Shown here: one piece after another, positions 1 to 58,204 of the stretch | How positions within the stretch are numbered: position 1 is the stretch's first letter | Layout: each line of letters opens with the position of its first letter | From: Streptomyces sp. NP160 | GTDB lineage: Bacteria > Actinomycetota > Actinomycetes > Actinomycetales > Quadrisphaeraceae | Length of the DNA: 58,204 nucleotides | Direction: 5' to 3' | Assembly (NCBI RefSeq): GCF_006335115.1 | Contig: NZ_VDMJ01000005.1 | Coordinates: forward strand, 40,504-98,707 | Translations under genes and position numbers: made by a program | Notes under the pieces: generated by a model | What the model saw: only the letters and a program-made list of their open reading frames with translations | Told to the model about the DNA's origin: nothing | The model's database searches: none

Positions 1-326
1 ACGCCGCTGGTGGAGGCCAGCGCCTCGATCATCGCGTCGGCGTCGGCGCTCTCCTGCAGCTCCTGCGGGGCACCGGCCTTGAGCGCGGCGACGAGGTCGC
101 TGCGCGAGACGCCCTGGTCGTCGGCGAGGTCGAACAGGCTCTTGCCGCTCTCCAGGGAGCTCACGAGGTCGCTGACGTCCATGCCGAGGGCCCCTGCGGC
201 GGTCCTGACGTGACCGGGCACGCGCTCCTGGCGGCTGCTCGAGGACGTGGCGGCGGCGGTGGCCGCCCGGGCAGCGGTGGCTGCGGCGCTCGCCCAGGTG
301 GTGCTGGTGGTGGTCGACAGACTCAT
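1..326 (-). CDS. Hypothetical protein, N-terminal part only (runs off the window)
   Basis: Only the first 108 residues are visible because the gene continues beyond base 1. The ATG at 326-324 is preceded by a strong GGAGGAG ribosome binding site. The first 33 or so residues are a low-complexity Ser/Thr/Ala stretch, with no obvious signal peptide. Residues about 40-80 follow the pattern LGM-(4)-L-(3)-L-(2)-GKSLFDLA-(3)-GVSRSDLV, a short helical motif found in many actinobacterial proteins of unknown role. I do not recognise a family that assigns a function. Codon use matches the neighbouring genes. It is transcribed away from the redox operon that starts at 550. Confidence 0.6.
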   Translation of the reverse strand, partial: MSLSTTTSTTWASAAATAARAATAAATSSSSRQERVPGHVRTAAGALGMDVSDLVSSLESGKSLFDLADDQGVSRSDLVAALKAGAPQELQESADADAMIEALASTSG

Positions 327-549
327 CGGGCTCTCCTCCGGGGTGGTCGGACTGGGTCGCCCCACCCATCGGCGACAGCCTCCGCCGCCGCGAGGAGTCC
401 GCGGCGATCCTTAGGAGGTTGATACCCGGCGCACAGGTCGCGGCGCCGCTAGGTCCCACAGGCGATGAACAGCAGCTGCCCAGACCGGCACCACCGGGGG
501 CCCCGACCGTCGGGGGAGCCGCGGGAGTGCGGCTCACCACCAGAGGCGG

Positions 550-828
550 ATGGGAGTGGTCACCGTGATCGGCGCGCGCGAGGAGAGCAGGAGACGGGCG
601 GGGGTCGTCGTGGCGGTGGCCACGGGCGCCGCACTGGTGGGCGCGGTCACCGTGGCGGGTGTGGCCGCGGCCGAGGCCTCCACCACGGAGGCCGCCGCCT
701 CCACGACCGGCGCGACCGCGGACAGCGGCACCGGCGGCACGAGCGGGACCACCTCCACCACCGCCCGGGGCTGGGTCTCCGGCGGCAGCTCCCGCTCCTC
801 GGCCGACGCCGGATCGAGCGGGTCATGA
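550..828 (+). CDS. Small membrane-anchored Ser/Thr-rich protein
   Basis: A 92-residue protein with one hydrophobic segment (residues about 16-40) after an Arg-rich N-terminus, followed by a Thr/Ser/Gly-rich tail. This suggests a single-pass anchored or secreted protein with its tail outside. The stop overlaps the apbE start as ATGA, so the two are translationally coupled. The tail contains TTGATADS, which resembles the (S/T)GAT flavinylation site that ApbE modifies in FMN-binding domains, but the rest of such a domain is absent. Start at ATG 550; a GTG at 562 is also possible. Function unknown; the link to ApbE is inferred from position. Confidence 0.6.
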   Translation: MGVVTVIGAREESRRRAGVVVAVATGAALVGAVTVAGVAAAEASTTEAAASTTGATADSGTGGTSGTTSTTARGWVSGGSSRSSADAGSSGS

Positions 829-1889
829 GCAGCGCCGTCCTCGACCGCCCCCGCCGCTCCCGGAGGACGTCCCGGCGGCCCAGCGGCGCCAGGACCGCGG
901 CCGCCGAGTGGTCGGTGTGGACGACGACGGCACGGCTGGTGGTCACCGACCCGGCCGCCCTCCCCGCCGCTCAGGCCCTGGTGGAGGGCCGGCTGGCCGC
1001 CGTCGACGCCGCTGCCAGCCGCTTCCGCCCCGACTCCGAGATCGTCCGGGCAGCGTCGGCCGCTGGGGCTCCCGTGCGCGTCAGCGCGGTGCTCGCCGAC
1101 CTCGTCGAGGTGGCCCTGGACGCCGCGGAGCGCACCGGCGGCGCCGTCGACCCGACCCTGGGCCAGCACCTGGTCGCCCTCGGCTACGACGACGACCTCG
1201 ACGCCGTCCGGGCCCGACCCGCAGCTGGTGCCGGGTCCCCGGCTCCCGGTGGGCCCGCGCCCTTCCGGGCGGTGCGCGCCACCGCCAGCGCCGACCCGTC
1301 GGCGCTGCCGCGCCCGGCGGCCGCGTGGCGCGACGTCGTCGTCCTCCCCGGCGCGACGCCCAGCCAGCGGGCGCTGCTCTGGCTGCCGGCGGGGGTGCTG
1401 CTCGACCTGGGCGCCACCGCCAAGGCGCGCACGGCCGACCTGTGCGCACGCGCGGTCGTCGAGCGCTTCGGCGGGGGTGCCCTGGTCAGTCTCGGTGGCG
1501 ACGTGGCCACGGCCGGCCAGGAGCCCGACGGGGGCTGGCAGGTGGACGTGCAGGACGGGGACGGCGAGCCGCTCAGCCGCCTCGCGCTCGGTGGTGCGCG
1601 CGGCGTGGCCACCTCCTCCACGCTCCACCGCCGCTGGGCCACCCCGCACGGGCCGGCGCACCACGTGCTCGATCCCGCCACGGGGCTGCCCGCGGAGCCC
1701 GTGTGGCGCACCGCGACGGTGGTCGCCGCCTCGTGCGCGGAGGCCAACGCGCTCAGCACCGCGGCGGTCGTGCTCGGCACCCTCGCCCCGGCGTGGCTGG
1801 AGCAGCAGCACGCGACCGCCCGCCTCGTCGGGGCCGACGGCGTGGTGCACCTGGTCGGTGCGTGGCCGCGCGAGGGGGTCCGGCGGTGA
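825..1889 (+). CDS. apbE: FAD:protein FMN transferase (ApbE family)
   Basis: A 354-residue ApbE-family enzyme. The family transfers FMN from FAD to a Thr or Ser of a target protein. Recognisable motifs in order are FRPDSEI, VDPTLG, LDLGATAKARTAD (the family's DLGG-x-AKG region), SLGGDVATAG, HHVLDPATG near residue 285, and AEANALSTA. No lipoprotein or Sec signal is seen, unlike many periplasmic ApbEs, although the N-terminus is Arg-rich. The start ATG overlaps the stop of the small anchored protein, and the stop overlaps the GTG of the cytochrome-like gene. The context is a flavin-linked membrane electron transfer operon. Confidence 0.9.
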   Translation: MSSAVLDRPRRSRRTSRRPSGARTAAAEWSVWTTTARLVVTDPAALPAAQALVEGRLAAVDAAASRFRPDSEIVRAASAAGAPVRVSAVLADLVEVALDAAERTGGAVDPTLGQHLVALGYDDDLDAVRARPAAGAGSPAPGGPAPFRAVRATASADPSALPRPAAAWRDVVVLPGATPSQRALLWLPAGVLLDLGATAKARTADLCARAVVERFGGGALVSLGGDVATAGQEPDGGWQVDVQDGDGEPLSRLALGGARGVATSSTLHRRWATPHGPAHHVLDPATGLPAEPVWRTATVVAASCAEANALSTAAVVLGTLAPAWLEQQHATARLVGADGVVHLVGAWPREGVRR

Positions 1890-2566
1890 GCGAGACCCTC
1901 GTCGACGCCCTCTGGTACCTCGGGCGCGGCACCGGTGTCGCGGCGCTGCTGCTGTTCACCGCGGTCGTCGTGGCCGGGGTGCTCGTGCGACGCGGTGACG
2001 GCGCCCCCGGCCTGCCGCGCGCGGGCGTGGCGGCGGTCCACCGCTGGCTGAGCCTCTCGGCGCTCGCCTTCCTCGTGATGCACGTGGTGACCATGCTGGT
2101 CGACCCGTACGTCCAGCTCCGGGTGGTCGACCTGGTCGTGCCGTTCCTGGGCGCGTGGAACCCGTTCTGGCTCGGGCTCGGCACGCTCTCCCTCGACCTG
2201 GTCCTCGCGCTCGTGGCCACGAGCCTGCTGCGCCACCGGCTGGGGCACCGCGCCTGGCGGGCCGTGCACTGGGCCGCCTACCTGTGCGGGCCGAGCGCGG
2301 TGCTCCACGCCCTGGGCACGGGCACGGACGCGGGCACCCCGTGGATGACCGTGTTGGTCGTCACCTGCACCGCTGCCGCAGGAGGCGCGGTGGTGCTGCG
2401 CCTCCTGCCGCGACGAGTGCTGCCGCCGCGTGCCGCTGCCGCGCGGTCCTTCGGCTCGAGGGCGGCTGACCTCCCACCGCACCTGTCCGGGCTCCACCGC
2501 GACCCGGTCGACCGGCCCACCCGCCAGTCCATCCGCCAGCCCGTCGGCGCGGGCGGACGGCGATGA
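1886..2566 (+). CDS. Ferric reductase-like / cytochrome b-type transmembrane protein
   Basis: A 226-residue membrane protein with about five or six hydrophobic helices. Histidines placed within helices (HRW and MHVV around residues 52-68; HRAW, VHWAAY and LHALG around 115-143) fit bis-heme ligation, as in ferric reductase-like or cytochrome b561-like domains. The C-terminal 40 residues are hydrophilic and Arg/Pro-rich. It starts at a GTG overlapping the apbE stop and ends overlapping the ATG of the NuoF-like gene, so it is part of a coupled operon. It probably passes electrons across the membrane between the cytosolic flavoprotein and an outside acceptor. The exact family assignment is moderate. 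Confidence 0.75.
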   Translation: MSETLVDALWYLGRGTGVAALLLFTAVVVAGVLVRRGDGAPGLPRAGVAAVHRWLSLSALAFLVMHVVTMLVDPYVQLRVVDLVVPFLGAWNPFWLGLGTLSLDLVLALVATSLLRHRLGHRAWRAVHWAAYLCGPSAVLHALGTGTDAGTPWMTVLVVTCTAAAGGAVVLRLLPRRVLPPRAAAARSFGSRAADLPPHLSGLHRDPVDRPTRQSIRQPVGAGGRR

Positions 2567-3888
2567 GCGCGCCGGCCGAGACGGCCCCCTCGCTGTCGAC
2601 GCCGCCGGAAGGGAGCGCTCGCCTCGTGGCGTGCGCGACCCGCGACCTGGCGGGACACCTCGCGCTCGTCGGCCCGCTGCCCGGCGCGGCCGAGCTCCCG
2701 GCCCAGCGGGTGGTGGAGCTGGCGCTCGAGGCCGGCCTCACCGGACGCGGAGGCGCCGCCTTCCCCGCCGGCCGCAAGCTCGCAGCCCTGCTCGGCGCAC
2801 GGGCGCGGGGGGCCTCACCCGTCGTCGTCGCCAACGGTGCCGAGGGGGAGCCCGCCAGCAGCAAGGACCACGCCCTGCTCGCCCACGCACCGCACCTCGT
2901 GCTGGACGGTCTGGCTCTGGCGGTCCGCGCCGTCGGGGGAGCCGCCGGTGGTACCGGAGCCCACCTGTACGCCCCTGTGGAGGTGCTGCGCTGCCTCGCG
3001 CCGGTCCTCGCCGAGCGCGCGGCGGTCGACGAGGTGTCGGCCGAGCCGGCGGTGGCCCCGGACCGGTTCGTGGCCGGGCAGTCCTCGGCGGTGGCGGCCG
3101 CCGTGGCCGGTGGTCCCGCCCTTCCGCGCACGCCCTGGCCGCCGCCGCGGCTCGTCGGGTCCGGGACCGCTCGGCGCCCCGGCCGCCCCACGCTCGTGAT
3201 GAACGTCGAGACGCTGGCGCACCTGGCGCTGCTCGCCCGCCACGGTGCCGCGTGGTTCCGGTCGGCGGGCACCGCGGACGAGCCGGGGACGCGCCTCGTC
3301 ACCGTCAGCGGCGCCGTGCGCTCACCGCAGGTCACCGAGGTGCCCGGTGGTGCGCCGCTGCGCGACGTCCTGGCGCGTGCCGGAGGGCCGACCGAGCCCC
3401 TGACCGCGCTGCTCGTGGGCGGGTACCACGGAGGCTGGGTGCCGTACGGCGAGCGGGCACCGCACACCGAGGACCTGCCGCACTCGCGCGCGGCGCTCGC
3501 CCCCTGGGGCGCCGACCCCGGGGCGGGCGTGGTCATCGCCCTGCCGGCGCACGCCTGCGGGCTGCGGGCGGGTGCCGACGTGGTGCGCTACCTGGCAGGG
3601 CAGACCGCCGGCCAGTGCGGGCCGTGCGTCAACGGCCTCCCCACCCTGGCCGAGCACCTGGCGGCGCTGGCCGACGCCGGTGCCAGGGAGCCATCGCGGC
3701 CGCACAGCCGCGAGGGCCTGCAGCGCCGGGTCTCCGAGCTGCACCGCGTGGCGGGCCTGGTCGAGGGGCGCGGCGCCTGCCACCACCCCAGCGGGTCGGT
3801 CCGCCTGGTGCGCAGCACCCTCATGACCTTCGCGGACGACGTCCAGGCCCACCTCGCCGGGGGCTGCCTGGCGGAGGTGGGGCGGTGA
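2563..3888 (+). CDS. NADH-quinone oxidoreductase subunit F-like (SLBB/Fe-S) protein
   Basis: A 441-residue protein resembling NuoF/RnfC flavoproteins. GRGGAAFPAGRKL near residue 64 matches the NADH/FMN-binding glycine loop, and ANGAEGEPASSKDHAL matches the ANGDExEP segment. An SLBB domain follows around residue 247 (TVSGAVRSPQVTEVPGG). Near the C-terminus GQCGPCVNG and GACHHPSG supply the cysteines expected for an Fe-S cluster. Starts ATG 2563, overlapping the upstream stop. Together with the ferredoxin and membrane cytochrome it likely takes electrons from NAD(P)H or ferredoxin for the flavinylated chain. It is not part of a complete Nuo operon here. Confidence 0.82.
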   Translation: MSAPAETAPSLSTPPEGSARLVACATRDLAGHLALVGPLPGAAELPAQRVVELALEAGLTGRGGAAFPAGRKLAALLGARARGASPVVVANGAEGEPASSKDHALLAHAPHLVLDGLALAVRAVGGAAGGTGAHLYAPVEVLRCLAPVLAERAAVDEVSAEPAVAPDRFVAGQSSAVAAAVAGGPALPRTPWPPPRLVGSGTARRPGRPTLVMNVETLAHLALLARHGAAWFRSAGTADEPGTRLVTVSGAVRSPQVTEVPGGAPLRDVLARAGGPTEPLTALLVGGYHGGWVPYGERAPHTEDLPHSRAALAPWGADPGAGVVIALPAHACGLRAGADVVRYLAGQTAGQCGPCVNGLPTLAEHLAALADAGAREPSRPHSREGLQRRVSELHRVAGLVEGRGACHHPSGSVRLVRSTLMTFADDVQAHLAGGCLAEVGR

Positions 3889-4217
3889 GCCGGACGGCGC
3901 GAGAGATCCCCGTGCACCTCACCCCGCGAGCCGTCACCGGGCCCGACCCGGACTCCGGCGGGACCTCCGACGCGGGCGCCGTCGCGGAGAGGGTGCACGT
4001 CGACTGGACCCGCTGCGACGGCCGGGGCCTGTGCACCGAGCTGCTGGGGGAGCTGCTGGCCGAGGACGACTGGGGCTACCCCGTCTCGACCACCGGGGAG
4101 GTCGCCCCCGCCGTCCCCCGGCGCCTGCAGCGCGCCGCGCGCCTGGCCGTCGCCGAGTGCCCGCGGATGGCGCTGTCACTGCGGGGCGGCGACGCGCTCC
4201 CGCAGTCCGCGGGATGA
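3885..4217 (+). CDS. Small single-cluster ferredoxin
   Basis: A 110-residue protein from a GTG overlapping the previous stop. After an approximately 30-residue polar leader, VDWTRCDGRGLC and a later AECP supply three cysteines, the pattern C-x5-C...C-P of [3Fe-4S]-type ferredoxins in which the second ligand of a 4Fe cluster is missing. Such ferredoxins are common in actinobacteria as partners of oxidoreductases. It is the last gene of the apbE operon and probably the electron partner of the NuoF-like protein. Cluster type is inferred from cysteine spacing only. Confidence 0.78.
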   Translation: MSRTAREIPVHLTPRAVTGPDPDSGGTSDAGAVAERVHVDWTRCDGRGLCTELLGELLAEDDWGYPVSTTGEVAPAVPRRLQRAARLAVAECPRMALSLRGGDALPQSAG

Positions 4218-4335
4218 GGGAGGGGCGCTCGCTCGCACAGGTCCGCCACAGCGGCCTCCCAGAGGCGGGCGGGCGCGCCCACCCACGATCGTCCCGAGCA
4301 GCCCCCCGTCCCCAGCGCCGCCCCCAGGAGACCCC

Positions 4336-4905
4336 GTGACCGCCACCACCTCGAGCCCGCCGCGCCGTCGCGTCGACGGCGGGGCCGAGCCGGCGGCACC
4401 GGGGCCGGCCTCATCGCCGGCGCCCCGCCGCGACCTGCGGGACCTGGTCGCGCTGGTGAGGTTCGTCCTGGCCGGGTGCGCGGGCAACGTCGTCTACTCG
4501 CTGGTCTACCTCGCGCTGGCGCAGAGCGGTGATGCCGTCGCCGTCCCGAGCCTGGCCGCCAGCGCCGCCTCCACCCTGGTGGTCAACGAGGCGCACCGGT
4601 TGTGGACCTTCCGCGGCACCGGACGGCCCTCCGTGCTGCAGGCGCACCTGTCGGGGGCGGCCTCGGCCCTGGTCGGCACGGCGCTGACCGCGGCGGTGCT
4701 GCTCGGGCGGACCTGGCTGCTCCCGGACGGGGCCGGGCTGCTCGACGTCGCCCTCGCCTGGGCCGTCACCGCGCTGGTGGGGGCCGCGAGCTTCCTGCAC
4801 CTGCGACGGGTGGGCCGCCGCGCGCGGGATCGTCAGGCGCCGGCCTCGTCGTCGGGCCAGGTGATGCCGACCTTGCCGCCGGTGGCGGCGTCGGCGACCC
4901 GGTAG
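4336..4905 (+). CDS. GtrA-like four-helix membrane protein
   Basis: A 189-residue protein starting at GTG 4336 with CAGGAG five bases upstream. After a Pro/Ala-rich cytosolic leader, four hydrophobic segments lie at residues about 37-57, 65-85, 100-122 and 130-152. The order, the RFVLAGCAGNVVYSLVYLAL first helix and the NEAHRLWTFRG loop fit the GtrA/DPMS_TMD family, which helps lipid-linked sugars cross the membrane or acts in cell-envelope polysaccharide synthesis. The last 24 codons overlap the end of the convergent alcohol dehydrogenase gene. No glycosyltransferase lies next to it, so its substrate is unknown. Confidence 0.75.
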   Translation: MTATTSSPPRRRVDGGAEPAAPGPASSPAPRRDLRDLVALVRFVLAGCAGNVVYSLVYLALAQSGDAVAVPSLAASAASTLVVNEAHRLWTFRGTGRPSVLQAHLSGAASALVGTALTAAVLLGRTWLLPDGAGLLDVALAWAVTALVGAASFLHLRRVGRRARDRQAPASSSGQVMPTLPPVAASATR

Positions 4906-5885
4906 GCCTCGGCGGCCTCGGCGATGGGGAAGGTGTCGGACACCAGCACCTGCGGGTGCAGGTCCCAGCGGGCGAGGTTGGCCAGCAGCTCACTCATGCG
5001 TCCGGTGGAGGTCACCCACGAGCCGTGCACCGTGAGCTGGCGGTGGATGAGCACCTCGGAGACGTCCACGCTGAGCTGCCCGCCCTCGCCGACCAGGGCT
5101 GCGCGGCCCCAGCGGCGGGTGTGGCGCAGCGCGGTCAGCTGCCCGCGGCCGTTGCCGGAGGCGTCCACGGCCACCTCCGCGCCCCCGCCGGGCCCGTCCA
5201 GCAGGGCGTCGAGCTCCTCGTCGGTGCCGGAGACCGTGTGGTCCACCGCGCCGAGCTGCAGGGCCAGGGCGCGGCGCGCGGGGCTCGGGTCGGTGCCCAC
5301 CACCAGGGGTGAGCCCATCGCCTTGGCCAGCAGCCCGATCGCGCAGCCCACTGGGCCCAGGCCGGTGACCAAGACGCGGTCGCGCCCGGAGACCCCCACT
5401 CGGCACAGGGCCTCGTAGGCGGTGCCGAAGCCGCAGGCCACGACCGCGCCGTCCAGGAAGGTCAGCTCGTCGGGCAGCACCAGCAGGTCGCGCTCCTCGG
5501 CCAGCAGCAGGTCGGCGTGCCCGCCGTCGCGCTGCCAGCCGTAGGCGGCCCGGCCGGCGCCGGTGCAGGAGATCTGGTAGCCGCGGCGGCACTCGTCGCA
5601 CTGCCCGCACCCGGAGATGTGGTACACGACCACGCGGTCCCCGACGGCGGTGCGCTCCACCCCGGTGCCGACGGCGATGACGCGGCCGGCGGGCTCGTGG
5701 CCGCCGACCACGCCCTGGTAGGCCTCGGGGCCTTCCCCGAGGTGCTCGCGGTAGATGGCCCGCAGGTCCGAGCCGCAGATGGTGGAGGCGCGGGTGGCCA
5801 GGAGCACCTGGCCGTGGCCGGGGGCGGGGTCGGGGACCTCTCGCAGCTCGACCCGGCTGCCTCCTGGCAGGAACGCTGCACGCAC
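4833..5885 (-). CDS. Zinc-dependent alcohol/polyol dehydrogenase (MDR family)
   Basis: A 350-residue medium-chain dehydrogenase. Catalytic zinc ligands are C37 (ICGSD) and H63-E64 (GGHEPAGR). Structural zinc cysteines are at about 93, 96, 99 and 107 (GCGQCDECRRGYQISC). A Rossmann segment appears as VTGLGPVGCAIGLLAKAMG. The start is GTG 5885, chosen because AAGGAG lies six bases upstream and the protein then begins like the family. The gene diverges from a sugar-alcohol importer operon and shares its 316-base control region, so a polyol such as sorbitol, xylitol or arabitol is a likely substrate. Specificity cannot be read from the sequence. Confidence 0.85.
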   Translation of the reverse strand: MRAAFLPGGSRVELREVPDPAPGHGQVLLATRASTICGSDLRAIYREHLGEGPEAYQGVVGGHEPAGRVIAVGTGVERTAVGDRVVVYHISGCGQCDECRRGYQISCTGAGRAAYGWQRDGGHADLLLAEERDLLVLPDELTFLDGAVVACGFGTAYEALCRVGVSGRDRVLVTGLGPVGCAIGLLAKAMGSPLVVGTDPSPARRALALQLGAVDHTVSGTDEELDALLDGPGGGAEVAVDASGNGRGQLTALRHTRRWGRAALVGEGGQLSVDVSEVLIHRQLTVHGSWVTSTGRMSELLANLARWDLHPQVLVSDTFPIAEAAEAYRVADAATGGKVGITWPDDEAGA

Positions 5886-6201
5886 CTCTGGCTCCTTCGC
5901 TCGCGGTGGTTCCGGTCGTCGTCGACGACCCCATGGGAGCACACCCCAGGGGTCGCCCGAGGGGCGGCACCCCGTGACTCCTTCGTTACTGATCGTCTGT
6001 TGACAACGTTTGCAGACTGTCGGCAGACTCTCAGCCACCACGACGACGACGTCCGAGGAACGGGCCCTCAGCAGCCCGTACCGACACCGGGACGCGGCTC
6101 CCGCCGCTCCCCAGCGCGCTGCCCCGCAGGGCCCGCGCAGAAGGACCACCCGACCCCGGCACCGCCGGTGCCCGGTCACCTCCGAGGAAGAAGGTCTCCC
6201 C
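5886..6201. other. Divergent control region between dehydrogenase and polyol importer operon
   Basis: A non-coding stretch between the divergent dehydrogenase and binding-protein genes. It holds the LacI-type operator and promoter at 6000-6029. A GAGGAAGAAGG ribosome binding site for the binding protein lies at about 6184-6194. The remaining 170 bases look like leader sequence and I see no convincing gene in them. Confidence 0.6.
6000..6029 (+). promoter_or_regulatory. Promoter with overlapping LacI-family operator
   Basis: TTGACA at 6000-6005 is a perfect -35 box; CAGACT at 6024-6029, 18 bases on, is a passable -10. TGACAACGTTTGCA at 6001-6014 is an imperfect palindrome around AACGTT with TG...CA ends, the form typical of LacI-family operators. 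It covers the -35 box, so bound repressor would block RNA polymerase. The likely repressor is the LacI-family protein at 12584-13672 at the end of the same operon. Confidence 0.6.
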
Positions 6202-7578
6202 ATGGCAGCACGACGACGTGTCCTCGCCTCCATCGCCGCCGCCGCAGGTGTCGCTGTGCTCGCCTCGGGCTGCGCCGGCGCCGGCGGCGGAGGTGGCAGC
6301 GGCAGCGGTGGCAGCGCCGGAGGCGGCGACGCCGACTCCATCAACGTGGTGATGGTCAACAACCCGCAGATGGTCGACCTGCAGAAGCTGACGGCGGACA
6401 ACTTCACCAAGGAGACCGGCATCACGGTCAACTACAAGGTGCTGCCCGAGAACGACGCCCGCGACACCATCCAGACCGACTTCAGCCAGCAGTCGGGCCA
6501 GTACGACGTCGCGACGATCTCCAACTACGAGGTGCCGTTCTTCTCGGCCAACAAGTGGATCGCCAACCTCGACGAGAACATCGCGGCCGACTCCGCCTAC
6601 GACCAGGACGACATCCTCAAGCCCATCGCCGACGGCCTGAAGGGCGCGGACGGCTCGCAGTACGCCGAGCCGTTCTACGGCGAGAGCTCGTTCCTCATGT
6701 ACCGCAAGGACGTCTTCGAGGCCAAGGGCCTGACCATGCCGGAGAAGCCGACCTGGGACCAGGTCGCCCAGCTCGCGGCGCAGGCCGACGAGGGCCAGGG
6801 GAAGATGCGCGGCATCTGCCTGCGCGGCCAGGCCGGCTGGGGCCAGGTCTTCGCGCCGCTGACCACGGTGGTCAACACCTTCGGCGGCACGTGGTTCGAC
6901 GAGGACTGGAACGCGCAGGTCAACGCCCCGCCGTTCGTCGAGGCGACCAACTTCTACGTCAACCTCGTGCAGCAGCACGGTGAGCCCGACGCCGCCAACG
7001 CCGGCTTCACCGAGTGCCTCAACGCCATGACCCAGGGCGGCGTCGCCATGTGGTACGACGCGACCTCCGCCGCCGGCTCGCTGGAGGCCGACGACTCCCC
7101 GGTCAAGGGCAAGATGGGCTACGTCGCCGCCCCGGTGAAGGAGACCGCGTCCTCCGGCTGGCTCTACAGCTGGGCGTTCGCCACGCAGGAGGCCTCCACC
7201 AAGAAGGACGCCGCCTGGAAGTTCATCTCCTGGGCCACCAGCAAGGAGTACGAGGAGCTGGTCGGCCAGCAGATCGGCTGGTCCAACGTCCCGGCCGGCA
7301 AGCGCTCCTCCACCTACCAGAACACCGACTACCAGGCGTCGGCGCAGGCCTTCTACCAGGCCACCGAGGCGGCCATCAACGCCGCCGACCCCAACAACCC
7401 GGGCGTGCAGCCCCGTCCGGCGCCGGGCATCCAGTTCGTCGCCATCCCCGAGTTCGCCGGCATGGCCACGCAGGTCTCCCAGGGCGTGAGCGCGGCGATC
7501 GCCGGCCAGCAGACCGTGCAGCAGGCCCTCGACGCCGGGCAGCCGCTCGCGCAGGCCGCGGCCGACGCCAACAAGTAA
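6202..7578 (+). CDS. ABC transporter sugar/polyol-binding lipoprotein
   Basis: A 458-residue extracellular solute-binding protein (family 1). Residues 1-24 form a lipoprotein signal with lipobox LASGC, followed by a Gly/Ser linker, so it is anchored on the outer face of the membrane. The body has the usual features of sugar-binding proteins (VNYKVLPENDARD, YDVATISNYEVPFF, YRKDVFEAKGLTMP, MWYDATSAAG). ATG 6202 was chosen because a purine-rich binding site precedes it and the signal peptide begins there. It is the first gene of the importer operon. Closest in organisation to mannitol/sorbitol (SmoE-type) binding proteins; ligand inferred from the neighbouring dehydrogenases. Confidence 0.88.
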   Translation: MAARRRVLASIAAAAGVAVLASGCAGAGGGGGSGSGGSAGGGDADSINVVMVNNPQMVDLQKLTADNFTKETGITVNYKVLPENDARDTIQTDFSQQSGQYDVATISNYEVPFFSANKWIANLDENIAADSAYDQDDILKPIADGLKGADGSQYAEPFYGESSFLMYRKDVFEAKGLTMPEKPTWDQVAQLAAQADEGQGKMRGICLRGQAGWGQVFAPLTTVVNTFGGTWFDEDWNAQVNAPPFVEATNFYVNLVQQHGEPDAANAGFTECLNAMTQGGVAMWYDATSAAGSLEADDSPVKGKMGYVAAPVKETASSGWLYSWAFATQEASTKKDAAWKFISWATSKEYEELVGQQIGWSNVPAGKRSSTYQNTDYQASAQAFYQATEAAINAADPNNPGVQPRPAPGIQFVAIPEFAGMATQVSQGVSAAIAGQQTVQQALDAGQPLAQAAADANK

Positions 7579-7646
7579 GGCCCACCCATCCGGTGGTGAG
7601 CGCACCTCCCGTCCGTCGACCGGCCGCCCTCCGGGGCGAGGTCGGC

Positions 7647-7663
7647 GGGCGGGGGGCCCGCCC
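7647..7663 (+). other. Intercistronic hairpin between binding protein and permease genes
   Basis: GGGCGGG and CCCGCCC are separated by three G residues, giving a 7-bp GC stem with no U tract. It lies within the 107-base gap after the binding-protein gene. In many ABC operons such a hairpin stabilises or partly terminates the message so the binding protein is made in excess; that role is inferred here. Confidence 0.4.
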
Positions 7664-7685
7664 ACCCGGCGGAAGAAGGACTCCC

Positions 7686-8663
7686 GTGACCACAGCCACA
7701 CCTGCGGCGTCGGAGCTGACGCCGGAACAGCGCACCACCTACCAGGCCCCCCAGGGGCAGGCCGCCCGCGACCGGCGCGAGGCCCGGCGCCGCCGGATCC
7801 CGCTGCTGCCCGCCCTGGTCTTCACGATCGCCGCGACCCAGCTGCCGTTCCTCGCGACCATCGTCATCTCGTTCATGGACTACCGGGCCCTGAGGCCCGA
7901 CCAGCGCGGCTTCACCGGCTTCGACAACTACGTCCAGGTCTTCACCAACCCGGCGATCCGCCAGGCCGTGCTCACGACCATCCTGCTGACGGCCACCGTC
8001 GTCATCGTCAGCCTCGTGCTCGGCACCGCCATCGCGCTCCTGCTCGACAGGAAGTTCATCGGCCGCGGCGCGGTGCGTACGATGATGATCGCGCCGTTCC
8101 TCGTGGTCCCCGTGGCCGCGGCCCTGCTGTGGAAGCACGGCATCCTCAACTCCGGCTACGGCCTCATCAACGGCGTGCTCACCTGGGTCTGGGGGATCTT
8201 CGGCTCCGACAGCCCCCCGCAGCCCGCGTGGCTGACCGACTACCCCCTGCTGTCCATCGAGCTCTCGCTCATCTGGCAGTGGACGCCCTTCATGATGCTG
8301 ATCCTGCTGGCGGGCCTGCAGTCCAAGCCCGGTGACGTGGTCGAGGCCGCCCGCATGGACGGCGCCGGGAGCTGGCAGATCTTCCGCTACATCACGTTCC
8401 CGCACCTGCGCCGCTACCTCGAGCTGGGCGGCCTGCTCGGGTCGATCTACATCGTCCAGGCCTTCGACGCCGTCTTCATCATCAGCGCCGGCGCCCTCGG
8501 CACCGCCAACCTGCCCTACACGATCTACGCGACCTTCTTCCAGCAGCAGAACTACGGCCTGGCCTCGGCGCAGGGCGTGGTCGTGGTGATCGGCACGATC
8601 ATCATCGCGACCTTCGCGCTGCGCACCGTGTCCAGCCTGTTCGACGAGGAGACCGGCCGATGA
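7686..8663 (+). CDS. ABC transporter permease (MalF-like)
   Basis: A 325-residue inner-membrane permease with six predicted helices after a 40-residue cytosolic leader. The EAA loop that contacts the ATPase is seen as DVVEAARMDGAGSWQIFRYITFP around residue 218. Starts GTG 7686 with a GGAAGAAGGA site upstream and ends overlapping the ATG of the second permease (ATGA). Works with the binding lipoprotein and the partner permease to import a sugar alcohol. No ATP-binding subunit is encoded in this operon, so a shared ATPase of the MsiK type elsewhere in the genome is probably used, as is common in actinobacteria. Confidence 0.9.
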   Translation: MTTATPAASELTPEQRTTYQAPQGQAARDRREARRRRIPLLPALVFTIAATQLPFLATIVISFMDYRALRPDQRGFTGFDNYVQVFTNPAIRQAVLTTILLTATVVIVSLVLGTAIALLLDRKFIGRGAVRTMMIAPFLVVPVAAALLWKHGILNSGYGLINGVLTWVWGIFGSDSPPQPAWLTDYPLLSIELSLIWQWTPFMMLILLAGLQSKPGDVVEAARMDGAGSWQIFRYITFPHLRRYLELGGLLGSIYIVQAFDAVFIISAGALGTANLPYTIYATFFQQQNYGLASAQGVVVVIGTIIIATFALRTVSSLFDEETGR

Positions 8664-9547
8664 GCACGCACACGAACGCCGCCGTCGCCGCCACCTCCTT
8701 CAAGGGCACGGGAGCGCGCAGGAAGCGGCGCACGCCCGACCAGGGCGGCCACCCCGCGTGGGGGATCGCCGCCTGGGCGGTCGGGCTGCTCTTCGCGGCG
8801 CCCGTGCTCTTCATGCTGCTGACGTCGTTCCACTCCGAGACGGACGCCGCCACCAACCCGCCGTCGGTGCTCGCCCCCCTGACCCTGGACGGCTACCGGT
8901 CCTTCTTCGCCGGGCAGCCGTGGCCGCCGCTCATCAACTCCCTCACGGCGTCGGTGGTCTCCACGCTGCTGGTGCTCGTGCTGGCGGTCCCCGCGGCCTA
9001 CGCCCTGAGCATCAAGCCGGTCGAGAAGTGGACCGACGTCCTGTTCTTCTTCCTCTCCACCAAGTTCCTGCCGATCGTGGCCGGGCTGCTGCCGCTGTAC
9101 CTGTTCGCCAACTCCGTCGGCGTGCTCGACAACATCAGCTTCCTGGTGCTGCTCTACACCTCGATGAACCTGCCGATCGCGGTGTGGATGATGCGCAGCT
9201 TCCTGGCCGAGGTGCCGGTGGAGATGATGGAGGCGGCCCAGCTCGACGGCGCCGGCCTCATCACCATGCTGCGCTCGGTGGTGGCGCCGGTCGCGCTGCC
9301 CGGCATCGCGGCCACCTCGCTGATCTGCTTCATCTTCAGCTGGAACGAGCTGCTGCTCGCCCGGACGCTGACCTCGACGGTGGCGAGCACCTCCCCGGTG
9401 TTCCTCACCAGCTTCGCCACCAGCCAGGGCCTCTTCCTGGCGCAGGTGTGCGCGGCCGCCGTCGTCATCTCCCTGCCCGTGCTCGCCGCGGGCTTCGCCG
9501 CCCAGGACAAGCTGGTGCAGGGCCTCTCGCTCGGCGCCGTCAAGTGA
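8660..9547 (+). CDS. ABC transporter permease (MalG-like)
   Basis: A 295-residue permease with six helices. The EAA loop is VEMMEAAQLDGAGLITMLRSVVAP around residue 190. The N-terminal 30 residues are basic and cytosolic. The ATG overlaps the stop of the first permease, and its own stop overlaps the GTG of the SDR gene, so importer and catabolic enzyme are translationally coupled. It forms the membrane channel together with the preceding permease. Confidence 0.9.
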   Translation: MSTHTNAAVAATSFKGTGARRKRRTPDQGGHPAWGIAAWAVGLLFAAPVLFMLLTSFHSETDAATNPPSVLAPLTLDGYRSFFAGQPWPPLINSLTASVVSTLLVLVLAVPAAYALSIKPVEKWTDVLFFFLSTKFLPIVAGLLPLYLFANSVGVLDNISFLVLLYTSMNLPIAVWMMRSFLAEVPVEMMEAAQLDGAGLITMLRSVVAPVALPGIAATSLICFIFSWNELLLARTLTSTVASTSPVFLTSFATSQGLFLAQVCAAAVVISLPVLAAGFAAQDKLVQGLSLGAVK

Positions 9548-10353
9548 GCACCGCCGCCACCGCCGCCCGGCAGCCCGAGCGCTCCGCCGTCGTCACCGGC
9601 GCGGCGGGGGGCATCGGGCAGGCGGTGGCGGCACGGCTGAGCGCCGACGGCTTCGCCGTCACCCTGCTCGACCTCGAGCGCAGCGCCCCCGCGCTGGCCG
9701 GGGTCGAGCGACGCCTGCAGGAGGCGAGCGGCGCGGCGGTGCGCAGCGACCACGTGGACGTCACCGACGAGCACTCGGTGGACCGGGCGCTGCAGGCCCA
9801 CGCCGAGGCGTTCGGGGGTCTCGACGTGGTCGTCGCCAACGCCGGGATCGCCGTCACCGCGCCGCTGCTGGAGACCACCACGGAGCAGTGGGACACCACG
9901 ATGGCCGTCAACGTGCGGGGCGTGGCGAACTGCTACCGCTCCGGCGCCCGGATCATGGTCGACCAGGGGCGCGGCGGCCGGCTCATCGGCGCGGCGTCCG
10001 TCGCCGCCCACCGGGCCGGGCGCTGGCAGAGCGCCTACTCCGCCTCGAAGTTCGCCGTGCGCGGGCTCACCCAGGCCGTGGCCCTGGAGCTCGCCGAGCA
10101 CCAGGTCACCGCCAACTGCTACAGCCCCGGCGTGGTGCAGACCCCGATGTGGGACACCATCGACGCCGCGCTGGGGGAGCGCACCGGCGCCGAGCCGGGC
10201 GCGCCGATGGCCGCGATGACCGGCCAGATCGCCCTCGGACGCCTGCAGACGCCGGGCGACGTGGCCGGTGTGGTCTCCTTCCTGGCGTCGCCCGACGCGG
10301 CGTACATCACCGGCCAGTCCGTCGTCGTCGACGGCGGCATGTGGTTCTCCTGA
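9544..10353 (+). CDS. Short-chain dehydrogenase (polyol dehydrogenase-like SDR)
   Basis: A 269-residue classical SDR. The cofactor motif TGAAGGIG lies at residues 18-25, NAG near 99, and the catalytic Ser, Tyr and Lys at about 152, 165 and 169 (YSASK). The C-terminus SVVVDGGMW is typical. D43 after the second strand favours NAD over NADP. The GTG start overlaps the permease stop. Its position directly after the transporter suggests it oxidises the imported polyol to a ketose, like sorbitol dehydrogenase SmoS. Acetoin reductase-like enzymes look similar, so the substrate is inferred from context. Confidence 0.87.
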   Translation: MSTAATAARQPERSAVVTGAAGGIGQAVAARLSADGFAVTLLDLERSAPALAGVERRLQEASGAAVRSDHVDVTDEHSVDRALQAHAEAFGGLDVVVANAGIAVTAPLLETTTEQWDTTMAVNVRGVANCYRSGARIMVDQGRGGRLIGAASVAAHRAGRWQSAYSASKFAVRGLTQAVALELAEHQVTANCYSPGVVQTPMWDTIDAALGERTGAEPGAPMAAMTGQIALGRLQTPGDVAGVVSFLASPDAAYITGQSVVVDGGMWFS

Positions 10354-10388
10354 CCGCACCACCCGACCACCAGGACCGTGGAGGACCC

Positions 10389-11024
10389 GTGGAGCTCTAC
10401 CTCGACACCGCGGACCGCGAGGCCGCCGCGCCCCTGCTGGCCACGGGCGTCTTCCGGGGGATCACCACCAACCCGGTGATCCTGCAGCGCGCGGGCCTGG
10501 GCAGCGACGACGTCCCCGCCGTCCACGACTGGGCCGTCGGCCACGGCGCGCAGGTGGTGTTCCTGCAGACCTGGGGCGCCACCGCCGAGGAGATGGCCGG
10601 GCGCGGGCGCCGGCTCGCGGGCCTGTCCGAGCGCGTGGTGGTCAAGCTGCCCGCGACGCTCGACGGCACCACGGCCTGCGCCCAGCTGGCGGCGGAGGGC
10701 GTGCCGACGCTCCTCACCGCGGCCCACACCACCGCCCACGCCGTGCTGGCCGGCGCCGCCGGCGCCCGCTGGGTGGCGCCCTACGTCAGCAAGGTCGACG
10801 ACGACGAGGGCCGCGCCGTCGACGTCGTGGTGGCCATGCACCGCGCGCTCGCGGGCAGCGGCACCGCCGTGCTCGCCGCGAGCCTGCGCAGCCTGGACGC
10901 GGTGGGCGCCCTCGCCGCGGCGGGCGTGCCCGCCGCCACGATCGGCACCGCCCTCGCCGAGGAGCTGTTCACCCACCCGCTGACCCTGGACGCCGACCGG
11001 CGCTTCCACGAGGCCGCCGGCTGA
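10389..11024 (+). CDS. Transaldolase-like / fructose-6-phosphate aldolase family protein
   Basis: A 211-residue TalC/FSA-type class I aldolase. It starts MELYLDTADRE, followed by GITTNPVIL near residue 24. The Schiff-base lysine is K86 (VVVKLPAT), and YVSKVDD lies near residue 136. The length matches the short FSA/TalC subfamily rather than true transaldolase (over 300 residues). Start GTG 10389 with GGAGG upstream. It is located between two polyol dehydrogenases, so it probably cleaves or interconverts the sugar or its phosphate downstream of oxidation. Confidence 0.85.
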   Translation: MELYLDTADREAAAPLLATGVFRGITTNPVILQRAGLGSDDVPAVHDWAVGHGAQVVFLQTWGATAEEMAGRGRRLAGLSERVVVKLPATLDGTTACAQLAAEGVPTLLTAAHTTAHAVLAGAAGARWVAPYVSKVDDDEGRAVDVVVAMHRALAGSGTAVLAASLRSLDAVGALAAAGVPAATIGTALAEELFTHPLTLDADRRFHEAAG

Positions 11025-11081
11025 GGCGCCGGCGCAGCCCAGCCACCCACCGCACCGCCCTGCACCGACACGGAGGCACCG

Positions 11082-12587
11082 ATGCCCGACCAGGCCACCG
11101 CGCTGAACGCCCAGAACCTCCCCGAGATCGGCACGCGCGTCCCGGTGCCCGGCTACGACAGGTCGGCCGTCACCGCGGGCGTCGTCCACTTCGGGGTCGG
11201 CGGGTTCCACCGCGCGCACCAGGCGATGTACCTCGACCGGCTCCTCGCCGACGACTTCGACGCCGCCCGGCACTACGGCATCTGCGGCGTGGGGGTGCTC
11301 CCCGGCGACGCGCGCATGCGCGACGCCATGGCCGCCCAGGACCGCCTGTACACGCTGGTGCTGAAGCACCCCGACGGGTCGCTCGAGCCGCGCGTCATCG
11401 GCTCGGTGGTGGAGTACCTGTTCGCCCCCGACGACCCCGAGGCGGTGGTGGAGAAGCTGGCCGCCCCGACCACGCGGATCGTCTCGCTGACGGTCACCGA
11501 GGGCGGCTACAACCTCGACGACAGCACCGGCGCGTTCGTCACCGACACCCCTGCCGTGGCCGCCGACGCCGCGGCCGGGTCCGCCGCCGAGAAGCTCACC
11601 ACGGTGTTCGGCCTCGTGGTGGAGGCCCTGGTGCGCCGCCGTGAGCGCGGCCTGGAGCCGTTCACGGTGATGAGCTGCGACAACCTGCAGGGCAACGGCC
11701 ACCTCGCCCAGACGGCCTTCTCCGCGTTCGCGTCCCTGCGCGAGGAGGGGCTGGGGGAGTGGGTTCGCGAGCACGTGCGCTTCCCGAACTCCATGGTGGA
11801 CCGGATCACCCCGGCGACCACCCCCGACGACGTCGCGCTGGTGGAGCGCGAGTTCGGCATCGCCGACGCGTGGCCGGTGGTGTGCGAGCCGTTCACCCAG
11901 TGGGCCCTGGAGGACGCCTTCGGCGCCGGCCGGCCCCCGCTGGAGGAGGTCGGGGTGCAGGTGGTGCCCGACGTCGAGCCGTACGAGCTCATGAAGCTGC
12001 GGCTGCTCAACGCCAGCCACCAGGCGCTGGCCTACTTCGGGCGCCTGCTCGACCACGAGCTCGTCGACGGCGCCGCGACGGACCCCGACCTGCGCCCCTT
12101 CGTGCGGGCGTACATGGACGCCGAGGCCACGCCCACGCTCGCCCCCGTGCCCGGGGTGGACCTCGAGGAGTACAAGGACACCCTCGAGGAGCGCTTCGGC
12201 AACCCCCACGTGCGCGACACCACCGCGCGGCTCGCCGCGGAGAGCTCCGACCGCATCCCCAAGTGGCTGGTCCCGGTCGTGCGCGCGAACCTGGCCGCGG
12301 GCCGCGACGTCCACCGCGCTGCCGCCGTCATCGCCAGCTGGGCGCGCTACGCCGAGGGCGTCGACGAGCACGGCGAGCCCATCACCGTGGTCGACCGCCG
12401 CCGGGAGCGGGTCCTCGAGGCGGCGCAGCGCCAGCTCGGCGACGACCCGCTGGCCTTCGTCCGGGACCGCGAGCTCTTCGGCGACCTCGCCGACGACGAG
12501 CGCTTCACCGCCGCCTACCTCGACGCGCTGCGCGGCCTGCACGACGACGGCACCCGTGCGACCCTGCGGAGGGTCCTGCGACAGTGA
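11082..12587 (+). CDS. Mannitol dehydrogenase family protein (polyol 2-dehydrogenase)
   Basis: A 501-residue long-chain dehydrogenase of the mannitol 2-dehydrogenase/fructuronate reductase family. Signatures include GVGGFHRAHQAMY near residue 32, TVTEGGYNLD, MSCDNLQGNG, FPNSMVDRITP, and the catalytic KLRLLNASHQAL (K-x4-N-x2-H) near residue 305. The length is usual for the family. ATG 11082 follows CGGAGG. Converts a C5 or C6 polyol to its ketose with NAD+; mannitol, sorbitol and arabitol are all plausible. The stop overlaps the GTG of the LacI regulator. Confidence 0.9.
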   Translation: MPDQATALNAQNLPEIGTRVPVPGYDRSAVTAGVVHFGVGGFHRAHQAMYLDRLLADDFDAARHYGICGVGVLPGDARMRDAMAAQDRLYTLVLKHPDGSLEPRVIGSVVEYLFAPDDPEAVVEKLAAPTTRIVSLTVTEGGYNLDDSTGAFVTDTPAVAADAAAGSAAEKLTTVFGLVVEALVRRRERGLEPFTVMSCDNLQGNGHLAQTAFSAFASLREEGLGEWVREHVRFPNSMVDRITPATTPDDVALVEREFGIADAWPVVCEPFTQWALEDAFGAGRPPLEEVGVQVVPDVEPYELMKLRLLNASHQALAYFGRLLDHELVDGAATDPDLRPFVRAYMDAEATPTLAPVPGVDLEEYKDTLEERFGNPHVRDTTARLAAESSDRIPKWLVPVVRANLAAGRDVHRAAAVIASWARYAEGVDEHGEPITVVDRRRERVLEAAQRQLGDDPLAFVRDRELFGDLADDERFTAAYLDALRGLHDDGTRATLRRVLRQ

Positions 12588-13672
12588 CCCCCATGGCCGA
12601 CCCGGTGGTCCGCAGCGCGCCTGCCGCGCCGTCGTCCGGATCGTCGCGGGCGGGGCGCGCCACGCTCGTCGACGTCGCCGCGGCGGCGGGCACGAGCGCC
12701 TCCACCGTCTCGCGCGTCCTGCACGGCGGCGCCGGGGTCACCGACGAGCTCGCCGAGCGGGTGCGCAGGGCCGCGCGCGAGCTCGGCTACTCCGTCAACC
12801 GGCAGGCGCGCACCCTGCGCCGCGGCAAGGACACCGCCATCGGCGTCGCCCTGGAGGACTTCACCATCCCCTTCTTCGGGCGCATCGTGGCCCAGGTCGA
12901 GCAGGCCGCTCACGAGCGCGGCTACGGCGTCGTCATCACCTGCGCCGGCTCCGGGCGCTCGGAGGAGGAGGCCGTCGAGCCGCTGCTGTCCCGCAGCGTC
13001 GCGGGACTCGTGGTGGCCACCGGCACCGCCGGCGCGCCGGAGGGCTACCTGGCCGAGCTGGCCGCGGAGCTGCCGGTGGTGCAGGTCGACGCCGTCGCCG
13101 CGAGCGCCCACTCCGACACGGTCGGCATCGACAACGAGGCGGCGGGCCGGCTGCTCACCGAGCACCTCATCGCCCACGGGCACCGCCGGATCCTCTTCGT
13201 CGGCTCCGGTCCGGCGGCGACCACGGTGCAGCTGCGCCGGCGCGGCTACGAGGCGGCCATGCGCGAGGCCGGCCTCGAGCCCCTCTCGACGTGGCTCGGG
13301 TACCTGCCGAGCGAGACCACCGAGCGCGCCGTGGACGTGCTGCGCGAGCACGCGGGCAGCAGCGCCCCGGACGGCGGGATCACCGCCGTGCTGTCCGGCG
13401 TCGCCCGGGTCACCATGGGCCTGGCCTCCGCCATGGCCCGCCTCGGGCTGCGCGACCTCGCCTACGCCGCCGTCGACGACCTGGCCGGCGCCGACGCCTT
13501 CAGCCCGCCCCTGACGGTGCTCGAGCAGGACGTCGAGGCCATCGGGGCCCGCGCCGCCCAGCTGCTGTTCGCCCGCATCGACGGTGACCGGCGCCCCCCG
13601 GTCCACGAGCAGGTCCCGCTCCGGCTCATCGTCAGGGGCTCCGGGGAGCTGCCCCCGCGCGCGCCGCGCTGA
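12584..13672 (+). CDS. LacI-family transcriptional regulator
   Basis: A 362-residue regulator. The DNA-binding helix-turn-helix is at residues about 28-50 (LVDVAAAAGTSASTVSRVL) with the hinge near 80. A periplasmic-binding-protein-like effector domain follows. The GTG at 12584 overlaps the upstream stop and has GGAGGG at a workable distance; ATG 12593 is the alternative. As the last gene of the polyol operon it probably binds the palindrome at 6001-6014 and is relieved by the polyol or a product, controlling its own synthesis too. The effector is not identifiable. Confidence 0.88.
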   Translation: MTPMADPVVRSAPAAPSSGSSRAGRATLVDVAAAAGTSASTVSRVLHGGAGVTDELAERVRRAARELGYSVNRQARTLRRGKDTAIGVALEDFTIPFFGRIVAQVEQAAHERGYGVVITCAGSGRSEEEAVEPLLSRSVAGLVVATGTAGAPEGYLAELAAELPVVQVDAVAASAHSDTVGIDNEAAGRLLTEHLIAHGHRRILFVGSGPAATTVQLRRRGYEAAMREAGLEPLSTWLGYLPSETTERAVDVLREHAGSSAPDGGITAVLSGVARVTMGLASAMARLGLRDLAYAAVDDLAGADAFSPPLTVLEQDVEAIGARAAQLLFARIDGDRRPPVHEQVPLRLIVRGSGELPPRAPR

Positions 13673-13705
13673 GGCGGGGTGCGGACGCACTCGTAGGGTG
13701 GGGGT

Positions 13706-14503
13706 GTGCTCGTGGCCCTCGACGTCGACGGGACGATCGTCGACCACGACCTCGGCCTGTCCGACCGCGTCCGCGACGCCGTCCGCGACGTCGCCGCCGC
13801 GGGCCACCACGTGGTGGTCGCCACCGGGCGCTCCCTGGCCTCGACCCAGCCGGTGCTGGACGCCCTCGGCCTCGACTCCGGCTACGTGGTGTGCAGCAAC
13901 GGCGCCGTCACCGCCCGCCTGGACCCGGCGCTGCCCGGGGGCCACGAGCTGGTGGACGTCGTCACCTTCGACCCGGCCGAGGCGCTGGAGCTGCTGCACT
14001 CCGAGCTGCCCGACGCCGCCTTCGCCGTGGAGGTCTCCGACGGGGGCGTGCTCGTGGCCGGTGCCTTCCCCGACGGGGAGCTCGACGGCGCGCTGCGGGC
14101 TGTGGAGTTCGCCCAGCTGGCGGGGCAGCGCGCCACCCGCGTGGTGGTCCGCAGCCCCGAGCACACCACCGCCGACTTCGTCGAGCTGGTCGGCCGCGTC
14201 GGCCTGCACGGCGTGAACTACGCCGTCGGCTGGACCGCCTGGCTCGACCTGGCGCCGCTCGGCGTCACCAAGGCCAGCGCCCTGGAGCCCGTCCGCGCGC
14301 GGCTCGGCGTGCCGCGTGCCGCCACCCTCGCCGTCGGTGACGGCCGCAACGACGTCGAGATGCTGCGCTGGGCCGCGCGCGGCGTGGCCATGGGGCAGGG
14401 CCCGGTGGAGGTCCGGCAGGCCGCCGACGAGGTGACCGCCGGGGTCGCCGAGGACGGCCTGGCCGACGTCCTCGAGGGCCTGCTGGTGCGGGCCGCCTCG
14501 TGA
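13706..14503 (+). CDS. HAD-superfamily phosphatase (Cof type)
   Basis: A 265-residue Cof-type HAD hydrolase. Motif I is ALDVDGTIVD (nucleophile D near residue 5), motif II ATGR, motif III K at about 190 (GVTKASAL), and motif IV GDGRNDVEML. A C2 cap lies between motifs II and III. Such enzymes dephosphorylate sugar phosphates or flavin/PLP-type cofactors. It starts GTG 13706, 33 bases after the regulator, and is followed closely by a paralogue. A role on a phosphorylated product of the polyol pathway is only suggested by position. Confidence 0.85.
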   Translation: MLVALDVDGTIVDHDLGLSDRVRDAVRDVAAAGHHVVVATGRSLASTQPVLDALGLDSGYVVCSNGAVTARLDPALPGGHELVDVVTFDPAEALELLHSELPDAAFAVEVSDGGVLVAGAFPDGELDGALRAVEFAQLAGQRATRVVVRSPEHTTADFVELVGRVGLHGVNYAVGWTAWLDLAPLGVTKASALEPVRARLGVPRAATLAVGDGRNDVEMLRWAARGVAMGQGPVEVRQAADEVTAGVAEDGLADVLEGLLVRAAS

Positions 14504-14522
14504 GCCCCGTCGTGAGCGCCCG

Positions 14523-15332
14523 GTGACCGCGACCGAGCGCGTGCGCCTGGTCGCCACCGACCTCGACGGCACCGTGGTCCGTCGGGACGGGAGCATCTCG
14601 CCGCGCACCCGTGCCGCCTTCGACGCCTGCCGCGCGGCGGGGGTGCACGTCGTGGCCGTCACCGGCCGGCCGCCGCGCTGGGTGGTCGACCTCGCCGACC
14701 TGTTCGGTCCCGTGGTGGTGGTCTGCGCCAACGGCGCCATCACGTTCGACCTGGGCACGCGCACGGTCCTCGGCTCGCACACCGTGCCTCCGGCCGCGGT
14801 GCTCGAGGCGGTGCCCGCGGTGCGCCGGGAGCTGCCCGGCGTGTCCGCCGCCCTGGAGACCCTGGAGGGCTTCCGCCACGAGCCCGCCTACGTGCCCCGC
14901 TACGACGCCCGCCGCACCGCCGTGGTCGGTGAGCTGCCCGAGCTGCTCGCCGACGACCCGGGCGTGGTGAAGCTCCTGCTGCGCGAGGAGAGCACACCGT
15001 CGGACCGCCTCCTCGACGTCGTCAGGCGCGCCGCCGGGCACCTCGTCGAGCCCACGCACTCCGGCATGGACGGGCTCGTGGAGGTCTCCGCCCGCGGCGT
15101 GAGCAAGGCCAGCGCGCTCGCGGAGCTGGCGGCCGGGCTCGGCGTCGACGCCTCCGAGGTCGCCGCCTTCGGCGACATGCCCAACGACCTGCCGATGCTG
15201 CGCTGGGCCGGCCACTCCTACGGCATCGGCGGCGGGCACCCCGACGTGCTGTCCGCCGCGGGCGGTGTGACGGCCCCCTGCGAGGAGGACGGCGTGGCGC
15301 AGGTGCTCGAGCGCCTGCTCGCCTCCACCTGA
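14523..15332 (+). CDS. HAD-superfamily phosphatase (Cof type), second copy
   Basis: A 269-residue Cof-type HAD protein related to its upstream neighbour. Motif I is ATDLDGTVVR, motif II VTGRPPR, motif III SKASAL, and motif IV FGDMPNDLPML. The start is GTG 14523, nineteen bases after the preceding stop. Tandem related HADs may have arisen by duplication, but they have diverged strongly. It is the last gene before a convergent hairpin terminator. Substrate unknown. Confidence 0.85.
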   Translation: MTATERVRLVATDLDGTVVRRDGSISPRTRAAFDACRAAGVHVVAVTGRPPRWVVDLADLFGPVVVVCANGAITFDLGTRTVLGSHTVPPAAVLEAVPAVRRELPGVSAALETLEGFRHEPAYVPRYDARRTAVVGELPELLADDPGVVKLLLREESTPSDRLLDVVRRAAGHLVEPTHSGMDGLVEVSARGVSKASALAELAAGLGVDASEVAAFGDMPNDLPMLRWAGHSYGIGGGHPDVLSAAGGVTAPCEEDGVAQVLERLLAST

Positions 15333-15353
15333 CCTGCCCCGCCTGACCCGCTG

Positions 15354-15393
15354 CCGAGCGCCCGGTCGCGGTTCCGCGGGGGGCGACGCTCGG
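15354..15393. terminator. Hairpin between convergent genes
   Basis: CCGAGCG at 15354-15360 pairs with CGCTCGG at 15387-15393, and CGCGG/CCGCG forms an inner stem. It sits exactly between the convergent HAD gene and the small minus-strand gene. No U tract is evident, as is usual in GC-rich actinobacteria. Confidence 0.5.
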
Positions 15394-15849
15394 TCAGGCC
15401 CTGACGAGGGCCTCCACCTGGGCCACCGCTCGGTCGGCGGCCGCGGCGCCGGTGGGGTCGGACAGCACGGACGGGTCGGTGCGCGCGCGCACCCTCGCCA
15501 TGGTCACCGCCTCCGCGGCCTGGGCCGCGAGCGTCGCCGCCCGGGACAGGCGCGCGTGGTGCTCACCCGCGGCGCCGCCGGGGACCTCCAGGCCCGCGCT
15601 CGGCGCCGCCGCCTGCTCGGCCGCGCAGGCGGCGCGCACCTCGTCCAGGCAGACGGCCAGCCGCGCGCCGCACAGCTCGAGCGCGTCGCGCAGCGGGCCG
15701 CCGGGCACCCCCTCCAGCAGCTGGTGGTACCGGTCCACGGCGCGGCGGAACCTGTCGTGCAGGCGCCGCCACACCCCGCCCTCACCCAGCTCGAGGTCGT
15801 CGGGGGAGCGGCGCGCGAGCACATCGCGCAGTCGCCTCCTGGGGGGCAT
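15394..15849 (-). CDS. Hypothetical helical protein downstream of bpa
   Basis: A 151-residue soluble protein with no signal peptide or membrane segment. The sequence is mostly predicted helix, rich in Arg/Glu/Ala, with two cysteines in CGARLAVCLDEVRAAC near residue 60. I do not recognise a characterised family. It begins 15 bases after the proteasome activator gene and is probably in the same transcript as the quinone oxidoreductase and bpa. A link with proteasome function is only positional. Confidence 0.65.
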   Translation of the reverse strand: MPPRRRLRDVLARRSPDDLELGEGGVWRRLHDRFRRAVDRYHQLLEGVPGGPLRDALELCGARLAVCLDEVRAACAAEQAAAPSAGLEVPGGAAGEHHARLSRAATLAAQAAEAVTMARVRARTDPSVLSDPTGAAAADRAVAQVEALVRA

Positions 15850-15864
15850 GCGCCGGTCAGCCGC

Positions 15865-16392
15865 TCAGAGGTACTGGCCGGTGGACCCCTGCCCCGGCTG
15901 GCCGGGCCCGCCGGGCCCGCCCGGACCCGGCGGCAGCGCCCGGCGCATCTGCTCCAGCTGCGAGCGCGCCGCCACCTGCTGCGCGACGAGCGCCGTCTGG
16001 ATGCCGTGGAAGAGCCCCTCCAGCCAGCCGACCAGCTGGGCCTGCGCGATCCGCAGCTCGGCGTCCGAGGGCGTCTCGCCCTCCCCGAACGGCAGCGAGA
16101 TGCGCCGCAGCTCGGCCACCAGCTCCGGGCTGAGCCCGTCCTCCAGCTCGGCCAGCGAGCGCTCGTGCACCTGGGCGAGGCGCGCACGGCCCGCCTCGTC
16201 GAGCGGTGCGCCGCGCACCTCCTCGAGCAGCTGGCGCACCATGCTCCCGATCCGCATCACCTTGGCCGGCTGCTCCACGCTGCCGACGGCGCGGGCGGCC
16301 TGGGAGTCCTCCCCGCCCGCTGACAGCGCCGTCCCGGAGACCACCACCACGGGGTCCGCCTGCTCCTGCTGACCACCCGACTGCTCGCTCAC
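15865..16392 (-). CDS. bpa: Bacterial proteasome activator (Bpa/PafE)
   Basis: A 175-residue member of the Bpa/PafE (DUF2587) family. The central part (SVEQPAKVMRIGSMVRQLLEEVR ... AELRRISLPF ... AQAQLVGWLEGLFHGIQ) is the helical core that forms a dodecameric ring. The final GQYL is the HbYX-type tail that docks on and opens the 20S core particle. In Mycobacterium tuberculosis the homologue PafE stimulates ATP-independent degradation of unfolded proteins. The GTG start overlaps the stop of the quinone oxidoreductase gene. Recognition of the family is strong; it implies that the organism has a 20S proteasome. Confidence 0.92.
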   Translation of the reverse strand: MSEQSGGQQEQADPVVVVSGTALSAGGEDSQAARAVGSVEQPAKVMRIGSMVRQLLEEVRGAPLDEAGRARLAQVHERSLAELEDGLSPELVAELRRISLPFGEGETPSDAELRIAQAQLVGWLEGLFHGIQTALVAQQVAARSQLEQMRRALPPGPGGPGGPGQPGQGSTGQYL

Positions 16393-17426
16393 GCGACGCT
16401 CCTCTCCCAGACCAGAAGGACCTTGCCCACGTGCGCGCCCGCCTCGAGGTCGGCGTGGGCGCGGCGCACCGCGTCCGCCGCCGCGGCCGACGTCCCGCGC
16501 GGCACCGCCACCCGCTCGGAGACCACGGGGCGGACCGTGCCCTCCGCGACGAGCGGCCACACGTGCTCGACCACGCTCGCGCAGATCGCCGCCTTGCCGT
16601 CGGGCCCGTCCACGGGCCGCGCGCGCAGCGTGGCGCCGAGCAGCGACAGGCGCTTGGACGTCATGAGACCGAGGTCGAGCTCCCCGCGCCGGCCCCCCTG
16701 CATCCCCACCTGCACCAGCCGCCCGCCGGTGGCGAGCACCTGCAGGTTCCGCTCCAGGTAGGGACCGCCGACGACGTCGAGGACGACGTCCGCCCCGCGC
16801 CCGCCCGTGGCCGCGCGGACCTCCTCGACGAAGTCCTGGCGCGAGTAGTCCACCAGCACGCTCGCCCCGAGGTCGGCGCACGCGCGCAGCTTGCGCTCGC
16901 TGCCGGCGGTCACCGCCACCACGGCGCCGGCCTGCCGCGCCAGCTGGACGGCCATCGTGCCGACGCCGCTCGCGCCGCCGTGCACGAGCAGCACCTCGCC
17001 GGGGCGCAGCCCCGCGCTCATGAACACCGTCGACCAGACCGTGGCGGCCACCTCGGGCAGCGCCGCGGCGTCGACGAGGTCGAGCCCGGCGGGCACGGGC
17101 ATGACCTGGCCCGCGGGCGCCACCACGCGCTCGGCGTACCCACCGCCGGCCAGCAGCGCGCACGCGGCGTCGCCCACGCGCAGCTCGGTGGAGTCCTCGA
17201 CGCCCTCGCCGAGCGCGGCCACCGTCCCGGAGACCTCCAGGCCCAGCACCCCGCTGGCGCCCGGGGGCGGCGGGTAGCGGCCCTCGCGCTGCATGAGGTC
17301 GGCGCGGTTCACCCCGGCGGCGACCACGTCGAGGAGGACCTCACCGGGACCGGGCTCCGGGTCCGGCACCTCGGCCAGCTCCAGCGCCTCCGGGCCCCCG
17401 GGGGATCGGACCAGCACGGCACGCAC
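16389..17426 (-). CDS. NAD(P)H:quinone oxidoreductase-like (zinc-free MDR)
   Basis: A 345-residue medium-chain reductase of the quinone oxidoreductase group. It has GVNRADLMQREGRYPPPPGAS near residue 45, lacks the zinc ligands of alcohol dehydrogenases, and has the cofactor motif HGGASGVGTMAVQLARQAGA near 150. The start is GTG 17426, chosen because RAVLVRSPGGPEAL is the usual family beginning. The stop overlaps the bpa start, giving translational coupling. This arrangement of a quinone oxidoreductase directly before bpa is one I associate with other actinobacteria, though I cannot check it here. Confidence 0.85.
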   Translation of the reverse strand: MRAVLVRSPGGPEALELAEVPDPEPGPGEVLLDVVAAGVNRADLMQREGRYPPPPGASGVLGLEVSGTVAALGEGVEDSTELRVGDAACALLAGGGYAERVVAPAGQVMPVPAGLDLVDAAALPEVAATVWSTVFMSAGLRPGEVLLVHGGASGVGTMAVQLARQAGAVVAVTAGSERKLRACADLGASVLVDYSRQDFVEEVRAATGGRGADVVLDVVGGPYLERNLQVLATGGRLVQVGMQGGRRGELDLGLMTSKRLSLLGATLRARPVDGPDGKAAICASVVEHVWPLVAEGTVRPVVSERVAVPRGTSAAAADAVRRAHADLEAGAHVGKVLLVWERSVA

Positions 17427-17436
17427 CCCAGCGACC

Positions 17437-18228
17437 CTACGCAGGCCCGGCCCCACCCGCCCTGCGGAGGCGCTCCCGCTGCTCGAGGCGCTCGAGGTCC
17501 CCCGGGGCGTCGACGTCCGCGAGGACCCCCTCCGCCACGGGCACCTCCACGAGGTCCTCCCCGGAGGGCAGCAGCCGCGCCGCGGCCAGCCCCGCCAGTC
17601 CCCGCTGACCGCCGAGGGCGGCCACCCGCCGCGCCAGGGCGCCGGCGCGGTGCGCCGCCACCAGCACCTGCCGCCGCCCTCCGCCGTCCACCGCCACAGC
17701 CGTCGCCGCCGGCGGCCGCCCCGGCGTCCCGGCGAGCGCGTCCAGGAGCACCGGGACCGCCGCCGCCGCGTGCGGGGCGTCCCCGGGGAGCACGACGACG
17801 ACGGCGGGCCCGTCACGGCCGTCCTGCCCCCCGGCGCCCGGGGGCCGCACCCCCAGGGCCGCGACCCCTGCCGCCAGCGCCGCCGCGGGGCCGCCGCCCG
17901 GGGGCTCCTCCCGGCACCACAGGACCGGGCGTCCCACCTGCAGCGCGAGCTGCCGGGGCGGACCCACCAGCGCGGCCGGGACGCCGGCGGGCAGGCCGTC
18001 CAGCAGGTGCTCCAGCAGTCCGCGGCCGTCCAGCAGCAGCGCGGGCTTGTCCGCACCGCCCAACCGGGAGCCCGTGCCGCCCGCCGGCACCACGACGCCC
18101 CAGGCCAGGCCCCGGGCAGGCTCCTGTGCAGCGTGCTGGGCAGCGTCCTGGGCCCCGGTGGGGGCGGGCCCGTCCGGTCCGAGCGCGGCGGTGTCGGGGC
18201 CCGCCGGGGGGTCGGTCGGTGTCGGCAC
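17437..18228 (-). CDS. MobA-like nucleotidyltransferase (molybdenum cofactor guanylyltransferase-like)
   Basis: The nucleotidyltransferase signature PAGGTGSRLGGADKPALL lies about 50 residues in from GTG 18228, followed by LPGDAPH. This fits the NTP_transf_3/MobA group, which adds GMP to molybdopterin. The C-terminal half contains VDGGGRRQVLVAAHR and DVDAPGDLERL, typical of MobA-like proteins. Length is 263 residues from the start given, but the Pro/Ala-rich first 45 residues have no clear ribosome binding site, so the true start may be further in. It lies 10 bases upstream of the quinone oxidoreductase gene and diverges from the conservon. Confidence 0.72.
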   Translation of the reverse strand: MPTPTDPPAGPDTAALGPDGPAPTGAQDAAQHAAQEPARGLAWGVVVPAGGTGSRLGGADKPALLLDGRGLLEHLLDGLPAGVPAALVGPPRQLALQVGRPVLWCREEPPGGGPAAALAAGVAALGVRPPGAGGQDGRDGPAVVVVLPGDAPHAAAAVPVLLDALAGTPGRPPAATAVAVDGGGRRQVLVAAHRAGALARRVAALGGQRGLAGLAAARLLPSGEDLVEVPVAEGVLADVDAPGDLERLEQRERLRRAGGAGPA

Positions 18229-18360
18229 CGGAGGATCGTCCCGCGAGCCGCCCGCGGCCGGGCCGTCGACGCGAGCGCAGACCTGGGAGAGGATGTGCCC
18301 GGAGTGCGCCGGTCGTGCGACGGGCCCACTCCTCGTGAGCACGCTCCTCGGAAGGTGGAC

Positions 18361-21300
18361 ATGGTCCGCAACCTCAGCATCCGGTCCCGGATCCTGGCCG
18401 TGCTGGCCCTGCCGGTCCTGGTGCTCGTGGCGGCGGCGGCCGTCTTCTCCTGGAACGGCTTCACCGCCGCCCGCGACGCCGCCGCCCTGCAGCGCGCCGT
18501 GCAGGCCGCCAGCGACGCGCCCGCGCTCGTGGCCGCCCTGGACGCCGAGCGCACGGCCTCCACGCGGGTGCTCGACGGCGACCCCGGCGCGTCCGAGGAC
18601 CTCACCCGGGCCCGGGCGTCCACCGACGCCCTGCTCGACACCACCACCCGCTCCCTGCAGCGGGTCGACGCGCAGCGCATCGGCGAGGAGCCCGCCCGGG
18701 CCGTGGCCGCGGCCCTGGCCACCACCGGCCAGGTGCGGGACGTCCGCGCCCTCGTCGACCAGGGCCGGCAGAGCGCCACCCTGGTCTCCGCCGCCTACGA
18801 GACCGCCATCGGCGCCCAGAGCGAGCTGCCCGGCGCCCTCGCCGAGGACGCGGACCCGGCCGGCGCCGACGCGCTGCGCGCGGCCACGGCGGTGCAGCAG
18901 CAGGCCGGGCTGCTGGCCGACCAGCGCGACGTCGGCACCCGGGCCCTGTCCACCAGCGGCGGCATCTCCACCTCCGAGCGGTCCAGCCTGCTGGGCCTGA
19001 CCGCGCAGCTGTCCACCAACCGCAGCGAGGCGGTCCGCCTGGCGCGCAGCGCGGGCGTGCAGATCCCCCAGCCCAGCGTCGCCTACGTGCAGCTGCGCAC
19101 GGCCCTGGAAGCCGACGAGGGCGCGGGCTTCGGCCTGCCGTCCGTGGAGTCCTGGCGCTCGGCGGTCAACAGCGAGATCGCCGCCCTCGGCCCGTCGGCG
19201 CAGGCCCTGTCCGCCGCCGGCGTCGACGCCGTGGCGGCGCAGGCCGCCAGCGCCCGCACCACGGCCGTCGCCGTCGCCGGGGGCGCGCTGGCCGCCGTCG
19301 TCGTCCCCCTGCTGATCGCCCTGCTGATCGCCCGCAGCATCACCGGGCCGCTGCGCGCCCTCACCCGCGCCGCCGGGCAGGTGCGCGAGCGCCTGCCCCG
19401 CCTCGTGGAGGCCGCCCACTCCGGGGACGGCTCCGACGACGCGGAGGAGGTCGAGCTCGAGCCCATCCCGGTGCGGGGGCGCGACGAGGTGGGCCGCCTG
19501 GCCACCGCCTTCAACGAGGTGAACGCCACCACCGTGCAGGTGGCGCGCGAGCAGGCGGCGCTGCGCGGGGCCATCGCGAGCACCTTCGTCACCGTGGCCC
19601 GCCGCGACCAGGCCCTCCTGTCCCGGCAGCTGTCGTTCATCGACTCCCTCGAGCGCGCCGAGGAGGACCCCCAGACCCTGGAGGAGCTCTTCACCCTCGA
19701 CCACCTCGCCACCCGCATGCGCCGCAACGCCGAGTCGCTGCTGGTGCTGGCCGGCATCGACAGCGGGCGCCGGCTGCGCGCGCCGATGCCGCTGTCGGAC
19801 GTGGTCCGCACGGCCTCGAGCGAGATCGAGGACTACCGCCGGGTGGACCTGGCCCTCGGCGCCGACCCGGCCGTGCTGGGCCACCTCGCCCTGCCGGCCG
19901 CCCACCTGCTGGCCGAGCTCCTCGAGAACGCCACCCGCAGCTCCGACCCCTCCACGCGGGTGCGGGTGGCCACCTCGCCCTCTCCGGGCGGCGTGCTCCT
20001 CACCGTCACCGACGAGGGCATCGGGATGACGCCGGCGCAGCGCGCCGAAGTGGCCGCGCGGCTGGCCGACCCGTCGGCCAGCGCAGCGGTCGGGGCCGCG
20101 GAGCTCGGCTACTTCGTGGTGGGCCGCATCGCCCGCCGCCTCGGCGCCGCCGTCGAGGTCCACGCGGGGGTCTCGCGCGGCACGGTGGTGGCGGTCTCGC
20201 TGCCGTCGGCCGTGTTCGCCGGTGCGGTGCAGGCCGCCGACCCCGGCGTGCGCGCGCCGCAGCCCGCGCTGCCGGTGCGAGCCACCGCCACCGGTGCACT
20301 CCCGGCGGTGCGGCTCCCGGAGTCCGCCCCCGCGGCCGCCCGCGGCCCGGTGCCGGCGGCGGCCCGCGCCGCCGCGCCGCTCGCCGCGGCGCCGTCCGCG
20401 ACGACCAGGACCGGCAGCCTGCCGCGCCGAGCACCTCGCGCCGCGCAGGCCGCTGAGGCCGCTCAGCGGGCGCGGGCCGCGACGGGCCCGCTGGCCGCGG
20501 CGCCCGCCGCCCCCCTCACGGGGGTGCCGGCAGCACCCGCCCCCGGCAGCGACGCCGCCGGTGCCCCTCCCCTCGCACCGTCGGACCCGGCCGTGGCGCG
20601 CCGCAGCGCGGTCTTCCGGACCTTCACCGCGCGCCGCGGCGAGCTCCAGCCCCCCACCGGCGCGCCGCACGAGATCGACCTGACCGCGCTGCGCGCACCG
20701 CTGGCGCCCGTCACCCCTGCCGCACCGGCTGCCGCCGCCCCCGCCCGGCCGGCGGAGCCGCTCGCAGCGCTCACCGAGGCCGTCGAGCCGTACGCACCCA
20801 CCGCCACGGCGACCGGCGGCGCCCCGGTGCTGCCCGCCCGCGAGGCGGAGCGCGCCCGCGGTGACCACGCCGCTCCGAAGCGCGGGCTGTTCGCGCGCCG
20901 GCCCGCGCGCCCCGAGGACGCCGCCGCCCCAGCCCCCGCCGATGCGCTCCCCTCGCAGGCCGCTCCGGGGCACCGGACCGGGGACGCGGTCCCCGTGGGC
21001 GCTCCGGACGCCGCCGAGGTGAGGCCCATGACGCGCCGCGAGCTGCGGGCGCTCGAGGCCAGCGGCCGCTTCCCGGCTGTGCGCGGCCAGCGCGGCGCGG
21101 GTCAGCGCACCGGGCAGCAGCGGGCGGTCCTGCCGGCCGCCCCGCAGACCCCGCCGGCACGCACCCCGGCCCCGCTGCCGGAGCCCGTCGCCTCGCGACC
21201 GGCTCCGGCCCCCGCAGCCCCGCCGCTGGCGCCCGTTCCCGTCCCGGTCACCGCGGCGACCGCGGGCCCCGCCGGTGCCGCTGGACCCGCTGGTCTGCCC

Positions 21301-21774
21301 GCCGGTCTGGTGCTCCCGCCGGCGGACGCGCCGTTCCAGCCCGTCTCCGGCACGCGGGCCGAGGCCGGCGCGGCGCTGCCGCGGCGCTCGACCGGTGTCC
21401 GCCCCGTCCCCGAGGCCGCGCCCGAGCGCGCCGCGGGCTGGCACGCGCAGCCGGGCGCACCGCTGCGGCCGCTGCGGTCCATGCCCCCCGCCACGGGCGT
21501 CTCGCCCGCGCTGGCGTCCTTCGAGACGGGCCGCATCCCGCGGGAGCCGTACCGGCCGGCCGCGCTGTCGACGGGCAGCGCGCCGCTGGTCAGGCGCGCC
21601 CCCTCGGGAGTCCCGGCCGCGCCGTCGCGCCCGGTCGGCGGGCAGCACCCGCCCCGCCGCCGCGAGCCGTCGGAGGTCCGCAGCATGCTGGCCGGCTACA
21701 CGAGCGGCGTCAGCCGCGCCCGCCGCACGCCCGCGGGCGCCTCGAGCGACACCCAGACCAAGGAGGAGCGGTGA
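18361..21774 (+). CDS. cvnA: Conservon CvnA-type sensor histidine kinase-like protein
   Basis: An 1137-residue membrane protein starting at ATG 18361 behind GGAAGG. Layout: first helix about 10-32, an outside region about 35-300 like the nitrate/nitrite-sensing domain, second helix about 300-328, HAMP about 329-400, a dimerisation/His region (LDHLATRMRRNAESL, near 447), then a HATPase with N-box LLAELLENATRSSD (about 517) and DEGIGM, ending near 620. About 515 Ala/Pro/Arg-rich, probably disordered residues follow. The gene order with roadblock, DUF742 and GTPase genes defines a Streptomyces-type conservon, in which CvnA forms a membrane-associated complex with CvnB-D. Confidence 0.9.
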   Translation: MVRNLSIRSRILAVLALPVLVLVAAAAVFSWNGFTAARDAAALQRAVQAASDAPALVAALDAERTASTRVLDGDPGASEDLTRARASTDALLDTTTRSLQRVDAQRIGEEPARAVAAALATTGQVRDVRALVDQGRQSATLVSAAYETAIGAQSELPGALAEDADPAGADALRAATAVQQQAGLLADQRDVGTRALSTSGGISTSERSSLLGLTAQLSTNRSEAVRLARSAGVQIPQPSVAYVQLRTALEADEGAGFGLPSVESWRSAVNSEIAALGPSAQALSAAGVDAVAAQAASARTTAVAVAGGALAAVVVPLLIALLIARSITGPLRALTRAAGQVRERLPRLVEAAHSGDGSDDAEEVELEPIPVRGRDEVGRLATAFNEVNATTVQVAREQAALRGAIASTFVTVARRDQALLSRQLSFIDSLERAEEDPQTLEELFTLDHLATRMRRNAESLLVLAGIDSGRRLRAPMPLSDVVRTASSEIEDYRRVDLALGADPAVLGHLALPAAHLLAELLENATRSSDPSTRVRVATSPSPGGVLLTVTDEGIGMTPAQRAEVAARLADPSASAAVGAAELGYFVVGRIARRLGAAVEVHAGVSRGTVVAVSLPSAVFAGAVQAADPGVRAPQPALPVRATATGALPAVRLPESAPAAARGPVPAAARAAAPLAAAPSATTRTGSLPRRAPRAAQAAEAAQRARAATGPLAAAPAAPLTGVPAAPAPGSDAAGAPPLAPSDPAVARRSAVFRTFTARRGELQPPTGAPHEIDLTALRAPLAPVTPAAPAAAAPARPAEPLAALTEAVEPYAPTATATGGAPVLPAREAERARGDHAAPKRGLFARRPARPEDAAAPAPADALPSQAAPGHRTGDAVPVGAPDAAEVRPMTRRELRALEASGRFPAVRGQRGAGQRTGQQRAVLPAAPQTPPARTPAPLPEPVASRPAPAPAAPPLAPVPVPVTAATAGPAGAAGPAGLPAGLVLPPADAPFQPVSGTRAEAGAALPRRSTGVRPVPEAAPERAAGWHAQPGAPLRPLRSMPPATGVSPALASFETGRIPREPYRPAALSTGSAPLVRRAPSGVPAAPSRPVGGQHPPRRREPSEVRSMLAGYTSGVSRARRTPAGASSDTQTKEER

Positions 21775-22265
21775 CGGCTCAGACCGGACAGACCCTGCAG
21801 GACGGCCAGGGGCCGGCGGGGGGCGAGACCACCGCCGCCGGCTTCAGCTGGCTCCTCGACGACTTCGTCCGCCGGGTCCCCGGCGCGCGCAACACGCTGG
21901 CGGTGTCCGCCGACGGCCTGCTCATGGCGATGTCGGCGGACCTGGACCGCACCGAGGGGGACCAGCTCTCGGCGATCGTCGCCGGCATGTCCAGCCTGAC
22001 GCGCGGCGCCGCCCGGCAGCTGCGCGGCGGTGAGGTGCGCCAGGCGATCGTGGAGATGGACGAGCTGTTCCTGTTCACGATGAGCGTGTCCGACGGCTCG
22101 GTCCTCGCCGTCGTCGCCGACGCCACCTGCGACGTGGGCATGGTCGGCTACGAGATGGCGATGCTCGTCTCCCGCGCCGACGCCGCGCTCACCCCGCAGC
22201 TGGTGGCGGAGATGCGCGCAGCCCTCCCCGTGGACGGGCCCGGTCGCACCACCCGGGAGGGGTGA
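21771..22265 (+). CDS. cvnB: Roadblock/LC7 domain protein (CvnB)
   Basis: A 164-residue protein with one roadblock/LC7 domain at about residues 25-130 (FSWLLDDFVRRVPGARNTLAVS, then the MDELFLFTMSVSDGS strand region). In conservons CvnB binds CvnA and the GTPase CvnD and probably acts as an MglB-like GTPase regulator. Starts GTG 21771, overlapping the cvnA stop by four bases. Confidence 0.92.
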   Translation: MTAQTGQTLQDGQGPAGGETTAAGFSWLLDDFVRRVPGARNTLAVSADGLLMAMSADLDRTEGDQLSAIVAGMSSLTRGAARQLRGGEVRQAIVEMDELFLFTMSVSDGSVLAVVADATCDVGMVGYEMAMLVSRADAALTPQLVAEMRAALPVDGPGRTTREG

Positions 22266-22268
22266 GCG

Positions 22269-22724
22269 GTGGCCACGCACGCGCCCCGCGGCCCGGGCGG
22301 CACCCCGGAGCACGCTGACGACGAGGACGGCGAGGAGCTCCCCACCGTCCGCCCCTACGCCGTCGCCGGGGGCCGGCGCGCGCCGAGCGCCGCCGAGCTG
22401 CCGCTGGAGGCGCTCGTGCAGGCCCTCCGCACCCCGGTCACGGGGATGACCCGCGAGTGCCGCAGCATCCTCGAGCTCACGGCGACCGGCTGGCTGTCGG
22501 TCGCCGAGCTGTCGGCGCACGTGCGCCTGCCCGTGCCCGTGGCGCGCGTCGTCATCGGCGACCTGCAGCGCACGGGTGCCGTGCGCGTGCACGCGCCCGT
22601 CCTCCCGCCGGTGGGCTCGGCGGGCTCCTCGCGGTCCAGCGCAGACGGCCGCGCCGGCGACTGGGCGCCGACTTCCCCCCGCAGCGTCCTGGAGAGCGTC
22701 CTCGATGGCATCAGCAGCCTCTGA
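22269..22724 (+). CDS. cvnC: DUF742 protein (CvnC)
   Basis: A 151-residue DUF742 protein. VRPYAVAGGRR near the N-terminus and the winged-helix-like CRSILELTATGWLSVAELSAHVRLPVPVARVVIGDL are typical. It lacks a signal or membrane segment. Starts GTG 22269, three bases after the cvnB stop. It is the third member of the conservon; its biochemical role is not settled in the family. Confidence 0.92.
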   Translation: MATHAPRGPGGTPEHADDEDGEELPTVRPYAVAGGRRAPSAAELPLEALVQALRTPVTGMTRECRSILELTATGWLSVAELSAHVRLPVPVARVVIGDLQRTGAVRVHAPVLPPVGSAGSSRSSADGRAGDWAPTSPRSVLESVLDGISSL

Positions 22725-23340
22725 CAGCACCGTCACCAGCGCACCCGGCGCCACCCGGACCGACGACGCCCCGCAGGGCGCCGGCGGGGCGGCACCGACC
22801 ACGGTCAAGATCGTCATCGCCGGCGGCTTCGCGGTGGGCAAGACGACCTTCATCGGGTCCCTGTCCGACATCGAGCCGCTGAGCACCGAGGCCGCCATGA
22901 CGGAGCACTCGGTGGGGGTGGACGACGCCGGCGGCGTCAGCGACCGCAAGACCACCACCACGGTGGCCATGGACTTCGGGCGCATCGCCCTGCCGGGCAA
23001 CCTGTGGCTGTACCTGTTCGGCACGCCGGGCCAGGACCGCTTCCTCTTCATGTGGGACGACCTGGTGCGCGGAGCCATCGGCGCCGTCGTCCTCGTCGAC
23101 ACCGAGCGCCTGGACCAGTGCTTCTCCGCCGTCGACTACTTCGAGCAGCGCGGCATCCCCTTCGTGGTGGCCGTGAACTGCTTCGACGGGATCGCCCGTC
23201 ACGAGCTGGAGGACGTCCGCGAGGCGCTCGCCGTCCCCGACCACGTGCCGGTGCTCTACACCGACGCCCGCGCGCGGCCCGCCACCAAGCAGGCGCTCGT
23301 CACCCTCGTGCAGCTCGCGGTGCAGCAGCTCGCCGCCTGA
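22705..23340 (+). CDS. cvnD: Conservon GTPase (CvnD, Ras/MglA-like)
   Basis: A 211-residue small GTPase. The P-loop is GGFAVGKTT near residue 37, switch II is FGTPGQDRF, and the usual NKxD is replaced by AVNCFD, as is common in CvnD proteins. ATG 22705 follows GGAGAG and lies inside the end of cvnC (20-base overlap), so the proteins are made together. CvnD cycles between GTP and GDP under CvnB/CvnA control, a bacterial analogue of a receptor-coupled G protein. The signal sensed is unknown. Confidence 0.92.
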
Positions 23341-23423
23341 GCGCCGCGCCGCGGGTCCGCCACCCGGAGGACCCTGACGAGGCCCCCGGAAGATCCGCAC
23401 GCCGCGGGGTGTTCGATGCGTGC

Positions 23424-24353
23424 GTGCGCATCTACGACGACGTCACGCAGCTGGTCGGCCGCACCCCGCTGGTGCGGCTCAACCGCCTCGCCGAGGGCGC
23501 GGTGGCCGAGGTGGTCGCCAAGCTCGAGTTCTACAACCCGTCGGCGAGCGTGAAGGACCGCATCGCCGTCGCCATGCTCGACGCCGCGGAGGCCTCGGGC
23601 GAGCTGCGGCCGGGCGGCACGGTCGTCGAGGCGACCAGCGGCAACACCGGCATCGGGCTCGCGATGGCGGGCGCGGCCCGCGGCTACCGCGTGGTGCTGA
23701 CCATGCCCGAGACGATGAGCCTGGAGCGGCGGGCGCTGCTGAGGGCGTACGGCGCCGAGGTGGTGCTCACCCCGGGCAGCGAGGGCATGAAGGGCGCCGT
23801 CGCGCGCGCCGTCGAGGTCGCCACTGAGCGGGGCGCGGTGCAGGTGCGCCAGTTCGCCAACGCCGCCAACCCCGAGGTGCACCGCCGCACCACGGCGGAG
23901 GAGATCTGGGAGGACACCGACGGCCGCGTCGACGTGGTCGTCGCCGGCATCGGCACCGGCGGCACCATCACCGGCGTCGGGCAGGTGCTCAAGGAGCGCA
24001 AGCCCGGCCTGCGGGTGGTCGCCGTGGAGCCGCAGGAGTCCCCGATCCTCAACGGCGGGCAGCCCGGTCCGCACAAGATCCAGGGCATCGGCCCGAACTT
24101 CGTCCCGGAGGTCCTCGACACGTCGGTCTACGACGAGGTCGTCGACGTCGACGTCGACACCTCCGTGGCCTGGGCGCGCCGCGCCGCCGCGGAGGAGGGC
24201 ATCCTCGCGGGCCTGTCGTCCGGTGCCGCCCTGTCCGCCGCGGTGCAGGTGGCCAGCCGCCCCGAGATGGCGGGCAAGCTCGTGGTCGTCGTCATCCCCA
24301 GCTTCGGGGAGCGCTACCTGTCGACGGTCCTCTACAGCGACCTCATGCAGTGA
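23424..24353 (+). CDS. cysK: Cysteine synthase A (O-acetylserine sulfhydrylase)
   Basis: A 309-residue PLP enzyme making L-cysteine from O-acetylserine and sulfide. It starts [19 protein letters not shown], and the PLP lysine is K44 (NPSASVKDR). The substrate loop TSGNTG is near 71 and the phosphate-binding GTGGTI near 177. The GTG at 23424 was chosen because it gives the standard family N-terminus; a GTG at 23409 would add five residues. It is followed by cysE 16 bases later, forming a cysK-cysE operon. Confidence 0.95.
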
Positions 24354-24369
24354 CCCCGGCGACCCACCA

Positions 24370-24969
24370 GTGAGCCAGCCGCCGCCGTCCTCGTGGCGCG
24401 AGCGCGTGCGCGAGGACGTCGACGCGGTGCTCCTGCGCGACCCCGCCGCCCACTCGCGCCTCGAGGTGGTGCTCACCTCGCCGGGGCTGCACGCGCTGTG
24501 GGCGCACCGGGTCGCCCACGCCCTGTGGCGGCGCGGTGGGTCCGGGAGGCTGCCGGCCCGGCTCCTCGCGCACTGGGCGCGGAGGCGCACCGGTGTGGAG
24601 GTGCACCCCGCGGCACGGCTGGGCCGGCGGATCGTCATCGACCACGGCATGGGCGTGGTGGTCGGGGAGACCGCCGTGGTCGGGGACGACGTCCTGCTGT
24701 ACCACGGGACCACGCTCGGCGGCCGGGTCAGCGGACTGCAGGGCGAGCAGCAGGGCCGGCGCCACCCGACCGTCGGGGACCGCGTGGTGCTCGGCGCGGG
24801 TGCCACCGTCCTGGGCGCGGTGCGGGTCGGCCACGACGCGCGCGTGGGCGCCGGAGCCGTCGTCCTGGTGGACGTCCCCGACGGCGCGACGGCCGTCGGG
24901 GTCCCCGCGCGGGTGCTGCTCGCGCGCCCCGGCGGGCAGCCTCAGGAGCCGGCGCCCGGCCCGTCCTGA
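24370..24969 (+). CDS. cysE: Serine O-acetyltransferase
   Basis: A 199-residue short-type serine acetyltransferase. An N-terminal helical region (residues 1-60) is followed by left-handed beta-helix hexapeptide repeats (GVEVHPAARLGRRIVIDHG, GVVVGETAVVGDDVLLYHG, GATVLGAVRVGHDARVGAGA). It produces O-acetylserine for CysK from serine and acetyl-CoA. The start GTG 24370 is 16 bases after cysK. The last 28 bases overlap the end of the convergent PAC2 gene. Confidence 0.92.
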   Translation: MSQPPPSSWRERVREDVDAVLLRDPAAHSRLEVVLTSPGLHALWAHRVAHALWRRGGSGRLPARLLAHWARRRTGVEVHPAARLGRRIVIDHGMGVVVGETAVVGDDVLLYHGTTLGGRVSGLQGEQQGRRHPTVGDRVVLGAGATVLGAVRVGHDARVGAGAVVLVDVPDGATAVGVPARVLLARPGGQPQEPAPGPS

Positions 24970-25922
24970 CCGCGGGAGGGGCCGTCGGCGGCGTCGTCGT
25001 CCTGCGAGCGCAGGAACGCCTCGAGCTGGGCGGCGAGCTCGTCGCCGTCGGCCACCTCGTCCTCGGGCAGGTGCGGTGAGACCAGCGACGGACCGGTGAG
25101 CCCGCGGCCGGCGGCCACCGCGTCGTACTGGTGCTCCAGCGCCGAGACCGCCTCGCGGGTCTCGGCCGACGCGGCCACCTGCTCGTCCACCTGGGCGAGC
25201 ACCTCGACGCCGGTGGCGGCCAGGTCGGCCAGGGCCGCCTCCAGCTCCAGGCCCGTGGCCTGGGACAGGGCCTCGAGGAGGGCCACCGCCGACGGCGGGA
25301 AGGTGGTGGAGCCGAGGTAGTGCGGCACGTGCACCGAGAACCCCATCGACGCGAGCCCGGCGCGGGCCAGCGACAGCTCGACGAAGGCCCCCGCGTGGCC
25401 GGGGACGACGACGGCGTCGAACCAGCGCGGGCGGCCCGCGATCAGCGCGCGGTCGCTGGCGTGGGCCGTCAGCGCCGCCGGGCGGGTGTGCGGCGCCGCC
25501 CACGGGATGCCCTGCAGCGACACGGCGAGGCGGGCCCCGGCCCGCTGCGCGAGCTGGTGGACGGCGGCGGCGAAGCGCTGCCAGTGCAGGTCCGGCTCGG
25601 AGCCCGCCAGCAGCAGGAACGGCGTCCCGGCCTCGTCGAGGACCTCGTGGAGCACGAGCTCGGGGAGGTCCGCGTCCTCGAACCTGTCACCGCTGAAGGT
25701 CATCGGGGGGCGGCGACCGCGGTAGTCGTGCAGGAGGTCGGTGTCGAAGCGGGCCAGCACCCGCGACTCCAGGCGGCCCAGCAGGTGCGCCGCCACCAGC
25801 TGGGAGGCCCCCCCGGCGTCGACGAAGCCGGTGAGGGCGTGCACGAGCACAGGTCCCTGGCCGCCCGTCTCAGCAGCGGTCGGCTCCGCGACCACCTCGT
25901 ACAGGTCCTCCGGTGCCAGCAC
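24942..25922 (-). CDS. PAC2-family (proteasome assembly chaperone-like) protein
   Basis: A 326-residue protein of the PAC2 family. Typical features are VLVHALTGFVDAGGASQLVAAHLL near residue 25, the stretch DYRGRRPPMTF, and LLAGSEPDLHWQRFAAAV. The actinobacterial members are named after eukaryotic proteasome assembly chaperones, but their function is not established. GTG 25922 has GGAGGAG immediately upstream. The C-terminus is acidic and ends convergent with cysE, overlapping by 28 bases. Confidence 0.88.
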   Translation of the reverse strand: MLAPEDLYEVVAEPTAAETGGQGPVLVHALTGFVDAGGASQLVAAHLLGRLESRVLARFDTDLLHDYRGRRPPMTFSGDRFEDADLPELVLHEVLDEAGTPFLLLAGSEPDLHWQRFAAAVHQLAQRAGARLAVSLQGIPWAAPHTRPAALTAHASDRALIAGRPRWFDAVVVPGHAGAFVELSLARAGLASMGFSVHVPHYLGSTTFPPSAVALLEALSQATGLELEAALADLAATGVEVLAQVDEQVAASAETREAVSALEHQYDAVAAGRGLTGPSLVSPHLPEDEVADGDELAAQLEAFLRSQDDDAADGPSRGQDGPGAGS

Positions 25923-26095
25923 CGCTCCTCCGTCCCTCCGCGCGGTCGCGCGCGGACTGCGTCTCTCGCGCTCAACGCCGCCGACCCCCCGGATCCATCC
26001 CACCCGTCCCACCTCCGCGCGACCAGGGGACTCCCTCGGCACCACGGCGGGAAAGGGGTTGGCGGTGCCGCCGCGCCTGCTGCCAGGCTCGACCG

Positions 26096-27361
26096 GTGAG
26101 TCCCTCCGTGCCCACCGGTGCACCCGTCGAGCCCGTCCTGCGCCGCGCCACCCGCGACGACCTGCCCGCGCTGCGCACCTTCGACAGCCGCGCCTTCAGC
26201 GCCACCTGGGGCGACCCCGACTTCGCGGGCTTCGAGGGCGTCTTCGAGCCGGAGCTGTTCGTCCTCGCCCTCGAGCCGGCCGCAGCGGGCCTGGCCGAGG
26301 CCGACGCGCTGGTCGGCGGGGCCGGCGCCTACTCCTTCACCCTCACCGCGCCGGGGGGTGCGCGCCTGCCCGTGCCCGGCGTCACCTGGGTCGGGGTGGC
26401 GCTGCACCAGCGCCGCCGCGGCCTGCTGCGCCGCATGCTCGCCGACCTGCACGCCGGGTTCGTCGCCGGCGGCGCCCCGCTCGCGGTGCTCACGGCCAGC
26501 GAGGCCACCATCTACGGCCGCTTCGGCTACGGCGCCGCCACCACCGACCGGTCGGTGCGCGTGGACCGGCGCCGCGCCCGGCTCACCCCCGCCGCCGAGG
26601 CGCTCGCGGGCCCCGAGGTCGCGCGCCACGCCACCACCGCCGCGGTCCGCGGGCACCTGGCCGCCGTGCACGAGCGCTGGTGCGCCGTCACGCCCGGGGC
26701 CCTGACCCGCAGCGGGGCGTGGTGGGACTGGCTGCTCGCGGACACGGCCGACCAGCGCTCCGGGGCGAGCGAGCTCTTCACGCTCGTCCACCCCGACGGG
26801 TACGCCACCTACCGGGTCTCCGAGGGCGGCACCGCCCGCGTCGTCGACCTCGTGGCCGCCACACCGGCCGCCCACGCCTCCCTGTGGCGCTCGCTGCTGG
26901 CCCTCGACCTCGTCGAGGAGGTCCTCGCCTCGCGCGGCGTCCCCCTCGGCGACCCGCTGCCCCACCTGCTGGCCGACCCGCGCGCCGTCGCGACCACCGC
27001 CGTCCAGGACGGCGTCTGGGTGCGGCTGCTCGACGTCCCCGCCGCCCTCGCGGCGCGCACGTACGCCTGCGAGGTGGACGTCGTCCTGGAGGTCGTCGAC
27101 GACGGCGGCCTGGGCGGCGTGGACGCCTCGGCCCGCGTCCGCCTGCGCGGTGGACCGGACGGCGCGGAGTGCACCCGCACCGACGCGGCCGCCGACGTGC
27201 GCCTGGGGGTCGCGGCGCTCGGCGCCACCTACCTCGGCGGCACGCGGCTCGGCCCCCTCGCTCGGGCGGGTCTGGTGGAGTCCGACGACCCCGCCGTGCT
27301 GGCGAGGCTCAGCGCCGCGCTGCTGGGGGAGCGGGAGCCCCAGTACGGCACGTCCTTCTGA
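26096..27361 (+). CDS. Eis-family GNAT N-acetyltransferase
   Basis: A 421-residue protein with the three-part Eis layout: an N-terminal GNAT domain (acetyl-CoA loop around VALHQRRRGLLRRM, residues about 100-113; TASEATIYGRFGYG near 133), a second GNAT-like middle domain, and a C-terminal sterol-carrier-like domain. It ends in Phe (YGTSF); in Eis enzymes the C-terminal carboxylate acts as catalytic base. Family members acetylate aminoglycosides and other amines. The start is GTG 26096. Upstream it diverges from the PAC2 gene. Confidence 0.87.
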   Translation: MSPSVPTGAPVEPVLRRATRDDLPALRTFDSRAFSATWGDPDFAGFEGVFEPELFVLALEPAAAGLAEADALVGGAGAYSFTLTAPGGARLPVPGVTWVGVALHQRRRGLLRRMLADLHAGFVAGGAPLAVLTASEATIYGRFGYGAATTDRSVRVDRRRARLTPAAEALAGPEVARHATTAAVRGHLAAVHERWCAVTPGALTRSGAWWDWLLADTADQRSGASELFTLVHPDGYATYRVSEGGTARVVDLVAATPAAHASLWRSLLALDLVEEVLASRGVPLGDPLPHLLADPRAVATTAVQDGVWVRLLDVPAALAARTYACEVDVVLEVVDDGGLGGVDASARVRLRGGPDGAECTRTDAAADVRLGVAALGATYLGGTRLGPLARAGLVESDDPAVLARLSAALLGEREPQYGTSF

Positions 27362-27383
27362 CGCCCGCGCACCGCTGCGGGCG
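27362..27383 (+). terminator. Hairpin after the Eis-like gene
   Basis: CGCCCGC at 27362-27368 pairs with GCGGGCG at 27377-27383 right after the stop codon, a 7-bp GC stem with an 8-base loop. There is no U tract, so termination is likely but not certain. Confidence 0.45.
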
Positions 27384-27418
27384 GGTCGTCGGCGCGTGCG
27401 GCAGGATGGGCGTGCCGA

Positions 27419-27506
27419 GGAGGGCTGCCGGAGCGGCCGAACGGGGCAGTCTTGAAAACTGCTGACTGGTCGTGCCAGTCCGTGGGTTCGAATCCCACGC
27501 CCTCCG
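27419..27506 (+). tRNA. tRNA-Ser (anticodon UGA)
   Basis: The 88-base cloverleaf has acceptor stem GGAGGGC (27419-27425) pairing with GCCCTCC (27499-27505), discriminator G at 27506, anticodon stem-loop GCAGT-CTTGAAA-ACTGC giving anticodon UGA, a long variable arm as expected for tRNA-Ser, and a T arm GTGGG-TTCGAAT-CCCAC. CCA is not encoded. No integrase or repeated tRNA end is seen nearby. Confidence 0.96.
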
Positions 27507-27523
27507 CGCGCGAGGGACGGGGC

Positions 27524-28543
27524 TCAGGCGGGGGAGCGCCCCGCTGCCAGCTCGTCCTCCCGGCGGTTCGCGCGCTTGGCGGAGTACATGGCGGTGTCGG
27601 CGGCTCGCAGCGCGGCCTCGACGTCGGGGTGGTCGTCCAGGCGGGCCAGGCCGACGCTCGCCCCGACGGGGACGTCCGGCGGTGACGCCTCCGCCACGGC
27701 GGTGCGCAGCCGCTGGACCACGGCGTCCTCGTCGGTGGCGCTGGTGCCCCGCAGGAGCAGCGCGAACTCGTCCCCGCCGATCCGGCCGACGAGGTCCCCG
27801 CTGCGCACGTCGCTGACGAGGTAGGCGGCGATGCGCTGCAGCAGCGCGTCACCGGCGGCGTGCCCGAGGCGGTCGTTGACGGGCTTGAAGCCGTCGAGGT
27901 CGAGGAACGCCACGAGGACGCCGGCCTCGCCGCCGGCCCGCAGCCGCTCCGCGGAGGTGGTGAACGCCCGGCGGTCCAGCAGGCCCGTGAGCGGGTCGGT
28001 GTGCGCCAGGCGGCGCAGCTCGGCGTTGGCGCGGCCCAGCGCGCGCGAGCGGGCCGCGATGACCTCGCCGACCACCACGAACACCGGCACGGCGTAGACG
28101 GCGGTCCAGGCGGAGCCGGGGTGGCCCAGCAGCACCAGGGGCACGGTGTACGACACCAGCGCCAGCGGGGCGACGCCCAGCGACGTCCAGCGCGGGTGGT
28201 GCGCGCCGATCCACACGAACAGGAGCAGGTAGAAGACGCCGTAGCGGTAGGGGTCGTCACCGCCGACGGTGTTGTGCACCGCGATGACCACCAGCGCGAG
28301 CGGCGCCATCACCAGCGTCGTGCGGCGCGGCAGCCGGCCCCACACCGGCGCGAACATGCCGAGCGCCAGCACGGCGGTCGCCAGCGTCACCCAGCGGACG
28401 CCCACGTGGTCGCGGGCGAGCCCCTCGCCGGGGGTGAAGGTGGACACCAGCACGAAGGCGGAGGAGAGCAGCCCGATCGTGCCGAGCGCGCGGGCGGCCT
28501 CTGCGGCCGACGTGCGGCGGACGGGCGCGTCCGTCGTCGTCAT
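27524..28543 (-). CDS. Membrane-bound diguanylate cyclase (GGDEF)
   Basis: A 339-residue protein with about six N-terminal membrane helices (residues about 20-165) and a GGDEF domain. The active-site GGDEF is intact at about residues 256-260, and RSGD five residues before it matches the RxxD product-inhibition site. It should make c-di-GMP from GTP. ATG 28543 overlaps the stop of the upstream phosphodiesterase gene by four bases (ATGA), coupling the opposing enzymes. The stop is 17 bases from the convergent tRNA-Ser. Confidence 0.92.
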   Translation of the reverse strand: MTTTDAPVRRTSAAEAARALGTIGLLSSAFVLVSTFTPGEGLARDHVGVRWVTLATAVLALGMFAPVWGRLPRRTTLVMAPLALVVIAVHNTVGGDDPYRYGVFYLLLFVWIGAHHPRWTSLGVAPLALVSYTVPLVLLGHPGSAWTAVYAVPVFVVVGEVIAARSRALGRANAELRRLAHTDPLTGLLDRRAFTTSAERLRAGGEAGVLVAFLDLDGFKPVNDRLGHAAGDALLQRIAAYLVSDVRSGDLVGRIGGDEFALLLRGTSATDEDAVVQRLRTAVAEASPPDVPVGASVGLARLDDHPDVEAALRAADTAMYSAKRANRREDELAAGRSPA

Positions 28544-30447
28544 CGGGGCCGGACGGCCGCACCGGCGGCGGGCGCGGCGGCGGGGGCGCCGAGGGGGCGC
28601 ACCCCCGTGAGCAGGTCCTGCGCGACGTCCTGGGGGACGGGGCGCGACAGCAGGAAGCCCTGCGCCTTGTCGCAGCCCAGCTCGCCGAGGATGCGCAGCT
28701 GACCAGGGGTCTCGATGCCCTCGGCGATGGTCGTCAGGCCGAGCGCGGAGGCGATGTCGAGCACGGCGCGCACCATGGCCAGCGACGTGGTGTCGTCCTC
28801 CAGGCGCGAGATGAACGCCCGGTCGAGCTTGACCACGTCGACGGGCAGCTGGTGCAGGTAGGACAGCGACGACGACCCGGTGCCGAAGTCGTCGATGGCG
28901 ATGCCCACACCGAGGTCCCGCAGCGCCTGCAGGCGCCGGGCCGCGCCGTCCAGGTCGAGCATCATCGCGGTCTCGGTGAGCTCGAGGGTGAGCAGCTGCG
29001 GCGCGAGCCCCGTGCGGTCCAGGACGTCGCGCACGCGGTGCACGAGGTCGACGTCGAGCAGCTGCTGCGGGGAGAGGTTGACGCTGGTGGTCCACGGCCG
29101 CGCCGGGTCGAGGGCGTGCCAGGCGGCCGACCGCTCGGCGGCGTCCTGCAGCACCTTGAGGCCGATCGGCCGGATCAGGCCCACCTCCTCGGCCACGGGC
29201 ACGAAGTCCAGCGGGGACACCAGGCCGCGCGCCGGGTGCTGCCAGCGCACCAGCGCCTCGAAGCCGGCCACCCGCGAGGGGTCTGCCAGCAGCGCGTACG
29301 GCTGGTAGTGCACGAGCAGGTCGCCCGCGGACGGCTGGCCCGCCAGGGCGGCGCGCAGCTCGTCGGCGGTCCGGGAGCGCTCGAGCACCTCCTCGCGCAG
29401 GCAGGGGGTGTACAGCACCGTGCGGGCCGCGGAGCCGTTGTCGGCGCCGGTCCGCTGGGCGGCGTGCAGGGCCAGGGAGGCGTCGCGCAGGACGTCCTCC
29501 GGGCTGCGCTGCTCACCGGGTCGGTGCAGCACCGCTCCGGCGCAGGCGCTCAGCACCACGGTGGCCCCCTCCACCTCCACGGGCTGGTTCACCACCTCCA
29601 GGAGCCTCAGCGCGATGGCGGCGGCGTCGGCGTCGTCGGGGACGTCCTCCACGAGCACCGCGAAGACCGAGCCGGAGGCGCGGACCACCCGCTCGTCGCC
29701 GCGCACGGCGGCCGACAGGCGCAGCGCGGTGGTGGTCACCACCAGCTCGCCCACGTCGTGGCCGAGCGTGGCGTCGATGGTGGCGAGGTCGTCCAGCTCC
29801 ACCTTGACCACGGCCAGGGGCGTGCTCCGCGGGGCGCCGAGGGCCTTCTCGAGGTGGCGCAGCAGCAGGTGGCGGTTGCCCAGGCCGGTGACGTCGTCGT
29901 GGGTGGCGCGGTGCTCCAGCTCCTCGGTGAGGCCCCTCAGGCGCTGCTGCTCCTCCACCAGCGTGTCGATCATCCTGTCGAACTGGCCGGCCACCAGCAT
30001 CAGCTCGTCACGAGCGGGCCGGACCGGGGCCGGGGCGTCGACGACACCGCCGACGCGGGCGGTGAGGTCGCCCTCGGCCACGCGCCGCGCGACCTCGGCC
30101 AGGCGCTTGGTGCGCCGGCCCACGAAGGCCATGAACACCAGCCACAGCACCACCAGGAGCAGCGCGGTGCCGTCGGTCGTCACGAGGGAGACCTGCTGGC
30201 TGAGCTCGGTGCAGGCAGGGGTGCCGCCGCACTCCTCCGTGTCGAGCGCGCCCTCGAGGTAGAGGGCCATGCCCAGCGACACCGCCAGGACGGGACCGCC
30301 GACCTTGACGATGAGGGGTGTGGCGGCCGAGGCGCGGTGGGCCGTCCGCAGCGCCCCCGACCGGAGCCGCAGCAGGGCCCCGGACGCCGGCGGGGGACCG
30401 GGCGCGCCGGGCGCGCTGGACCCGTCGGGGGCGGTGGGCTGGCTCAC
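28540..30447 (-). CDS. c-di-GMP phosphodiesterase with degenerate GGDEF and EAL domains
   Basis: A 635-residue protein: a membrane helix near 47-66, an outside loop with two Cys, a second helix near 90-110, HAMP, a GGDEF-like domain whose signature is degraded to ASGSVF, and an EAL domain. The EAL domain keeps its key residues: EAL at 397-399, Asn near 457 (SVNLSP), Glu near 492 (LELTE), the Asp pair near 519-520 (IDDFGTG), Lys near 540 and Glu near 576 (AEGIET). It is therefore predicted to hydrolyse c-di-GMP but not make it. The GTG start is 11 bases after the DUF4383 gene; the end overlaps the cyclase gene. Confidence 0.9.
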   Translation of the reverse strand: MSQPTAPDGSSAPGAPGPPPASGALLRLRSGALRTAHRASAATPLIVKVGGPVLAVSLGMALYLEGALDTEECGGTPACTELSQQVSLVTTDGTALLLVVLWLVFMAFVGRRTKRLAEVARRVAEGDLTARVGGVVDAPAPVRPARDELMLVAGQFDRMIDTLVEEQQRLRGLTEELEHRATHDDVTGLGNRHLLLRHLEKALGAPRSTPLAVVKVELDDLATIDATLGHDVGELVVTTTALRLSAAVRGDERVVRASGSVFAVLVEDVPDDADAAAIALRLLEVVNQPVEVEGATVVLSACAGAVLHRPGEQRSPEDVLRDASLALHAAQRTGADNGSAARTVLYTPCLREEVLERSRTADELRAALAGQPSAGDLLVHYQPYALLADPSRVAGFEALVRWQHPARGLVSPLDFVPVAEEVGLIRPIGLKVLQDAAERSAAWHALDPARPWTTSVNLSPQQLLDVDLVHRVRDVLDRTGLAPQLLTLELTETAMMLDLDGAARRLQALRDLGVGIAIDDFGTGSSSLSYLHQLPVDVVKLDRAFISRLEDDTTSLAMVRAVLDIASALGLTTIAEGIETPGQLRILGELGCDKAQGFLLSRPVPQDVAQDLLTGVRPLGAPAAAPAAGAAVRPR

Positions 30448-30458
30448 GGGGTCCTCCC

Positions 30459-30908
30459 TCAGGCGGCCTGGCGGGGGCGCGTGGCCCAGACGACGCCCAG
30501 GAGCACCGCGGCGGTGCCGAGGTGCAGCGCGTGGTCCGGGCTGTTCAGCGCGATCGGGTCCATGTGGCCGCCCATGACGAAGGGGCCCACCAGGCCGAGG
30601 AGCAGGAAGACGAAGCCCACGAGGCGGTCCACGCTGCGCGCGGCCTCGGTGCCCAGGAGCCCGCCGACGAGCAGCGCCGCGCCCAGCCCGAGGTGGGCGA
30701 CGTTGTGGACCGGGTTGATCTGGAACAGCAGGATGGTCGCGCTGTTGTGCATCGACCACGACGTGACGCCGGTCAGCACGAAGCCGACCAGGCCGACCAG
30801 GAGGTAGACCGAGCCGAGGCCGGCGCCGGCCAGGCGCACCGGGGTCCAGCGCTCGCGGGCGCTGCCGGTGGAGGGCTCGGTGCGGGGGCTGGTGGCGGAG
30901 GAGGTCAT
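30459..30908 (-). CDS. DUF4383 four-helix membrane protein
   Basis: A 149-residue protein with four hydrophobic segments (about 25-47, 62-85, 93-113, 122-142). The conserved pattern INPVHNVAHLGLGAALL and NSPDHALHLGTAAVLL identifies the DUF4383 family, of unknown function and common in actinobacteria. It is the first gene of the c-di-GMP operon, which makes it a candidate membrane partner or sensor for the two enzymes; this is inference from position. Confidence 0.85.
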   Translation of the reverse strand: MTSSATSPRTEPSTGSARERWTPVRLAGAGLGSVYLLVGLVGFVLTGVTSWSMHNSATILLFQINPVHNVAHLGLGAALLVGGLLGTEAARSVDRLVGFVFLLLGLVGPFVMGGHMDPIALNSPDHALHLGTAAVLLGVVWATRPRQAA

Positions 30909-31068
30909 GCCTCCCCATCGGCACGCGGCGCCGTGCTGTTGAGCGCGGTGCTCCGGGCCGGGCGTCGGCCGTCAGGGAGACCCCTGGTCACGGCACCGGG
31001 TCGTCGTCGGGGGCCGGCGCGGCCGGCGCGGCCGAACGGGTGCCCCGCAGGTCCTCGGTGGTGGGGCC

Positions 31069-31096
31069 TCAGGTCCTGGGTGTCATCCGCCGATGT
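31069..31096 (+). promoter_or_regulatory. Sigma-28 (FliA)-type promoter for cheA
   Basis: TCAG (31069-31072), 16 bases, then GCCGATGT (31089-31096). This fits the flagellar sigma factor pattern TAAA-N15-GCCGATAA, and the same form is found before cheB, fliC and the glycan genes in this window. It lies about 109 bases before the cheA start. Confidence 0.65.
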
Positions 31097-31204
31097 GACC
31101 AGCGGATGCCGCTCCAGCGCCTCCGCTCCGGCGGCGCAGGCGGCTCAGCGGCCCTGCGGCCGTCCCGGACGGACCGGCAGAAGCACACAGGAGGAGGAGG
31201 CCGC

Positions 31205-33583
31205 GTGGACGGCATGGACGAGATCATCGGCGAGTTCCTCGTCGAGAGCTACGAGAACCTCGACCAGCTCGACAGGGACCTGGTGGCGCTCGAGCAGGCG
31301 CCCGGCTCGCGAGAGCTGCTCGCGAGCGTCTTCCGCACCATCCACACCATCAAGGGCACCAGCGGGTTCCTCGCGCTGAGCAAGCTCGAGAGCGTGGCGC
31401 ACGTGGGCGAGAACCTCCTCGCCAAGCTGCGCGACGGCGTGATGGTCATGGACCCCGCCACGGCCGACGCGCTGCTCGCGATGGTGGACACCATCCGCGG
31501 GCTGCTCGGCAGCCTCGAGGACAGCGGCTCCGAGGGCGACCTCGACGTCGAGCCGACCGTGGCCCAGATCAAGGCCGTGCTGGACGGCACCGCCGCTCCG
31601 GCCGCCGCCCCCGCGGCGAAGAGCGGCCGCGCGAAGGCGCCCGCGGCGCCCGAGCCGGTCGAGACCGTCGAGGAGGCGCCGGACGCCGTCGACGAGCACG
31701 CCGACGAGCACACCGACGAGCCGGTCGCCGAGCCGGCAGCCGAGGTGGCCGAGACCGCCCCGGCACCCGCCGCTGCGCCCGCCGCGGCTCCCGTCCAGGC
31801 CGCCGAGCCCGCGGCCAAGGCCGCCCCGGCGGCCAACGACGGCGAGCACCGCCGCAGCGCCGCCGACTCCTCGATCCGCGTGGACGTCGACGTCCTCGAC
31901 GACCTCATGCGCCTCACCGGCGAGCTGGTGCTGGCCCGCAACCAGATCCTGCGCCAGGTGGCCGTCCTCACGGACGACCTGGAGCTGACCCGCGCCGCCC
32001 AGCGCCTCAACCTCATCGCCGGTGAGCTGCAGGAGGGCGTCATGAAGACGCGCATGCAGCCCATCGACGCGCTGTGGGCCAAGCTGCCGCGCGTCGTCCG
32101 CGACCTCGGCGCCCAGTGCGGCCGCCAGGTCCGCCTGGACATGGTCGGCCGCGAGACCGAGCTCGACAGGACGCTGCTCGAGGCCGTGAAGGACCCGCTG
32201 ACGCACCTGGTCCGCAACGCGGTCGACCACGGCATCGAGGCGCCCGCCGACCGCGTGGCGGCCGGCAAGCCGCGCGAGGGCGTGCTGCGCCTGGCGGCCC
32301 GCCACGAGAGCGGCCAGGTGGTCGTCGAGGTCTCCGACGACGGCAAGGGCATCGACCCCGCCGTCATCGGCGCCTCCGCGGTCCGCAAGGGCGTCATCAC
32401 CCAGGACGTGCTGGACCGCATGGCCCCGGCCGACGTCCTCCAGCTGATCTTCGCGCCCGGCTTCTCCACGGCGGCGGCCGTCACCAACGTCTCCGGCCGC
32501 GGTGTCGGCATGGACGTGGTGAAGACCAACGTCGAGGCCATCGGCGGCACCATCGAGGTCGAGTCGGTCGCCGGCCGCGGCACCACGTGCCGCCTGCGCA
32601 TCCCGCTGACGCTGGCGATCATGCCGGCGCTCACGGTGGTCTCGGGCACCGAGCAGTACGCCATCCCGCGGGTCAACCTGCAGGAGCTCGTGGCGCTGGA
32701 CGTCGAGTCCGACCCGGGCCTGCTGGAGGAGGTCGGCGGCGCGCCCGTCTACCGCCTGCGCGGCGAGCTGCTCCCGCTGGTCAACCTCGCCGACGTCCTC
32801 GGGGTCACCCCGAGCGTGCGCGCCGACGGCGCCGGCGAGCGGATCACCATCGCCGTCCTCGCCTCCGAGGGGCGCCGCTTCGGCCTCGTGGTCGACCGGG
32901 TGCTCAACACCGAGGAGATCGTGGTCAAGGCGCTGGGCAACCAGCTCAAGGCGGTAGGCCTGTTCTCCGGCGCCACGATCCTCGGCGACGGCGCGGTCGC
33001 GCTCATCCTCGACGTGCAGTCGCTGGCCCGCCGCGCGCTGCGCGGCGTGGCGGCCGAGCGCCTCGAGAGCCTGCGCGACGACCGCACCGAGGCCGCGGCC
33101 GGCACCGGCGAGCGCCTGCTCGTCGCCGGCATCGGCGGGGGGCGCCAGGTGGCGATCCCGCTGGACATGGTCACCCGCCTGGAGCGGATCGCCGCGAGCA
33201 GCGTGGAGACCGTCGGCTCGCGCGAGGTGGTGCAGTACCGCGGGGAGATCCTCCCGATCGTGCGGCTGGACCGCTACCTCGGCGCGTACGCCGAGAACGA
33301 CCGCACCGACCTGGAGGTCGTCGTGTACGCCGACCCGCGCCAGGGCGGCCGCAGCGTGGCCATCGTCGTGGCGTCGATCCTCGACGTGGTCGACGGCTCC
33401 AGCGCCTCGGTGCTGTCCGACATCGACGACCACGGCCTGCTGGGCTCGGCCGTCATCGCCGACCGCGTCACGGAGATGCTCGACGTCCGCGCCGCGATCC
33501 TCACCGCCGACCCGGCGTTCTTCTCCCACATCGCCGCCGACGCCGCTGGCTCCGACGGCCTGACCCTGGCTGTGGAGGCCTGA
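31205..33583 (+). CDS. cheA: Chemotaxis histidine kinase CheA with two CheW-like domains
   Basis: A 792-residue CheA. The Hpt domain (1-110) carries phospho-accepting H47 (FRTIHTIKGTSGF). A 90-residue Ala/Pro/Glu linker replaces a recognisable P2 response-regulator docking domain. Dimerisation domain about 218-280 (DLMRLTGELVLARNQIL), ATPase about 285-480 (HLVRNAVDHGIE near 334, SGRGVGMDVV near 430). Two CheW-like domains follow, starting near 472 and near 636. GTG 31205 was preferred over ATG 31214 because the AGGAGGAGGAGG site is better spaced. Passes phosphate to the CheY and CheB proteins of the same locus. First gene of the chemotaxis cluster. Confidence 0.95.
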   Translation: MDGMDEIIGEFLVESYENLDQLDRDLVALEQAPGSRELLASVFRTIHTIKGTSGFLALSKLESVAHVGENLLAKLRDGVMVMDPATADALLAMVDTIRGLLGSLEDSGSEGDLDVEPTVAQIKAVLDGTAAPAAAPAAKSGRAKAPAAPEPVETVEEAPDAVDEHADEHTDEPVAEPAAEVAETAPAPAAAPAAAPVQAAEPAAKAAPAANDGEHRRSAADSSIRVDVDVLDDLMRLTGELVLARNQILRQVAVLTDDLELTRAAQRLNLIAGELQEGVMKTRMQPIDALWAKLPRVVRDLGAQCGRQVRLDMVGRETELDRTLLEAVKDPLTHLVRNAVDHGIEAPADRVAAGKPREGVLRLAARHESGQVVVEVSDDGKGIDPAVIGASAVRKGVITQDVLDRMAPADVLQLIFAPGFSTAAAVTNVSGRGVGMDVVKTNVEAIGGTIEVESVAGRGTTCRLRIPLTLAIMPALTVVSGTEQYAIPRVNLQELVALDVESDPGLLEEVGGAPVYRLRGELLPLVNLADVLGVTPSVRADGAGERITIAVLASEGRRFGLVVDRVLNTEEIVVKALGNQLKAVGLFSGATILGDGAVALILDVQSLARRALRGVAAERLESLRDDRTEAAAGTGERLLVAGIGGGRQVAIPLDMVTRLERIAASSVETVGSREVVQYRGEILPIVRLDRYLGAYAENDRTDLEVVVYADPRQGGRSVAIVVASILDVVDGSSASVLSDIDDHGLLGSAVIADRVTEMLDVRAAILTADPAFFSHIAADAAGSDGLTLAVEA

Positions 33584-33584
33584 C

Positions 33585-34043
33585 ATGAGCACGAGGACCG
33601 CCGTCAAGTCCGCGGCCACCGCCGTCGCGACCCGCATGCTGACCTTCGAGCTGGCGGGGCACCTGTACGGCCTCGAGGTCGAGCAGGTGCAGGAGGTGCT
33701 GCGCGCCCAGAAGGTCACGCGGGTGCCGCTGCACAGCGACGCCATCGCCGGTCTGATCAACCTGCGCGGCGAGGTGGTCACCGCCATCGACCTGCGGGCG
33801 CGGCTGTCCATGCCGGCGCGCCCGGAGGGCCAGGACGCGGTGAACATCGTGGTCCGCCTGCACGGGGAGTCCATCAGCCTGCTGGTCGACTCGATCGCCG
33901 ACGTCGTCGAGCTGGACGACCGCAGCTTCGAGCCGGTCCCGGACACCCTGGACGGCGAGGTGCGCGACCTGATCCGCGGCGCGTACAAGACCGAGGGCCG
34001 GCTGCTGCTGGCCCTGGACGTCAACCGCGCCGTCACGGGCTGA
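33585..34043 (+). CDS. cheW: Chemotaxis coupling protein CheW
   Basis: A 152-residue single-domain CheW (TFELAGHLYGLEVEQVQEVLR near residue 20, then LINLRGEVVTAIDLRARL). It links chemoreceptors to CheA. The ATG follows the cheA stop after a single base. A strong hairpin follows the gene. No chemoreceptor gene is present in the window. Confidence 0.95.
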   Translation: MSTRTAVKSAATAVATRMLTFELAGHLYGLEVEQVQEVLRAQKVTRVPLHSDAIAGLINLRGEVVTAIDLRARLSMPARPEGQDAVNIVVRLHGESISLLVDSIADVVELDDRSFEPVPDTLDGEVRDLIRGAYKTEGRLLLALDVNRAVTG

Positions 34044-34111
34044 CACCGGCCGACCCCCGGTCGGCTGCGACCGGGCGCCGCAAAGCGCCCGGATCGGACA
34101 CCCAGCGCTGG

Positions 34112-34152
34112 ACCCCGCTCACCCTCCGCTACGGCGGATGGGTGAGCGGGGT
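34112..34152 (+). terminator. Long hairpin after cheW
   Basis: A perfect 13-bp inverted repeat (ACCCCGCTCACCC at 34112-34124, its complement at 34140-34152) encloses a second 5-bp stem TCCGC/GCGGA with loop TACG, giving an 18-bp stem with one bulged base. It likely terminates or attenuates the cheA-cheW transcript before the next gene. Confidence 0.65.
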
Positions 34153-34172
34153 TCGCGTCGTCACGCACAGCG

Positions 34173-35195
34173 ATGCACCCTGAGCCGGTGCCGTACACCC
34201 TGACCAGCGCCGCCACCCTCGGCTACGACCTGGTCCGGCTGCCTGGCGGCCGCCAGGCCGCCGGCGTGGTGGTCTCGGCCCTGCGCAGCGGTCCCGCCGA
34301 GTGGGCCCTGCTCGCCGCCCACCACCCGCTGCGCACCTCCGACCCCTCCTGCGACCCGCTGCTGGCGGCGCAGGAGTCCGCCCGCGCCCGCGAGATCGCC
34401 TCCGAGGGCCCCCGCCTGCAGCACCTGCCCCCCACCGACGGCGGTGAGCGCTCGAGCGAGCGGGAGCGGCTGGCCGCGCTGGCCGAGCAGCTCCGCTGCT
34501 CGATGGTCGGCAGCGCCGCGGCCTTCGAGCGCCTGGTGCGCACCGAGGCGCTCGGCTGCCTCGACAGCCCCGTCGACGGTTCCTCCGACAGCACCGTCGA
34601 CGACGACGGCGCCCTGGACCGAGCGCTCGCCGCCGACGTCCTGGCGGACGCCGCCTTGGCCGCCTACGCCGCCCGCGAGCTGCCCCGCGCCCTGCGCCGG
34701 CGCCTGTCCGAGCCCTACGAGCGCGCGGTGGCCGGCGCGGTCCCCGGGACGTTCGACCTCGCCCCCGACCCCAGCACCCCGTGGGGGCCCGCGCTGTCGG
34801 AGGTCCTCTCCGGCCTGCGCGGCACCGACGCCGAGGGCCGCCTGCGCTGGCGCGCCGCGGTCGACGCCTCCCGCCTGGCGGCCCAGGCCCGGCTGGCCCC
34901 CGCCAGCACCGGCGACGGGGTCCCGGGCCGGTCCTGGTCGGAGGCCATGCACGACGCCTGCTGGGCCGCGCACGCCTCGGGTCGCACCGAGGCCGCCGCG
35001 GCGGCCCAGATGCTCGCCGTGCAGGCCTTCCTGGACGGGGGCTTCGGCGTCGACGACGGCGCGACCGGCGTCTGGAACGCCGTGGCCGGCTGCGTGCAGG
35101 GGGTCCTCGTGGCCGACCTGCTGGGCGGTGGGTCCCTGGAGCTGCTGGCCCAGCCGTGGGCGGCCGTGACCGGCCGGACGCTCGCCGGCTGCTGA
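34173..35195 (+). CDS. Unknown protein inside the chemotaxis cluster
   Basis: A 340-residue soluble protein rich in Ala, Leu, Asp and Arg, without signal peptide, membrane helix or a domain I recognise. Third codon positions are almost all G or C, as in neighbours, so it is probably a real gene. A conserved-looking C-terminal part reads WSEAMHDACWAAHASGR ... VWNAVAGCVQGVLVADLL. There is no clear ribosome binding site for ATG 34173; GTG 34188 is an alternative. It lies between cheW and cheB in the same direction, separated from cheW by a hairpin. A chemotaxis or motility role is suggested only by position. Confidence 0.65.
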   Translation: MHPEPVPYTLTSAATLGYDLVRLPGGRQAAGVVVSALRSGPAEWALLAAHHPLRTSDPSCDPLLAAQESARAREIASEGPRLQHLPPTDGGERSSERERLAALAEQLRCSMVGSAAAFERLVRTEALGCLDSPVDGSSDSTVDDDGALDRALAADVLADAALAAYAARELPRALRRRLSEPYERAVAGAVPGTFDLAPDPSTPWGPALSEVLSGLRGTDAEGRLRWRAAVDASRLAAQARLAPASTGDGVPGRSWSEAMHDACWAAHASGRTEAAAAAQMLAVQAFLDGGFGVDDGATGVWNAVAGCVQGVLVADLLGGGSLELLAQPWAAVTGRTLAGC

Positions 35196-35293
35196 GCCGC
35201 AGGTCAGCGGCCCTCCCGCGGACAGGGACGAAGCGGCCCCTGGGCTGAACGGGGCATCCCCCGTCTCGCGCCCAGGTCCCCCTCGGCTGTCGC

Positions 35294-35321
35294 TCAACCC
35301 CCCGCCCCTGACGGCCGATCC
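35294..35321 (+). promoter_or_regulatory. Sigma-28 (FliA)-type promoter for cheB-cheR
   Basis: TCAA (35294-35297), 16 bases, GCCGATCC (35314-35321), 53 bases before the cheB GTG. Same form as the motifs before cheA and fliC. It indicates that cheB onward can be transcribed independently of cheA. Confidence 0.65.
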
Positions 35322-35374
35322 CCTCAGTACGCCGCGCACCAGCGCCGGTGCTGCTGAGTCCAGGGAGGCCGTCG

Positions 35375-36631
35375 GTGCAGCCGATCAGGGTGCTCGTCGT
35401 CGACGACTCCGTCGTCGTCCGGAAGATCGTCACCGACTGCCTCTCCGGTGACCCGCAGGTCGAGGTGGTCGGCACCGCTTCCAACGGCCGGCTCGCGCTC
35501 GGCAAGATCGCGGCCCTGCGCCCCGACGCCGTGACGATGGACATCGAGATGCCGGAGATGAACGGCATCGAGGCGGTCCGCGAGATCCGCAAGACCGAGC
35601 GCCGCCTGCCCATCATCATGTTCAGCACCCTGACGGACCGCGGCGCCGCCGCGACCCTCGAGGCGCTGACCGCGGGGGCCTCCGACTACGTCACCAAGCC
35701 CGCCAACGTCGGCTCGGTGCAGGCGTCCATGGCGCAGGTGCGCGAGCAGCTGCTGCCCAAGCTGCTGGCCCTCACCGGCCGCACCCCCACCCCCGCGCAG
35801 ACGGCCGCCGTGCCGCGCGCCGCAGACCTCGCCGCCGTCCCGGGGGGCAGCGCTGCCGCCCCGGTCGTGCCCGGCCCCCGCACCGTCCCGCCCCGCCAGG
35901 CGTCCGTGCTCGTCATCGGCTCCTCCACCGGCGGTCCCGAGGCGCTCACCAGCGTCCTGCCGCGCCTACCGCGCGACCTGCCAGTCCCGGTGCTGCTCGT
36001 GCAGCACATGCCGCCGCTGTTCACCGCGCAGTTCGCCGCGCGCCTGGACAGGCTGTGCGCCCTCGACGTGGTCGAGGCGACCGCCGGCACCGTCCTGCGG
36101 CCCGGCACCGTGCACCTGGCCCCCGGCGACTGGCACCTCACGGTCACGACCGCCGACCGCGAGAAGCGGACCGTGCTGACGCAGGACCCGCCGGAGAACT
36201 TCTGCCGCCCCGCCGTCGACCCGCTCTTCCGCTCCGTGGTCGACGCCTACGACGGCGCCGTCCTCGCCGTCGTCCTGACCGGCATGGGCTCGGACGGCAA
36301 GCTCGGCGCGGCCCGCGTGCGCGCCGCCGGCGGCTACGTCATCGCCCAGGACAAGGCCACCTCGGTGGTCTGGGGCATGCCCGGTGCCGTCACCACCTCC
36401 GGCAGCGCCGACGAGGTGCTGCCGCTGGGGTCCATCGCGGACGCCGTGCTGCGGCGCCTGCCGCGCGGCGCCGGCGCGCAGCGCCCTCCCGTCGCCACCG
36501 CCGCCACCGCCCCGCCGCCTCCTGCCCCACCCGCTGCCCGGCCCTCCCTGGTGCCTGCGGCGTCCCCCGCCTACTCCCGCCCCGCGGTGCCGTCCACCAC
36601 GCGCCCGCCCCTGTTCGGAGGTGCTCGATGA
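35375..36631 (+). CDS. cheB: Chemotaxis protein-glutamate methylesterase CheB
   Basis: A 418-residue CheB. The receiver domain (1-125) has acidic pair D10-D11, phospho-acceptor D56 (TMDIEMPEMNG) and YVTKP. The esterase domain has the Ser of GSSTGGPEAL, the His of QHMPPLF and the Asp of LTGMGSDG. It demethylates and deamidates chemoreceptor glutamates when phosphorylated by CheA. GTG 35375 was chosen over GTG 35348 because AGGGAGG lies six bases upstream and the protein then begins at the receiver. A Pro/Ala/Ser-rich tail of about 55 residues follows the catalytic domain. The stop overlaps cheR. Confidence 0.93.
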   Translation: MQPIRVLVVDDSVVVRKIVTDCLSGDPQVEVVGTASNGRLALGKIAALRPDAVTMDIEMPEMNGIEAVREIRKTERRLPIIMFSTLTDRGAAATLEALTAGASDYVTKPANVGSVQASMAQVREQLLPKLLALTGRTPTPAQTAAVPRAADLAAVPGGSAAAPVVPGPRTVPPRQASVLVIGSSTGGPEALTSVLPRLPRDLPVPVLLVQHMPPLFTAQFAARLDRLCALDVVEATAGTVLRPGTVHLAPGDWHLTVTTADREKRTVLTQDPPENFCRPAVDPLFRSVVDAYDGAVLAVVLTGMGSDGKLGAARVRAAGGYVIAQDKATSVVWGMPGAVTTSGSADEVLPLGSIADAVLRRLPRGAGAQRPPVATAATAPPPPAPPAARPSLVPAASPAYSRPAVPSTTRPPLFGGAR

Positions 36632-37446
36632 GCCTGGCCGCCAGCGACTTCGGCTTCGTGGCCGACCTGGTCCGCCGCGAGAGCGCCATCGTCCTGAGCC
36701 CCGGCAAGGAGTACCTCGTCGAGGCGCGCCTGCTGCCGCTGGCCCGCCGCGCCGGCGCCTCCGGCGTCGCGGAGCTCGTCGAGAAGGCCCGCCGCCACCC
36801 CGACCGCGCCACCACGCAGTCGATCGTGGAGGCGCTCACCACCAACGAGACGTCGTGGTTCCGCGACGGCGACCCCTTCTCCCAGCTGGGCACCACGGTG
36901 TTCCCCCAGCTGCTCGCCACCCGCAACCCGGGCGAGAAGCTGCGCTTCTGGTCCGCGGCCTGCTCCAGCGGGCAGGAGGCCTACACGATCGCGATGGTCG
37001 CCTCCGACACCGTGCCCGCCGCCGCCTCGCGCCTGGCCATCACCGCCACCGACCTGTCGGTGGAGATGGTGGAGCGCACCAGGGCCGGCCGCTTCAGCCA
37101 GCTCGAGGTCAACCGCGGCCTGCCCGCTCCGATGCTCGTGCGCCACTTCACCCGCGCCGGAGCCGAGTGGGAGGTCGCCCCGGCCCTGCGGGCCATGGTG
37201 ACCGCCAGCCAGCTCAACCTCGCGCAGCCGTACCCGCGGATGGGCCCGTTCGACGTGGTCTTCCTGCGGAACGTGCTCATCTACTTCGACGTCCCCACCA
37301 AGCAGGACATCCTGCGCCGGGTCCGCGCCCTCATGCGGCCCGACGGCTGGCTGTTCCTCGGGGCCGCGGAGACCACGCTCGGCGTCGACGCCGGGTGGGA
37401 GCGGGTGGCCCTGGGCCGCACCTCCGCCTACCGGCCCGTCAGCTGA
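36628..37446 (+). CDS. cheR: Chemotaxis protein methyltransferase CheR
   Basis: A 272-residue CheR that methylates receptor glutamates using S-adenosylmethionine. The N-terminal helical domain ends with ALTTNETSWFRD, the SAM-binding part is RFWSAACSSGQEAYTIAM near residue 110, and VVFLRNVLIYFD lies near 210. ATG 36628 overlaps the cheB stop (ATGA), so the opposing receptor-modifying enzymes are co-translated. It does not carry a pentapeptide-binding TPR extension. Confidence 0.94.
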   Translation: MSLAASDFGFVADLVRRESAIVLSPGKEYLVEARLLPLARRAGASGVAELVEKARRHPDRATTQSIVEALTTNETSWFRDGDPFSQLGTTVFPQLLATRNPGEKLRFWSAACSSGQEAYTIAMVASDTVPAAASRLAITATDLSVEMVERTRAGRFSQLEVNRGLPAPMLVRHFTRAGAEWEVAPALRAMVTASQLNLAQPYPRMGPFDVVFLRNVLIYFDVPTKQDILRRVRALMRPDGWLFLGAAETTLGVDAGWERVALGRTSAYRPVS

Positions 37447-37522
37447 CGGTCCGACGGCCCAGCACCGACCAGCACCACCCCGGACGCAGACAGCGACGGG
37501 TCTCACAGAGAGAGGGAGAGCA

Positions 37523-37903
37523 GTGCACGCACTGGTGATCGACGACTCGCGCGCGATGCGCCGGATCGTGGGCGGCATCCTCGAGGACCTCGGGTACGAG
37601 GTCGAGCAGGCCGGTGACGGCCGCGAGGCGCTGGACGTCCTCGAGGCCGGGCGCGTCCCCGACCTCGCCTGCATCGACTGGAACATGCCCGTCATGGACG
37701 GCCTGTCCTTCGTCAGCGCGGTCCGCGCCAACGCCGCGTGGCGCGACGTCACGCTCATGATGGTGACCACGGAGAGCGAGCACGGGCAGATCGTCCGGGC
37801 CCTCGCCGCCGGCGCCCACGAGTACCTCATCAAGCCGTTCACGCCCGACGCGCTGCGCGACAAGCTGTCGCTGCTCGGGCTGGTCCCGGTGGAGGTGCCG
37901 TGA
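37523..37903 (+). CDS. cheY: CheY-type response regulator, first copy
   Basis: A 126-residue single receiver domain with D7-D8, phospho-acceptor D52 (CIDWNMPVMDG), T82 and K104 (YLIKPF). Accepts phosphate from CheA; one or both CheY copies should bind the flagellar switch. Starts GTG 37523 after GAGAGAGGGAGAG. Its stop overlaps the GTG of the CheX-like phosphatase. Confidence 0.93.
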   Translation: MHALVIDDSRAMRRIVGGILEDLGYEVEQAGDGREALDVLEAGRVPDLACIDWNMPVMDGLSFVSAVRANAAWRDVTLMMVTTESEHGQIVRALAAGAHEYLIKPFTPDALRDKLSLLGLVPVEVP

Positions 37904-38385
37904 GCGAGCTCCTGGACACCCCCTCGGCCGCGGTGACCCCCGCCGAGCTGCTCCCCGAGGACAGCGTCCGCGCCATCGCGGACGAGATCTTCGCCTCCTT
38001 CGTCGGTGAGGACGAGGTCCTCGTCCCGCTCGAGGGCGAGCTGCCCGAGGAGACCGTCAGCGCGTGGGTCGGCATCGACGGCCCCTGGCGCGGACGCGTC
38101 GTCCTCACCTGCTCGCCCGGCACCGCTGAGGAGCTCACCCGTGCCCTGCTGCGCGGACGGGCCCCCGAGGTGCTCGACCCCGAGGACGTCGAGGACGGCT
38201 TCGGCGAGCTCGCCAACGTCGTCGGCGGCGGCCTCAAGGCCCTCCTGCCGGAGGCGTCCACCCTCACGCTGCCCCTCGTGGGCACCGACGCGCCCCACAA
38301 CGGCGTCGACGAGCACCGCATCGCCAGCCTCTGGCGCGGCCAGCCCTTCGACATCGCCATCTGCTCCGTCCCGCTGCCGAGCTGA
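37900..38385 (+). CDS. CheX/CheC-like phosphatase, first copy
   Basis: A 161-residue protein of the CheC/CheX/FliY type. The catalytic ExxN motif is E103-N106 in FGELANVVGGGLKALLP; the family uses these residues to dephosphorylate CheY. A single motif, as in CheX, is seen rather than two as in CheC. GTG 37900 overlaps the stop of the first cheY, so regulator and phosphatase are made together. It is followed 34 bases later by a second cheY. Confidence 0.82.
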   Translation: MSELLDTPSAAVTPAELLPEDSVRAIADEIFASFVGEDEVLVPLEGELPEETVSAWVGIDGPWRGRVVLTCSPGTAEELTRALLRGRAPEVLDPEDVEDGFGELANVVGGGLKALLPEASTLTLPLVGTDAPHNGVDEHRIASLWRGQPFDIAICSVPLPS

Positions 38386-38419
38386 CCGACCACCCACCCC
38401 AACCGCGAGGGAACCGACC

Positions 38420-38782
38420 GTGAAGATCCTCATCGCTGACGACAGCCGCGTGATGCGGCAGATCGTGATCCGCACCCTGCGCCAGGCGGGCTACGACAGC
38501 CACGAGGTCGTGGAGGCCGAGAACGGCCGCGACGCCCTCGACAAGGTCGCCAGCGAGCGGCCGGACCTGGTGCTGTCCGACTGGAACATGCCCGAGATGA
38601 CCGGCATCGAGTGCCTGCGCGCCCTGCGCGCCTCCGGCTCCGACGTGCCGTTCGGCTTCGTGACCTCGGAGGGCTCCGACGACATGCGCTCCACGGCGGC
38701 TTCCGCCGGCGCGCTGTTCCTCATCGCCAAGCCGTTCACCGCCGAGACCTTCGAGGACCACCTGGGCGCGGTGATCGGCTGA
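38420..38782 (+). CDS. CheY-type response regulator, second copy
   Basis: A 120-residue receiver domain with D7-D8, phospho-acceptor D54 (LSDWNMPEMTG), a T/S equivalent in VTSEGS, and Lys near 104 (IAKPFT). It differs from the first CheY over most of its length outside the core residues. It may be a second motor-binding CheY or a phosphate sink. GTG 38420 is preceded by GAGGGAA; its stop overlaps the next ATG by one base. Confidence 0.92.
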   Translation: MKILIADDSRVMRQIVIRTLRQAGYDSHEVVEAENGRDALDKVASERPDLVLSDWNMPEMTGIECLRALRASGSDVPFGFVTSEGSDDMRSTAASAGALFLIAKPFTAETFEDHLGAVIG

Positions 38783-39264
38783 TGTCCACCGCCACCACGC
38801 CGCTGCCCGCGGCCAAGGACGTCAAGGACCTCTTCGAGGGCCTGCTCGGCAAGACGTGCGAGTTCCACGAGGGCGGCACGCTCGACGCGTCCGGCAAGAA
38901 CCTCGTGGCCACCTACGTCGACGACACCCTCGTCATGCGCGCCCTCGTCGCCGTGGACCTGCCGCTGGCGGTCTACACCGGCGCGGCCATCGGCCTCATG
39001 CCCCCGGGTGCCGCGCAGGACTTCGCCTCCGAGGGCGACCTGCCGAAGACCTACCGCGAGAACGCCGCCGAGGTGCTCAACATCATGGCGTCGCTCTTCA
39101 ACACCCCCGGCTCCCCGCACCTGCGGCTGTACAGCCACCACGCCCCCGGTGAGGCGCTCGCTGCCGACGTCGCGGCCAACCTCGCCAAGCGCGGCGGCCG
39201 CGTCGACTACGCGGTCGAGGTCAAGGGGTACGGCAAGGGCGCCCTGGCGGTCGTGCTGGTCTGA
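38782..39264 (+). CDS. CheX-like protein, second copy
   Basis: A 160-residue protein without signal or membrane segments. YRENAAEVLNIMASLFN near residue 91 contains E97-N100 in the ExxN arrangement of the CheC/CheX phosphatases, and the size fits. Overall similarity to the first CheX-like protein is low, so the assignment rests on the motif, length and its one-base overlap with the second cheY. A strong hairpin follows at 39320. Alternatively it is an uncharacterised chemotaxis accessory protein. Confidence 0.65.
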   Translation: MSTATTPLPAAKDVKDLFEGLLGKTCEFHEGGTLDASGKNLVATYVDDTLVMRALVAVDLPLAVYTGAAIGLMPPGAAQDFASEGDLPKTYRENAAEVLNIMASLFNTPGSPHLRLYSHHAPGEALAADVAANLAKRGGRVDYAVEVKGYGKGALAVVLV

Positions 39265-39319
39265 CGCCGCCCCGCACGTCCGGCCCTCGCGGGTCGGTCA
39301 GCGCTCGGCAGCGCTCGGT

Positions 39320-39351
39320 GGGCCGGTTCCCCCTGCTGGGGGAGCCGGCCC
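39320..39351 (+). terminator. Terminator-like hairpin after the chemotaxis operon
   Basis: GGGCCGGTTCCCCC (39320-39333) pairs with GGGGGAGCCGGCCC (39338-39351) over 14 bp with one G-U pair and loop TGCT, 55 bases after the last chemotaxis gene. CTTCC follows, a short pyrimidine run. Confidence 0.65.
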
Positions 39352-39424
39352 TTCCGCGCGTCCGCGGCCGGCCGCTGTGCTGGCCGGTCGGCGCGTCGTC
39401 GTCCTCCTCCCCAGCCCTCCTCCA

Positions 39425-39478
39425 CTGGCACGGGGCCACCCCGTGCCAGCAGGAGTGGCACGGGGTGGCCCCGTGCCA
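39425..39478. repeat. Two mirror-image hairpins
   Basis: The first hairpin (39425-39449) has an 11-bp stem CTGGCACGGGG/CCCCGTGCCAG with loop CCA. The second (39456-39478) has stem TGGCACGGGG/CCCCGTGCCA with loop TGG. Its core is the exact reverse complement of the first, so the whole block can also fold as one long stem. It may be a REP-like element or a strong bidirectional terminator. Confidence 0.7.
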
Positions 39479-39697
39479 GTCCGGGAGTGGTTCCGCTCCA
39501 CCCAGACCCGCTCCGGCGCGACGTCCGTCGACGCTGCTGAGGACGACGACGACGGCGGCGGGTGCAGGTGGTCCGCGTCGACCGAGGTCGGCGTCGCTCA
39601 GGACGACGACTCACGCCGCCCGCCGCGGTCCAGCGCCGAGGTCGGCGTCGTCGGGTGGAGCGGTCGGACGACGGCGTGCGCGCTGGTCCGGCAACGC

Positions 39698-39733
39698 CAG
39701 AGGCCGGCGCCCCGGGCGGGGCGCCGGCCTCTG
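39698..39733 (-). terminator. Terminator-like hairpin after fliW
   Basis: CAGAGGCCGGCGCCCC at 39698-39713 and its perfect complement at 39718-39733 form a 16-bp stem with loop GGGC. It lies 25 bases beyond the fliW stop on the minus strand and is the probable end of the flgN-flgK-flgL-fliW transcript. Confidence 0.7.
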
Positions 39734-39758
39734 CGGCACAGCGGGTGGAGCTGGTGCC

Positions 39759-40202
39759 TCAGGCCGCCAGCGGCTGGCGCAGCGGGTAGGTGCTGCCGGT
39801 GAGCACCACCTGGGCGGCGACGCCCGTGGCGGGGTTCACGAGGACCGGGGCGAGCAGGTTGACGGTGGAGTCCTCCAGCGACGCACCCGGGCTGACCACC
39901 ACGAGCAGCGCGCCCTCCTCGCCGGGGGCGAGGCCGACGGCGGCGCGGGCGACGCCGTCGAAGGTGGGGGAGTAGCCGGACACGACCACGGCCGGGTCGA
40001 GCACGAACAGCCTGACCGCCTCGTCCTCGAGGCTGTGCAGCGCCATGAGGGGGCTGTCCGGGTCGATCTCGACCAGGGCGAAGCGGCTCAGGTGCTCCAG
40101 CCCCAGCAGGGGCGCGGCGAAGCGGACCTCGGTGAGGTCAGGTGCTCCGGCGGTGTCCCCCGCCGTCGTCTCGCTGTCCATCACGATCACGGTACTGCTC
40201 AC
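39759..40202 (-). CDS. fliW: Flagellar assembly factor FliW
   Basis: A 147-residue FliW. Characteristic are VRFAAPLLGLEHLSRFALVEID near residue 27, LFVLDP, and a C-terminal LLAPVLVNPATGVAAQVVL. FliW binds flagellin and, in many bacteria, the regulator CsrA. GTG 40202 was chosen because GAGGAG lies four bases upstream; ATG 40181 would shorten it by seven residues. It is the last gene of the flgN-flgK-flgL group, 98 bases after flgL, ending before a 16-bp hairpin. No csrA is found beside it. Confidence 0.9.
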   Translation of the reverse strand: MSSTVIVMDSETTAGDTAGAPDLTEVRFAAPLLGLEHLSRFALVEIDPDSPLMALHSLEDEAVRLFVLDPAVVVSGYSPTFDGVARAAVGLAPGEEGALLVVVSPGASLEDSTVNLLAPVLVNPATGVAAQVVLTGSTYPLRQPLAA

Positions 40203-40300
40203 GAGTCTCCTCGAGTGGTCCGCGCCGTCCGTGGCTGTGGAGGGTTCCGTCTGGTGGGTGCTCAGCGCGCGAGGCGCTGCAAGGAGGGCGCTCACCGGGG

Positions 40301-41362
40301 TCAGCGCAGGAAGTCCATGAGGCTGGTGTTCAGCGTCTTGGACGTGACCTGCAGCGCCGCCTTGTAGGCGGTCTCCTGCAGGGACATCTGGATCATCACC
40401 GCGGGCAGGTCGACGTCCTCGACCTTGGACAGCTGGTCGGTGAGCTCGTACTTCGCCGACGAGGCCACCTGCTGGGCGCGCTCGATGCGGTTGGTGCGGG
40501 CACCGACGTCCGCGAGGCCCTCGAGCACCTTGCCGGACGCGCTGTCCAGCTCGTCGAGCAGCTCGGCCAGCTTCGAGGCGTGCTTGGCGGGGTCGGCCAC
40601 GGCTCCGGTGGACCCGGGGGTCTTGATCTCGGTGCTGATCTGCTGGAGCAGCGAGAAGACCGACTGGCCGGCGGCCACGCCGTTGCCGGCGACGTCCGCC
40701 CCGAGCATGGCGGCGCCGTTGCTGTCCACGCGGACGCTGCTCTGCGCGTCGACCTGGCGGGTCACCGGGGTGTCCGTGCCCAGCGGCACGACGGCGCTCG
40801 TGGCCGGGTCGGTGCCGCCCGCGGCGACGCCCGTGGCGCTCCACGTGTACACGGCGGGGGTGTACGTGGTGACCGCCGGCGGACCGGCGGAGATCGGCAC
40901 CTCGGGGCTGGTGAGGGTGACCGCTCGCGTGCCGCCGGACGTGCCGGCGAAGACGTTGCGGCCCTGGTACTGGGTGTTCGCCAGCGACAGCACGGTCTGG
41001 GTGATGCCGTCGAGCTCCACCGAGATGGCGGTGCGGGTGCCGTCGGTGTTGCTGCCCTCGCTGAGGGCCTTCACCACGAGGGTGCGCGCCGCGGTGATCT
41101 GGGAGCTCATCGTCTGCAGCGCGGTGTCCTGGACGTTGAGCCAGCTCGTGCCGTCGTTCGCCTGCAGGGCGTACTGGTCGTTGAGCCGCAGCTGCTGGCG
41201 CAGCGCGAGGCTCGAGACCGTGCCCGACGGGTCGTCCGACGGCTTGGTGATCTTCTTGCCGCTGGAGATCTGCGCCTGCAGCAGGCCCATCGTCTGGAGG
41301 TTGCCCTGGATCCGCGCCAGGGAGGCCTCCTGGATGGACCGGTGGGTCACGCGCTCGGTCAT
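40301..41362 (-). CDS. flgL: Flagellar hook-associated protein 3 (FlgL)
   Basis: A 353-residue FlgL, one of the two junction proteins between hook and filament. The N-terminal flagellin-like helix region (QEASLARIQGNLQTMGLLQAQISSG, KPSDDPSGTVSSLALRQQL) and C-terminal helix (VMIQMSLQETAYKAALQVTSKTLNTSLMDFL) are clear, flanking a variable middle domain. It is exported through the flagellar apparatus, hence no signal peptide. Starts four bases after flgK. Confidence 0.93.
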   Translation of the reverse strand: MTERVTHRSIQEASLARIQGNLQTMGLLQAQISSGKKITKPSDDPSGTVSSLALRQQLRLNDQYALQANDGTSWLNVQDTALQTMSSQITAARTLVVKALSEGSNTDGTRTAISVELDGITQTVLSLANTQYQGRNVFAGTSGGTRAVTLTSPEVPISAGPPAVTTYTPAVYTWSATGVAAGGTDPATSAVVPLGTDTPVTRQVDAQSSVRVDSNGAAMLGADVAGNGVAAGQSVFSLLQQISTEIKTPGSTGAVADPAKHASKLAELLDELDSASGKVLEGLADVGARTNRIERAQQVASSAKYELTDQLSKVEDVDLPAVMIQMSLQETAYKAALQVTSKTLNTSLMDFLR

Positions 41363-41366
41363 GTCA

Positions 41367-42830
41367 TCACCTGCCCACGAGTCCGGTCTTGTTGATGAGC
41401 GTGTCGAGCATCTCGTCGACCGCGGTCAGCACGCGCGCTGCGCCCTGGTAGGCGCGCTGGGCGGCGATGAGGTCGGCGCTCTCCTCGTCCAGCGAGACGC
41501 CGGCGGCGCCCTGCTGGTCCGCGATGGACGCCGTCAGCACCGCCTGGGCGGAGGTGGTGCGGGCCACGGCGGACGCGCTGTCGGCGCCCAGCTTGGAGAC
41601 GTAGCTGGCCCAGACGCTGTCGGGGCTGGTGGCGGAGGTGCCGACCGCGGCGATCGCAGCAGCGTTCGAGCCGTCCTTGACGCCCTTGCCCACCGAGCCC
41701 AGCGCCAGGTCCTTGCTGGTGAAGGAGGTGTCGATGGTGATGCTCTGGGCGGTGAAGGTGCCGGCCGGCACGTCACCGCTGAACAGCTTCTTGGGGGGCG
41801 TGACGCCGTTGCCGTCCACCGCCGTCGTCGCCGTCTGCAGGGCGTTGACCTGGGTGGCCAGGCTCTGCGCGACCGCGTCGTACTTGGCGGAGGCGCCCGG
41901 CAGCGTGGTGCGCAGCGCCTCCAGCTCACCGGTGATCTTGCCGCTGAACGGCGTGACGGTGTTGTCGCCGAGCTTCACCACGATGGTGCCGTTCGCGACC
42001 TCGGCCGGCGTCGCGCCGGCCGCCTGGCCCTTGAGGACGTCCGTCATGCTCGTGGGCGTCTGGCTGACCGTCAGCTTGGTGGTCAGGTTGCCCTGCACCA
42101 GCAGCCCGCCGCCCAGGTAGAGGTCGGTCTGCCCGTTGGCCGCGGCCTGGGTGGTGGCGCCGGTGAGCTCGACGATGCGGGTGACCAGCTGGTCGCGCCT
42201 GTCCTTGAGCTCGTTGGCGGCCCCGCCGGTGGTGACGGCCTTCTGGATCTGCTCGTTGAGCGTGGCGACGCTGCCGGCGAGGGTGTTGACCTCGTCGACG
42301 TCGGCGCTGACCTGCGTGCGCATCGTCGACCACTGGTCGTTGATGGTGTTCCAGGCCGCGTGGAGCGTGGTGACCACGTTCTGAGCCGCACCCAGCACCG
42401 ACTGGCGTGCCGCGGCGTCGGCGTTGGTGGACCCGACCTTGGTCGCGGCGTCCGCGAAGGCGGCCCACATCTTGTTGAGCTGGGTGGCCAGGCCGGCGTC
42501 GCTGGGCTCCTGCGTCAGCGACTCCAGGCCCGACAGCGTGTCGGCCCGCTGCTGCTGCAGGGCGTGGTCACCGGTCTGCACGTTGACGCGCTGGGACTGC
42601 ACGGCGTCGAAGGCACGGGTGATCTCGGCGACGCGCACGCCGCCCCCGGTGACGGGGTTGCCGGTCAGCATCCCGGAGCCGCCGGGTGCGTTGAGCATCT
42701 CGAGCTCGGCGCGCTGGCGGGTGTAGCCGGGGGTGTTGACGTTGGCGACGTTCTGCCCGATGACGTCCATCGCGCTGCGGTGGGCCCGCAGCGCCGTCAC
42801 CGCGGCGTTGATGCCGGAGAAGGTGCTCAT
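41367..42830 (-). CDS. flgK: Flagellar hook-associated protein 1 (FlgK)
   Basis: A 487-residue FlgK. The N-terminal rod-type motif INAAVTALRAHRSAMDVIGQNVANVNTPGYTRQ is diagnostic, and the C-terminal coiled coil is SLDEESADLIAAQRAYQGAARVLTAVDEMLDTLIN. It is the first hook-filament junction protein, exported by the flagellar type III system. It lies between the flgN-like chaperone gene and flgL, as in many flagellar clusters. Confidence 0.95.
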   Translation of the reverse strand: MSTFSGINAAVTALRAHRSAMDVIGQNVANVNTPGYTRQRAELEMLNAPGGSGMLTGNPVTGGGVRVAEITRAFDAVQSQRVNVQTGDHALQQQRADTLSGLESLTQEPSDAGLATQLNKMWAAFADAATKVGSTNADAAARQSVLGAAQNVVTTLHAAWNTINDQWSTMRTQVSADVDEVNTLAGSVATLNEQIQKAVTTGGAANELKDRRDQLVTRIVELTGATTQAAANGQTDLYLGGGLLVQGNLTTKLTVSQTPTSMTDVLKGQAAGATPAEVANGTIVVKLGDNTVTPFSGKITGELEALRTTLPGASAKYDAVAQSLATQVNALQTATTAVDGNGVTPPKKLFSGDVPAGTFTAQSITIDTSFTSKDLALGSVGKGVKDGSNAAAIAAVGTSATSPDSVWASYVSKLGADSASAVARTTSAQAVLTASIADQQGAAGVSLDEESADLIAAQRAYQGAARVLTAVDEMLDTLINKTGLVGR

Positions 42831-42864
42831 GGTCGGAGTCCTCGGGTTCGCGGGGGTGGGAGCG

Positions 42865-43401
42865 TCAGAGCGCTCGGTCGACGAGGTGCGCGGGCGCCGG
42901 CGACGTCGTGCGGCCCGTGGGGGCGTACGTCTCGAGCGTGCCGGTGAGGTTCAGCAGGGTCTCCCGCGTGGCGCGGGCGGCCACGGCGAGCACCTCGCGG
43001 TTCTGCGCGGAGACCCGGGCGATCTCCGAGGTCAGCTCCAGCAGCGCGTCGCGGTGGGAGGTCAGGATGGACGCCCACGGCCCGTCGGAGGCGGTGGCGA
43101 GGTCCTTGAGGGACGACGACGGCGGCATGCCGATGCTCGCGGCGTAGGCGTCGACCTCCATGCTGCGCAGCAGCTCGGTCTCTCGCAGCTGCTCCACGAG
43201 CAGCTGCACCTCGTGGGAGGCGTGCGCCACCCACCGGCTGCTGCCGCTGGCGAGGATCAGACGCTCCTCCTCCAGCTTGAACAGGAGCAGCTCCAGCTGC
43301 TCGCGCTCGCGCCACAGCACGTTGGAGACCTCGGCGACGCCCACGCGCCCTCCCATCGCTGCCGACTGCACCACGGCGGTGCGGTCCTTCACGCTGTCCA
43401 T
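42865..43401 (-). CDS. flgN: FlgN-like flagellar export chaperone
   Basis: A 178-residue helical protein with long heptad-rich segments (VAEVSNVLWREREQLELLLFKLEEERLIL, then HEVQLLVEQLRETELLR). Size, coiled-coil character and position directly upstream of flgK fit FlgN, the chaperone for FlgK and FlgL. The start is uncertain: ATG 43401 has no good binding site, and an internal ATG some 15 codons later would also give a plausible N-terminus. It diverges from fliA and is preceded by a sigma-28-like motif. Confidence 0.8.
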   Translation of the reverse strand: MDSVKDRTAVVQSAAMGGRVGVAEVSNVLWREREQLELLLFKLEEERLILASGSSRWVAHASHEVQLLVEQLRETELLRSMEVDAYAASIGMPPSSSLKDLATASDGPWASILTSHRDALLELTSEIARVSAQNREVLAVAARATRETLLNLTGTLETYAPTGRTTSPAPAHLVDRAL

Positions 43402-43438
43402 CGGCACCCCGACGACGGGGCTGAGGAGAAGCTGAGAG

Positions 43439-43466
43439 CAAACGGCCGGCGGATGCGCCGTCCTGA
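43439..43466 (-). promoter_or_regulatory. Possible sigma-28 promoter for flgN-flgK-flgL-fliW
   Basis: Read on the minus strand: TCAG, 16 bases, GCCGTTTG, about 37 bases before the flgN start. The -10 differs from GCCGAT by one base, so it is weaker than the other motifs in the window. Its position in the divergent region with fliA supports it. Confidence 0.4.
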
Positions 43467-43531
43467 GCGCAACCGGGGGAGGTCCACCCGCTCGGCTCAA
43501 GCCGACGCGCCGATCGACCGAGACATCTTCC

Positions 43532-44461
43532 GTGACCGGATCGACGTCGTCGCCCTCCTCCCGGACCCCGCTCTCCCGCGGCGCCGTGGAGGAGCTCGTG
43601 ACCACCCACCTGCCGATCGTCGGCTACCAGGTGAACGAGATGCTCGTGCGCCTGCCGGGCCACGTGCTGCGCGACGACCTCGTCTCCGCGGGCATGGCGG
43701 CGCTCGCCGCCGCCGCCGCGAGCTTCGACGTGGCGACCGGCGTGCCGTTCGCCCGCTACGCCACGCTGCGCATCCGCGGCGCGCTGCTCGACGAGCTGCG
43801 CGGCATGGACTGGGCGCCCCGCGGCGCCCGCTCCCGGGCCCGTGCGCTGGAGGGAGTGGAGGAGCGGCTCACCACCGAGCTGGGCCGCAGGCCCTCCCGC
43901 GACGAGCTCGCCGCCGCCATGGGGTGCGCCCCCGATGAGGTCGACGCCGTCAAGAACGACGTCCAACGCGCCGTCGTCTCCCTCGACGCCTTCGACGGCG
44001 CCCTGTCCGACGTGCTCCCGCAGCGCGGCATCGGCCCGGAGGAGCACGTTCTCCAGGGCGAGCAGGTCCGCTACCTCAAGGCCGCCGTGCACGCGCTGCC
44101 GGAGCGGCTGCGCGTCGTCGTCGCCGGCCTCTACCTCGAGGACCGCTCCGTGGCCGACATGGCCGCCGAGCTGGGCGTCACCGAGTCGCGCATCAGCCAG
44201 CTCCGCACCGAGGCCCTCGGCCTCATGCGCGACGGGATGAACGCCTCCCTGGAGCCCACGATGGTCGCTCCGGTGGAGCGTCCCGGCGGCGTGGTCGACC
44301 GGCGCCGCCAGGCGTACTTCGCGGCCGTGGCCGCGCACGCGTCCGTCGCACCGACCGCCACGGCCGCAGTGGCGGCCGACTCGCTGGCCCCCGCGACGAC
44401 GACGGCGGCCGCCTCGCCCGTCCCGGCCCAGCGCCGCACCGGCTGGTCCGCTACGGGCTGA
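43532..44461 (+). CDS. fliA: Flagellar sigma factor FliA (sigma-28/WhiG family)
   Basis: A 309-residue sigma factor. Region 2 spans about 20-95 (LPIVGYQVNEMLVRLPGHVLRDDLVSAG, RYATLRIRGALLDELR), region 3 about 105-165, and region 4 with its helix-turn-helix near 210-230 (SVADMAAELGVTESRISQLRTEAL). It directs polymerase to flagellar late genes. A low-complexity Ala/Thr/Pro tail of about 75 residues extends beyond region 4, unusual for FliA. GTG 43532. It lies between the hook-associated genes and the glycan cluster, and the repeated TCA(A/G)-N15/16-GCCGA motif in this window is presumably its target. Confidence 0.92.
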   Translation: MTGSTSSPSSRTPLSRGAVEELVTTHLPIVGYQVNEMLVRLPGHVLRDDLVSAGMAALAAAAASFDVATGVPFARYATLRIRGALLDELRGMDWAPRGARSRARALEGVEERLTTELGRRPSRDELAAAMGCAPDEVDAVKNDVQRAVVSLDAFDGALSDVLPQRGIGPEEHVLQGEQVRYLKAAVHALPERLRVVVAGLYLEDRSVADMAAELGVTESRISQLRTEALGLMRDGMNASLEPTMVAPVERPGGVVDRRRQAYFAAVAAHASVAPTATAAVAADSLAPATTTAAASPVPAQRRTGWSATG

Positions 44462-44480
44462 GCCGCCCCCAGACCCCCGG

Positions 44481-44514
44481 CCGCCGCCCGGTGACTTCCC
44501 CACCCGGGCGGCGG
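44481..44514. terminator. Hairpin after fliA
   Basis: CCGCCGCCCGG (44481-44491) pairs with CCGGGCGGCGG (44504-44514), an 11-bp stem with a 12-base loop, 20 bases after the fliA stop. Confidence 0.55.
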
Positions 44515-44531
44515 TGGGGCCCCACGTGAGA

Positions 44532-44560
44532 AGGCCCCCGCGCGATCTGCGCGGGGGCCT
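44532..44560. terminator. Second hairpin between convergent genes
   Basis: AGGCCCCCGCGC (44532-44543) and GCGCGGGGGCCT (44549-44560) form a perfect 12-bp stem with loop GATCT. It lies between fliA and the convergent small gene at 44582 and probably terminates both. Confidence 0.65.
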
Positions 44561-44581
44561 CCTCGTGGTGCGGGGGAGCGG

Positions 44582-44977
44582 TCAGCTCTTCACGTCGACC
44601 GCGTGCTCCTCGTGGGCAGCGGCCGCCGGCCTCGTCGAGGACACGGTCGCCTCCAGGTAGGAGATGAGCACCGACAGGCGCTCAGGGGTGATCTTCGACG
44701 GCCGCGGCCCCTCCGGGGCGCGACCTGTGATCGACGCCGCGAGCAGGCTCGCCAGGTACGCGCCGGTGGCGTTCCGGTCGCCCGGGTCACCGCCCGCCTG
44801 GTTCTGGGGCGACGACCCCTTGGAGCTCCGCTCCGGCTTCGCCACGGCGACCGGCGCCGACGAGGTCGATGACGGCGCACCGTCGCTCGCGGCCTGCGCG
44901 GAAGCCGCGGTGGAGACGGCGACGCGGACAGGTCCGCTGTCGCCTCCAGGAGCGACTGCTGTCACGCCAGTGATCAT
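44582..44977 (-). CDS. Small hypothetical protein next to fliA
   Basis: A 131-residue protein starting at ATG 44977 with GGAGGG five bases upstream. The first half is Ser/Ala/Pro-rich and low-complexity; the second half (GAYLASLLAASITGR ... ITPERLSVLISYLEATVS) looks helical. No signal peptide, membrane helix or known domain. Codon use is less extreme than in the neighbours. Upstream on its strand, TCAA-N13-GCCGATGA at 45031-45055 resembles a sigma-28 promoter with a short spacer, so it could be a flagellar regulon member. Confidence 0.5.
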   Translation of the reverse strand: MITGVTAVAPGGDSGPVRVAVSTAASAQAASDGAPSSTSSAPVAVAKPERSSKGSSPQNQAGGDPGDRNATGAYLASLLAASITGRAPEGPRPSKITPERLSVLISYLEATVSSTRPAAAAHEEHAVDVKS

Positions 44978-45137
44978 GGGAGCCCTCCGTGGTCCCGGCC
45001 TCCAGCCTCCTGCTGGTGGTCACGGATCAGTCATCGGCATCGGCTGAGCGTTTGACCAGCGAGGTCACCCGATCGGCGCCGGTGACGCGGCTGCGCTCCG
45101 GAGCCGGTGGCTCTGGAGCGCAGCGGGTGGGAGGTCG

Positions 45138-46364
45138 TCAGCGGAAGCTGTCGAGCACGTGGGCGACGCGCTCCAGGGCCTCGCCCACGAAGTAGTGGTG
45201 GTTGCCGAGGTAGAAGCCGTTGTCGTGCACCTCGTCGGCGTGGACGAGGCTGCCGCTGGTGTCGGCGTTCAGGTGGCGCACGACGGGGTTGCGAGCGAAG
45301 TTCCCGGCGACGACCGGGCGGGTCTGCACGCCGACCTCCGCGAGCGCTGCGACGACGTCATCCCGCCGCCCGGCGAGGTGGTCCACCAGGACGCAGGAGA
45401 ACCCGAACCAGCTGCTCTCGCCGACCTCCTGCTGGATGCGCACGCCGGGCACACGGGACATGAGCTCCCGGAAGGCGTCTGCGTTGGCGCGGCGTGTCGC
45501 GACCATCGCCGGCAGCTTCTCGAGCTGGTGCAGGCCCACGGCGCCGGACATCTCCAGCGGCCGCACGTTGTAGCCCGGCAGCACGAACTGGAAGAGGTCG
45601 TGGAAGCCCTTGGAACCTGCGGGGCGCAGCGGGCTGCCCTCGGGGAGGTTCCGCGTCCAGCCGTGGGAGCGCAGTGACAGGAGCATGTGCGCGAGGTGCT
45701 CGTCGTCGGTGACGACGACCCCGCCCTCCATCGTGGAGATGTGGTGGGAGAAGAACGTGCTGAAGGTCCCCATGAGGCCGAACGTGCCTGCGCTGCGGTC
45801 GGCGAAGGTGGCGCCCATCGACTCGCAGTTGTCCTCGAGGACCACTAGCCCTTCCTCCGCTGCGAGCCGCTGCAGCTCGTCGAAGCGGTTGGGGTTGCCG
45901 AGGAGGTTGACAGCCATGATGCCCTTGGTGCGGTCGGTGCACCGGGCCCGCGCCGCTTCGATGTCGATGTTCAGCGTGTGCGGGTCGACGTCGACCAGTA
46001 CGGGACGCAGTCCGTACTGCGTGAGCGGGTAGTACGTCGTGGCCCAGGAGACCGCGGTGACGAGGACCTCGTCGCCGGGGTTGAGGTCGATCCGGTCGTC
46101 CAGGACGGCGGCGGCCACCATGAGGAGGTTGGCGCTGCTCCCGGAGTTGACCATGACGGCGTGGCGTGCGCCGAAGGTCTCTGCGAAGGCCTGCTCGAAG
46201 GCGCGCACGTGGGCGCCCATCGTGAACTGCCCGGATGCGATGACGTCCTGGAGGGCCTGCAGCTCTCGGTGGTCCCAGGTGCTCGTAGCCAGGGGGAGGC
46301 CGTGCTGCTGGACCTGCACCGGCGCCTCCGTGCGGGGGCCGGGCACCCTCACCAGAACGCTCAC
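45138..46364 (-). CDS. colD: ColD-like GDP-4-keto-6-deoxymannose 3-dehydratase
   Basis: A 408-residue PLP enzyme of the DegT/DnrJ fold. Where aminotransferases carry the PLP lysine, it has His (FFSHHISTMEGG), the hallmark of the sugar 3-dehydratases ColD and E1. It matches my memory of E. coli ColD along its length: LPLATSTWDHRELQALQDVI, FTMGAHV, AVSWATTYYPLTQYGL, NCESMGATFADRSAGTFGL, LPGYNVRPLEMSGAVG, GESSWFGFS. ColD removes the C3 hydroxyl of GDP-4-keto-6-deoxymannose on the way to GDP-L-colitose. GTG 46364 overlaps the stop of the ColC-like gene. GDP-mannose dehydratase and pyrophosphorylase genes are not in the window. Confidence 0.85.
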   Translation of the reverse strand: MSVLVRVPGPRTEAPVQVQQHGLPLATSTWDHRELQALQDVIASGQFTMGAHVRAFEQAFAETFGARHAVMVNSGSSANLLMVAAAVLDDRIDLNPGDEVLVTAVSWATTYYPLTQYGLRPVLVDVDPHTLNIDIEAARARCTDRTKGIMAVNLLGNPNRFDELQRLAAEEGLVVLEDNCESMGATFADRSAGTFGLMGTFSTFFSHHISTMEGGVVVTDDEHLAHMLLSLRSHGWTRNLPEGSPLRPAGSKGFHDLFQFVLPGYNVRPLEMSGAVGLHQLEKLPAMVATRRANADAFRELMSRVPGVRIQQEVGESSWFGFSCVLVDHLAGRRDDVVAALAEVGVQTRPVVAGNFARNPVVRHLNADTSGSLVHADEVHDNGFYLGNHHYFVGEALERVAHVLDSFR

Positions 46365-47350
46365 GCCGGCACCAGCGATCCGACGTACTTCTCGTAGGTG
46401 GCGAGCATGCCGTCCGCCAGGCTCGTCGCGGGAGCCCAGCCGAGGGCGCGGGCCCTGGAGCTGTCCATGAGCTTCTGGTGCATGCCCTTCGGCATGCTCG
46501 TGTCGTAGACGAACTCGCCCTCGTAGCCGACGACGGACCGGGCCACCTCGTAGTACTCGGTCACCGAGTGGTCGACCCCCGCTCCGAGGTTGAGGACCGG
46601 CGGCAGCAGCTCGAGGCGGGGCAGGCTCCCGAGGATCCAGCTCGCCACGTCACCGGCGTAGGTGAACTCGCGACGGGCGGTGCCGTCTCCCCAGATCGTG
46701 ACGGTCGGTGAGCCGGCGACCTTGGCCGCGTGCACCTTGGCGATCGCGGCAGCGACAAGGTGCGCGCGGTCAGTGGAGAAGTCGTCGCCTGGACCGTAGA
46801 GGTTGGAGGCGACGAGGGCGCGGTAGGCGACACCGTGCTGGGCGGAGGCGAACTGGCACAGGCGCGTGCCCGCCAGCTTGGCGAGCGCGTAGCCCTCGTT
46901 GGTCGGCTCGAGGGGGGCCTGGAGCAGGTCGGTCTCGACGAGCGGCTGCCGGTGGTCGCGCGGGTAGGTGCAGGAGCTGCCCAGGTAGACCAGGCGCTCC
47001 ACGCCGGCGTCCAGCGCTGCGCGGAAGAGCGAGGTGTCGATCGCGAGGTTGTCGAGCAGGAAGCCGGTCTGGTCAGCGGCGTTGGCCTTGATCCCGCCGA
47101 CGCGCGCCGCGCCGTGCACGATGACGTCGGGCCGGGTCCGGCCCAGCAGATCACGGGTCGCCCGCGGGTCGCTCAGGTCTGCGTCGGACCGCGTGGCGAA
47201 GACGACTTCGAGGGCTCCGCCGCCCCTCGCGACGACTGAGCGCAGCGCACTGCCGAGGAGCCCGGCGCTGCCGGTCACGAGGACCCTGGAGACCGCCGGC
47301 AGCGTTTGCTGGGAGTCCCGGCGTAGCTCGACAGTTCGTGATGCTCCCAC
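46361..47350 (-). CDS. GDP-L-colitose synthase / GDP-L-fucose synthase-like (ColC-like) SDR
   Basis: A 329-residue extended SDR. Cofactor motif VTGSAGLLGSAL is near residue 24, then HGAARVGGIKANA, the active-site SSCTYP, and Y-x3-K in YALAK. EPTNEGYALAKLAGTRLCQ and NLYGPGDDFS are typical of GDP-fucose synthases, and ColC (GDP-colitose synthase, C5 epimerase and C4 reductase) belongs to the same branch. Because it is coupled to a ColD homologue, ColC is the better guess than fucose synthase. GTG 47350 was chosen for AGGAGG five bases upstream. A sigma-28 motif precedes it. Confidence 0.78.
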   Translation of the reverse strand: MGASRTVELRRDSQQTLPAVSRVLVTGSAGLLGSALRSVVARGGGALEVVFATRSDADLSDPRATRDLLGRTRPDVIVHGAARVGGIKANAADQTGFLLDNLAIDTSLFRAALDAGVERLVYLGSSCTYPRDHRQPLVETDLLQAPLEPTNEGYALAKLAGTRLCQFASAQHGVAYRALVASNLYGPGDDFSTDRAHLVAAAIAKVHAAKVAGSPTVTIWGDGTARREFTYAGDVASWILGSLPRLELLPPVLNLGAGVDHSVTEYYEVARSVVGYEGEFVYDTSMPKGMHQKLMDSSRARALGWAPATSLADGMLATYEKYVGSLVPA

Positions 47351-47400
47351 GGGTTCCTCCTGGCGGTCAGTGTTCTCGCGCCTCCAGCGCTCCTCCAGGT

Positions 47401-47427
47401 GCATCGGCCGAACGGGCGAATCCTTGA
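47401..47427 (-). promoter_or_regulatory. Sigma-28-type promoter for the colC-colD operon
   Basis: Minus strand: TCAA (47427-47424), 15 bases, GCCGATGC (47408-47401), about 50 bases before the GTG of the ColC-like gene. It is arranged back to back with a matching plus-strand motif at 47443-47470. Confidence 0.62.
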
Positions 47428-47442
47428 GCCAGGGCCGAGACC

Positions 47443-47470
47443 TCAAGCCCGGAAGCGCCTGGGCCGAAGG
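47443..47470 (+). promoter_or_regulatory. Sigma-28-type promoter for the GT11 transferase gene
   Basis: TCAA (47443-47446), 16 bases, GCCGAAGG (47463-47470). The -10 ends six bases before the ATG at 47477, so the mRNA would be leaderless or nearly so. GAAGGAG overlaps the -10 and could otherwise serve as a ribosome binding site from an upstream start. Confidence 0.55.
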
Positions 47471-47476
47471 AGTGAC

Positions 47477-48394
47477 ATGACGATCGCTCAGGTCGAGGGA
47501 GGCCTGGCCAGCCAGATGTTCGGCTACGCCGCTGCACGCCGGCTCGCGCTGAAACACGGGGCCGACGTGCTGATCGACCCGCGGAACTACCGGACGTACA
47601 CGAAGTTCCAGCTGGAGCTGCACCACTTCGACGTCCAGGCCGTCCTCCTGAGCCCCGAGCAGGCCGACGAGATCTGCGGTCGGCTGGACGAAGCCGTGAC
47701 AGTGGTCAGACCTCGCCACCTGCACGTCGACCAGGCCGTGCTGGAGCTGGACAGACCCCACGTGCTCATGAAGGGCAACTACGTCAGCGAGGACTACTTC
47801 CACGACGTCGAGGACGTCCTGCGCCGGGACTTCCGCCGAACGAGCCTCCCCACCGAGTATGCAGCGGGAGCGCGCGCGGCCATCGACGCTCACCGGGCCC
47901 GGGGCGGGGCTCCCGTCGCCGTCCACGTCAGGCGCGGCGACTACGTCTCAGAGGCGCACACGAACCGCTTCCACGGCACGTGCACCCTCGACTACTACGC
48001 CCGTGCGCGTGACGTCATCACCCGCACCGTCGAGGACCCGTGGTTCTTCGTCTTCTCCGACGACCCCGAGTGGTGCAAGACCCGATTCTCGGGCTCGCGG
48101 ACCACGGTCTTCCACGCCCCACCGGGAACGCCTCCCGTGGAGGACATGCTCCTCATGGCCGCGTGCGACCACCACGTCATCGCCAACAGCACCTACAGCT
48201 GGTGGGGCGCCTGGCTGGGGAAGACCGACCGGCAGGTCGTCATCGGCCCCCGACCCTTCCTCGCCGACCGCACGCACAACACCGACGACATCCTCCCGAG
48301 GCACTGGCTCACCCTGGGGGCGAGTCCTTCGCCCGGCCATGGGGCCGGTGCAGCGCGGGCGGACGACCCTCGCGTCGCGGTTGGGGCGCGCTGA
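47477..48394 (+). CDS. GT11-family glycosyltransferase (fucosyl/colitosyltransferase-like)
   Basis: A 305-residue GT11 enzyme. The N-terminal GGLASQMFGYAAARRLAL, the donor-binding HVRRGDYV at residues 150-157, FVFSDDPEWCK, and IANSTYSWWGAWLG are the family signature of alpha-1,2-fucosyltransferases. GT11 members also occur in colitose-containing O-antigen clusters, so with ColC/ColD beside it a GDP-colitose donor is plausible. It is cytosolic, with no signal or membrane helix. The C-terminal 25 residues are low-complexity. It starts a plus-strand group of four sugar genes. Confidence 0.85.
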   Translation: MTIAQVEGGLASQMFGYAAARRLALKHGADVLIDPRNYRTYTKFQLELHHFDVQAVLLSPEQADEICGRLDEAVTVVRPRHLHVDQAVLELDRPHVLMKGNYVSEDYFHDVEDVLRRDFRRTSLPTEYAAGARAAIDAHRARGGAPVAVHVRRGDYVSEAHTNRFHGTCTLDYYARARDVITRTVEDPWFFVFSDDPEWCKTRFSGSRTTVFHAPPGTPPVEDMLLMAACDHHVIANSTYSWWGAWLGKTDRQVVIGPRPFLADRTHNTDDILPRHWLTLGASPSPGHGAGAARADDPRVAVGAR

Positions 48395-48501
48395 GAGGGA
48401 GCTGCTGGTTGCACCGGCGTGGCTGCGCTCCCAGGGGCCGTTCGTGCCGGACGATCGGGACGAAGAGGCCATCGTGTTGAACACCTGCGAGAGGAGAAGC
48501 C

Positions 48502-48975
48502 GTGGTTTTCGCCGGTACCGAGCCCAGGCTCGACGTGGCAGCGCCTCGTCGAGCGGCTGGTGAGCCGCCGCTGAGCCGGTGCCACGTGGTGGACCTGCCG
48601 GTGGTGAACGACCCCCGTGGCAACCTGACCGCCATCGAGGCGGGCGTCCACGTGCCCTTCGACATCCAGCGCGTGTACTACCTCTACGACGTGCCGGGTG
48701 GTGCGCGGCGGGGTGGGCACGCCCACCGCGGGCTGCACCAGCTGATCGTCGCCATGTCCGGCAGCTTCGACGTGCTCCTCGACGACGGGTTCAGCAAGAA
48801 GCTGGTCCACCTGAACCGCTCCTACAAGGGTCTCCTGGTCACTCCCATGGTGTGGCGCGAGATCGACAACTTCTCCTCGGGGTCGGTCTGCATGGTGCTG
48901 GCCTCCGCGCCCTACGACGAGGCCGACTACTACCGCGACTACCACGACTTCCTGGCCGATGTCGTCGGCGGTTGA
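48502..48975 (+). CDS. FdtA/QdtA-like dTDP-hexulose 3,4-ketoisomerase
   Basis: A 157-residue cupin of the WxcM/FdtA type. VVNDPRGNLTAIEAG near residue 34, RVYYLYDVPGGARRGGHAHR, and the later VTPMVWREIDNFSSGSVCMVLAS are typical; the His pair in GGHAHR is the expected active site. It moves the keto group of dTDP-4-keto-6-deoxyglucose from C4 to C3 so that an amino group can be put on C3. GTG 48502 follows GAGGAGAAG. The stop lies 17 bases inside the next gene, the matching aminotransferase. Confidence 0.85.
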   Translation: MVFAGTEPRLDVAAPRRAAGEPPLSRCHVVDLPVVNDPRGNLTAIEAGVHVPFDIQRVYYLYDVPGGARRGGHAHRGLHQLIVAMSGSFDVLLDDGFSKKLVHLNRSYKGLLVTPMVWREIDNFSSGSVCMVLASAPYDEADYYRDYHDFLADVVGG

Positions 48976-50086
48976 CGTCGACCGCGTCCCGTTCCTGGAC
49001 CTCGGCGCCGCCCACGACGAGGTTCGCGCTGACCTGGCCGCGGCCTTCACGGCCGTCGTGGACCGGGGCGTCTACGTCCGGGGCGCCGAGTGCGAGCTCT
49101 TCGAGCAGGAGTGGGCGGCGTACTGCGGGACCGAGCACTGCGTCGGCACGGGGAACGGCCTGGACGCGCTGACCCTCGCCCTCCGCGCGCTGGGGGTTGG
49201 GCCCGGTGACGAGGTCATCGTCCCGGGACACACCTTCATCGCGACGTGGCTGGCGGTGGAGGCCGTGGGCGCCGTCCCCGTCGGCGTGGACGTGCTCCCC
49301 GACCGGCCCGTCATCGACCCGCGGGCGGTGGCTGCAGCAGTGACGCCGCGGACCGCGGCGGTCGTCCCGGTCCACCTGTACGGGCACGTGGCGCCGATGG
49401 CGGAGCTCTGCGCCATCGCCGAGCGCGCCGGCATCGCCGTCGTCGAAGACGCGGCCCAGGCCCACGGCGCCGAGGCCGACGGGATCAGGGCTGGGGCGTT
49501 CGGCCACGCGGCGGCCTTCAGCTTCTACCCCGGCAAGAACCTCGGAGCACTGGGGGACGGAGGTGCGGTGACCACCCGAAGCGCCGAGGTGGCAGACCGC
49601 GTCCGGATGCTCGCGAACTACGGGTCGCGCACCAAGTACCACCACGAGTCATCCGGCGTGAACTCGCGCCTGGACGAGCTTCAGGCGGCGTTCCTGCGCG
49701 TGAAGCTGCCCAAGCTCGACGACTGGAACGCGCGCCGCCGCACCACCGCCGCCGTCTACGAGGACGCGCTCAGGGCAGCGGGCGGTGCAGTGCGGACCGT
49801 GCCCGTCGCGGCCGGGACGACCAGTTCCCACCACCTCGAGGTGGTCCGTCTGCCGGAGCGGGACCGGGTGCGTGGGCAGATGGACCGGGCGGGCGTGGAG
49901 TGCTCCGTCCACTACCCGGTGCCGCCGCACCTGTCCGGCGCGTACTCCGGTCGCTCCCATCCCGCGGGTGGCCTCCCCGTCTCCGAGGCCTGGTGCCGGG
50001 ACGTGCTGAGCCTCCCCACGGGTCCGGGCCTCACGGTCCAGCAGGCCGAGCGAGTGGTCCACACCCTTCTGGAGGTCGCCCGGTGA
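48959..50086 (+). CDS. FdtB/QdtB-like dTDP-3-keto-sugar aminotransferase
   Basis: A 375-residue DegT-family PLP aminotransferase with the normal lysine (FSFYPGKNLGALGDGG near residue 190). VPFLDLGAAHDEVRADL at the start, GTGNGLDALTLALRALG, and EDAAQAHGAEADG are usual in FdtB/QdtB enzymes, which make dTDP-3-amino-3,6-dideoxyhexoses (Fuc3N or Qui3N). It overlaps the ketoisomerase gene and is overlapped by the formyltransferase gene, a natural three-enzyme set. D-galacto or D-gluco product cannot be told from sequence here. Confidence 0.87.
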   Translation: MSSAVDVDRVPFLDLGAAHDEVRADLAAAFTAVVDRGVYVRGAECELFEQEWAAYCGTEHCVGTGNGLDALTLALRALGVGPGDEVIVPGHTFIATWLAVEAVGAVPVGVDVLPDRPVIDPRAVAAAVTPRTAAVVPVHLYGHVAPMAELCAIAERAGIAVVEDAAQAHGAEADGIRAGAFGHAAAFSFYPGKNLGALGDGGAVTTRSAEVADRVRMLANYGSRTKYHHESSGVNSRLDELQAAFLRVKLPKLDDWNARRRTTAAVYEDALRAAGGAVRTVPVAAGTTSSHHLEVVRLPERDRVRGQMDRAGVECSVHYPVPPHLSGAYSGRSHPAGGLPVSEAWCRDVLSLPTGPGLTVQQAERVVHTLLEVAR

Positions 50087-50733
50087 GCGCACCTCGCGGT
50101 GTGGTGCTGCTGGGCAAGGGCGACCTCGCCGTGCGGCTGGGGGAGTGGCTCCTGGAGCGCGACGACTTCCACCTGAAGGCCGTGGTGCCTGTGGTGCCCG
50201 AGCCGTCCTGGACGGCGTCGCTGGGCGACTGGGCCCGGTCGAGGGGCGTACCGGTGGCGGAGAGCGGCGCCGCCGCCGACGCCTTCGTGCTGCCGGGGGT
50301 TCCTGAGCGCCTGGAGCTCGCGATCTCAGTGTTCTACGACCGCCTGCTGCGCCCGTCCTTCCTCGAGCACTGCGACCGCGCCATCAACCTCCACAACGGG
50401 CCTCTGCCCCGCTACCGAGGCGTGTCACCGATCGCGTGGGCGCTGGAGAACGGCGAGACCTCCCACGGGGTGACCCTCCACGACATCGCGCCAGGCGTGG
50501 ACGACGGAGACGTCATCGCCCAGACCACGTACAGCCTCTATCCGGAGGTCGACGAGGTGGTCGACGTCTACGGGCGGGCTCTGGATCACGGCTGGCTACT
50601 GCTGGTGCACTCGCTGCCGCGGCTGGACCAGCTCCGCCCACGTCCGCAGGACGACTCCCTGGCGACCACTTACCGGCGCAGTGACGACCACCGCCTCATC
50701 GAGCGCGCGGGGCTGCGACGTCCCGGACGCTGA
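50083..50733 (+). CDS. Sugar N-formyltransferase-like protein
   Basis: A 216-residue formyl_trans_N protein. INLHNGPLPRYRGVSPIAWAL near residue 105 has the Asn and His of the catalytic triad, and DIAPGVDDGDVIAQ supplies the Asp. The domain is the same as in methionyl-tRNA formyltransferase, but the short length and position after FdtA/FdtB-like genes match nucleotide-sugar N-formyltransferases that use N10-formyltetrahydrofolate. The predicted product is a dTDP-3-formamido-3,6-dideoxyhexose. GTG 50083 overlaps the aminotransferase stop. Confidence 0.83.
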   Translation: MSAPRGVVLLGKGDLAVRLGEWLLERDDFHLKAVVPVVPEPSWTASLGDWARSRGVPVAESGAAADAFVLPGVPERLELAISVFYDRLLRPSFLEHCDRAINLHNGPLPRYRGVSPIAWALENGETSHGVTLHDIAPGVDDGDVIAQTTYSLYPEVDEVVDVYGRALDHGWLLLVHSLPRLDQLRPRPQDDSLATTYRRSDDHRLIERAGLRRPGR

Positions 50734-50739
50734 AGCAGG

Positions 50740-50767
50740 CCCCCGCCGCGGTCAGCCGCGGTGGGGG
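50740..50767. terminator. Hairpin between convergent sugar and glycosyltransferase operons
   Basis: CCCCCGCCGCGG (50740-50751) pairs with CCGCGGTGGGGG (50756-50767), 12 bp with one G-U pair and loop TCAG. It spans the stop codon of the minus-strand gene, so it can end transcripts from both sides. Confidence 0.65.
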
Positions 50768-52587
50768 TCCGCCGGTCCGCTCCCAGCCCCAGCGGCGCGA
50801 GCCAGCCAGGACGCGAGGACAGCGGCGTCGTCGCCCGTCCGGAGCATCCCCTGGAGCCGGGAGCCGTCGGGCGGGAGCAAGCCGAGGTCATCCACGACCT
50901 CCACCGCCACCTCCGCCGCGTCCGCCAGATCCCACCCAGCGAGGTCTGCGCAGGTCTGCTCCCAGACCTCGTGGTCGGGTCGCCCGAGGGTGGGCACGGT
51001 CCAGCGCGCCAGTTCCCGGTGGCCCCGCGTCCGCTGCAGAGCCGCCCCCACGACCCCCAGGTGATGACGGGCCTCCGCCACGACCGCCGCGTAGGCGGTG
51101 GCGGTGGTCAGCGGCGTCCCGTCCCAGCGGCGCACGCCGGGACCGGCGGCCGAGGTGCCGTCTGCCAGGGCCCGCTCCAGGAGGAGGCCGGGCGAGGACA
51201 GGTCGGCAGCGTCGACGGAGCCCGCCCGGAGCGCTGCACCGGCGCGGGCGGCGAGGTCCAGGTCGTCGATGCCCCGCAGCGCGTCCAGCGCGGCGTCCAG
51301 GTCTCCCTGCAGGGCACGGCTGACCGCCAGGTTCACGACGTCGCCATCCACGGGGTCCAGCTCGCGGGCCCGGAGGTACAGGTGCTCGGCCGCGGCCGGT
51401 GAGGTGGTCAGGAGGCGGTTGCCGAGCGCGAGCGCGGCCTCGCGCCAGACCCGGGGGTTCCGGTTCCCGTGCAGCTCGGGGAAGAAGCTCGGCAGGTCGC
51501 TCGTGGCCACCCACTCGGTTCGCACGCGCTCGGCCTCACGGGTCGTGCGCGTCAAGCCAGACTCCGAGGTGGAGAGTCCGGCTGCGTGGACCCGGTAGCG
51601 CACGAGCCCGCGCGGCAGGTAGCGGAAGCGCACTCGCCCCGCAGACTTCAACCAGAAGTGGTAGTCGCAGACGAGGCCCTGTTCGAAACCACCCAGGCGA
51701 TCGTGGACGCTTCGCCGGACAGTCGCCGAAGGGTGGCCCACGAAGTTGTGCGCCACGACCTCACGGGCGGCGCTGAGGTCCGTGTAGGCGGCGGGCAGGT
51801 GCCAGGAAAGGCCACCGGGCCGGCTCGAGGCATCCATGATCTCGGCCGCGCCGTGGCAGACGCCGAGTTCGGGATCCGCGTCGAAGGCCTCCACCTGGGC
51901 GCTCAGCCGGTGAGGGAGCATAGCGTCGTCGCCACCCAGCCAGGCGAGCAGCTCGCCGCGCGAGGCCGCGAGCAGGCGGTTGAACACCAGGTCGAGCCGA
52001 CCCGTGCGGCCGATGTTCGGCTGTGTCATCACGCTGACGCGAGCGGACTCGTACTTGCGAGCCACGCTCAGCGATCCATCGGCTGACCCGTCGTCGAGCA
52101 CGACGACCTCGTAGTCGTCGTAGTCCTGCTGCAGGACGGACGTGATCGTCTCGTCGAGGTAGCGAGCCTGGTCGTGAACCGGGATGAGCACGCTCACGCG
52201 CGGCGAGCGCTCACGCACCCTGAGGGGGTGGGCGGCGTCCGGCGTCCGCACCACTTGCGAGGCGCTGTCTCGCGCCTGGACCTCGAGCTGGTGGAGGAGG
52301 TCGTCCGCGGCGACCACCGTGACCTCAGCCTGGCCCGGTGGGTCTTCGAGCGGAACCTCGGTGAGGACGCGGAGGGGACCGACGGCTTCGCTCCACCAGC
52401 TCAGCACCTCCGACACCTCACCGGAGAGGCAGGAGCCGGCAGCTGCCGCACTGTCGAAGCCACCGACGGCCCCGAGCCCGAGCACTTCCTGCAGCTTCAA
52501 CACCGCGGCGCCCAGCGGTGCGCGCGGATCCTCCGCCCCACCTCCGACGACCAGCAGGAACCGGTCGCCTCCGACAGGGCCGCTCAC
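50752..52587 (-). CDS. GT2 glycosyltransferase with N- and C-terminal extensions
   Basis: A 611-residue protein. A GT2 (GT-A fold) domain starts near residue 130 (VSVLIPVHDQARYLDETITS, VVVLDDGSADGS) with acidic metal-binding GGDDAM near 212. The first 125 residues are of unknown type, and the C-terminal half (about 390-611) is helical and TPR-like (AAEHLYLRARELDPVDGDVVNLAVSRAL). Such GT2-plus-TPR proteins often glycosylate proteins. GTG 52587 overlaps the stop of the upstream GT2 gene by four bases. It is the last of four coupled transferase genes. Confidence 0.85.
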   Translation of the reverse strand: MSGPVGGDRFLLVVGGGAEDPRAPLGAAVLKLQEVLGLGAVGGFDSAAAAGSCLSGEVSEVLSWWSEAVGPLRVLTEVPLEDPPGQAEVTVVAADDLLHQLEVQARDSASQVVRTPDAAHPLRVRERSPRVSVLIPVHDQARYLDETITSVLQQDYDDYEVVVLDDGSADGSLSVARKYESARVSVMTQPNIGRTGRLDLVFNRLLAASRGELLAWLGGDDAMLPHRLSAQVEAFDADPELGVCHGAAEIMDASSRPGGLSWHLPAAYTDLSAAREVVAHNFVGHPSATVRRSVHDRLGGFEQGLVCDYHFWLKSAGRVRFRYLPRGLVRYRVHAAGLSTSESGLTRTTREAERVRTEWVATSDLPSFFPELHGNRNPRVWREAALALGNRLLTTSPAAAEHLYLRARELDPVDGDVVNLAVSRALQGDLDAALDALRGIDDLDLAARAGAALRAGSVDAADLSSPGLLLERALADGTSAAGPGVRRWDGTPLTTATAYAAVVAEARHHLGVVGAALQRTRGHRELARWTVPTLGRPDHEVWEQTCADLAGWDLADAAEVAVEVVDDLGLLPPDGSRLQGMLRTGDDAAVLASWLARAAGAGSGPADPHRG

Positions 52588-53747
52588 GCCGGAGCCATCG
52601 CCGCAGCGGTCACGTCGGCAGTCCCCTCGGGCCGGGCGAGGAGGTCGCCGAGCCGACCCAGGTCGAGCCGACCACCGGCCCTGACCGTCGCCAACCGCCG
52701 TCCGCTGACGCGGGCGCGGAGGAAGCGGAGGACGTCTCCGGGGGGCACGTCCCCTGTGGCGAAGGCCTGCACGTCGCCCTCGAGGGCGTCGACGAGACCG
52801 CGCCATGCACGGAGGTCAGGCACGGCGAGGACGAGCTCGACCCCTGAGGAGCTTCCGAGGTGGACGGCGAAGTCCTGGACGGACTCCACCGCTCCGTCAG
52901 TGTCAGAGCCCTCGCAGAGGATGACGACCGACAGCTCGTAGGGGTAGGCGTCCAGACGCGCGCTGGAGCCCGCCAGCATCTGACCGCGGGCCGCCGCCAG
53001 GGGAGAGGAGCGAGGCACGGGGTGCTTGGCGTAGATCGCCTCGAGGGCGGTGTGGAACCTGAACTGCTCGCGGACGGACTGGTTGCCGGTCCCCGAGCGC
53101 CAGCGGTACTCGGCCGTCGGCACGGGCACGTGGCGGAAGGGGAGCAGCGCCGACAGCCGGATCCACAGCTCCCAGTCCTCGAGGACCCGGAGGTCGGGAT
53201 CCAGGCCCCCGGACGCGCGGACCGCGGCCAGGGGGACGAGCGCTGACATGCCGACGATGTAGTTCTCCACGAGCAGCCGCTCGGCGTCGAAGTCGCTGGC
53301 ACCGAAGACCTCGCGCTGCACGACCCTGCCCGCCGAGTCCTCGGCGACCCGGACGCAGTGGGAGTAGACCACCGCTCCGGTGTCGCCGGCGGCGGCGTCG
53401 ACCAGCGAGGTGAGGTGGTGCGGGTAGGCGATGTCGTCGTCGTCGAGGAAGTTGACGAAGGTCCCGCGCGCCAGTCCGAGCGCGGTGTTGAGAGCCCCGC
53501 AGCGGCCCGCGTTGGTCGTGTGCTCGGCCAGGGTGATCGACAGGCTCGAGGAGAACTCGCCCACGACGTCGTCGACGGGAGTGCCGGCATCGTTGACGAC
53601 GACGACCTCAAAGTCCTCGAAGGTCTGCGCGGCCAGGCTGGCCAGCGCGCGTCGGAGGAGCTCCGGGCGGTTGTAGGTCGGCATCACCACCGAGACGACG
53701 GGCGGAGGGCCCGTCACCGCAGCGCGCGCCACGTGCTGCTCGCTCAT
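52584..53747 (-). CDS. GT2 glycosyltransferase
   Basis: A 387-residue protein with an N-terminal GT2 domain (VVSVVMPTYNRPELLRRALAS at about 17-37, VVVVNDAG, NFLDDDDIAYP with the acidic motif, RVLEDWELWIRLSAL). The C-terminal 120 residues form a second region without recognised motif. ATG 53747. Its start and stop each overlap the neighbouring transferase genes by four bases. The sugar donor is not identifiable, but the cluster offers GDP-colitose-like and dTDP-formamido sugars. Confidence 0.88.
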   Translation of the reverse strand: MSEQHVARAAVTGPPPVVSVVMPTYNRPELLRRALASLAAQTFEDFEVVVVNDAGTPVDDVVGEFSSSLSITLAEHTTNAGRCGALNTALGLARGTFVNFLDDDDIAYPHHLTSLVDAAAGDTGAVVYSHCVRVAEDSAGRVVQREVFGASDFDAERLLVENYIVGMSALVPLAAVRASGGLDPDLRVLEDWELWIRLSALLPFRHVPVPTAEYRWRSGTGNQSVREQFRFHTALEAIYAKHPVPRSSPLAAARGQMLAGSSARLDAYPYELSVVILCEGSDTDGAVESVQDFAVHLGSSSGVELVLAVPDLRAWRGLVDALEGDVQAFATGDVPPGDVLRFLRARVSGRRLATVRAGGRLDLGRLGDLLARPEGTADVTAAAMAPA

Positions 53748-54658
53748 CGCTCCGCCCCCACGAGCGCGCGCCCGAGCAGCCGCTCGAAGTCCTCGTGCAC
53801 GTCCTCGGAGCGCCACAGGCGCAGCATCTCGCGCGAGGTGTGCATGAAGGCGGGCGTGTCGAAGACGTCGTGGAAGAAGTCTCCCGGCCGGCGCGGGTCG
53901 AACCAGTGGACGAGCGGGAGGAAGCGGCGGTCGGCCGGGCTGGTCCAGCTCCGCGCCTCGGAGACGAGCGGGGTCCCGCACGAGAGGACCAGGGACGCGC
54001 GCACCTGCTCGAAGCGGCTGGCCTCGTAGGCGCTGACGTTGAGTACCGCGCGCGCCCGGCGCACGAGGGCGTCCCGCTCGGGACCGTAGACGGGGCGCTG
54101 GAGCACCGTGACCTCCTGTCCGGCGCGCTCCACGGCGTGCAGCACCTCCAGCCGTCGCGGCGTGAGGCAGCCGACGAAGAGCAGGTCGATGTCGCGGTCC
54201 TCCAGGGGCGTCACGTGCGCCCCGAGGTGGGCCACCGGCCCGAGCCGCACCAGCGTCACCGACCCGGTGGCGCCCGCGTACGCGGGCAGGTTGTCGGGGT
54301 GGTAGTCCACGACTGCCGCGCAGCGCAGCAGGTCGAGGTAGCCCGAGGGCAGCGCTGCGCCTCCCGGGCCGAGCTGCTCGAGGTTCACGAGCACGCACTC
54401 GTACTGGTCGAGCAGGGTTCGGGGGAAGCCCAGGTGGGCGCCGAAGATGTAGTTGACAGCGCCGGCGACCAGGGTGTTGGAGGAGGCTGTCACGTGCGCG
54501 CCGGCGCGCTCGAACTCCTCCTGGAAGAAGACCAGCGGGTCGAGCAGCGCGCCGGAGTGGGCGTAGCCCGCCGGCTGCACCAGGCACAGGTGCACGGGTC
54601 TGACCGGCCCCGCCGCCCCTGACTGACCACGGTCGGGGCTCGCGTCGTCCACGGTCAT
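53744..54658 (-). CDS. Probable GT-B glycosyltransferase of unassigned family
   Basis: A 304-residue soluble protein. CLVQPAGYAHSGALLDPLVFFQEEF near residue 30 looks like the first Rossmann half, and LLFVGCLTPRRLEVLHAVERAG, VLNVSAYEASRFEQVRASLVLSCGTPLVSE like the C-terminal half of a GT-B enzyme (similar in layout to CgeB-type proteins). I could not place it in a numbered GT family. ATG 54658 overlaps the stop of the upstream GT2 gene. Its place in the four-gene operon supports a role in the same glycan. Confidence 0.68.
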   Translation of the reverse strand: MTVDDASPDRGQSGAAGPVRPVHLCLVQPAGYAHSGALLDPLVFFQEEFERAGAHVTASSNTLVAGAVNYIFGAHLGFPRTLLDQYECVLVNLEQLGPGGAALPSGYLDLLRCAAVVDYHPDNLPAYAGATGSVTLVRLGPVAHLGAHVTPLEDRDIDLLFVGCLTPRRLEVLHAVERAGQEVTVLQRPVYGPERDALVRRARAVLNVSAYEASRFEQVRASLVLSCGTPLVSEARSWTSPADRRFLPLVHWFDPRRPGDFFHDVFDTPAFMHTSREMLRLWRSEDVHEDFERLLGRALVGAER

Positions 54659-56667
54659 GCCGGACCGACAGCGGTGAGCACGGCGTCCGGCACGAAGCGG
54701 CGGAGCTGGGCTCGGACCTGCTCGCGGTCGGCCGGGTCGGCCGTCGACTCCAGCTGGTCCAGCTGGTCGTCGAGGCCGGTGTCACCCAGACCGTGGTGGA
54801 GGAGGCCGAGGGCGAAGAGCCGCGCCCGGGGGTGCAGGGCCTCGTCGGCACCGATCGTCCGGAGCGGGCAGATCTCGGTGAGCCCCGCCTCCCGGACCCT
54901 GACCGACCACTCGAGCGCGACCTCGACGCTCGTGCGAGCCGCGAGGACGCTCCCGGCCACGAGCGGACGCGGGTCGCCGGGGCGAGCGTCCGCCAGAGCG
55001 GCGCTCCAGGCGAGGGCGAGGTCCGGGACCGCCACCGGTGCCTCGCGCAGCGACCGCTCCAGCAGCGCGTCGGGGACGTGTGCGGCGAGCTCGCGGAGGT
55101 CACCGCCGGCCGCCAGCACCGCCTGGAGGAGGGAGGAGACCGGGACCTTGTGCGGCGCGGCCACCATGAGCTGCACCAGGCTCGTCGCCGCGACGTGGGC
55201 CTGCCCGATGCCGACCTGCAGGTCCGCCACGGCGATGACCGCCATGTCGAGGTCGAAGGCACGACCCCACAGGTCGACGTCGCCCGCGGAACGGCCGCCA
55301 TCGACGAGCCGCTGCAGGTCGGCCACAGCGGCCAGGGTCTCTCCGCAGCCGTAGCGGACCAGAGCGTGACGCAGAGCGCTGAGGCCGCGTGTCTCGCCGA
55401 CCTGAGCAGCCCGGTCGGTCCACTGAGCCGCCTCGTGGAGGAGGCCGCGCTGCAGCAGCAGGGGGACGACTCCCCGTGCTGCCTGGACGACGTTGCCGGG
55501 AGTCACCTCGCGGTCGACGACAGTGCGGAGCACCTCGATGCACTCGTCGTGGCGTCCAGCCTGCCCGAGTGCCCTCGCGTAGGCGACGGTCGCCTCGGGC
55601 CAGCGGGGGTCGTCCTCGGCGATCGCACGGACGGCCGTCTCGGCGACCAGGAGGTTCCGCTGCGCCTTCCCCTGGACGTTCTCGTGACCCAGGGAGTAGC
55701 CGGAGTGCAGGAGGTGCATCTCCGGAGCGGTGCTGCAGGGCGTCCACTTGGTCGCTCCCTCGCGGGGCACGACCTGCTCGTGGAGGGCGCCCTCCCACCG
55801 CGCGCTGGTGCGCAGGAAGAGGCGGTAGGCGCGCACCTCATCACCGTCGACGCTCGCCGCAGTGCTCGGCGAGACGATCCGGACCAGGGCGAGCTCGCCG
55901 TCCGCGGCACGCAGCCAGCGGCGCAGGGCGCCCTGGTCAGCGACGAGCACCTCGTCGGCGTCCACGGACAGGATCCAGTCCGTCGTGGCGCTCGCCAGAG
56001 CGCGGTTCCGAGCAGCGGAGAAGTCGTCGTCCCAGTAGCCCTCCACCACCGTCGCCCCGGCCGAGCGGGCGATCGCCACGGTGTCGTCCGTGCTCCCGGT
56101 GTCGTACACGACCACCTCGTCGACGGCGTCCACCAGCGCGGTCAGGCAGTCACCGAGCCGCGCCTGCTCGTCCTTGACGATGAGGACGGCGCCGAGCGTC
56201 GGGCCGCCGGCGGGGCTGGTCCTTCCGGTCCCGGCCAGGAGGGCGTCGACGGGACGCAGCGCGAGCCGCGGCGCATCGAGGCTCGTGACGGACTCGGGGT
56301 AGGCGAACAGGTGGTGGGACCCCACGCGGAGGACCCCGATCTGGTCTCCTCGCCCGGCGAGCTGCTCCAGGACCTCGACGTCCCACCCCGGTCGAGTGCG
56401 CGCCCCGAAGGGCAGCACCAGGACGCAGGACGGGCCGGCGACCTCGGCAGCGAGAAGCGCGGCCCCTCCGTCGCGCACGACGGCGAGCTCGCACCGCTGA
56501 GCGGTGCTCGGGGACAGTCGTCGCGGGGCGACGACGGTCGCGATGACGCGCGCGTGCTGGGAGGTCGTGGACACGACCTCGCGCAGGCGGCGCTCGAGCC
56601 TGCCGCCGTCGAGCTCGCCGCAGTGGACGACGACGGTGGTCGCGGGCGTGTTCTCCGATGCGGTCAC
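54655..56667 (-). CDS. GT2 glycosyltransferase with TPR-like C-terminus
   Basis: A 670-residue protein. Residues 1-155 form an extra N-terminal domain; a GT2 domain follows from about 157 (LGAVLIVKDEQARLGDCLTA, VVYDTGSTDDTV) with metal-binding DAD at 236-238. From about 360 the sequence is helical and TPR-like (WPEATVAYARALGQAGRHDECIEVL). GTG 56667 is preceded by a sigma-28 motif whose -10 ends seven bases upstream, so a start further upstream is unlikely. First gene of the glycosyltransferase operon, divergent from flagellin. Confidence 0.85.
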   Translation of the reverse strand: MTASENTPATTVVVHCGELDGGRLERRLREVVSTTSQHARVIATVVAPRRLSPSTAQRCELAVVRDGGAALLAAEVAGPSCVLVLPFGARTRPGWDVEVLEQLAGRGDQIGVLRVGSHHLFAYPESVTSLDAPRLALRPVDALLAGTGRTSPAGGPTLGAVLIVKDEQARLGDCLTALVDAVDEVVVYDTGSTDDTVAIARSAGATVVEGYWDDDFSAARNRALASATTDWILSVDADEVLVADQGALRRWLRAADGELALVRIVSPSTAASVDGDEVRAYRLFLRTSARWEGALHEQVVPREGATKWTPCSTAPEMHLLHSGYSLGHENVQGKAQRNLLVAETAVRAIAEDDPRWPEATVAYARALGQAGRHDECIEVLRTVVDREVTPGNVVQAARGVVPLLLQRGLLHEAAQWTDRAAQVGETRGLSALRHALVRYGCGETLAAVADLQRLVDGGRSAGDVDLWGRAFDLDMAVIAVADLQVGIGQAHVAATSLVQLMVAAPHKVPVSSLLQAVLAAGGDLRELAAHVPDALLERSLREAPVAVPDLALAWSAALADARPGDPRPLVAGSVLAARTSVEVALEWSVRVREAGLTEICPLRTIGADEALHPRARLFALGLLHHGLGDTGLDDQLDQLESTADPADREQVRAQLRRFVPDAVLTAVGPA

Positions 56668-56674
56668 AGGGGAC

Positions 56675-56702
56675 TTGTCGGCCACAGGGGGCGCTGGCTT
56701 GA
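56675..56702 (-). promoter_or_regulatory. Sigma-28-type promoter for the glycosyltransferase operon
   Basis: Minus strand: TCAA (56702-56699), 16 bases, GCCGACAA (56682-56675). It is among the closest matches to GCCGATAA in the window. The GTG of the first transferase is seven bases beyond the -10, which implies a leaderless message. Confidence 0.65.
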
Positions 56703-56740
56703 GCCGAACGGGTGTCACACGGATGCCGAGCGAAAAACCT

Positions 56741-56767
56741 TCAGCGGTCGTGACCCCCGGCCGATGG
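56741..56767 (+). promoter_or_regulatory. Sigma-28-type promoter for fliC
   Basis: TCAG (56741-56744), 15 bases, GCCGATGG (56760-56767), 63 bases before the flagellin ATG. Flagellin genes are classic FliA targets, so this serves as the reference for the other motifs. Confidence 0.7.
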
Positions 56768-56830
56768 ACCTGGTGATCGCCCACGGACGGGCATCGCAGC
56801 ACCACCCCACCAGTCATGGAGGAATTCGAC

Positions 56831-58123
56831 ATGGGCCTCTCGGTCAACAACAACACCGCTGCGTTCAACACGTACCGGAACCTGAGCACCACGCAGTCCC
56901 AGCTGTCCAAGAGCCTCGAGAAGCTGTCGAGCGGCTACCGCATCAACCGCGCTGCGGACGACGCGGCCGGCCTGGCCATCTCCGAGGGGCTGCGCTCCCA
57001 GATCCAGGGCCTCACCCAGGCGACCCGCAACTCCCAGGACGGCATCAACGTCGTCCAGACGGCTGAGGGCGCCCTGTCCGAGAGCACCTCGATCCTGCAG
57101 CGCATGCGCACCCTGGCGGTCCAGGCCGCCAGCGACGCCTCGGTCAACAGCGACGCCAAGGCCAACATCCAGGCCGAGGTCTCGCAGCTGAAGTCGGAGC
57201 TGGACCGCATCGCCAAGACCACCACGTTCAACGGCAAGGCGCTGCTCGACGGCTCCTTCAGCGGGACGTTCCAGGTGGGCGCCAACCAGGGCGAGACCAT
57301 CTCCATCGGCGTGAGCACGTCGATGAGCTCGTCCGGTCTTGGCGTGTCCGGTGTCGACATGACCGGCACCGGCAAGTACACCTCGGCGGCCACCGGCACC
57401 GCCGCTGGTACCGCGGTGTACGCGAACGCCTCGACCACGTCCGCGGCGACCGTGACCTTCTACGCCCAGGGCTCGACGCAGGACAACTTCGTCGGTACCG
57501 GTGCCACGGCCACGGTCGACTCGTTCAAGAACCTGACCGGCACGATCAGCTTCGGTGGCAAGGTCTTCGACCTCAGCACCGTCGACTACGGCAAGTCCGC
57601 CGACACCGTCACCGTTGACGGCAAGACCGATGTCACCGAGGCCCTTGCCGCGCTGAACACCGCCGCCAAGGCCGCGCTCGGCGTCACCACCAACCCGTTC
57701 TCGGTGAGCACCGGCGCGCCGACCCAGCTCACCTTCAAGGTGACGGACGCGATCAGCGGCTACACCGGCACCGGCGGTGTCGCCACCAGCGGCTCGGCCA
57801 CTGACATCGCTGAGGCCACCCCGGTCTTCGCCGCCGGCACCGGCGCGTCCTCGGCCATCAAGCTGCTGGACGACGCCATCAAGACGGTCTCCACGACCCG
57901 AGCCAACCTCGGTGCTGTGCAGAACCGCCTGGAGCACACCATCGCCAACCTCGGCACCGCGACCGAGAACCTGACGGCGTCCGAGAGCTCCATCCGCGAC
58001 GTGGACATGGCTCAGGAGATGACCAAGTTCACGAGCAAGCAGATCCTGGCGCAGGCCGGCACCGCGATGCTGGCCCAGGCCAAGAACCTGCCGCAGTCGG
58101 TCCTCTCCCTGCTGCAGGGCTGA
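56831..58123 (+). CDS. fliC: Flagellin
   Basis: A 430-residue flagellin. The conserved N-terminal D0/D1 region (GLSVNNNTAAFNTYRNL, SGYRINRAADDAAGLAISE, DGINVVQTAEGAL) and C-terminal region (IRDVDMAQEMTKFTSKQIL, ending LPQSVLSLLQG) flank a Thr/Ser/Gly-rich middle domain at about 150-335. Surface Ser and Thr of that domain are likely O-glycosylation sites. ATG 56831 was chosen over ATG 56816 because GGAGGAATT lies just upstream and MGLSVNNN is the normal flagellin start. It is divergent from the glycosyltransferase operon. Confidence 0.96.
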   Translation: MGLSVNNNTAAFNTYRNLSTTQSQLSKSLEKLSSGYRINRAADDAAGLAISEGLRSQIQGLTQATRNSQDGINVVQTAEGALSESTSILQRMRTLAVQAASDASVNSDAKANIQAEVSQLKSELDRIAKTTTFNGKALLDGSFSGTFQVGANQGETISIGVSTSMSSSGLGVSGVDMTGTGKYTSAATGTAAGTAVYANASTTSAATVTFYAQGSTQDNFVGTGATATVDSFKNLTGTISFGGKVFDLSTVDYGKSADTVTVDGKTDVTEALAALNTAAKAALGVTTNPFSVSTGAPTQLTFKVTDAISGYTGTGGVATSGSATDIAEATPVFAAGTGASSAIKLLDDAIKTVSTTRANLGAVQNRLEHTIANLGTATENLTASESSIRDVDMAQEMTKFTSKQILAQAGTAMLAQAKNLPQSVLSLLQG

Positions 58124-58134
58124 GCCCGGCGCTG

Positions 58135-58168
58135 CTGGTGGTCGGCTGAGCGATCAGCCGGCCACCGG
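58135..58168 (+). terminator. Hairpin after fliC
   Basis: GGTGGTCGGCTG (58137-58148) pairs with CAGCCGGCCACC (58155-58166) with one G-U pair and loop AGCGAT, and two further pairs extend the stem. It lies 13 bases after the flagellin stop. Confidence 0.65.
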
Positions 58169-58204
58169 CAGCGGTGGTTCTCGTGGTCCGGCTGCTGCAC
58201 CCGA

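Follow-up and report, generated by a model that had tools for sequence, protein, structure and literature searches.

A colC-colD cassette between fliA and fliC of an actinobacterium probably supplies GDP-L-colitose for flagellin glycosylation

Colitose is best known from Gram-negative O-antigens. In a 58,204-nt stretch of contig NZ_VDMJ01000005.1 of Streptomyces sp. NP160 (the window), genes resembling those for GDP-L-colitose synthesis lie among flagellar genes, which raises the question of whether this actinobacterium makes the sugar and whether it is used on flagellin. The reading that we prefer, at a probability of about 0.7, is that colC-colD yields GDP-L-colitose for a flagellin glycan and is expressed with the late flagellar genes.

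Results

Layout of the locus

The initial annotation described a full-length ColD-type dehydrase with His replacing the PLP lysine, coupled to a ColC-type short-chain dehydrogenase/reductase (SDR), divergent from a GT11 gene and placed between fliA and fliC. All of this was confirmed at the coordinates given in Table 1, where a sigma factor and a flagellin gene form the flanks and colD encodes 408 aa. The genes colC and colD share 4 nt, as do those of E. coli O55 (9865/9868 in L134). The GTG start of colC at 47350 has AGGAGG upstream; an alternative start lies at 47278. The aminotransferase encoded downstream of GT11 is probably a dTDP-3-amino sugar enzyme.

Table 1. Features of the flagellar region, in window coordinates.
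Feature	Position	Strand	Basis or remark
flgL, flgK (PF22638) and flgN-type genes	40301..43401	-	flgL and flgN named by position
fliA, sigma-70-family factor	43532..44461	+	regions 2, 3, 4; called FliA from location among flagellar genes
colD, PLP/PMP-dependent GDP-4-keto-6-deoxymannose 3-dehydratase	45138..46364	-	His replaces PLP Lys; structure match, identity, tree, alignment
colC, GDP-L-colitose synthase-type SDR (5-epimerase/4-reductase)	46361..47350	-	tree, active-site residues
FliA (sigma-28)-like promoter upstream of colC	47402..47428	-	CTCAAG-N14-GCCGATG; best-scoring site of window
Weaker FliA-like site directly before GT11	47442..47469	+	CTCAAG-N15-GCCGAAG; 7th in window
GT11 (alpha-1,2-fucosyltransferase family), candidate colitosyltransferase	47477..48394	+	PF01531 93 bits, Pfam E 2e-26
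FdtA/QdtA-type 3,4-ketoisomerase	48502..48975	+	
DegT aminotransferase, catalytic Lys present	48959..50086	+	best solved matches: 2oga (unnamed transaminase), 7b0d, QdtB
Sugar N-formyltransferase-like protein	50083..50733	+	
GT2 glycosyltransferase	50752..52503	-	
GT2 glycosyltransferase	52584..53747	-	
Protein without Pfam match	53744..54595	-	45% identical stretch also beside fliC-adjacent GT2 gene of G004
GT2 protein, GmaR best solved match	54655..56685	-	adjoins fliC
FliA-like promoter of fliC	56740..56766	+	
fliC, flagellin	56816..58123	+	

Identity of ColD and ColC

In the colD product, His occupies the position of the PLP-binding Lys (FFSHHISTMEGG), and the first His of its SHH motif aligns with the Lys of the neighbouring aminotransferase (columns read by eye). 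Its best solved structure match is ColD/WbdK (PDB ID: 2gms, 438.7 bits over residues 23-401), ahead of E1 (3bcx, 184 bits) and perosamine synthase (140 bits), and it is 51% identical over 383 aa to ColD of E. coli O55:H7. In the ColD tree, 35 ColD rows, among them the window protein and that of E. coli O55, fell on one side (support 99), apart from five RfbH/E1 proteins (support 97) and six aminotransferases, and a placement with the aminotransferases was not seen. The sequence CYCGPGCDNTC, presumably the iron-sulphur cluster ligands of E1, is present in the single aligned RfbH row, and a Cys cluster is absent from the four aligned ColD rows, which include the window and E. coli proteins. We infer that the window ColD deoxygenates a GDP-hexose at C3.

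The window SDR is 37.8% identical to E. coli ColC and 37.1% to E. coli Fcl, values so close that pairwise identity does not separate the two; the assignment to ColC comes from the tree and the Fcl-model score. In the tree (a quick tree with SH-aLRT support only), it is one of 27 colD-adjacent SDRs that group with E. coli ColC (support 95), away from Fcl, and the Fcl side takes the other 6 of the 33. Against the Fcl model (cut-off 500 bits) it scores 297 bits, close to the 304 of E. coli ColC, with E. coli Fcl at 551. S101/S102, C103, Y130 and K134 (the YxxxK motif) and H173 (A1 numbering) are invariant in the alignment; for these Ser, Cys, Tyr, Lys and His residues we assume the reductase and epimerase roles known from Fcl. 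The trees thus bear out the proposed identity of both enzymes.

Precursor supply

A search of the genome for gmd and manC, whose absence would have spoken against the pathway, found gmd on contig C165 (400 bits, slightly below the NCBIfam cut-off of 415) and a ManC candidate, likewise outside the window. This Gmd shares 45% of its residues with the E. coli enzyme and 28% with the gmd-like gene product of Campylobacter coli. The genome has eight nucleotidyltransferase-domain matches; the starts of six were read, and these resemble RmlA, GlgC (two), ManC (the candidate named above), GalU and GlmU. Clustering of gmd with colCD is usual but not defining: it lies within 4 kb of colD in 76 of 80 loci from named genomes, in contrast to its position outside the window cassette. 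As gmd is present in all six genus genomes, with or without colCD, it did not arrive with colCD.

Distribution and selection

Three of the six genus genomes (G000, G001 and G004) carry colCD, each time between fliA and fliC, and this location is kept although the neighbouring genes differ. Sugar and transferase genes thus occupy a fixed place among late flagellar genes with variable content, as in a flagellin glycosylation island. Comparison with G004 gave dN/dS values of 0.15 and 0.17 for colC-colD, which shows that the pair is under purifying selection.

The initial annotation regarded colitose-type genes as unexpected in an actinobacterium, a view that the survey did not uphold. ColD is rare in actinobacteria, yet not foreign to them: it was found in two Arthrobacter genomes and in metagenome-assembled genomes of Microbacteriaceae and Bifidobacteriaceae, whose proteins group with that of the window, and in seven of 396 genomes of the order, the window's own included. 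Nine actinobacterial ColD rows, including that of the window, form one set (support 97), and a tenth, from G252, lies outside it. Recent transfer from a Gram-negative donor is disfavoured by the position of the window ColD within this set, though G252 falls elsewhere. In 78 of the 80 loci from named genomes, colD has an SDR gene no more than 600 bp away. Among plasmids, ColD turned up in 13 records from six genera, which we take to be alphaproteobacterial.

FliA-like promoters

The promoter-like site upstream of colC scores 22.7 in all three genus genomes with colCD, against 1.96 to 12.2 upstream of colC in six other actinobacteria. It ranks top by the matrix in each of the three (tied in one); in the window it is rank 1, and its score was reached in none of 30 shuffled windows. 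The seven training sites had been picked with a pattern derived from viewing upstream regions, that of colC among them, and for this reason the matrix was trained solely on flagellin-gene sites, taken from four genomes without a ColD match. It replaced earlier promoter patterns, which had given one match (0.34 expected) and eight matches (1.13 expected). The site before GT11 has the -10 variant that precedes two flagellin genes of G025, with a spacer one base longer.

G025, a flagellated member of another family, has a site of 20.0 upstream of gmd-colC-colD, on a contig that stops after 7.8 kb; no FliA-like promoter was found upstream of gmd or colC in L045, L047, G252 or G727. Such sites also occur away from flagellar genes: in the window's genome, 12 kb of DNA around rmlA (L020) contain one scoring 20.0; G054, a genome without a flagellin match, has one of 19.1 close to the gmd 3' end; and two sites scoring at least 20 occur in the 1.18 Mb of the 80 loci. 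The site upstream of colC suggests that colCD may be expressed with the flagellar regulon from a FliA-type promoter.

Glycosyltransferases

The window GT11 shares 29.7% identity with the GT11 encoded in the E. coli O55 cluster, and its fold family makes it a candidate colitosyltransferase of the WbgN type. The islands with colCD contain GT11 in G000 and G004 and GT10 in the sister species G001. For G002, G003 and G008, the scan covered a subset of the island genes and showed neither; four of the G002 genes in this subset lack a Pfam match, and a transferase may have been missed in these islands. A fliC-adjacent GT2 gene occurs in G000, G001, G002, G003, G004 and G008. In the window, its product matches GmaR, which we take to be the flagellin O-GlcNAc transferase, at 83.5 bits over residues 161-349 of 676 only, with SunS close behind (77 bits). 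This GmaR-like transferase beside fliC and the promoter-like sites upstream of colC in the genus support the flagellar use that the initial annotation had suggested.

Discussion

Proposed pathway and its alternatives

In the pathway that we propose, ManC would provide GDP-mannose, which Gmd, the product of a core gene of the genus that lies outside the window, would dehydrate to GDP-4-keto-6-deoxy-D-mannose. From there colC-colD would form the committed branch to GDP-L-colitose: ColD, charged by glutamate as the PMP form, is predicted to strip the C3 hydroxyl, and ColC to epimerise C5 and reduce C4. The GmaR-like GT2 may start a glycan on flagellin, the presumed acceptor, onto which GT11 (GT10 in the sister species) would transfer colitose, with a FliA-type promoter driving colC-colD together with the late flagellar genes.

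Other identities can be proposed for each enzyme. The DegT fold of the ColD protein and its top NCBIfam match by name, RfbH, would suit a sugar aminotransferase or the RfbH/E1 enzyme of a CDP pathway; however, it scores 265 bits with the RfbH model, far below the cut-off of 423 and just like E. coli ColD (263). The absence of the PLP Lys rules out ordinary aminotransferase activity, and with the structure scores, the missing Cys cluster and the tree position we reject both assignments, whose likelihood is negligible. The SDR could be a GDP-L-fucose synthase or a plain 4-reductase, in which case the product would not be colitose but GDP-fucose or a different GDP-3,6-dideoxyhexose, as its near-equal identity (37-38%) to Fcl and ColC and the existence of Fcl-side SDRs beside colD would allow. 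This reading is disfavoured, not by pairwise identity, but by the tree and the model score, and also by the overlap with colD, the retained epimerisation Cys and His and the fact that no other ColC/Fcl-like SDR of the genome scores above 60 bits, so that we regard it as improbable. More improbable still is a GDP-6-deoxy-4-keto-heptose substrate leading to a 3,6-dideoxyheptose. ColD homologues of C. jejuni HS:5/HS:11, 62-67% identical to the two characterised ColD enzymes, are reported to use a GDP-heptose (PMC10440746), and ColD homology alone therefore does not fix the substrate. The window ColD is 51.8% identical to that of Campylobacter coli (presumed heptose type) and 51.2% to that of E. 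coli, yet Gmd is nearer the E. coli enzyme, and the presumed names of the six nucleotidyltransferases whose starts were read also argue for a hexose.

A different destination for GDP-L-colitose, a wall or capsule polysaccharide, with chance insertion between fliA and fliC, is unlikely, though it is the least easily dismissed of the alternatives. Flagellar probes matched none of the 80 loci (DNA around the cassettes in named genomes), and GT11 genes are present in 24 of them, as polysaccharide loci may have. Set against this are the FliA-like sites before colC in the genus and before gmd-colC-colD in G025, the GmaR-like gene adjoining fliC and a location kept while its neighbours vary. With colCD inside the flagellar region and behind what resembles a flagellar promoter, colitose probably decorates flagella.

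A wider interpretation, which we favour with less assurance, is that flagellated Actinomycetales, in at least one genus and in G025 of a second family, recruited colitose as a flagellin sugar under sigma-FliA, placed by GT11 or GT10, and that the genus cassette shed its own gmd and uses the core pool of GDP-4-keto-6-deoxymannose. If so, a sugar familiar mainly from Gram-negative O-antigens would have moved to actinobacterial flagella, and the whole path from its synthesis to the control of flagellar genes would be open to test. The expected signs are one added mass (130.06 Da), a knock-out phenotype and sigma factor dependence. Actinobacterial ColC, GT11 and GT10 would also become candidate enzymes for producing and attaching colitose, without overturning known biochemistry.

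Comparison with known systems

The O-antigen cluster of E. coli O55:H7 has both enzymes (51% identity for ColD, 38% for ColC), the same gene order and overlap and a GT11-type gene; unlike it, the window cassette is actinobacterial, has no adjacent gmd, manC or manB, and is flanked by fliA and fliC, with a FliA-like promoter upstream. The actinobacterial gmd-colC-colD cassettes of Arthrobacter and others (L045, L047, G025, G252 and G727) show 52-63% ColD identity to the window; the ColD tree set of the window includes L045, L047 and G025, not G252, and G727 was left out of the tree. All five keep gmd in the cassette, in contrast to the window, and G025 alone has a FliA-like site before gmd as the window has before colC. 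GmaR resembles the GT2 domain beside fliC, within the limits of a partial match that SunS nearly equals. Flagellar glycosylation islands of Clostridium are similar in being Gram-positive, with variable sugar genes among flagellar genes, GT2-TPR transferases and a predicted dideoxyhexose, which makes them an earlier case of a 3,6-dideoxyhexose predicted for the flagellin of a Gram-positive; they differ in that paratose is named for one strain and the main text does not mention colitose (PMC13317340). A literature search by titles and abstract openings found no paper that links colitose to actinobacteria or to flagella. New here is the occurrence in three genomes of this genus of colCD between fliA and fliC behind a FliA-like promoter, together with a similar site before the G025 cassette.

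Identity of the ColD and ColC homologs

The source genome, 4.77 Mb in size and 98% complete, carries the window on contig C132; it gave five WhiB matches, and among 14 control genomes only Corynebacterium matched. A contig of G575, which belongs to the same order, is identical to one from a named Bifidobacteriaceae MAG (L058), which identifies the source organism as an actinobacterium. Against solved structures, the 408-aa colD product matches ColD (2gms) at 438.7 bits, E1 at 184 bits and aminotransferases at no more than 140 bits, and its Lys motif is replaced by SHH. In 80 relatives from named genomes (the best of 479), this position could be read in 78, with SHH preceding TMEGG in 77 and SHQ in one. 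We built a quick tree of 46 rows comprising the window, E. coli ColD, 28 of these 80 loci, five further genomes, six aminotransferases and five RfbH-type proteins (three of the latter were scanned and named by NCBIfam, at 713-749 bits with a cut-off of 423). All 35 ColD rows fell on one side (support 99), apart from the RfbH-type and aminotransferase rows, which upholds the ColD identity proposed in the initial annotation. The window ColD belongs to a set of nine actinobacterial rows (support 97), among them two from Arthrobacter and one MAG each of Microbacteriaceae and Bifidobacteriaceae; the remaining actinobacterial row of ten, G252, is not part of this set. ColD is rare among the genomes searched, occurring, with the source genome included, in 5/59 relatives (E 1e-60), 2/394 genomes of the class (1e-70) and 7/396 of the order (1e-90).

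By pairwise comparison the neighboring SDR is equally near Fcl and ColC. We placed it in a tree of 58 rows, including 26 SDRs from the 80 loci and 24 of 28 Fcl-like genes (four had no clean frame) from class genomes other than the source and G252, the two with ColD, the two class samples being assumed the same. The window SDR falls in a group of 27 colD-adjacent SDRs to which E. coli ColC also belongs (95, with SH-aLRT as the sole support), and the opposite side holds all Fcl plus six colD-adjacent SDRs. Scores against the Fcl model were 297 bits for the window SDR, 304 for E. coli ColC and 551 for E. coli Fcl. The six on the Fcl side come from L053, L064, L081, L100, L124 and G054; the SDR beside colD may have been exchanged for another on more than one occasion.

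GDP-sugar supply

Of the best 80 loci, 78 have an SDR no more than 600 bp from colD and 76 have gmd no farther than 4 kb away; among the exceptions are short contigs (L052, L058), loci with the gene farther off (L051, L122) and L124, where a gmd-like gene fell below the score limit of the automated count. In the source genome, two genes that would supply the proposed route were located, namely gmd on contig C165 (400 bits, cut-off 415) and a manC candidate matching solved mannose-1-phosphate guanylyltransferases; no further ColC/Fcl-like SDR above 60 bits was detected there. All six genus genomes carry gmd (91-100% identity), G007 and G010 have it at 80-83%, and the family genomes G006, G008, G009, G011 and G012 gave no match at E 1e-60. 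Arranged in tandem with gmd is another gmd-like gene, also conserved in the genus, which is possibly a GDP-4-keto-6-deoxymannose reductase.

Similarity to ColD cannot fix the sugar, because C. jejuni ColD homologs act on a GDP-heptose (PMC10440746). The source Gmd is hexose-like, with 45% identity to E. coli Gmd and 28% to a Campylobacter coli gmd-like gene.

The fliA-fliC island

Flagellar probes matched none of the 80 colD loci, 56 of which span at least 15 kb. Within the genus, the source genome, G001 and G004 have colCD between fliA and fliC; G003 and G008 (same family, other genus) have shorter islands lacking colCD, G002 has fliA and fliC on separate contigs, and in G005 the sole matches were one resembling flagellin and a weaker one to the sigma factor. 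A GT2 gene adjoins fliC in all six islands read, the best solved match of the window copy being GmaR. The transferase varies, GT11 in the source genome and G004 and GT10 in G001 (29.6 bits; solved alpha-1,3-fucosyltransferases at E 6e-9). Islands without colCD have Epimerase_2, GFO_IDH or methyltransferase genes among the genes scanned, several being Pfam-unmatched. At L168, L169 and L171 (fliA-fliC or fliC-side islands of related genomes) we observed other sugar genes, namely Epimerase_2, GFO_IDH with an aminotransferase, and methyltransferases; related species probably differ in their flagellar glycans.

Purifying selection acts on both genes, with dN/dS of 0.15 (colD) and 0.17 (colC) against G004, and 0.18 and 0.34 against G001; both are better kept than flagellin or the GmaR-like gene. 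The window also holds FdtA, QdtB-like aminotransferase and formyltransferase-like genes, likely a dTDP-3-formamido-3,6-dideoxyhexose route and second sugar of the island; G004 has an ArnB/PerA-like aminotransferase and a formyltransferase in place of this set. The G004 relative of the Pfam-unmatched protein adjoins the GT2 gene beside fliC. A strong hairpin directly 3' of colD (z -4.5; no T run in the folded stretch) is a possible terminator.

Features of the window and related loci
Feature	Location	Position (strand)
flgL, flgK, flgN	window, first in this order	(-)
fliA	window, next	(+)
colD, colC	window, next	(-)
GT11, fdtA, aminotransferase, formyltransferase	window, after colC	(+)
Two GT2 genes, Pfam-unmatched protein, GmaR-like GT2	window, next	(-)
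fliC	window, next	(+)
FdtA, QdtB-like and formyltransferase-like genes	window	48502-50733
Pfam-unmatched protein	window	53744-54595
Hairpin 3' of colD	window	45040-45140 (-)
Element before DUF4383 gene	window	30943 (-)
Element before cheA	window	31068 (+)
Element before cheB	window	35293 (+)
Element before flgN-type gene (overlaps predicted start codon)	window	
Element before colC	window	
Element before fliC	window	
FliA-like site right of window	L017	3565 (+)
FliA-like site, rmlA locus	L020, source genome	2405 (-)
FliA-like site before gmd-colC-colD	L131, G025	7493 (-)
FliA-like site before GT2-like gene	L131, G025	2186 (+)
ArnB/PerA-like aminotransferase, formyltransferase	L125, G004	14495-16578
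Second gmd-like gene	L001, G000:C165	2481-3473
ManC candidate	C46, source genome	20457

FliA-like promoter sites

Reading the upstream regions gave a common element, [CT]TCA-N16/17-[AG][CT]CGAT, with six occurrences in the window. The expected number was 0.55 by first-order chains (100 chains, at most 4 in any) and 0.77 by third-order chains (60 chains, at most 3). Since colC was part of the set in which the pattern first emerged, a matrix was trained independently, using seven sites of flagellin genes from G002, G003, G006 and G008. The colC site scored highest in the window, a score reached by 0/30 shuffled windows, and was also highest within its 20 kb in G004; in G001 it tied with a GT2-gene site, a third equal-scoring site preceding a Pfam-unmatched island gene. 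Regions upstream of colC reached 22.7 in all three genus genomes vs 1.96-12.2 in six other actinobacteria, and 3/3000 random 300-bp pieces of the window, itself site-bearing, reach 22.7. A high-scoring site lies just right of the window.

Five of six gmd upstream regions scored 2.9-9.0; the sixth, at 20.0, precedes gmd-colC-colD in G025, a genome of another family with flagellins. This and a second site (22.7) on the same contig, which ends at 7.8 kb, suggest a second flagellar colitose island. G054 and G252 gave no flagellin match and no FliA-like site upstream of colC. Against a specific flagellar signal, the 12 kb at the source rmlA locus include a site of 20.0, G054 has one of 19.1 about 265 bp from the gmd 3' end on the opposite strand, and the 80 loci, which differ in composition, have two sites of at least 20 over 1.18 Mb. 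The 20 kb surrounding the source gmd contain no site of at least 16.

Predicted product and known systems

Taken jointly, the ColD, ColC, supply, genus and promoter evidence supports a predicted synthesis of GDP-L-colitose for the flagellum. An alpha-1,2-colitosyltransferase is known from E. coli O55:H7, and the GT11 gene of the E. coli O55 cluster (L134) is presumably this enzyme. It is the subject of a title in the reference list of PMC12409901. ColD is named from pathogenic Gram-negatives in a review (PMC8987622). A survey of predicted sugar pathways notes, where it discusses prevalence across phyla, that the TACK group lacks L-colitose (PMC7725333); genes for colitose in organisms other than Gram-negatives have therefore probably been counted already. 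Flagellar islands of Clostridium have been predicted to direct synthesis of 3,6-dideoxyhexoses, with paratose in one strain (PMC13317340).
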